Virus record (IMG/VR): IMGVR_UViG_3300013233_000572
Coordinates: 1-22,391 of that record
Reading direction: 5' to 3' (one strand)
From: a virus
Length of the DNA stretch: 22,391 bases
Shown: positions 1 to 22,391 of the stretch, piece after piece
Layout: every line of letters begins with the position of its first letter
Position numbering within the stretch: position 1 is the stretch's first letter
The notes under the pieces: generated by a model
What the model saw: the letters and a program-made list of their open reading frames with translations, nothing else
Databases searched by the model: none
Told to the model about the DNA's origin: nothing
Made by a program: the position numbers and the translations under genes

Positions 1-155
1 CCGGCGGCGCTGCCCAAGACGGGCGGGAGGGACCCCCCGGAGGCGTTGCCATGGAGGGCCGCGAAGGTCCCGGAAGCGGGGCCGGTAACCGGCGCGGCCA
101 CGGTGCCGGAGGCGGCTCCGGTGAGGGGTGAAAACGCACCGGAGGCAGTGCCTGT
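1..155 (-). repeat. Coding repeat, TGxASG units in the beta-helix protein
   Basis: The translated minus strand shows four consecutive units of about 12 residues: TGTASGAFSPL, TGAASGTVAAPV, TGPASGTFAAL and HGNASGGSLPPVL, then GSAAG at the edge. The Gly-x-Ala-Ser-Gly core is constant while the remainder drifts. The array continues beyond the window, so the copy number is unknown. Such Gly/Ala/Ser/Thr/Pro arrays are common as flexible or fibrous linkers in phage fibres. Confidence 0.7.
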
Positions 156-1082
156 AATGCCGCCACCCACCGCCACAAACTGATCGGCGCCCCGGTCCCA
201 GGGGGCAATCCGGGCCACGCCGTCCAGGTCCAGGGTGAAATCGGCGGACAGATCGGCTCCGGAGTCGATGGAAACCGCGCCGGATTTGAGATGCAAGTCC
301 TCGGTCCCGACGGTGACATCGACGAACTCGGTGGCGGCCACCAGCCCGGTAACGGCGTTGGTCCCCGCCGCCGAGGTGTCGCCGGAGCTGTTGTTCGTGG
401 TGCCGGTGCCCAGGAACATATGGGGGCCACCCGTGCCACCATAATCCGTGCCGTTCCCCACGGAGACGACGTTACGGAGCACTGGGTATGCCGCCGAATC
501 GGACGTCCGGTCGATGCCCGTCCCGCAGTTGAATACGGTTGTGTTATCGATGCACACCCGCACGAATCCGTTGAACTTGATGCCGGTGGTGCATCCGTAC
601 ACGACGGTGTTGCGAATAAATTGGGTGTTGCTCGCCGCATCTGCCGCGACGATACCGGTGGTGCCTCCATGGAGAATGCACCGGTCCACAAGCACATTCC
701 GGGCGCCCGATTTTAGATCGACGAGACGCTGCTGTGTGAACGTGCCGCCGTCCACCTCCAGGCCAGCAACGGAGACGTTATCATCGATGAACCGTAACGT
801 CTCCTCCCAATTGGCGGAGGTATGTAGCACCACTCCGGTCCCGGCCACCCCGGTATGCCCCTGACCTGCGGCGGCGCGGAGGGTGATGGTGTGGGTGGCG
901 TCCGTGATGTGACCGGCGAACGTCACCCCACCGCCCTCCGCAAACGGCGCGTCGTTATAGACCTCGCCGATCCACGACTGGCCCGCCGCCACCAGGTCCG
1001 CCGGGATGGCGGCCACCCAGGCGTTGATGGTGGTGAAATCGCGCCCGCCACCGGAACCGATGGTTTTGACCACATCGACCAC
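1..1082 (-). CDS. Right-handed beta-helix virion protein (partial, runs off left edge)
   Basis: Reading the minus strand from a GTG at 1082 gives at least 360 codons without a stop up to the window edge. The N-terminus (VVDVVKTIGSGGGRDFTTINAW) is the opening typical of pectate-lyase-like right-handed beta-helix proteins found in phage tail fibres and spikes. It is followed by short alternating beta-type segments (for example VLVDRCILHGGTTGIVAADA, then NTQFIRNTVVYGCTTGIKF) that look like helix coils. After about residue 300 the helix gives way to a low-complexity TGxASG repeat region. The gene starts 2 bases after the stop of the upstream gene at 1085. It is probably an appendage or baseplate-level protein made from the late operon. 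The start has no clear Shine-Dalgarno sequence; the GTG at 1073 is an alternative. The fold call is by pattern, and the exact role is inferred. Confidence 0.75.
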   Translation of the reverse strand, partial: MVDVVKTIGSGGGRDFTTINAWVAAIPADLVAAGQSWIGEVYNDAPFAEGGGVTFAGHITDATHTITLRAAAGQGHTGVAGTGVVLHTSANWEETLRFIDDNVSVAGLEVDGGTFTQQRLVDLKSGARNVLVDRCILHGGTTGIVAADAASNTQFIRNTVVYGCTTGIKFNGFVRVCIDNTTVFNCGTGIDRTSDSAAYPVLRNVVSVGNGTDYGGTGGPHMFLGTGTTNNSSGDTSAAGTNAVTGLVAATEFVDVTVGTEDLHLKSGAVSIDSGADLSADFTLDLDGVARIAPWDRGADQFVAVGGGITGTASGAFSPLTGAASGTVAAPVTGPASGTFAALHGNASGGSLPPVLGSAA

Positions 1083-1084
1083 GA

Positions 1085-1462
1085 TTAAAACACCGGGAGC
1101 CCGGAGGCCTTGTGCATGACAGCGGGGGCGGCGAGGGCGCGGGAGATGGTGGCGCTACCGGTGGCGGCGAGGGCGTCTCGGGCCGCTTGCGGAAGCAGAT
1201 CAAGACGCACCGTGAAGGCGCGGGCGCGGAGTACGTTGGTGGGGTCCGCCGGGTCCACGTCCCGATCCAGCAGCCGGGCGGCCTCGGCCATCAGCAGATC
1301 GGGGACCGCCACCCGGTAGAACCCCGGTAGCCCCTCGTCCCGGCCCCAGGCATGGCCATCGGGCTGGGCGGCCACCACATCGCCGCGCTTGTGGCTCCAG
1401 GCGGCGTCGATGGCGGCATCGGGGTGGACCGCATCCACGGCCTTGATGAGCAACTCGGCCAC
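1085..1462 (-). CDS. Conserved late-operon virion protein of unknown role
   Basis: A 125-residue protein starting at GTG 1462, five bases after the stop of the upstream gene. The N-terminal half contains a compact motif, KRGDVVAAQPDGHAWGRDE, followed by a Pro/Phe-rich stretch (LPGFYRVAVPDLL). This arrangement recalls small proteins found in head and neck gene clusters of podovirus-like phages. The C-terminal half is Ala/Leu-rich and probably helical. There is no signal peptide or membrane segment. It lies between other structural genes and just before the beta-helix protein, so a role in the virion or its assembly is inferred from position only. Confidence 0.7.
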   Translation of the reverse strand: MAELLIKAVDAVHPDAAIDAAWSHKRGDVVAAQPDGHAWGRDEGLPGFYRVAVPDLLMAEAARLLDRDVDPADPTNVLRARAFTVRLDLLPQAARDALAATGSATISRALAAPAVMHKASGLPVF

Positions 1463-1466
1463 GCCT

Positions 1467-1886
1467 TTACGCCGGATGGGTCAACGACAGGGCGGTCACG
1501 GTGACCACACCGTTCAAGACGATGGTGGTGGTGGAGAGATTCAACGCCGCCCCCGAGGTCGAAACGTCCCCGTCAATGCGCATCGTATCGCCAGCATCCC
1601 GGAGTCGAAACCAAGAGGCCGTGCCCCCCGCATTGGCGGCGGCATCCTGAATCTGCGCCGCCATGTCCGCCACGCCGCCCGCCGCCGCATTGAAGGCCGA
1701 AGCCGCCATGGGCAGGGACGCCAACAGCACCTGGGCGCCCACAGCGGTATTGGCGTCGGCGGGCTGAACCCCGTCGTAAATCTCCAGCACACCTCCGTCG
1801 AACACCCCGGGAGGGCTGGCGCCGGGGTTGCCAAGGGTTCGGTCCAGGAGCGCATTCTGGAGTGCGGTGTTGATCTTGATGGCCAT
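1467..1886 (-). CDS. Small virion structural protein (LEIYDGVQPA-type)
   Basis: A 139-residue protein opening MAIKINTALQNALLDRTLG and containing GGVLEIYDGVQPADANTAV, then an Ala-rich middle and a C-terminal run of beta-like Thr/Val/Leu (LSTTTIVLNGVVTVTALSL). Proteins with the same opening and the LEIY-x-G-x-QPA signature recur in tail or neck regions of podovirus-like and siphovirus-like phages as uncharacterised structural proteins. I recognise the pattern but not a named family. The start at ATG 1886 is the first codon of the open frame and lies 12 bases after the upstream stop. It is co-transcribed with the capsid genes. Confidence 0.75.
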   Translation of the reverse strand: MAIKINTALQNALLDRTLGNPGASPPGVFDGGVLEIYDGVQPADANTAVGAQVLLASLPMAASAFNAAAGGVADMAAQIQDAAANAGGTASWFRLRDAGDTMRIDGDVSTSGAALNLSTTTIVLNGVVTVTALSLTHPA

Positions 1887-1898
1887 GATTATCTCCGA

Positions 1899-2258
1899 CT
1901 AAAAATTGACGAACGAAACGGTTTCGCGGCCCCCGGAGGCGGCCTTCATGCGGATGAGGTCGCGGCGTCCGGCGAGGGCCTCGGCGCGAATACGGTCGGC
2001 ACGGGCTTCGGGGACCCCGAAGTCCTCCACCAGGGCGGCGGCCAGCAGTGCGATGAGCGAACCGATCGCAGCGTCTGGGATCGAGGAAGTCGGAAAACCG
2101 ATATCCCCCAGGTGGAAGAGATGATCCAGAAGCCGGGCCAGCGCCTGGGATGCTTGCCGGTCGTCGGATGCGGTGGTGGTGCCTCCGGCATCCGTGACCC
2201 CGATTCGGGTCAGAGCCCCGGCCCTGATGTCGGCCTGAATCGCGGTCTGGGTGGCCAC
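1899..2258 (-). CDS. Head-completion or portal-adaptor candidate
   Basis: A 119-residue, mostly helical protein starting at GTG 2258, three bases after the previous stop. It has the alternating Ala/Leu/Arg composition and the helix SLIALLAAALVEDFGVPEAR, which resembles small head-to-tail connector or tail-accessory proteins that dock under P22-type portals. In many phages a gene of this size sits two or three genes after the major capsid protein, as here. No catalytic motif or membrane segment is visible. The connector call rests on order, size and helical character; it could instead be another structural protein. Confidence 0.6.
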   Translation of the reverse strand: MATQTAIQADIRAGALTRIGVTDAGGTTTASDDRQASQALARLLDHLFHLGDIGFPTSSIPDAAIGSLIALLAAALVEDFGVPEARADRIRAEALAGRRDLIRMKAASGGRETVSFVNF

Positions 2259-2261
2259 GGG

Positions 2262-2462
2262 TCAGGCGCCGCGATTGGTCGGCTTCTGCTTCGGCCCGAC
2301 GGGCGGCTCAGTCTCCACGGTCGGCACCGTGAAATACGGCAGCCGCGAGACCTTTTCAGCGAGCAGTGAATCGGTCACATCAACCACTTCCCCAGCGGGG
2401 AACTTCACCCCCCGGAGGGTGATGGACTCGGCACTGTCGGACGGGGTGAACATGATTTTCAT
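2262..2462 (-). CDS. Small head-region protein of unknown function
   Basis: A 66-residue protein beginning MKIMFTPSDSAESITLRGVK. The frame is open to an earlier ATG at 2477, but only the ATG at 2462 has a good ribosome site: a GGAG ends nine bases upstream. The N-terminal two thirds look like a small beta-rich domain (ITLRGVKFPAGEVVDVTDSLLAEKV), while the last 20 residues are Pro-rich and probably disordered. Short proteins with this -FPAGE-V-V- pattern commonly follow the major capsid gene in phages. The function is unknown; a head-decoration or neck role is only inferred from position. Confidence 0.65.
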   Translation of the reverse strand: MKIMFTPSDSAESITLRGVKFPAGEVVDVTDSLLAEKVSRLPYFTVPTVETEPPVGPKQKPTNRGA

Positions 2463-2545
2463 CGGTAAAATCTCCATAAAGCGGGGAGGGCCGGGGCCAA
2501 TGAGTAGACCCCCAGCCCCCCCCAGGTTTGGCGTAACGCGGACGG

Positions 2546-3625
2546 CTACGCGTCAGCCACACCAGCGGTGAACAGGGTCAGCATGCCGTGGTCCACCAGA
2601 TCGGTGGTGTCACCCACTCCCTTGCCGAAGGTGAGCTTCTCCACCCCACGGATCTCCTGGATGGCGACCCCGTGGCGGAACTTGTAGTCGGTGTCCTGGG
2701 TGGCGGTCTTGGTCCGCTGGGCCCACGCCACGCCGACGGCCTGGGCGCCACAGAAGAAGTTGGGCGCCACGTCGATACCGACGGCCCCCACCCCGGCGAG
2801 GACCGGGATTTCGGGGATTTCGCGGATAATCACGCCGTCCCAGATGAGGTCTCCGCCGGTGAACAGGGGGTTCTTTTTGCCCCGTTCGAGGGCGTCGCGG
2901 TTGGCCTGCATCATGGCGGCGTCGTTCTGGAGATCGCGGAACGCCCGGGAGTTGGCGAACAGCACGAACCACTCCTCATCGCCCTTGGTGATGACCGGGC
3001 GGATGGCGGGGCTGGCGGCCTTGGCCATGCGCTTGGCGAGGGACACCAGCCCTGGAGTGAGGACGTCATTGACGGCATCCACGTTGAGCAACGAGGTGCT
3101 GTGGACCCCGGTATTGTTGACCTTGGCGGCGCCGAACAGAGCCCGATCGGCGTTGTCAACCAGCCACACGTCACGCTGGGCGGCACTGGCGGTGGCGTAG
3201 GCCACGCCATTGATTGACTGCATGGCGGCGATGATCGCATCACGCAGGTTCTTCATGATCCAGTTCTTGAGACGGACCTTGCCCGCGTTGCGCAGGTCGA
3301 TGCCCGTCTTCTGTTGCTCGTTGTCGGTGACAAGAACACCGTGCCGCAGGGTGTCCACGGTGAGCATGTGGGATCGGTTGTCGAGGGCTTCTTCGGACCC
3401 CTCCAGCACGGTGTTACCGGTGACGCCCGTACCCGCCAGTTCATGGATCAGTGACACGGTGAGGCGGTCACCGGGCTTCTTGGTGAGGTTCTCAAGGGTG
3501 TGGATGATGGCGTTTTCATTGCCGTCCATGTAGCGCGAAAAGCGGCTTGCGCGGACGTATTCCTGGAAAAAGTTGTCATCCCACTGGTGGACCTTGAGGC
3601 CCGTTGCGACGGTGGTGTCAGTCAT
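2546..3625 (-). CDS. Major capsid protein, N4-gp56-like
   Basis: A 359-residue protein with the layout of the N4-gp56 family major capsid proteins. It has an N-terminal arm (VHQWDDNFFQEYVRASRF), a segment ending in LTKKPGDRLTVSLIHEL, the conserved GNTVLEGSEEALDNRSH stretch, and a C-terminal part ending near EIRGVEKLTFGKG. It forms the HK97-fold icosahedral shell together with the scaffold encoded just upstream. The start at ATG 3625 is preceded by an AAGGAA ribosome site. It follows the scaffold gene by 48 bases. The length suits the family. This is one of the most secure calls in the window, although the family name is assigned from motif recognition without a profile search. Confidence 0.9.
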   Translation of the reverse strand: MTDTTVATGLKVHQWDDNFFQEYVRASRFSRYMDGNENAIIHTLENLTKKPGDRLTVSLIHELAGTGVTGNTVLEGSEEALDNRSHMLTVDTLRHGVLVTDNEQQKTGIDLRNAGKVRLKNWIMKNLRDAIIAAMQSINGVAYATASAAQRDVWLVDNADRALFGAAKVNNTGVHSTSLLNVDAVNDVLTPGLVSLAKRMAKAASPAIRPVITKGDEEWFVLFANSRAFRDLQNDAAMMQANRDALERGKKNPLFTGGDLIWDGVIIREIPEIPVLAGVGAVGIDVAPNFFCGAQAVGVAWAQRTKTATQDTDYKFRHGVAIQEIRGVEKLTFGKGVGDTTDLVDHGMLTLFTAGVADA

Positions 3626-3673
3626 TTGTCATTTCCTTCTTTTGTGGTTGCCGCCGTCGGTTTGTACCGGGAG

Positions 3674-4417
3674 TCACCCGGCGCTGAGAATCTTGTCGAG
3701 AGGGGTGGGCCTCCACGCGGGCGGTGCTGTCCCGGCGCCAGCGGACGGCACGTCTGAGAGGGTCGGGGCCCCCTCATGGGCCGAATGCGCCCCCTTGGTC
3801 GCGGCCTCGAACCCGGCCTTGTAGGCCGCGTCGGTCGCCTCCTTCAGACTGCCGTTGTGGGGCGCGAGTTCGGTCTGTGCGGCGAGTCGTGCGCCGTGTT
3901 GATAGATCGCCTCGCCGAGGTCTCCGGAGTTAATGATCGCCTGTTCCAGACCGGGATCGGATTCGACAGCCTTCATGACCAGGTTGAACTTCTCGCCGTA
4001 ATCCTCATGAGACATGCGTGCATTCAGCACGCTCACCCTCGCCTCAAGCGCCGCGTTCTGATTTCGCACGAACCCCGCCGGATCGGTCAGCATCTGCTCG
4101 GCAAGATCCTGGGGTTCCTGTTGATCCGGCTGCGGCACCTGGGCGTACTGCAACTGATCGATCAGCGCGGCGTTCTGTCCCTCCAGGGCGGCCAGACGAT
4201 CCATGATCTGCTGGTTGGGATCGGGGGCGGCCTCCGGGGCCGGGTCGGTTACGGGCTCGCCGGGGACTTCCGCAGGATCGCTCTGCGCTTCCTGCGCGGC
4301 CTCCGGGTCGGTCTCCACGGTGGGCTCTGAACCGGTGGGCTCACCCCCACCCTGGCTCAGGATGTCATCCAGCGGCGTCGGCTCGTGGGTCTCGGTCTGC
4401 TCGGTGGTCTCGTCCAT
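3674..4417 (-). CDS. Capsid assembly scaffolding protein
   Basis: A 247-residue, strongly acidic, low-complexity protein located directly between portal and major capsid genes, the standard place for a scaffold. The first 70 residues are Glu/Pro/Asp-rich. They are followed by a coiled-coil-like region (NQQIMDRLAALEGQNAALIDQLQ) and a helical C-terminal half. A motif PTPLDDILSQG near residue 13 recurs as PTPLDKILSAG at the extreme C-terminus. The start at ATG 4417 has a GGAGACGG ribosome site. It would direct capsid-protein assembly and be lost from the mature head. No protease gene is fused or adjacent, so removal by exit rather than cleavage is possible; that is inference. Confidence 0.85.
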   Translation of the reverse strand: MDETTEQTETHEPTPLDDILSQGGGEPTGSEPTVETDPEAAQEAQSDPAEVPGEPVTDPAPEAAPDPNQQIMDRLAALEGQNAALIDQLQYAQVPQPDQQEPQDLAEQMLTDPAGFVRNQNAALEARVSVLNARMSHEDYGEKFNLVMKAVESDPGLEQAIINSGDLGEAIYQHGARLAAQTELAPHNGSLKEATDAAYKAGFEAATKGAHSAHEGAPTLSDVPSAGAGTAPPAWRPTPLDKILSAG

Positions 4418-4426
4418 TTCCGTCTC

Positions 4427-6358
4427 CTAGAATTGTGGTCGATTCGATTCGATGGCGGTCTCGACCTGGATTTTCTGCGCCTCAGCCGCAGCCTTCTGTG
4501 CCGCCGCCATGTCACGCTCCGCCTTGGCCACAAGCGCCTTGATTTCAGCCTGGGCGCCCTGGTCCTTGATTTCCTGATCCTGCTTCTGCCGCTGTTGCCG
4601 GGCCTGTTTGGCCTCCGGCGTCTGCCCCAGCGCATCGCGTATCTGCTTGCTGGCGTCGGACCCAAGGCCGGACGCCGCCACGATCAGCTCCGGTGGGATC
4701 GGCACCCCGGCCCGGGCCAGCTCGGACAGCTTGTCCAGACGCTCACCCTGGAGCGTCACGGTGTCAGGCACGTCGGAGACGATGATGTCCACGTCCAGTT
4801 GTGCCAGATGGTTGTCGGTGGAAACGGTCTGTGACAGCGCCGGATGCCCGGCCAGTTCCGGGGGCACTTCGCCGAATTTCTTTGTCAGCGCTTCCTCAAG
4901 CGTCACCGGGTTGTTCACCTGGATGAATTCAGCGCTCTGTGGATCGTCCGTCACGCGCAACCACCGGGGCCCGGTCCAGACCTGTTTGATGCGGCTCCAC
5001 ATCTTGCGGTAGACGCGATGCTGCCAGGATCGGAGGGCGTCGAATATTGGTCCGGTCTCGGTCTGTCCCCCCTGCTGGCGGGCCTGGATGGCTCTCCCGC
5101 TGGCCCCCGCGTTGGCCTTGCCGGCGAGGGCCGCGTTGGCCCCCACGGCATCGATCTCGCTTTTGGCCTCGGTGAGCAGCTCAAACTGGGCCCGGGCCAT
5201 GTCGCCGGTGGGGAGCATCTCGAAGGCCATGCCGGGGGTGGTCTCGATGAAGCCGTCGGGCCGCGCCAGTTCGCGCCGTGCCCGGTCCACATCTGCCACC
5301 GCCCCCTGCTCGGCCCGCACCTGGCGCACCGAGAGCAGATGCAGTGCCTTGGAGCGGCGTTTGTTGATCTCGTCCTGGATGTCCACCAGCTGCCGCACCG
5401 CCCCGTAGCGCTCACCGTGACGGGTGACGAATGCCACCCCGATCACGTAGGGATCCTGTGGTTTTCCGTCGTCGTCTCGATACGGCGACTCCCGGGGCCC
5501 GTCCAGGATTCCGCCCTTGACGTAGACGGCCTGGAGCATCCGCCCGCCGTCCCGCCACCAGCACTCGATCACCCGTACCCGGCGGCGCTTGGAATCTGAA
5601 AACGGGTCAGGCTTGTCGTCGAACGTGTGGCCGCTACCGCCGCTACCGTTCATCGTGGCCTCGATCACGTCATGTTTCCCTGGCCACCTGCGCTTTGCCT
5701 CGGACAGGTCCATCCAGATCACTTGGCCCCGGTACTTGGCATCGTCCAGGTCGCGGCGCCGGGCGTAGGGATCCACGAACAGGCGGTCCCACGGGATGAG
5801 GTTGATCTTGACCCGGGCATCTTCGCCCTTGCCCTCGGTGACCACCTCGACGGCGCCGGTGCCCTCGATGAGCATGTGCTCGAAGACCTGGGAGCGCACG
5901 TCGTCGAACCGATTGGCGTCCCCCACGAATCGCACCGCCTGGGTGGCCGCCTCGGCGGCCTGTTGGTCGTCGGGATTGCGGTGGAGCAACTTCGGATCGG
6001 TGCGTTTCACCCGCTCCAGTCCCAGCAGAAAATCCACTTTCGGCTTGATGCGGTTGATCACGATGGGGGCCTGACCGCGGGCCTTGAGGGCGGCCTTCTC
6101 GGCCTCGCTCCACTGGTCGCCGTCGTAATAGTCGCGGTCGCGCTCAGCGTGGCGTCGGGCCTCCTCGGTGGCCTCGTCCACCGCAGAAAAAAACCGGATC
6201 AGCATGGCCAGGATGTCCTGGCCCGCCACGGCCTCGGGTTGGATCACGTCACGCGCCACGATCTGCCTCCCCCGCCAGTCGTGGCGAATTGTGCCGCCCA
6301 TCGGTCCCGGGGCGCCCTGTCGCTCGGCAGTCTCGTCACCACCGGTCTGCTCATGCAC
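4427..6358 (-). CDS. Portal protein, P22-like
   Basis: A protein of up to 643 residues with the hallmark segment of P22-type portals: YYDGDQWSEAEKAALKARG followed by QAPIVINRIKPKVDFLLGLE, then the RTDPKLLHRNPDD stretch. The C-terminal 100 residues are a long Gln/Ala/Lys-rich helix or coiled coil (QARQQRQKQDQEIKDQGAQ), as expected for a barrel-like portal extension. The portal forms the dodecameric DNA entry channel at one capsid vertex and docks the terminase. The frame opens at ATG 6358, which overlaps the terminase gene by 115 bases. The ATG at 6301 (MGGTIRHDW) is a plausible alternative start that shortens the overlap to 58 bases. Neither start has a strong ribosome site. Confidence 0.9.
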   Translation of the reverse strand: MHEQTGGDETAERQGAPGPMGGTIRHDWRGRQIVARDVIQPEAVAGQDILAMLIRFFSAVDEATEEARRHAERDRDYYDGDQWSEAEKAALKARGQAPIVINRIKPKVDFLLGLERVKRTDPKLLHRNPDDQQAAEAATQAVRFVGDANRFDDVRSQVFEHMLIEGTGAVEVVTEGKGEDARVKINLIPWDRLFVDPYARRRDLDDAKYRGQVIWMDLSEAKRRWPGKHDVIEATMNGSGGSGHTFDDKPDPFSDSKRRRVRVIECWWRDGGRMLQAVYVKGGILDGPRESPYRDDDGKPQDPYVIGVAFVTRHGERYGAVRQLVDIQDEINKRRSKALHLLSVRQVRAEQGAVADVDRARRELARPDGFIETTPGMAFEMLPTGDMARAQFELLTEAKSEIDAVGANAALAGKANAGASGRAIQARQQGGQTETGPIFDALRSWQHRVYRKMWSRIKQVWTGPRWLRVTDDPQSAEFIQVNNPVTLEEALTKKFGEVPPELAGHPALSQTVSTDNHLAQLDVDIIVSDVPDTVTLQGERLDKLSELARAGVPIPPELIVAASGLGSDASKQIRDALGQTPEAKQARQQRQKQDQEIKDQGAQAEIKALVAKAERDMAAAQKAAAEAQKIQVETAIESNRPQF

Positions 6359-7692
6359 GCGTACCGGGTCTCGTCATAGGCGTGGTCCTCTTGGCGGGTG
6401 TCCACGTCCTCGGGTCGGCTTGGGTCCATGACCAGCTCCGGCAGGGTGCGGATCAGGCCGGAGGCGCAGGTGTCAAACACGTACAGCATCGGGATCCCGT
6501 CGGTGCCGGTGAGACGGCGGCGCACCTCCTGATATCCGGCGGCGCGGTGGCTGTCTGAGGGGCGGCAGGCGATCCCGGCCAGGGCCATGTGTTCACCCAC
6601 CGACGGCCCATCCTGGCGCTGGAACACGGCGCGATCGGCCACCGTGTAGCGGATCACCTCGCCGGGTGCATCACGCTCCAGGATCCCCTTGGCAAACTCG
6701 GTACTGGTGAGCCGTAGGCCCTCATCCGGGGACCCGTTCCAGCCGTACCACTCGCGGTAGCGCACCAGGGCGCCAGCGGGGATCCGGCCCATGTCACCGT
6801 CGGCCACCGCCCACCACCCCACCGAAAACGGCTTCGATGAGCCCCAGTCCAGGGACCGGAACCGGGTCCAGTGAGGGGGAATGGCAAACGGCGCGATGAC
6901 GTGACGGTCGCGGCGCCACATTTCGAACGCCTGGCCCGCGACGATGTCCCAGTCGCCGTCTCGGAGTGCCTTGACCAGCGCAGGGTTCCCAAGTCCGGTG
7001 AGGCGGTCCAGATATGCCGGGTCGGTCTTGGCGAGGGTCGGATTATCGGCAAGCCGGGCGGGGAGATACTGTCGGGTCATACCTCCCTCGGCGGCGGGGG
7101 CGCGCCATATCTCACGGGGGGGCTTGGGGGATACCCACGCGGCCTTGACCCACGCATGACCGATGGACCCGGGGTTGGTGGCGCAGCAGATGCACGGCAG
7201 GCGGTCGGCGTATTTGGTGGGTACGGGCAAACCCCCAAGGCGCACCCGGGAGCGCAGGAACCGGTATTGATCTGCGGAGAAGTGGGTGAGCTCATCTATG
7301 AGCAGCACATGTATATCGGCGCCCTGATATCGTCCCACGTCGGTCTCGCGCTGGAGATGGGCGAGTTTCAAAATCGATCCGTTGATGAAGCGGAACTCCC
7401 CGGACTGGGAATTTAACCGAACCATCCCGGCGGCCTGAATGTCTGCCAGCATCGCCGGGAGACCGGCAGGGCCAACCAGGTGGTTGGCACGTAAGTCGGG
7501 ATGGGTGCGGCGGAACAGGTATACCTGGATTCCGGGCACGGCCAGACACCAGCGGATCGCAACGACGCGCAGAAAATGCGACTTTCCCCCTCCGGCGGCC
7601 CCGCCGTAGAGCAACTCGGTCGCGGGGCTCCTGAGCGCCTCCATCTGCGCAGGGTGTAGCAGATACCGCACATCCTGGACCGGTGCGATCAC
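6244..7692 (-). CDS. terL: Terminase large subunit
   Basis: A 482-residue DNA-packaging motor. The ATPase half has a Walker A-like loop, GGAAGGGKSH (residues 30-39), and a Walker B, IHVLLIDE (127-134) with the catalytic Glu at 134. The nuclease half shows the RNase H-like acidic residues: Asp282 in FRSLDWGSS, Asp353 in YTVADRAV, and Asp436/Asp440 in the EDHAYDETRYA motif. It would translocate DNA through the portal and cut concatemers. It starts at GTG 7692, overlapping the stop of the small gene upstream as GTGA, which suggests translational coupling. The length is normal for the family and all key residues are present. Confidence 0.95.
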   Translation of the reverse strand: MIAPVQDVRYLLHPAQMEALRSPATELLYGGAAGGGKSHFLRVVAIRWCLAVPGIQVYLFRRTHPDLRANHLVGPAGLPAMLADIQAAGMVRLNSQSGEFRFINGSILKLAHLQRETDVGRYQGADIHVLLIDELTHFSADQYRFLRSRVRLGGLPVPTKYADRLPCICCATNPGSIGHAWVKAAWVSPKPPREIWRAPAAEGGMTRQYLPARLADNPTLAKTDPAYLDRLTGLGNPALVKALRDGDWDIVAGQAFEMWRRDRHVIAPFAIPPHWTRFRSLDWGSSKPFSVGWWAVADGDMGRIPAGALVRYREWYGWNGSPDEGLRLTSTEFAKGILERDAPGEVIRYTVADRAVFQRQDGPSVGEHMALAGIACRPSDSHRAAGYQEVRRRLTGTDGIPMLYVFDTCASGLIRTLPELVMDPSRPEDVDTRQEDHAYDETRYACMSRPVVTRLPSDRAPRDRWAAQFATTGGGGRSWRVT

Positions 7693-7940
7693 GTAACGGC
7701 CTCCTCGATCACGACCCGGATCGACACGCTGCCGTCGGTCGTCACAGACTGCGCCGGAGCGCCGTGTATGCGGTCAATCAGGTACTGGCAGGCGCGGAGC
7801 CGGTCACGCGTGGACGTGGCGTGTAGGGCGATTGATACGAGCTCCTCGACCACAAGCGGCGCCCACTCTGCAGCCGTCGCGCCCACGTCAGGGATCACCT
7901 CAGGGGTCAGCGCATCGGTGGTCTGGAGATCCGCATCCAT
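7689..7940 (-). CDS. Small terminase subunit candidate (first late gene)
   Basis: An 83-residue protein immediately upstream of the large terminase with a GTGA overlap. The middle section (STRDRLRACQYLIDRIHGAPAQ) resembles the helical segment seen in many small terminase or terminase-associated proteins (typically ...A-x-x-LIDRAYGKPPQS). The small subunit recognises the packaging site and regulates the motor. It is short for a full small subunit and has no obvious helix-turn-helix, so it may be a minimal version. The ATG at 7940 has only a run of C in front and no ribosome site; it lies where the predicted promoter would start transcription, so a leaderless message is possible. Confidence 0.65.
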   Translation of the reverse strand: MDADLQTTDALTPEVIPDVGATAAEWAPLVVEELVSIALHATSTRDRLRACQYLIDRIHGAPAQSVTTDGSVSIRVVIEEAVT

Positions 7941-7946
7941 GGGGGG

Positions 7947-7975
7947 AATGTTTCACATCTGAAACATCGTGTCAA
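7947..7975 (-). promoter_or_regulatory. Late-operon promoter, extended -10 type
   Basis: Minus strand: a perfect -35 TTGACA (7975-7970), a 17-base spacer, and AACATT (7952-7947) preceded by TGA, giving an extended -10. The -10 is weak by itself (3 of 6). The expected transcription start falls at or next to the ATG at 7940. The operator at 7949-7966 covers the spacer and the -10. Confidence 0.55.
7949..7966. promoter_or_regulatory. Operator copy 1, TGTTTCA-N4-TGAAACA
   Basis: A perfect 7-base inverted repeat with a 4-base centre (TGTTTCACATCTGAAACA). It overlaps the late promoter's -10 and spacer. A second copy with identical arms lies 64 bases further on. This is the usual form of a dimeric helix-turn-helix repressor site. 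Confidence 0.7.
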
Positions 7976-7982
7976 GAAAAGT

Positions 7983-7997
7983 GGGGCATTTTGCCCC
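7983..7997. other. GGGGCA/TGCCCC hairpin between the two operators
   Basis: A perfect 6-base stem with a 3-base loop (GGGGCA-TTT-TGCCCC) located between the two operator copies. It is not followed by a T run in either direction, so it is a poor terminator. It could be a third binding site or part of a packaging signal. Confidence 0.4.
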
Positions 7998-8012
7998 GTT
8001 TCACCCGTTGAG

Positions 8013-8030
8013 TGTTTCACTTCTGAAACA
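8013..8030. promoter_or_regulatory. Operator copy 2, TGTTTCA-N4-TGAAACA
   Basis: The same arms as the site at 7949-7966 with a different centre (TGTTTCACTTCTGAAACA). The start-to-start distance is 64 bases, about six helical turns, which would suit cooperative looping. The site is upstream of the late promoter, away from any start codon. Confidence 0.7.
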
Positions 8031-8070
8031 GACCCCCTCCCTATCCCTCCCCCTTATCCGGAGAAAGATA

Positions 8071-8106
8071 GGAAGATTCGGCGGAATTCCATGCCTCGAA
8101 TCTTCC
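8071..8106. repeat. Inverted repeat with 10-base arms near the small terminase gene
   Basis: Arms GGAAGATTCG (8071-8080) and CGAATCTTCC (8097-8106) are exact reverse complements separated by 16 bases, and the loop contains a GGAATTCC palindrome (8083-8090). There is no T run beside it. Its position upstream of the packaging genes makes a packaging or regulatory site possible. Confidence 0.55.
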
Positions 8107-8306
8107 GACCCTCCCCGGCCCCCAATCAGGATCCTAGATCCCTCTCCAGATCCAGGATCCCACCCCCACGCCCCGGAGTGGTACCCGATCACCTGACGCC
8201 CTCCCACCTCACTCCTCACCCCCCTCCGTAGGTTCCCCCCGCTCCTCTCTCCGCCCTCCCCGGCGCGGAAAAAACGTGGAACATGAAATAAATCCCATTA
8301 CTATTG

Positions 8307-8334
8307 TTGACACTAGTTATATTAGTGGTAATAT
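8307..8334 (+). promoter_or_regulatory. Strong extended -10 promoter of the accessory operon
   Basis: TTGACA (8307-8312), 16-base spacer, then TAATAT (8329-8334) preceded by TGG, an extended -10. A GTAATATTAC palindrome (8328-8337) covers the -10 and an ACTA...TAGT pair (8312-8326) covers the spacer, so it may be repressed. The expected transcript start is near 8341. Confidence 0.75.
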
Positions 8335-8340
8335 TACTAC

Positions 8341-8364
8341 GTGGGAGGCAATAAAGCCCCCACC
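8341..8364 (+). other. Hairpin at the 5' end of the accessory transcript
   Basis: GTGGGAGGC and GCCCCCAC pair around an AATAAA loop with one bulged base. It begins at the predicted first transcribed base, so the message would start with a stable stem, a feature known to protect messenger RNA from 5' decay. A ribosome site (AGGAGA, 8368-8373) follows immediately. Confidence 0.5.
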
Positions 8365-8379
8365 GCCAGGAGAGACACC

Positions 8380-8814
8380 ATGACCCACACCGGAATCAAA
8401 ACCGACGGATTTGCCTTTGTCGAAGACAATGCGGGGGGCTTGCATCTGTACGGCCTGGCATCGGGCCAGGTGGTCGTGTACAGCGGCGGCCTGGAGCATT
8501 GGGGAGACGCCCTCAAGGCGGGACTCGAGACACTGCGCGACGGTGACGACATCAGCGATTGGGTGGTCACCGGCGTCGAGACCGACGACGACGGCATCAT
8601 CCGCGAGACCGGCGAGACGACCGCCGACCAGGCGACCGACGCCACCAAGGCAATCTGGCAGGCCGATTGGGAGAGCGTGCTCAACGACACCAACGGGTGC
8701 TATCAGATCGTCTACGACGAGGATGGTCTGTATTGCGACCGCGACCGCCTGGGGGCGTCTGCCGAGGCGGCCTTAATCGGCATCGGCGCGATTGAGCCCG
8801 AGACCGACGACTGA
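8380..8814 (+). CDS. Highly acidic 144-residue protein, possible DNA mimic
   Basis: First gene behind the strong promoter at 8307, with an AGGAGA ribosome site six bases before ATG 8380. By my count the product has 31 Asp/Glu against 7 Lys/Arg, a net charge near -24 in 144 residues, with clusters such as GDDISDW and VETDDDG. It has no membrane segment or signal peptide. I do not recognise a family. Extreme acidity plus strong early-type expression is the profile of DNA-mimic proteins such as Ocr or ArdA, which block host restriction enzymes. That is analogy, not homology; many unrelated phage proteins are acidic. Confidence 0.8.
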   Translation: MTHTGIKTDGFAFVEDNAGGLHLYGLASGQVVVYSGGLEHWGDALKAGLETLRDGDDISDWVVTGVETDDDGIIRETGETTADQATDATKAIWQADWESVLNDTNGCYQIVYDEDGLYCDRDRLGASAEAALIGIGAIEPETDD

Positions 8815-8863
8815 CACCCCATTACCCCGTCTGCCACGGCGCCGACGCGCAAGGAGAAGAAAA

Positions 8864-9172
8864 ATGAAACTTTACACCTACTTTTTGACCGCTGGATCTG
8901 AAAATCAGATTAGGGAGGGAGCGTTTATCCATTTTGCTGATTTGCTTCCAAAGATTTCATCGCAAGAACGGTGGGCGGTTGGTGAATTCGGGGATGGTTG
9001 GGTGCGCCTGCTCAATGAGCCGGAAACGGACGCAGACGGTCTGGCGGATGCGCCTATCGGAAACCCTCTCCCTGTCCGATGCACTGTGCGGCATCCCGGA
9101 ACCCACCCGTGCGGTCGTATTTGGTGGCTTGAGCCGACTGCTGAGGTGTACGTGCTTGTGCGGGAGGATTAA
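8864..9172 (+). CDS. Unknown 102-residue protein
   Basis: Begins MKLYTYFLTAGSENQIREGA at ATG 8864 with a good ribosome site (AAGGAG, seven bases upstream), 49 bases after the previous gene. It has mixed alpha/beta character, with aromatic stretches at the end (CGRIWWLEPTAEVYVLVRED). Base composition is lower in GC than the neighbouring genes over its first 100 bases, which hints at separate acquisition. No catalytic pattern or known family is apparent. It is co-directional with the acidic protein and probably shares its transcript. Confidence 0.75.
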   Translation: MKLYTYFLTAGSENQIREGAFIHFADLLPKISSQERWAVGEFGDGWVRLLNEPETDADGLADAPIGNPLPVRCTVRHPGTHPCGRIWWLEPTAEVYVLVRED

Positions 9173-9176
9173 AAAA

Positions 9177-9350
9177 ATGACAAGTAGAGAGCGAAAAGAA
9201 TCGCGGCTTGCCAGACGTATTGAATGGGCAGGGAAAGCGCGAAAACGTGCAGATGAATCGACCACTGAATTGAAACGACCATGCGGGAGAGCCATTGGCT
9301 TGATGTGCCATATTTTCCATCAAACTCCCGCACCAACGCACGTCGGCTGA
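9177..9350 (+). CDS. Small basic protein with DUF3560-like N-terminus
   Basis: A 57-residue frame from ATG 9177, four bases after the previous stop. The opening, MTSRERKESRLARRIEWAGK, followed by ARKRADES, is rich in Arg/Lys/Glu, helical, and similar to the start of DUF3560 proteins (M-x-x-RERLEAR-x-x-RREWA). That family is usually far longer, so this may be a remnant or just a similar helix. The last 25 residues are not helix-like and overlap the next frame. The ribosome site is weak (GGAGG at 9164-9168, with an A run between). The 3' end overlaps the 9281 frame by 70 bases. Confidence 0.5.
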   Translation: MTSRERKESRLARRIEWAGKARKRADESTTELKRPCGRAIGLMCHIFHQTPAPTHVG

Positions 9351-9412
9351 AAAAGCGTCTGGATGATATCCGTGCGAAACGGGCCCGGACGGAGCACAAG
9401 GAAAAAATCTGA
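9281..9412 (+). CDS. Small basic protein overlapping its neighbour
   Basis: A 43-residue frame, MRESHWLDVPYFPSNSRTNA then a strongly basic helix (RRLKKRLDDIRAKRARTEHK). Its TGA stop shares one base with the ATG of the next gene at 9412, a coupling arrangement used throughout this genome, which supports the frame. The start has no ribosome site and lies inside the 9177 gene. It could be translated by re-initiation, be a C-terminal extension reached by frameshift from the 9177 frame, or be chance. Confidence 0.45.
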   Translation: MRESHWLDVPYFPSNSRTNARRLKKRLDDIRAKRARTEHKEKI

Positions 9413-9837
9413 TGGACATCACCACGACCGGAGACAAAACACAGGGCCGCCTATTTTCTGGGCCGATCCATACGGGCTGGGATCTGCTCGGCACTGTCAC
9501 CCGGGATGGATACGACACCGGAGCGTTGATGAGGACACCCGCTGGCAACCTCGTACAGGTCAATGCTGGGGCTGTCAGATCGCTGCCACCCAATATATCC
9601 CCGCCCCTCATGACCCCAGGCCGCTTCATCGAATGTCTCCGGCGGTGCAAGGTCCAGCCCGAATCGGCGGGGTGTCGGGGTGCACGTCTGGTGCTGGTTG
9701 AGGGGCTCGCCCAGGCCCAGGCGGCACGAGAGGTTGAGTGCGCGCCGGTGACAGTGTGGAGAGTCGTCAAATCGCTTCAGGCAGCAGAAAAAAGGATCCC
9801 GTCAAATCTGCCGACCAGCCCACCGCCCGATGTGTAG
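9412..9837 (+). CDS. KorA/TrfB-like transcriptional regulator
   Basis: A 141-residue protein. The N-terminal part carries a short motif common in phage and plasmid regulators, DTGALMRTPAGNLVQVNAGAV. The second half (about residues 66-128) matches the KorA/TrfB DNA-binding domain: TPGRFIECLRRCKVQP, then RLVLVEGLAQAQAAREVECA with PVTVWRVVKSL as the helix-turn-helix and recognition helix. KorA of IncP plasmids binds a TGTTT...AAACA palindrome. The repeated TGTTTCA-N4-TGAAACA sites upstream of the late operon have the same outer arms and are an attractive target; that link is inference. Its 3' end overlaps the convergent resolvase gene by 36 bases. Confidence 0.8.
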   Translation: MDITTTGDKTQGRLFSGPIHTGWDLLGTVTRDGYDTGALMRTPAGNLVQVNAGAVRSLPPNISPPLMTPGRFIECLRRCKVQPESAGCRGARLVLVEGLAQAQAAREVECAPVTVWRVVKSLQAAEKRIPSNLPTSPPPDV

Positions 9838-10335
9838 CGCGTCCGCAATCCCATCGTCTTTCTGGCGTGAGAAGTTAAGATTTGGGAACAACCGCGCCGC
9901 CTCGGCCCGGGAATGGGCCTTGATGGCCTTGCGGTGCCGGGTGCTGGCCTGGGCCCGGAACCGCTTGGCCTCGGCATCTGACAGGCCATCCGGGACGATC
10001 ACCTTGGGCCGCGCCGGGAACCCCCCGACGGATTTCTGCCACTGGCTGGGGAGGACAAGGTGGAGCGGGATCTTGAGCATCAAAACGCCCATCTGAACGA
10101 CCCCGAATCCGACACCGAAAGTGAAATTTCCCACGGTGCCGAATTGGGGCCCGGCGTTGACTCGTTCGATCCCGGCGATGACGGGGTGAAAATTCCGCCA
10201 GATCATGCGTAACAGCCTGGCCAGTGCCACATGATCCGGCGGCATCTCCCACACCCTGGCATCGGTCCCTTCGAGCGGCACCAAAGCCAGCGCACCAGTC
10301 TTTCCGGGATCGATTCCGAGGGCGTATCGGGTCAC
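9802..10335 (-). CDS. RuvC-like Holliday-junction resolvase
   Basis: A 177-residue nuclease. It opens with the RuvC signature TRYALGIDPGKTGALALV (Asp9), has the second acidic residue Glu57 in VIAGIERV, and the C-terminal acidic pair and last Asp in QKDDGIADALHIGRWA (Asp160/161, Asp165). All RNase H-fold metal ligands are therefore present. It would cut branched recombination or replication intermediates so that DNA can be packaged. The frame is open further upstream, but GTG 10335 is chosen because it overlaps the upstream stop as GTGA and begins directly with the conserved motif. It is the last gene of the early minus-strand operon. Confidence 0.9.
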   Translation of the reverse strand: MTRYALGIDPGKTGALALVPLEGTDARVWEMPPDHVALARLLRMIWRNFHPVIAGIERVNAGPQFGTVGNFTFGVGFGVVQMGVLMLKIPLHLVLPSQWQKSVGGFPARPKVIVPDGLSDAEAKRFRAQASTRHRKAIKAHSRAEAARLFPNLNFSRQKDDGIADALHIGRWAGRQI

Positions 10336-10493
10336 CGAATCAGCCACCAGAGAGCGACCCACACCCCGATGGTGCAGAGCCCCGCCACGATCCCCGATCC
10401 GGCGATGAATCGACCATCCCGGCATCCCTCGTCACAGGCACATGATGCGCGGCGTGCGACCTCGTGGGGCACCGTTTTGACCCCGCTACTCAT
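10332..10493 (-). CDS. 53-residue single-span membrane protein
   Basis: Reads MSSGVKTVPHEVARRASCAC at the start and ends in one hydrophobic segment (GIVAGLCTIGVWVALWWLIR). The ATG at 10493 overlaps the stop of the upstream gene by eight bases and its TGA overlaps the GTG of the resolvase as GTGA, so both ends fit the operon's tight coupling. The C-terminal anchor with a short cytoplasmic, Cys-containing N-terminus (CACDEGC) suggests an inner-membrane peptide. Function is unknown; superinfection exclusion or modulation of a host membrane process is possible. Confidence 0.65.
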   Translation of the reverse strand: MSSGVKTVPHEVARRASCACDEGCRDGRFIAGSGIVAGLCTIGVWVALWWLIR

Positions 10494-10734
10494 CGAGATC
10501 CTCAGTGGCCTGAGTCACCATCCGCCAGATCCCCAGCGCGGCCTTGTCATCCATCCACCGGACCTCAAACTCACTCCCGCACTGCTCCGCAGCCTCCTTG
10601 ATCTGCTTCCGGGGAATGCGCTTGGCACCAGTCATTTTCAGGCACTGGCCCGGGGTCAAATTGCACAGAAGCTCAGCAAGCTCGCTCATCGGCTTCCCCG
10701 GCATCGGCTCATCGTTCAGAATTTCGTAGCTCAT
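10486..10734 (-). CDS. Unknown early protein, 82 residues
   Basis: Starts MSYEILNDEPMPGKPMSELA at ATG 10734 with a strong ribosome site (AAGGAGA). The frame is open to 10776, but that start has no such site. The central section (LTPGQCLKMTGAKRIPRKQI) followed by AAEQCGSEFEVRWMDDKAALGIWRM looks like a small alpha/beta domain of the kind found in phage proteins that modulate host enzymes. No specific family is recognised. It lies between the replication genes and the membrane peptide. Confidence 0.75.
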   Translation of the reverse strand: MSYEILNDEPMPGKPMSELAELLCNLTPGQCLKMTGAKRIPRKQIKEAAEQCGSEFEVRWMDDKAALGIWRMVTQATEDLDE

Positions 10735-10824
10735 TTTGTCTCCTTTTCGTCGTTTTACGGCATCAGCACCACGCAAATGCCTCTAAATTCAAATTTCCCT
10801 TCTACGCTCAAAAAACATACCAAC
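10735..10824. other. AT-richer gap in the replication operon
   Basis: Ninety bases between two minus-strand genes, richer in A and T than the surroundings. A loose minus-strand promoter (TTGAGC, 18-base spacer, TTTAGA) can be read but is weak. The stretch also provides the ribosome site for the 10734 gene. No terminator is evident. Confidence 0.3.
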
Positions 10825-11478
10825 CTAGGGTAGGGTACCGGCTAGGGTCAGATCGTGGCTCATGGGCCCCTTAGCGGGCATCCCTTGTGCGCCTCCCAAG
10901 TTGTGCGCCCACCGCACAAACGCTCCGGTATCGATATCCACCACCGCCAGCGCCTTTGACCCGGATATTGCTCGACCGAATTTCTCGGCCCGACCGCAGC
11001 CGTTGGGACACGGCCCGGCGTAGGCATGCCGGGGATTGGTCGGGAGGCGATGAAAAATCACCACCCCATCCCGGCATGGACACTCGCCCTCTACGGCCTC
11101 GTCCACGTCCTTGGCGACCAGGGCGAGTTCATCACACGCTGATTTACCGTCTGCCATAGCCGTAACAATCTCCGCCTTGTAACACCGGCTCGCCGCCACC
11201 TCATGCAGCGACATCTCCGGCTCCGGTGCGGTCTGCCGCTGGTGCTGGGGCTTGGCGTCACCCCCCACCTCGTCCAGCGCTGTCACCATGTCGGCTTGCA
11301 CCGGCAGAGCCCGTATTTTGTGATTGTCCAGCAGGTGGGAGACGGCCCGCTCCCAGGCCCATGCGGGCCACGCCTGGAAACGCCGGTACAGGGCGGCAGT
11401 GAGTTCCGGGCCATAGGACTGGCCGGGGCGGTGGGTCTCCAGGCGATGAATGCCATCCTGAAATTCCTGGATGGTCAT
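10825..11478 (-). CDS. Replication-operon protein with Cys zinc motif
   Basis: A 217-residue protein overlapping the replication-initiation gene as ATGA. The N-terminal 70 residues (MTIQEFQDGIHRLETHRPGQ, then an Ala/Trp/Arg-rich helical part) resemble the opening of phage proteins that accompany O-like initiators. The middle carries CPCRDGVVIFHRLP and further on GPCPNGCGRAEK, four Cys spaced like a zinc ribbon. A role as helicase-loader-like partner or ssDNA-binding accessory is inferred from position next to the initiator; no Walker motif is present, so it is not a DnaC-type ATPase. Confidence 0.75.
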   Translation of the reverse strand: MTIQEFQDGIHRLETHRPGQSYGPELTAALYRRFQAWPAWAWERAVSHLLDNHKIRALPVQADMVTALDEVGGDAKPQHQRQTAPEPEMSLHEVAASRCYKAEIVTAMADGKSACDELALVAKDVDEAVEGECPCRDGVVIFHRLPTNPRHAYAGPCPNGCGRAEKFGRAISGSKALAVVDIDTGAFVRWAHNLGGAQGMPAKGPMSHDLTLAGTLP

Positions 11479-12344
11479 TTTTCAAACTCCTTGAACCAAG
11501 AATTCGAGGTGAGTTCGGACACCGGTTTGCCCCTACCACCCCCACGGTCCTGGGCTCGGTTCAGCCAGCCGATCAAGAATTTACGGACGCCCTTGGCGGT
11601 TTTTCGCCGCTCCGGTGATGCATCGCACCACATGGCCGCCTTCCGCACCTCGCCAATCACGTCCATGCCGGGATAGGTCTCGGCATATCGAGCGATGTCG
11701 TCAGCGGTGACCGAGTGAGATCCGTCCCGGGGAATCAGCGGGATCGAAACGACCGCCACAACGGGGGGGCCGGAGGCAGATTCTTCTGGCTCCGGACAAG
11801 ACGGAGGATCTTCGGAGAGTTCGTCAGAACTCGGAGAAGATCCGGAGTCAAGATCCTGTTCCTGTTCCTGCTCCTGTTCCTGTTCCTGTTCCTGTTCCTG
11901 TTTTCGGCAATGGTTCGCGAATGGTTCCGGCAACGCTTTGGTATACCGTTCCCCATACCCTTCGACAGTGGTTTTAACTCGTTGAAAATGCTTGACCTGC
12001 ATTGGGCATTCTGGAATCAGGTCAACATCGTTGATCCACGACTTCACCACATTCGGGTTGTCGGGTGGGTTGTACTTGAGGAAGTTCGGAACCGCCAAAA
12101 ATGCGGCCGATTCATCATGCTCAATCAACCCTTTCGATAATGGTTCCCGATACCCTTTGGCATACCCTTTCTGGTCCATACCAAGCTCTGCCGCCATTCC
12201 TGGAATCGTGGCCCTCATTGCACCAATCCTGGTCATATTCGGATGCGTCAAAATGAACAGAAAAATAAGTTTCCCATCCCCTGACATGCCCATGAATTTC
12301 GCATCGCTCCAGATCCTGACATCGATCTTCCGGTATCTCGCCAT
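11475..12344 (-). CDS. Phage replication-initiation protein (O-like)
   Basis: A 289-residue protein with a typical phage replisome-organiser N-terminus: ARYRKIDVRIWSDAKFMGMS, then LIFLFILTHPNMTRIGAMRA, a winged-helix domain up to about residue 100 (LKYNPPDNPNVVKSW). The middle is a low-complexity linker with a (QE)n run at 149-165 and a Ser/Glu/Pro-rich stretch. The C-terminal domain (residues 210-289) is helical with Trp/Arg-rich segments. In lambda O the initiator gene contains the origin in the equivalent linker; here the DNA encoding the linker carries hexamer repeats and a large inverted repeat. The gene's A of ATG is shared with the upstream stop (TGATG). Confidence 0.85.
   Translation of the reverse strand: MARYRKIDVRIWSDAKFMGMSGDGKLIFLFILTHPNMTRIGAMRATIPGMAAELGMDQKGYAKGYREPLSKGLIEHDESAAFLAVPNFLKYNPPDNPNVVKSWINDVDLIPECPMQVKHFQRVKTTVEGYGERYTKALPEPFANHCRKQEQEQEQEQEQEQEQDLDSGSSPSSDELSEDPPSCPEPEESASGPPVVAVVSIPLIPRDGSHSVTADDIARYAETYPGMDVIGEVRKAAMWCDASPERRKTAKGVRKFLIGWLNRAQDRGGGRGKPVSELTSNSWFKEFEK
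11806..11843. repeat. Interrupted inverted repeat in the initiator gene
   Basis: GGATCTTC-GGA-GAGTTC-GTCA-GAACTC-GGA-GAAGATCC: two nested perfect arms (8 and 6 bases) with a symmetrical GGA/GGA internal mismatch and a 4-base loop. It lies ten bases from the hexamer array. It may be part of a replication origin. Confidence 0.65.
11854..11901. repeat. Eight tandem TCCTGT hexamers (candidate iterons)
   Basis: Eight head-to-tail 6-base units, seven identical and one (11866-11871) TCCTGC. On the coding strand they encode the Gln-Glu repeat of the initiator. Either a slippage-prone microsatellite or initiator-binding repeats of an origin; the nearby inverted repeat and position inside the initiator gene favour the second. 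Confidence 0.8.
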
Positions 12345-12835
12345 CAGTCCTCCACCCCCAAAATCACTGCCGCACTGATAACCCCCACACGCTCCCCACG
12401 CTCGAATACCGGACGGTCAAACCGCACCGTCACGCACCTCTCACCTGGGGTGTGTTTGAGCACCTCTCCCCGCTGGTCGCTGTCACCCACACGTGCCCAA
12501 ATAACCTGTCCCGGGGTGTAGACGGGGCGAGGGTCAAGGGAGACCCGGTGAGAGGCCCCAACAATCCCCTGGCGGCGCCTTGAGCGGGCCACGTCCTGAA
12601 CGGTGACGACACCAGCGCGGCGTTTTTTGATGTAAGCCTTCCTTGCATGGGACCGATTGCAGCCCTTGCGCTTGCGAAAAATGTATGGACGCTCCCCTTC
12701 GCGCCGCACCAGCCGCTTACCGCACCAGACGCATACCCTGGCCCCCAAATTCGGCGACCCGCCCCGGAGAGACAGGGGGCGGGCCGCCTGGGCCGATGGG
12801 GGACGGCCCAATGGGGTGGGGGAGGGGTGAGTCAC
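12344..12835 (-). CDS. Zinc-motif protein of the early operon
   Basis: A 163-residue basic protein starting at GTG 12835, overlapping the upstream stop as GTGA. A zinc-finger-like segment (CVWCGKRLVRREGERPY, then RKRKGCNRSH) occupies about residues 35-62, flanked by Arg/Lys-rich helices. The C-terminal part (VYTPGQVIWARVGDSDQRGE to ERVGVISAAVILG) looks like a small beta-barrel that could bind DNA or RNA. The first 30 residues are Pro-rich and may not be part of the mature fold. Function is unknown; nucleic-acid binding is likely from composition and motif. Confidence 0.75.
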   Translation of the reverse strand: MTHPSPTPLGRPPSAQAARPLSLRGGSPNLGARVCVWCGKRLVRREGERPYIFRKRKGCNRSHARKAYIKKRRAGVVTVQDVARSRRRQGIVGASHRVSLDPRPVYTPGQVIWARVGDSDQRGEVLKHTPGERCVTVRFDRPVFERGERVGVISAAVILGVED

Positions 12836-13221
12836 CCGATCCGCTCAAGCTGCCGACGTTTCTGGATCATCGCCATCCGCTCGGTGAGCACCCCCATATC
12901 CTTGACGGCCTGGACATAGGTGGTCATCAGCAACGCCTCTTCATCCTTAGGTGCCACCGGCACCGGTCGGGAGTGACTCACCTCCTGGGCCATGTAATAG
13001 AGGGGGTAGAATTTCCCCGTGACCAGCATGATGCGGATCACCTCGTCCAGGTCGGCGGTCTCCCGGCGCTCCGGGTTGGTTACCGCCTTCAGCCTGTCGT
13101 AGGCCCGCTCTGCGGAGAGTGAGGGCCACACCTCGGCGGCCACCGCCTTGCGGTTGGAGCCATGGATGCAAGCCCCCACGGCATCCTGCCAGCCGTCGAA
13201 AAATAGTGGTTCCTGGCCCAT
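12832..13221 (-). CDS. CII-like phage regulatory protein
   Basis: A 129-residue protein whose first 80 residues follow the pattern of the phage regulatory CII family (Phage_CP76 type): DAVGACIHGSNRKAVAAEVW, PSLSAERAYDRLKAVTNPER, then LDEVIRIMLVTGKFYPLYYM. This family binds DNA and controls the lysis-lysogeny choice. It lies directly downstream of the cro-like gene in the same direction, the same place as lambda cII. The C-terminal 40 residues form a probable coiled coil. A run of G (GGGGGG) before the start at ATG 13221 may act as a ribosome site and lies next to a double hairpin. Confidence 0.75.
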   Translation of the reverse strand: MGQEPLFFDGWQDAVGACIHGSNRKAVAAEVWPSLSAERAYDRLKAVTNPERRETADLDEVIRIMLVTGKFYPLYYMAQEVSHSRPVPVAPKDEEALLMTTYVQAVKDMGVLTERMAMIQKRRQLERIG

Positions 13222-13232
13222 CTATACCCCCC

Positions 13233-13271
13233 TGTCCCCGCCTGTCCCCCAATAGGGGACACAGGGGGACA
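13233..13271. promoter_or_regulatory. Double inverted repeat between cro-like and cII-like genes
   Basis: TGTCCCC-GCC-TGTCCCC-CAATA-GGGGACA-CAG-GGGGACA: each 7-base arm occurs twice on each side with 3-base spacers, forming a 7+7 base-pair stem interrupted by one internal loop. It would fold in the leader just before the cII-like gene and close to its G-rich ribosome site. No T run follows, so control of translation or an antitermination element is more likely than simple termination. Confidence 0.65.
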
Positions 13272-13319
13272 CCCAATCAGGTGACACTTGTGACGTGGGA
13301 TTCGCGGGGTGCGGAGACA

Positions 13320-13520
13320 TCAGGCCGTCTTCTGGCCTGGGACCGATCCCGGGTTCATTTTCGCTGCGGATATGCGGCCACTTGTCAGCCGCTCGATCTG
13401 CAACGCCCGCAACGGCGGGATGACTTTCCACTGGTACACCGCCTGGGTACTCACACCCAGTGCCTTTGCCATCTCGGCCATGCCGCCGAACTCGTCCGCG
13501 ATTTGCTTGATGCTCATCAT
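13320..13520 (-). CDS. Cro/YdaS-like helix-turn-helix repressor
   Basis: A 66-residue DNA-binding protein: a helix-turn-helix (FGGMAEMAKALGVSTQAVYQ, with WKVIPPLRALQIERL after it) in the form seen in YdaS/Cro-type antirepressors. It is divergent from the CI-like repressor gene and starts the early replication operon. It would compete at the operators in the 13530-13566 region and favour lytic growth. ATG codons at 13520 and 13517 are both possible. There is no ribosome site, and the predicted transcript start coincides with the ATG, so the message may be leaderless. Confidence 0.88.
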   Translation of the reverse strand: MMSIKQIADEFGGMAEMAKALGVSTQAVYQWKVIPPLRALQIERLTSGRISAAKMNPGSVPGQKTA

Positions 13521-13527
13521 GCCGGAG

Positions 13528-13556
13528 ATTCAAGCACACTTGATAAATGGTGTCAA
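13528..13556 (-). promoter_or_regulatory. Early leftward promoter (cro-like operon)
   Basis: Minus strand: TTGACA (13556-13551), 17-base spacer, TTGAAT (13533-13528) preceded by TGC (extended -10). The operator at 13553-13566 overlaps the -35 and the one at 13530-13543 overlaps the -10. The architecture matches the promoter at 15497. Confidence 0.85.
13530..13543. promoter_or_regulatory. CI-type operator, TCAAGCACACTTGA
   Basis: A perfect 5-base inverted repeat (TCAAG/CTTGA) with a 4-base centre, covering the -10 of the cro-like promoter. One of four related sites in the window. Confidence 0.85.
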
Positions 13557-13566
13557 GGATGCTTGC
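13553..13566. promoter_or_regulatory. CI-type operator, TCAAGGATGCTTGC
   Basis: The same motif with one mismatch in the last base, covering the -35 of the cro-like promoter. Centre-to-centre distance to its partner is 23 bases, about two helical turns. It lies 27 bases upstream of the repressor's start and may also affect the repressor's own expression. Confidence 0.8.
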
Positions 13567-13593
13567 CGGGTTTTGTTTTATGGTGGAGCCATC

Positions 13594-14307
13594 ATGACAA
13601 GTACTCTTGCAGAGCGGATGAAAGAGATTCGCGATGAAACGGGAAAAACGCAGGCGGATCTCGCCCGCGACGTCGGCGTCAGACCCCAGGCCATCAGCCA
13701 GTGGGAAAATGGCGAGACCAAATCACTCAAGGGCATGAACCTCTTGAAATTGGCCTCCGCCACAGGATTCAGCGAGCGGTGGATCGCTCATGGCGTCGGT
13801 CCGAAAAAAACCGGAAACAGCGCATCTGGTACATTCTCCGGTCTCACCGGATCGGGTTATGGGGCCACCGCCCCCCCAACAGGATCTGCGGGTGGCCTCA
13901 GGGGCCTCGGCCACGAACCGATCCGTCGTGTCCCGGTCATCTCCTGGGTCCAGGCCGGGCAGTGGCAGGAGGTCGTAGACGCATTCCAGCCGGGAGGCTC
14001 AGACGATTGGGTCTACACGGCCAAAAACATCGGCAACAGATCGTTTGCACTGCGGATTCACGGCACCAGCATGGAGCCGCAGGTGCCCGACGGATCGGTC
14101 GTCATAGTTGACCCGGATAAGGAGGCGACCAACGGATCCCTGGTGGTGGTGCGCCTCGACGATGATCAGGAGGCCACCTTCAAGCGCCTGGTCATCGATG
14201 GGAGCCGCCGACTGCTGGAGCCGCTGAATCCGCGTTACCCGGTCATGGAGATCACCGGCCCCGCCACCATATGCGGCGTGGCATGCCAGGTGGTCATCGA
14301 TTTATGA
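13594..14307 (+). CDS. CI/LexA-like lysogeny repressor (S24 self-cleaving)
   Basis: A 237-residue repressor. Residues 1-65 are a Cro/CI-type helix-turn-helix (MTSTLAERMKEIRDETGKTQ, ADLARDVGVRPQAISQWENG). A Gly/Ser/Thr linker follows. From about residue 110 comes an S24 peptidase domain with the Ala121-Gly122 cleavage site (SWVQAGQW), catalytic Ser159 (HGTSMEP) and Lys197 (EATFKRL). RecA-stimulated self-cleavage and SOS induction are therefore expected. The frame is open from 13309, but ATG 13594 is chosen: it has a GGTGGAG ribosome site five bases upstream and gives a normal N-terminus. Its likely targets are the four TCAAG-N4-CTTGA sites. Confidence 0.95.
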   Translation: MTSTLAERMKEIRDETGKTQADLARDVGVRPQAISQWENGETKSLKGMNLLKLASATGFSERWIAHGVGPKKTGNSASGTFSGLTGSGYGATAPPTGSAGGLRGLGHEPIRRVPVISWVQAGQWQEVVDAFQPGGSDDWVYTAKNIGNRSFALRIHGTSMEPQVPDGSVVIVDPDKEATNGSLVVVRLDDDQEATFKRLVIDGSRRLLEPLNPRYPVMEITGPATICGVACQVVIDL

Positions 14308-14822
14308 GCGAGGGCACGCCCATGGCGCGGACATCCTACAAGCCTTTCATGGCCCTGTCACTGCTGCTGATGGGGCTTTCGATGGTCTCTCCGGCATGGG
14401 GTGATGAGCCGCGCAAGCCGATGAGCCTCGAACGCGCCCAATGGATGATGGCGCCGTTTGGAAGTGAAAAAACAGGCAAGGAGCCAATCACTCTGGATCA
14501 GCAGGAGGCAGTTGAAGAAGGAATTCAGGCACTTGATGCGATAAATCAGATGCGCATAACCATGGAGGCAATGATTGAGTATCACGAAAATGAGTTTCAA
14601 TCCGTATGCCTCAAGGCCATCGGGCATTCTGGACTGTGTGCCTGTCTGGAGAGGCTGACGCCTACCGTGGTCGGGTTTGTAGTGTATGCACAGATCGTAA
14701 CCTCTACCCGAGACAAATTGGGCTACGAAAACCTGGGCGCGGATGGCAAGGCTCTCGTAGATACCACCCGTGCCGCCCGTGATGCCTGTGTGGCCGAGGT
14801 GTGGAGAGAATCGGAACCATAG
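14304..14822 (+). CDS. Secreted Cys-containing protein, lysogenic-conversion candidate
   Basis: Overlaps the repressor stop as ATGA at 14304. An ATG at 14322 with an AGGG ribosome site is the alternative start. From 14322 the N-terminus is a clear Sec signal peptide: positive MARTSYK, hydrophobic core FMALSLLLMGLSMV, and a likely cut after PAWG. The mature part is about 145 residues with four Cys, three of them in SVCLKAIGHSGLCACLERL and one in ARDACVAE. Because it sits directly behind the repressor and in the same direction, it should be expressed in lysogens. A role in the periplasm, for example superinfection exclusion or host fitness, is inferred. I do not recognise a named family. Confidence 0.8.
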   Translation: MSEGTPMARTSYKPFMALSLLLMGLSMVSPAWGDEPRKPMSLERAQWMMAPFGSEKTGKEPITLDQQEAVEEGIQALDAINQMRITMEAMIEYHENEFQSVCLKAIGHSGLCACLERLTPTVVGFVVYAQIVTSTRDKLGYENLGADGKALVDTTRAARDACVAEVWRESEP

Positions 14823-14843
14823 TCAAACCCAAAGGAGACAGAC

Positions 14844-15215
14844 ATGAAAAAACACCAAATCCTGATGGCGGTGGCCATCCTGATCGCATCTGCATGGGTT
14901 GGGATCCCGGCGGCTGATGCCGGTGACACCTACGTCAACGGGTATTTCCGCGCCAACGGCACCTATGTCCAGCCCCACTACCGGTCGGCCCCCAATCGAA
15001 GCCGGTTGGACAACTACTCCACGCGGGGCAACCTCAACCCCTACACCGGCAGGCAGGGCACCGTGAACCCGTATTCAGGCGCCCGCACATATCAGGGGTC
15101 TGGATCAGACCTCCAAGGATTGGACGGCCTACAGGGACTGGAAGGTCTCCAAGGCCTGGATGGGTTGCTGGGGCTCGATAGTCTGGAACGAGAACTCATC
15201 TTCGGTGACCCCTGA
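14844..15215 (+). CDS. Small secreted protein with Gly/Leu repeat tail
   Basis: Starts at ATG 14844 with an AAGGAG ribosome site seven bases upstream. A signal peptide (MKKHQILMAVAILIASAW) is followed by probable cleavage after ADA. The mature part has a module found in many small secreted bacterial proteins: TYVNGYFRANGTYVQPHYRS, then NYSTRGNLNPYTGR and VNPYSG. The last 40 residues are a repetitive GLDGLQGLEGLQGLDGLLGL run. Second gene of the lysogenic transcript. The tail repeats may form an extended or amyloid-like strand. Function is unknown, but export from the cytoplasm is well supported. Confidence 0.85.
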   Translation: MKKHQILMAVAILIASAWVGIPAADAGDTYVNGYFRANGTYVQPHYRSAPNRSRLDNYSTRGNLNPYTGRQGTVNPYSGARTYQGSGSDLQGLDGLQGLEGLQGLDGLLGLDSLERELIFGDP

Positions 15216-15235
15216 CAACGACTTGCAAAGGGCTA

Positions 15236-15277
15236 TATGAGTAACTCGGACAGAAGAAAAATTTCGAGTTACTCATA
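15236..15277. repeat. 13-base inverted repeat after the lysogenic genes
   Basis: TATGAGTAACTCG (15236-15248) and CGAGTTACTCATA (15265-15277) are exact reverse complements with a 16-base, A-rich loop. It lies 21 bases after the stop at 15215. It could end transcription of the repressor operon, although no T run follows, or act as a protein or RNA element. Confidence 0.65.
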
Positions 15278-15278
15278 G
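15237..15278 (+). CDS. Possible 13-residue micro-frame inside the inverted repeat
   Basis: ATG 15237 to TAG 15278 reads MSNSDRRKISSYS, exactly framed by the inverted repeat, with an AAAGGG sequence five bases upstream as a possible ribosome site. If folded, the hairpin would hide the start codon. This is listed as a possibility only; the match between frame and repeat could be coincidence. Confidence 0.2.
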   Translation: MSNSDRRKISSYS

Positions 15279-15364
15279 ACCAGAATCCTTTGATGTGCTA
15301 GGAGTGCGGCATAGACCTGCCCCCCCCACCCATCCACATCCCCGCTCGCATCGATGAGCCCGCA

Positions 15365-15380
15365 CGGACACCTGTGTCCG
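15365..15380. repeat. Short perfect palindrome CGGACAC-CT-GTGTCCG
   Basis: Seven-base arms with a 2-base centre. It stands alone in the intergenic region without an adjacent T run. A protein-binding site is possible; no other copy was noticed. Confidence 0.4.
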
Positions 15381-15486
15381 GCGTACCCAGCGCCAGCCAC
15401 CGCCCAGAACCACACCACACCCATCCCCTGACCTAACCGAATAGATGTCGCAGTCTGTGACGTCATGCGGTGGTGAAAGAAAAATA

Positions 15487-15500
15487 TCAAGCACGCTTGA
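15487..15500. promoter_or_regulatory. CI-type operator, TCAAGCACGCTTGA
   Basis: A perfect TCAAG-N4-CTTGA site overlapping the -35 of the recombination/integration promoter. It has the same arms as the sites beside the repressor gene. Confidence 0.85.
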
Positions 15501-15526
15501 CACGCAAACATCAAGTATGCTTGAAT
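15497..15526 (+). promoter_or_regulatory. Early rightward promoter (recombination/integration operon)
   Basis: TTGACA (15497-15502), 18-base spacer, TTGAAT (15521-15526) preceded by TGC. The -35, -10 and both operators line up with the cro-like promoter with a one-base gap. Transcription would start near 15533, leaving a leader of about 80 bases before the first gene. Confidence 0.8.
15511..15524. promoter_or_regulatory. CI-type operator, TCAAGTATGCTTGA
   Basis: The second perfect site, overlapping the -10. Centre-to-centre distance to its partner is 24 bases, one more than at the cro-like promoter. Confidence 0.85.
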
Positions 15527-15555
15527 ATGCCCAGGCAACGGAATCACCCGGTGCC

Positions 15556-15599
15556 GCCCCCGTCCCGGGAATTCTCTACCCGTTCCACGGGACGGGGGC
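15556..15599 (+). promoter_or_regulatory. 12-base GC-rich hairpin in the operon leader
   Basis: GCCCCCGTCCCG (15556-15567) pairs perfectly with CGGGACGGGGGC (15588-15599) around a 20-base loop. It ends right before the ribosome site (AGGAGG, 15602-15607) and has no following T run, so it is not an ordinary terminator. Possible roles are control of translation or an antitermination RNA near the promoter. Confidence 0.65.
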
Positions 15600-15614
15600 A
15601 AAGGAGGAGAGACG

Positions 15615-15938
15615 ATGAGCAAGACGAGTCATGTGACGATTGGACCATGGCGAGTTGAAGAGCGATGGCAACGGGACCCGGATATTTACATCGTGGCAGA
15701 TAGCCCGGATGGCACGGTGATCGCTCACATCAGGACGCAGGATATCCGACACGTCCACCTCATCGCCGTCGCGCCGGAGTTGCTGGAAGCGCTGATCGAC
15801 CTTGAGGATGCCGCAAGCGGCTTGGAGGCAGAGATTGACGATGCAGGTGACGACCGGTTGCCAAGCGGCTGCGACACCAGAGGCGCACTCATTGCCGCCC
15901 GCCGCGCCATTGCAAAAGCCACCGGAAAGGAGCACTGA
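15615..15938 (+). CDS. First gene of recombination operon, unknown
   Basis: A 107-residue protein with a very good ribosome site (AGGAGG, seven bases before ATG 15615). It begins SKTSHVTIGPWRVEERWQRD and has a C-terminal helical part with HLIAVAPELLEALIDLEDAA, a pattern common in small phage proteins (PELLEAL-x-x-L). A small beta domain followed by a helix is likely. No catalytic residues are evident. Being first under the repressor-controlled promoter, it is expressed early after induction. Function is unknown. Confidence 0.85.
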   Translation: MSKTSHVTIGPWRVEERWQRDPDIYIVADSPDGTVIAHIRTQDIRHVHLIAVAPELLEALIDLEDAASGLEAEIDDAGDDRLPSGCDTRGALIAARRAIAKATGKEH

Positions 15939-15940
15939 CG

Positions 15941-16363
15941 ATGACCACCGAGACCCACACCATCACCGAATCCATCATCCGAGGCACCACCCTGAAAAAG
16001 GCCCTCGCATGCCTCACCGAGGTCTGTGACACCCACGACGATAACCGTGCGCACGGCCCGGCCCCGTTGTTCCCGGAGACCTACAACACCCGGCTCCACC
16101 TGGACGATGTGTATCGCCTCATGCGGGCCGTTATGTGCGCCATGGAGACCGCCACGCTCCAGCAGACCACTGATCCCATCTATCGGGAGGTATACGACCT
16201 GCTGGGCCGCCTGGAGGAGCCCATCAACGCCCTGGACGAGGCGGTGGAATTGGGCACTCTGGGCGAGCCGGATACCGACGGTGAGGATCCCGCCGCCGAG
16301 GCATCCGCATGGATCGACAGCACCGAGGTGGCATGCCAGCGCAGTGATCGGGGGGGATCCTAA
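15941..16363 (+). CDS. Unknown 140-residue acidic protein
   Basis: Starts at ATG 15941, two bases after the previous stop, with a GGAAAGGAG ribosome site. The product is largely helical and acidic (YDLLGRLEEPINALDEAVEL), with scattered Cys (KALACLTEVCDTHDD) and no membrane segment. Its stop shares one base with the exonuclease start (TAATG), so the two are likely coupled. A helper of the recombination genes is suggested by position only. Confidence 0.8.
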   Translation: MTTETHTITESIIRGTTLKKALACLTEVCDTHDDNRAHGPAPLFPETYNTRLHLDDVYRLMRAVMCAMETATLQQTTDPIYREVYDLLGRLEEPINALDEAVELGTLGEPDTDGEDPAAEASAWIDSTEVACQRSDRGGS

Positions 16364-17325
16364 TGACCGCAACCATTTCCAAATCGGAAACGGTTCAATC
16401 CGACCGCGCCGAATGGCTTGAGGCCCGCCGCCAAGGCATCGGCGGATCGGACGCCGCCGCAGTCATGGGCCTGTCGCCCTACAAATCGGCCTATGAACTG
16501 TGGCTTGAGAAGCGCGGTGAACTCCAGGAAGAAGACCTGTCCGACAACGAGGCGGTCCATTTCGGGACCGTTCTGGAGGATGTTGTGGCCACCGAATACG
16601 CCCGCCGCACGGGCCGCAAGGTGTCCCGCGTGAACTGTATCCTCCAGCACCCGGAGCATCCCTACATGCTCGCCAACCTGGATCGCCGTGTGGTGGGTGA
16701 GCGCCGGATTCTAGAGTGCAAAACGGCGGATCGATTCACCCTGCCCATGTGGGGTGAGGCGGGGACCGATCAGGTGCCGGACCACTACCACCTCCAGGTG
16801 ACCCATTACATGGCCGTAACCGGGGCCGAGGTGGCCGATCTTGCGGTCCTCATCGGTGGCAACGAGTTCCGCATCTATACGATTGAGCGGGATCAGGAAC
16901 TGATCGATATGGTCTACGACCAGGAGGCTGAATTCTGGCGCATGGTCCAGGACGGAGGCCCCCCCGACGTGGACGGCTCCGCCGCGACCAGTGCCCTGCT
17001 CAAACGCCTCTACCCGTCCAGCACCGGTGCCCGGATTGACCTGCCGGGTGATGGTGGTGCATGGGTCGAAAAGTTACGCGAAGCCAAGCAGGACGTGGAA
17101 TGGGCGACATCCCGCCTGGACGAGGCCAAGCACCGCATCCAGGTACTTGCTGGTGAGGCGTCGGAAATTTTCGTGGGGGACCGATTGGTAGCCACATGGC
17201 GCCAATCGAAGGACCGTAGCGCATTCGATCAGGCCGCATTCAAATCCGCCCATCCAGACCTGTTCAAGCAGTTTTCAGCGGCCCGCCCGGGGCCTCGGAC
17301 ATTCCTCATCAAGAAGGGAAAATGA
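16363..17325 (+). CDS. YqaJ-type phage exonuclease
   Basis: A 320-residue PD-(D/E)XK nuclease of the YqaJ/lambda Exo group. It has the characteristic opening WLEARRQGIGGSDAAAVMGL with SPYKSAYELWLEKRG, the second motif HFGTVLEDVVATEYARRTGR, the catalytic Asp in YMLANLDRR, the Glu-x-Lys pair in ILECKTA, and the following Gln/His helix YHLQVTHYMAVTG. It degrades one strand of double-stranded ends to leave 3' overhangs for the RecT-like partner encoded directly downstream. The two genes overlap as ATGA. A C-terminal helical extension of about 100 residues (WVEKLREAKQDVEWATSRLD) is additional to the core and may contact the annealing protein. Confidence 0.92.
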   Translation: MTATISKSETVQSDRAEWLEARRQGIGGSDAAAVMGLSPYKSAYELWLEKRGELQEEDLSDNEAVHFGTVLEDVVATEYARRTGRKVSRVNCILQHPEHPYMLANLDRRVVGERRILECKTADRFTLPMWGEAGTDQVPDHYHLQVTHYMAVTGAEVADLAVLIGGNEFRIYTIERDQELIDMVYDQEAEFWRMVQDGGPPDVDGSAATSALLKRLYPSSTGARIDLPGDGGAWVEKLREAKQDVEWATSRLDEAKHRIQVLAGEASEIFVGDRLVATWRQSKDRSAFDQAAFKSAHPDLFKQFSAARPGPRTFLIKKGK

Positions 17326-18182
17326 CCATGACATCGCTTATCACAATGCCTGCGGAAACCGAGACATCAACGACTTCGGGACTCAGCTTTCAGGGCATCC
17401 AGCCCAAGAACTTGGAAGAAGCCCTGAAAATCTGCGAGATGATCGCCAACAGCGGGATCGTCCCGAAGCACTACGCGGGTCGCACGGAGGCTGTTTTCAC
17501 GGCGGCCATGTACGGCGCCAGACTAGGCATGGACCCCATGACCGCATGCCAATCCATCGCCGTCATCAACGGTCGCCCCTGCATTTTCGGGGATGCGCTC
17601 CTGGGTATCGTGCGGGCGTCTGGGAAGCTCGAATATATCCACGAGGATGACAACGGCACCGAGGCCGTTTGCACCGTCAAGCGCGTTGGGGATGCATCCC
17701 CAAACGTGCGGAAATTCTCCAACGAGGACGCCAAACGTGCCGGGCTCATCAACAAGCCCGGGCCGTGGAAGGATTACCCGTCCCGCATGCGCCAGATGCG
17801 GGCTCGCGCCTTCGCCCTGCGCGATACCTTCACCGACATCCTCATGGGGTTCTCCGTCACCGAGGAGGCCCGGGACATCCCCCCGGATCAGGACACCCAC
17901 CGGGTGAATGTCATCACCACACAGGATGCCACCGGCTCCCGTGCCGACCGCATCAAGGGCAAGTTGTCCGCACCGGCCCCCGAACCCGCCCCGACCGACG
18001 ACTTCCCGAGCCCCATCGAAGCCGCCATAGCGGTGTTCAAACAGACCATCGATGAGGCCGCGACGGGTGATGACCTGGACCGCATCGGAGATGACATCAA
18101 GAGCGCCCCGAAAACCGTGCGGGACGCGCTACGTGGCCATTTCAGCAACCGCCGCCGGGCGTTGTCCGAGGCTGGAAACTGA
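17322..18182 (+). CDS. RecT-like single-strand annealing protein
   Basis: A 286-residue protein. The core runs from about residue 20 to 190: FQGIQPKNLEEALKICEMIA, then AMYGARLGMDPMTACQSIAV, INGRPCIFGDALLGIVRASG and later PSRMRQMRARAFALRDTFTD. These are the landmarks of RecT-type annealing proteins. It would anneal the 3' strands made by the YqaJ nuclease. The C-terminal 80 residues are a Pro-rich linker plus a small helical domain (DDFPSPIEAAIAVFKQTIDE), as often seen. The start overlaps the exonuclease stop (ATGA); the second ATG at 17328 is less favoured. Confidence 0.9.
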   Translation: MTMTSLITMPAETETSTTSGLSFQGIQPKNLEEALKICEMIANSGIVPKHYAGRTEAVFTAAMYGARLGMDPMTACQSIAVINGRPCIFGDALLGIVRASGKLEYIHEDDNGTEAVCTVKRVGDASPNVRKFSNEDAKRAGLINKPGPWKDYPSRMRQMRARAFALRDTFTDILMGFSVTEEARDIPPDQDTHRVNVITTQDATGSRADRIKGKLSAPAPEPAPTDDFPSPIEAAIAVFKQTIDEAATGDDLDRIGDDIKSAPKTVRDALRGHFSNRRRALSEAGN

Positions 18183-18183
18183 C

Positions 18184-18429
18184 ATGACCTACGACAACAC
18201 AAACCGAGGTGTCCTGTTCCCGAACGACAAGAGGCACTCAGATAATTCACCGCACCATCTGGGGAAAATAAATGTTGATGGGCGTGAATTCCGGCTCTCT
18301 GCGTGGCTAAAAACATCCCAGAAAGGGGTCAAGTACATGTCGCTTTCGGTGTCGGAATTCGAGACCCAAACGGAGGCCGTTGAAGTCGCCGGGGGGCCGG
18401 ATGTTGCAGAGGAGGACATCCCGTTTTGA
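18184..18429 (+). CDS. SSB-like small protein with acidic tip
   Basis: Eighty-one residues from ATG 18184, one base after the RecT stop. A compact OB-like beta region (LGKINVDGREFRLSAWLKTS, then KGVKYMSLSVSEFE) is followed by an acidic tail ending EEDIPF. That ending is the signature of the single-strand binding protein C-terminal tip, which recruits repair and recombination proteins. With nuclease and annealing genes directly upstream, a single-strand binding or SSB-mimic role is likely. It is half the size of a cellular SSB. The frame is open to 18052, but that start lies within RecT. Confidence 0.85.
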   Translation: MTYDNTNRGVLFPNDKRHSDNSPHHLGKINVDGREFRLSAWLKTSQKGVKYMSLSVSEFETQTEAVEVAGGPDVAEEDIPF

Positions 18430-18503
18430 ATGGCAAGCCGTGGGCAAAAGAGCGACAGGTCGCAGCGGAATTCATCGGCACAATGATGGAGGCCGAAAAA
18501 TGA
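18426..18503 (+). CDS. 25-residue mini-gene, TTG start
   Basis: Starts at TTG 18426, overlapping the SSB-like stop as TTGA, and ends at TGA 18503 overlapping the next start as ATGA. The product reads MNGKPWAKERQVAAEFIGTM, then MEAEK, a single amphipathic helix. A GGAGG lies about ten bases upstream in the previous gene. Support comes mainly from the overlap chain; function is unknown. Confidence 0.5.
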   Translation: MNGKPWAKERQVAAEFIGTMMEAEK

Positions 18504-18559
18504 GCTACTCAACAGGCGAGGAATCATCGGCGGTTGGCCAGATTCCTCCCCGCCCGTGA
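18500..18559 (+). CDS. 19-residue mini-gene
   Basis: ATG 18500 with a strong ribosome site (GGAGG, seven bases upstream) and a TGA stop overlapping the GTG of the next gene as GTGA. The product, MSYSTGEESSAVGQIPPRP, looks unstructured. It may serve mainly as a leader that couples translation of the DUF4224 gene to the operon. The good ribosome site makes translation likely. Confidence 0.5.
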   Translation: MSYSTGEESSAVGQIPPRP

Positions 18560-18792
18560 CCATGTTCCTCACCCCCGATGAGCTGGCCGACCTGACCGAC
18601 TACAAGCGGTCGGCATGCCAAGCGAGGTGGCTGTCTGATCGTGGCATCCCGTTCGCCACGGGTAGATCGGGGCGCCCCAAAGTGCTACGGTCCATCATCA
18701 TGGAGCGCCTGGGCGGCACCCTGACGCCAGTACCCATCGGCCCGGACATCATGGCCCTGGAGACGGAATTACAGCGACGTGGGGCGGCATAG
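18556..18792 (+). CDS. DUF4224 protein, integrase partner
   Basis: A 78-residue protein with the whole DUF4224 pattern: MFLTPDELADLTDYKRSACQ, ARWLSDRGIPFATGRSGRPK and VLRSIIMERLG. The domain is predicted to be a small winged-helix-like DNA-binding fold. It is repeatedly found directly before phage tyrosine integrases, which makes it a candidate excision or directionality factor; that role is inference. Start options are GTG 18556 (overlapping the mini-gene stop as GTGA) and ATG 18562. The end overlaps the integrase gene by 14 bases. No other excisionase gene is visible near the integrase. Confidence 0.88.
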   Translation: MTMFLTPDELADLTDYKRSACQARWLSDRGIPFATGRSGRPKVLRSIIMERLGGTLTPVPIGPDIMALETELQRRGAA

Positions 18793-19765
18793 AACCAAAG
18801 ACAGACACCTGCCTCCGAGGGTCTATCTCAACCACGGGGCCTACTACTACGTGTCCGGCGGCAGGTGGACCCGCCTCTCCGCCGACCTTGCCGAGGCCAA
18901 GGCCAAATGGGCCGATATCGAAGGGGTCCAGGTGGCCCCCCCGGGCACCATGGCCGCCCTGATCGCCCGATACCTCGAAGAGGTCACCCCCGGCAAAGCG
19001 CCTAAAACCCAGCGAAACGAGCGCAATCAGGCCGCCCTCATTTCCGCGTTTTTCGGCCCCATGGTGCCCGGCGATGTTCGGCCCATGCACGTCGCCCAGT
19101 ACACCGACAGGCGGGGAAAATCCGCACCGGTGGCGGCAAACCGAGAAAAAAGCCTCCTGTCCCACATTTTTACCGTGGCCATGCGGTGGGGCATTGTGGA
19201 CACCAACCCATGCCGGGGGGTGCGCCGACATCGTGAGACCCCCAGATCCCGCTACGTGACCGACGCGGAGTTTCGGACGGTGTGGGAGGGTGGGAACCAG
19301 ACCATTCGGGATGCCATGGACCTGTCGTACCTGACCGCCCAGCGGATCGGAGATGTGCTCAAGATGAGCCTACGAGACGACCACGGCGACACGCTCCAGG
19401 TGACCCAGGGCAAAACCGGTGCACGGATATCGATCCAGGTGACCCCTGCGCTACGGACCGTCCTGGACCGGTGCAGAGCCCGGGGGTCGATCCGGGGCAT
19501 GACCCTCCTGCACGGGAGGGGTGGCGCCCCGTACACATACGATGGATTTTCCACGATGTGGGGGAGGGCGATGAGAAAATCGGGCGTGGACCGATTTACA
19601 TTCCACGACCTCCGCGCCAAGGCCCTGACCGACCTGGAGCGGGCCGGAGTTCCCAGGCCTGACATACAGGCCCTTGCCGGGCATGCATCGGGGGTCATGA
19701 CAGAGCGGTACATCAGGGCCCGTGAGGTGGTCAAGGCGACCGCCCTGACCCGCGCCATCGGGTGA
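18779..19765 (+). CDS. int: Tyrosine integrase
   Basis: A 328-residue site-specific recombinase. The N-terminal 50 residues (RHRTKDRHLPPRVYLNHGAY) form the small arm-binding domain, residues 55-150 the core-binding domain, and residues 155-328 the catalytic domain. All catalytic residues are present: Arg189 (TAQRIGD), Lys212 (TQGKTG), His276 and Arg279 (FHDLR), His302 (LAGHAS) and Tyr311 (MTERYIRA). It would recombine the adjacent attP with a host tRNA-Lys gene. It starts at GTG 18779 inside the DUF4224 gene. It is the last gene of the repressor-controlled rightward operon. Confidence 0.95.
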   Translation: MGRHRTKDRHLPPRVYLNHGAYYYVSGGRWTRLSADLAEAKAKWADIEGVQVAPPGTMAALIARYLEEVTPGKAPKTQRNERNQAALISAFFGPMVPGDVRPMHVAQYTDRRGKSAPVAANREKSLLSHIFTVAMRWGIVDTNPCRGVRRHRETPRSRYVTDAEFRTVWEGGNQTIRDAMDLSYLTAQRIGDVLKMSLRDDHGDTLQVTQGKTGARISIQVTPALRTVLDRCRARGSIRGMTLLHGRGGAPYTYDGFSTMWGRAMRKSGVDRFTFHDLRAKALTDLERAGVPRPDIQALAGHASGVMTERYIRAREVVKATALTRAIG

Positions 19766-19778
19766 TTATTTTTGGCAA
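19766..19778 (+). repeat. Integrase arm-site candidate 1
   Basis: TTATTTTTGGCAA. It starts one base after the integrase stop codon and matches the site at 19948-19960 (inverted) over all 13 bases. Confidence 0.7.
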
Positions 19779-19845
19779 TCGCCTAATATAATCCGTAATT
19801 GATGCGTTAAGAGGCGCGACTTTCGCCGCAACCCCTTGATTTGTT

Positions 19846-19890
19846 TGGTGGGCCGTGTAGGGATCGAACCTACGACCCGCTGATTAAGAG
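19846..19890 (-). other. attP core: 3' part of tRNA-Lys(CTT), incomplete tRNA
   Basis: On the minus strand this reads from the anticodon loop (CTCTTAA, anticodon CTT) through the 3' anticodon-stem strand, variable loop GGGTC, a perfect T arm (GTAGG-TTCGATC-CCTAC), acceptor strand ACGGCCC, A and CCA. Upstream (19891-19895 and beyond) the sequence cannot form the anticodon stem or D arm, so the gene is incomplete. Identity with the host thus likely begins in the anticodon loop, and integration would restore the host tRNA. Confidence 0.9.
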
Positions 19891-19947
19891 GCTGCGGCTC
19901 ATATTTACCGCATGTAATTGATTTGAAACAAAACAAGCGCATTCGAT

Positions 19948-19960
19948 TTGCCAAAAATAA
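19948..19960 (-). repeat. Integrase arm-site candidate 2 (inverted)
   Basis: The reverse complement reads TTATTTTTGGCAA, identical to the copy at 19766-19778 and located on the other side of the core. Confidence 0.7.
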
Positions 19961-20010
19961 CGGACACACGATGCCCGCAAGCCGTTGTTTTTGCTTGGGG
20001 TGAATTTTTC

Positions 20011-20020
20011 ATTTTTGGCA
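20011..20020 (+). repeat. Integrase arm-site candidate 3
   Basis: ATTTTTGGCA, a 10-base match to the arm motif in direct orientation relative to the first copy. Confidence 0.55.
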
Positions 20021-20076
20021 GTTTTGCGGGGGGCGTTTGTTGACGCCTGATACCCATCCGTGGCACCCTGAATCCC

Positions 20077-20298
20077 ATGGCAATCGAATTCGACAAGTCA
20101 GAGGCAAAGGATCGCGGCATCATGCTCGCCATCATGCTCGGCGGGATGGGCATGCTGCAGAATCACTGGGACGTGTCAATCGGCCTGATGGGCGCCGCTA
20201 TCGGCTACGTAATGGGGTATGTGGGAGGCGGATTCAGCGCGCCGATCTGGAAGCGGCGGGCGATGCGTCTGGAAGAGGCCGCACGTTCTCGCCGCTGA
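20077..20298 (+). CDS. Small two-span membrane protein
   Basis: A 73-residue frame from ATG 20077. After a charged start (MAIEFDKSEAKDRG) come two hydrophobic segments, IMLAIMLGGMGML and SIGLMGAAIGYVMGYVGGGF, and a basic C-terminus (WKRRAMRLEEAARSRR). The layout is compatible with a small holin-like or membrane accessory protein. No ribosome site is clear, and the last 65 bases overlap the converging virion gene, which lowers confidence. It stands alone between attP and the late operon's end. Confidence 0.45.
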   Translation: MAIEFDKSEAKDRGIMLAIMLGGMGMLQNHWDVSIGLMGAAIGYVMGYVGGGFSAPIWKRRAMRLEEAARSRR

Positions 20299-22381
20299 CC
20301 GCGTCGGACCCGTAGCGCGTCGCCAGGAACGTTGACGCCAGGATCGCCCGTTGCGAGTTGGCAGGAAGCGTGGCCACCGTAATGAGCGCTTGGCGCCCCT
20401 CTCGCGTCGTCATGGCCTTCGCCAACCGCCCAGGTAGCAGGACGGTGGTAGCAGTCCTTCCAAGCGTCAACGGGTTCAGCGTGAACAGGCCCCGTGCCGC
20501 GTTGAACGCGATCATGAGCCCCGCCGTCGGGCTCCCCTCGGTGCGACCACGATCCGCCACCCGTTCCAGCGCCTTCGACACCTTCAGCACCTGGGTGCGC
20601 TCCGGTCCCTCATCGAACAGGGCCACGAACCGCTTCATGTTTTTTCCCAGGAAGGTGTTGAACTTCGCCGGGGAGAACGGGGTGCCGCTGGAAATTTTCT
20701 GGGATGATGACGGGGCGGACGCATCCAGCATGTTTTGCAGGAACAGCCGACGCGTGGCCTGGAGCGCCTCAGGGTCCTGCTTGCCGATGATCTTCACCGT
20801 AGTCCTCATGGCGCTCGGATTGAGCCCTAGCACCTTCTTTGCGACGTCCTCTGGGTCCGTGGGGAACTTGCCGTTGAACAGCCGCCCCAGGGCCGTCTTG
20901 CCCAGCTGGTCGATGGACTCGGAATCGCGGGCGTACTGGCGCCGGGCGATTTTGAGCGCGTCCCCGGCGTCGCCACCGATTATTTTTGCGGTCGCGTCGA
21001 TGTCGGACAGAAGGGCGTTCTTCAGCCGCCCCGCGATCATGCGGCTTTGCGCCTTGTCGATATCTGCGAACAATTGACCTTTACCCCTCGCGGCGTCACC
21101 GTAGATCTGCAACAGTCGCTGGGTGCGGTTCACGGTCAGGCGCTGGGCGGAAGCCCGGGAGCCTTCCGACAGCATTGCATCCCGACCAAATTGGTCCACC
21201 AGCTTCGGCGCTGCGGTCCCCGCTTCGCGCACCCGTCCGGCCACATCGTTTCTCAATGCACGGGCCTTTCCCACGATGACGGCGGCGGCGTCACCAGCGC
21301 CCGGCACATCGAATTCCGCGATGACCTTGTCCACCTCGCCCAGCAAACTGTTCGGCGTCACCACGGGCCGCCCGCCGGATAGCGCCCGCGCCTTTCCAAA
21401 CGTCACCGAAGCTCGTGCAGAGCGGATCCGCACCGCCTTGTCCACGGCCCCCTTGAATGTGGTCTCCAGCGCCGTTCCCGTCTCGATGTCCCCCAGGCCG
21501 CGCCGATCCACACGGTCCAGCACTCTGCCCAGAACCTTCGTGGCACTGTTCAACTGCGACTGATCGAAGGCAGCCACCTGATCGGCGCTCCCGGGTAGTA
21601 CCCGCGCCAGCCCCTCCATGCCAAGTTGCGCCCGGGAGCCCGAAAGTTGCCCGGGGGAGAACTGGATCCCGGTATCCCGGGACAGCGCCGTCCCTTCCTG
21701 CGCGAAGGGGGATTGCTGGGATCTCTGCACCGACCGCGCCACCAGGTTCTTGGGGTTGGCGCGCCCCACAAATGCCATGCCGCCCTTGATGCCTGCCGGG
21801 ATCGCTGCATCGACCGCCACACGCCCCACGCGCTGTACCAATTCACTACCACCACCCTGTGGGAAGTCGGTGCCCGGCAACAGCCCGCTCAACGCCTGGC
21901 GCAGCACCCCGCCCGCAGCCCCTGCGGCGGCAACCCCGGCAAACGTGGGAGAGGCAAGCACAGCGGGCCCTGCCTCGATGGCCGGTCCAACCAGACCGAG
22001 AATTCCTTCCCTGAAGATCTCAAATTTCCCGGTCTGGCTGTTTCGCACTGCGATCCGCCCGTCCGGCGTGGTGCCCACGTTGCCCCTGCCGAAGCGTGAT
22101 TCCAGGAAAGACACCCGGCCCTCCGGGGTCACTTTCACGCTGGCCAGCGCCCGATCCAGGAGAGACGGCTTGCCGGTGTCGCCCGGAATGGTCCCGGTCA
22201 CGGTGTCGCGGCGTGGGTCTGCGAGCCGCTGTGGCGTTCCACCTCCAGGGTCGGCCTGAATCGTCACGGGGTTCCGTGCGCGGCGAACGGATTCGATCTG
22301 GCCGATTGTAGGGACCAGACTTTCAAAGTCGTTGGTTTGCGTATCACCAACATTCGGTATAAGGCGCTCGAAGTCGTTCAC
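20234..22381 (-). CDS. Large internal virion or DNA-ejection protein candidate
   Basis: A 715-residue, Ala/Arg/Gly-rich, largely helical protein read leftward, ending just before attP. It opens with a duplicated short motif (NDFERLIPNVG, NDFESLVPTIG), then has a conserved-looking segment VTPEGRVSFLESRFGRGNVG with TTPDGRIAVRNSQTGKFEIF, a Gly/Ala hydrophobic stretch at about residues 130-170, and long helical regions. This profile is typical of large podovirus virion proteins that are ejected with the DNA. The call of ejection protein is by analogy. GTG 22381 is the first start in view, but the frame is open to the window edge, so the true start may lie outside. Confidence 0.7.
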   Translation of the reverse strand: MNDFERLIPNVGDTQTNDFESLVPTIGQIESVRRARNPVTIQADPGGGTPQRLADPRRDTVTGTIPGDTGKPSLLDRALASVKVTPEGRVSFLESRFGRGNVGTTPDGRIAVRNSQTGKFEIFREGILGLVGPAIEAGPAVLASPTFAGVAAAGAAGGVLRQALSGLLPGTDFPQGGGSELVQRVGRVAVDAAIPAGIKGGMAFVGRANPKNLVARSVQRSQQSPFAQEGTALSRDTGIQFSPGQLSGSRAQLGMEGLARVLPGSADQVAAFDQSQLNSATKVLGRVLDRVDRRGLGDIETGTALETTFKGAVDKAVRIRSARASVTFGKARALSGGRPVVTPNSLLGEVDKVIAEFDVPGAGDAAAVIVGKARALRNDVAGRVREAGTAAPKLVDQFGRDAMLSEGSRASAQRLTVNRTQRLLQIYGDAARGKGQLFADIDKAQSRMIAGRLKNALLSDIDATAKIIGGDAGDALKIARRQYARDSESIDQLGKTALGRLFNGKFPTDPEDVAKKVLGLNPSAMRTTVKIIGKQDPEALQATRRLFLQNMLDASAPSSSQKISSGTPFSPAKFNTFLGKNMKRFVALFDEGPERTQVLKVSKALERVADRGRTEGSPTAGLMIAFNAARGLFTLNPLTLGRTATTVLLPGRLAKAMTTREGRQALITVATLPANSQRAILASTFLATRYGSDAVSGENVRPLPDASPAASRSAR

Positions 22382-22391
22382 CGTTATAACC

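Follow-up and report, generated by a model that had tools for sequence, protein, structure and literature searches.

Genes of the region

The DNA analysed here, referred to below as the window, is a virus record of 22,391 bases (IMGVR_UViG_3300013233_000572). It carries a cI repressor gene (13594..14307, plus strand), the 237-aa product of which combines an HTH with an S24/LexA-type domain (HTH_3, 5.7e-13; Peptidase_S24, 3.2e-26; PHROG 4, 4e-52). The protein is 36-38% identical to the C2/CI repressors of P22- and 21-like phages; its N-terminal part matches the structures of the 434 repressor and P22 C2, and the closest PDB structure to its C-terminal part is that of lambda CI. The predicted A120-G121 cleavage site, together with S159 and K197, falls at the LexA/CI site and dyad positions. 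With its N-terminal HTH, S24 domain, Ala-Gly pair and Ser/Lys dyad, the protein thus appears to have the architecture of a self-cleaving repressor of the P22 C2/LexA type.

Divergent from cI, and separated from it by operators, lies a cro gene (13323..13520, minus strand), which encodes a 66-aa member of the P22_Cro family (P22_Cro, 3.4e-18; YdaS, 5.4e-15; PHROG 409/35, transcriptional regulators) and heads the leftward early operon. Leftward of cro this operon contains a DnaD-like helicase loader or replication initiation protein (11478..12344, minus strand; PHROG 1701, 2.8e-20) and a Holliday junction resolvase, followed by terminase, portal and head genes. In the other direction, cI is followed by two genes for putative secreted proteins, whose signal-peptide-like starts were judged by eye. 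The first (14322..14822, plus strand), in what would be the lysogeny-expressed slot, has no Pfam/PHROG family match; the second (14844..15215, plus strand) falls in PHROG 29674, a family of unknown function, and has a counterpart at the same position in IMG/VR record 3300048091_000096. Beyond them, a second promoter precedes a rightward operon that opens with two small genes (15615..16363, plus strand; the first is PHROG 1273, of unknown function) and continues, on the same strand, with a YqaJ/RecE-type exonuclease (16363..17325; YqaJ, 1.5e-44; PHROG 434, 5.7e-109), a RecT-like annealing protein (17322..18182; PHROG 561, 1.2e-51) and a tyrosine integrase (18779..19765; Phage_integrase, 8.2e-18; PHROG 1, 8.5e-54). 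The repressor and the two putative secreted-protein genes thus lie between the two promoters, as a preliminary description of this DNA had it. Among the window proteins scanned against Pfam and PHROG, none matched the N family of antiterminators.

Downstream of the integrase gene, at about 19840-19895 on the minus strand, the sequence CTCTTAATCAGCGGGTCGTAGGTTCGATCCCTACACGGCCCACCA is the 3' portion of a gene for a tRNA (probably tRNA-Lys) and likely the attP site; ARAGORN identified no complete tRNA in the window. The remainder of the record includes a long open frame (20234-22391, minus strand; 718 aa, truncated at the end of the record) with no Pfam/PHROG match, whose product is possibly a virion or DNA-ejection protein.

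Two promoters with paired operators

The early leftward, pR-like promoter (13528..13556, minus strand) consists of TTGACA (13556-13551) and TTGAAT (13533-13528) separated by a 17-bp spacer, and the pL-like promoter (15497..15526, plus strand) of TTGACA (15497-15502) and TTGAAT (15521-15526) separated by 18 bp. The former reads GCAAGCATCC-TTGACA-CCATTTATCAAGTGTGC-TTGAAT on the minus strand, and its geometry is the same in relatives; the latter reads TCAAGCACGC-TTGACA-CGCAAACATCAAGTATGC-TTGAAT on the plus strand. These are the positions that had been assigned to the two promoters preliminarily. The TGC noted earlier in front of the -10 is present at both, where it belongs to an operator (xTGC-TTGA) and at the same time forms a TGn extended -10. 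In neither -10 hexamer is position 2 the usual A, and a consensus promoter scan consequently omits both promoters. The pRM promoter of cI was sought in the window and could not be placed.

At each promoter there are two 14-bp palindromes, whose final TTGA coincides with that of the -35 hexamer in one case and with that of the -10 in the other. The OR1-like operator TCAAGCACACTTGA (13530..13543) covers the -10 of pR and the OR2-like operator TCAAGGATGCTTGC (13553..13566) its -35; correspondingly, the OL2-like operator TCAAGCACGCTTGA (15487..15500) covers the -35 of pL and the OL1-like operator TCAAGTATGCTTGA (15511..15524) its -10. The motif TCAAG-N4-CTTGA, originally ascribed to all four, is exact at three of them; the site at 13553-13566 reads GCAAG-CATC-CTTGA on the minus strand, one base off. 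The centre-to-centre distance between operators is 23 bp at pR and 24 bp at pL. This one-base shift equals the difference in spacer length (17 versus 18), so that the overlap of operators and hexamers is unchanged. A candidate weak fifth operator, ACAAGTACTCTTGC (13597..13610), falls within cI codons 2-6.

The likeness of the two blocks, described earlier as extending over some 40 bases with a single-base gap, amounts to 32 identical positions of 39 plus the one-base gap, with the same ordering of operators and hexamers, and had been taken as a sign that an operator-promoter block was duplicated. When the pR block is compared with the rest of the window, pL scores 49 and the next-best match 28. 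The identity nevertheless stops at the functional core, since the 40-bp flanks agree at only 10 and 12 of 40 positions, which is the level of chance, and most of the identical bases are fixed by the operator and promoter consensus. Moreover, both clusters are already present in the relatives described below, so any duplication would be old. As nothing outside the core is shared and the relatives have both sets, we consider the copying of a block within this lineage unlikely; selection by a single repressor for one operator sequence on standard promoters is enough to account for the likeness.

Frequency of the operator motif

In the search that had been proposed for the motif, three exact copies of TCAAG-N4-CTTGA were found in the 22.4-kb record, compared to 0.01 expected, and four copies with at most one mismatch, compared to 0.35; none of 100 shuffled sequences reached three or four, respectively. 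With two mismatches allowed, the count (8 versus 5.6 expected in the window) is no longer unusual, and the additional sites are dispersed, except for 13597-13610 in the first cI codons. A weight matrix based solely on the sites of the relatives gives the four operators its highest scores in the window (27.3, 24.6, 23.9 and 11.7 bits); random sequence attains 11.7 bits 0.135 times per window length on average. The 13597 site comes fifth, its 6.55 bits lying within chance (mean null maximum, 8.2 bits). The matrix was built from sites already within one mismatch of the motif given in the preliminary description and hence confirms the ranking rather than the discovery of the motif.

A terminator-like prediction overlaps 15491-15505, and the inverted repeats might in principle be chance or terminator-like structures to which no regulatory protein binds. 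Their stems are short, however, and overlap promoter hexamers; together with the three exact copies against 0.01 expected, and a two-cluster layout that is kept in five other records, this makes such an origin highly improbable.

As controls, the whole genomes of lambda and P22 were examined. They contain two and one sites, respectively, with at most one mismatch, which are scattered, and none of these is at their operators. TCAAG-N4-CTTGA is thus an operator specificity of its own.

The motif in other viral records

In five other viral records the motif likewise flanks the cI segment on both sides. Three of them (G003, G001 and G002) were retrieved when viral contigs were searched for pairs of motif copies spaced like operators, and were therefore selected for one motif pair, though not for the presence or the position of a second cluster; the other two (G005 and G006) were found through the Cro protein, using a three-member Cro alignment, without use of the motif. 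In the relatives of 44-53 kb, 14 of the 15 sites with at most one mismatch fall in the two clusters. The motif is accordingly confined to the two promoters both in the window and in its relatives, as had been anticipated.

In G001 (44.1 kb) all five sites belong to the two clusters, at 31327 and 31371 between cro and cI and at 32924, 32947 and 32969 beyond cI and the two genes that follow it. Downstream of the OL of G001 lie RecT, a RecE-like exonuclease, excisionase and integrase, and the content of this operon is therefore common to G001 and the window. In G002 (46.8 kb) the five sites form two clusters 2.5 kb apart around cI, and in G003 (6.4 kb) the four sites form two pairs, which flank a short repressor together with two small genes. 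G005 (53.5 kb) has four of its five sites in a two-plus-two arrangement, with one further site at 10240, and G006 (5.4 kb) has one site at each end. The relatives possess two or three operators per set.

The repressors vary more than the operators among these phages, as judged from their sequences. Those of G001 and G002 are S24 proteins with other recognition helices. Those of G003, G005 and G006 are short (about 114-118 aa) and consist of a cI-like HTH with no S24 domain; these short HTH-only repressors, associated with the same motif, are located at 5461-5814 of locus L008, 7582-7926 of L122 and 960-1316 of L123. Since three relatives share the motif and lack S24, cleavage is not a general feature of switches with this type of operator.

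Examination of the recognition helices bears on which of the two regulators the sites serve. The Cro helices are alike (QAV-QW) in three motif-sharing phages, whose CI proteins differ more, and one might propose that the sites are primarily operators of the YdaS-like Cro, with CI acting elsewhere or weakly. Against this, the window CI and the G005 repressor have PQA[IV]-QW in common in their recognition helices, and the presence of a pair at the distant pL, with the spacing of 23/24 bp, fits cooperative CI dimers. In lambda and P22, furthermore, both CI/C2 and Cro use the same operators. We thus regard a primary role for Cro as rather improbable and favour the use of the sites by both proteins. 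The helix reads RPQAISQW in the window CI versus SNVAISQW in P22 C2, and we infer that the changed residues may account for the change from TT to TC in the operator.

A query with the single Cro sequence yielded no relatives. The three-member alignment yielded 23, most of which have related but different operators, for example of the TAAAG-N5-CTTGA type, and the idea that the motif is universal for the Cro family was rejected on that account. The operator is absent from Pseudomonas phage F_TK1718sp/PAK and Xanthomonas phage PBR31, which have a similar Cro. An unbiased scan of bacterial genomes for the operator pair produced 81 stretches, which belong to scattered phyla and vary in spacing; none encodes a close relative of the window CI or Cro, and the pattern of the pair alone was therefore discarded as a diagnostic.

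Arrays of the motif occur in other contexts. IMG/VR record 3300028048_000061 carries a terminal tandem array of the motif and was set aside as apparently unrelated. The end of a 155-kb viral contig (L011; G004:C1:11-283) contains ten exact TCAAGTAAACTTGA palindromes and one mismatched copy, with spacing alternating between 22, 25 and 37 bp. In Bacteroidales contigs (L079, 3292-3512; L091, 197-279) this palindrome is repeated in tandem at intervals of exactly 23 bp. In a further locus, found via the secreted protein (L135, around 2900-4600), a similar operator-promoter core lies at both ends of a segment composed of an S24 repressor and a secreted protein. Its operator is different (AAAC-N4-GTTT type) and overlaps the same hexamers, so that the geometry is more general than TCAAG-N4-CTTGA.

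Comparison with lambda, P22 and N15

The order and directions of the elements in the window are the same as in lambda, in mirror image. In the lambda record, OR1-3 are at 37998, 37974 and 37951 and OL1-3 at 35591, 35615 and 35635, with cI, rexA and rexB between OR and OL and with gam, bet, exo, xis and int downstream of OL. As in lambda, the operators lie over the -35 and -10 hexamers (OR1-OR2 and OL1-OL2 spacing is 24 bp in lambda, 23 and 24 in the window), the integrase and recombination genes are under pL and the replication genes under pR, and lysogeny genes are inserted between cI and OL. The differences concern the operator (14-bp TCAAG-N4-CTTGA versus 17 bp), the number of operators per region (two clear sites versus three), the cargo (two putative secreted-protein genes versus rexAB) and the recombination genes (YqaJ/RecT versus exo/bet).

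The P22 record shows a lambda-like order, with erf and int downstream of OL and three operators on each side. The window resembles P22 in the P22_Cro family of its cro and in the operator core AAG-N4-CTT, which is shared with the TTAAG-N4-CTTAA of P22, the outer bases being TC/GA in the window and TT/AA in P22. P22 has no genes between c2 and OL, where the window has two. The lambda-like pL/pR layout perceived at the outset thus agrees with both annotated records. The placement of integration under the second promoter, in contrast, had been viewed as a departure from lambda; this was mistaken, as int, xis, exo and bet are downstream of OL/pL in lambda, and P22 likewise has int and erf there.

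The immB region of N15 and phiKO2 is also a cro/repressor switch with operators, two in number, at a distant second promoter (PMC4997575). Like the window, these phages have an operator pair at that position; they differ in their 16-bp T-A-N10-T-A operators, in the control of repA by the distant pair, and in the repressor CB, which lacks self-cleavage residues.

Taken as a whole, the region is very probably an immunity region of the lambda/P22 type that uses an operator sequence of its own. This explanation is based on the sequence, the protein families, the gene order, the enrichment of the motif and the two-cluster layout kept in relatives. The divergent cI and cro enclose operators, a second set of the same specificity is located at pL beyond cI, and recombination/integration and replication genes follow pL and pR, respectively. 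Three operators per set, as in lambda and P22, are not seen, there being two clear sites each; this is not decisive, as the number varies among the relatives. The paired switch is thus real and conserved, yet an ordinary lambda-type one with a different operator "password". Our understanding of the switch itself is unchanged, but the recurrence of the geometry in uncultivated phages extends the lambda OL/OR design beyond enterobacterial phages, with differences in password and repressor architecture. An identical palindrome over the -35 and -10 at both ends of a cI segment provides a rule for finding immunity groups, and the same rule locates the lysogeny-cargo slot in metagenomic phages.

Proposed regulation

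The preliminary proposal of coordinated CI control stands insofar as one predicted specificity occurs at both promoters, with replication genes under one and recombination/integration genes under the other; binding by CI and Cro, promoter activity and cleavage are predicted from the sequences. In the lysogen, CI dimers would occupy the two OR operators (13530 and 13553) and the two OL operators (15487 and 15511). Because each pair covers a -35 and a -10, CI would silence pR, with cro and the replication genes, as well as pL, with the genes for recombination and integration. Rightward transcription of cI would also carry the two putative secreted-protein genes, as that of lambda cI carries rexAB. 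Upon DNA damage, self-cleavage of CI would release both promoters, after which Cro produced from pR would occupy the same operators and keep CI off.

In lambda, a CI octamer on OR1-2/OL1-2 can loop 2.3 kb, although the loop is not strongly favoured when the third operators are missing (PMC3708714); three operators in each of the two sets are reported to be better than two (PMC5880393). OR and OL are about 1.96 kb apart in the window, and by analogy CI looping between them is possible; it would be expected to be weaker, given only two clear operators per set.

The lysogeny cargo slot

The region between cI and N in lambdoid phages is a diversity hotspot, which harbours rexAB in lambda and bstA in BTP1 (PMC8585504). 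The corresponding slot of G002 holds a BstA-family defence gene, and this homologue, like the putative secreted proteins of the window, would by analogy fit the cI-N slot. Tentatively, and with less than even confidence, TCAAG-N4-CTTGA may define a distinct specificity group of phages that combine self-cleaving S24 or short HTH-only repressors, acting on one common layout with two or three operators per end, with exchangeable cargo between cI and OL. If so, the putative secreted proteins of the window would be superinfection-exclusion or lysogenic-conversion factors.

The family of the 14844-15215 product was considered as a general marker of the cI-OL slot and rejected as such, since an S24-type repressor is detectable in the 3 kb upstream at only 13 of the 61 viral loci with PHROG 29674. 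It is represented in 61 viral contigs (L124-L184) and is nearly absent from named phage records. The product itself is a small, putatively secreted, Tyr-rich protein with the pattern VNGY...GTYVQPH...NYST.GN.NPYTG. In IMG/VR record 3300046513_000276 (L098), from a related phage, the position between cI and OL is occupied by a BstA-family abortive-infection protein (1187-1957, minus strand; PHROG 6287, 1.3e-58).
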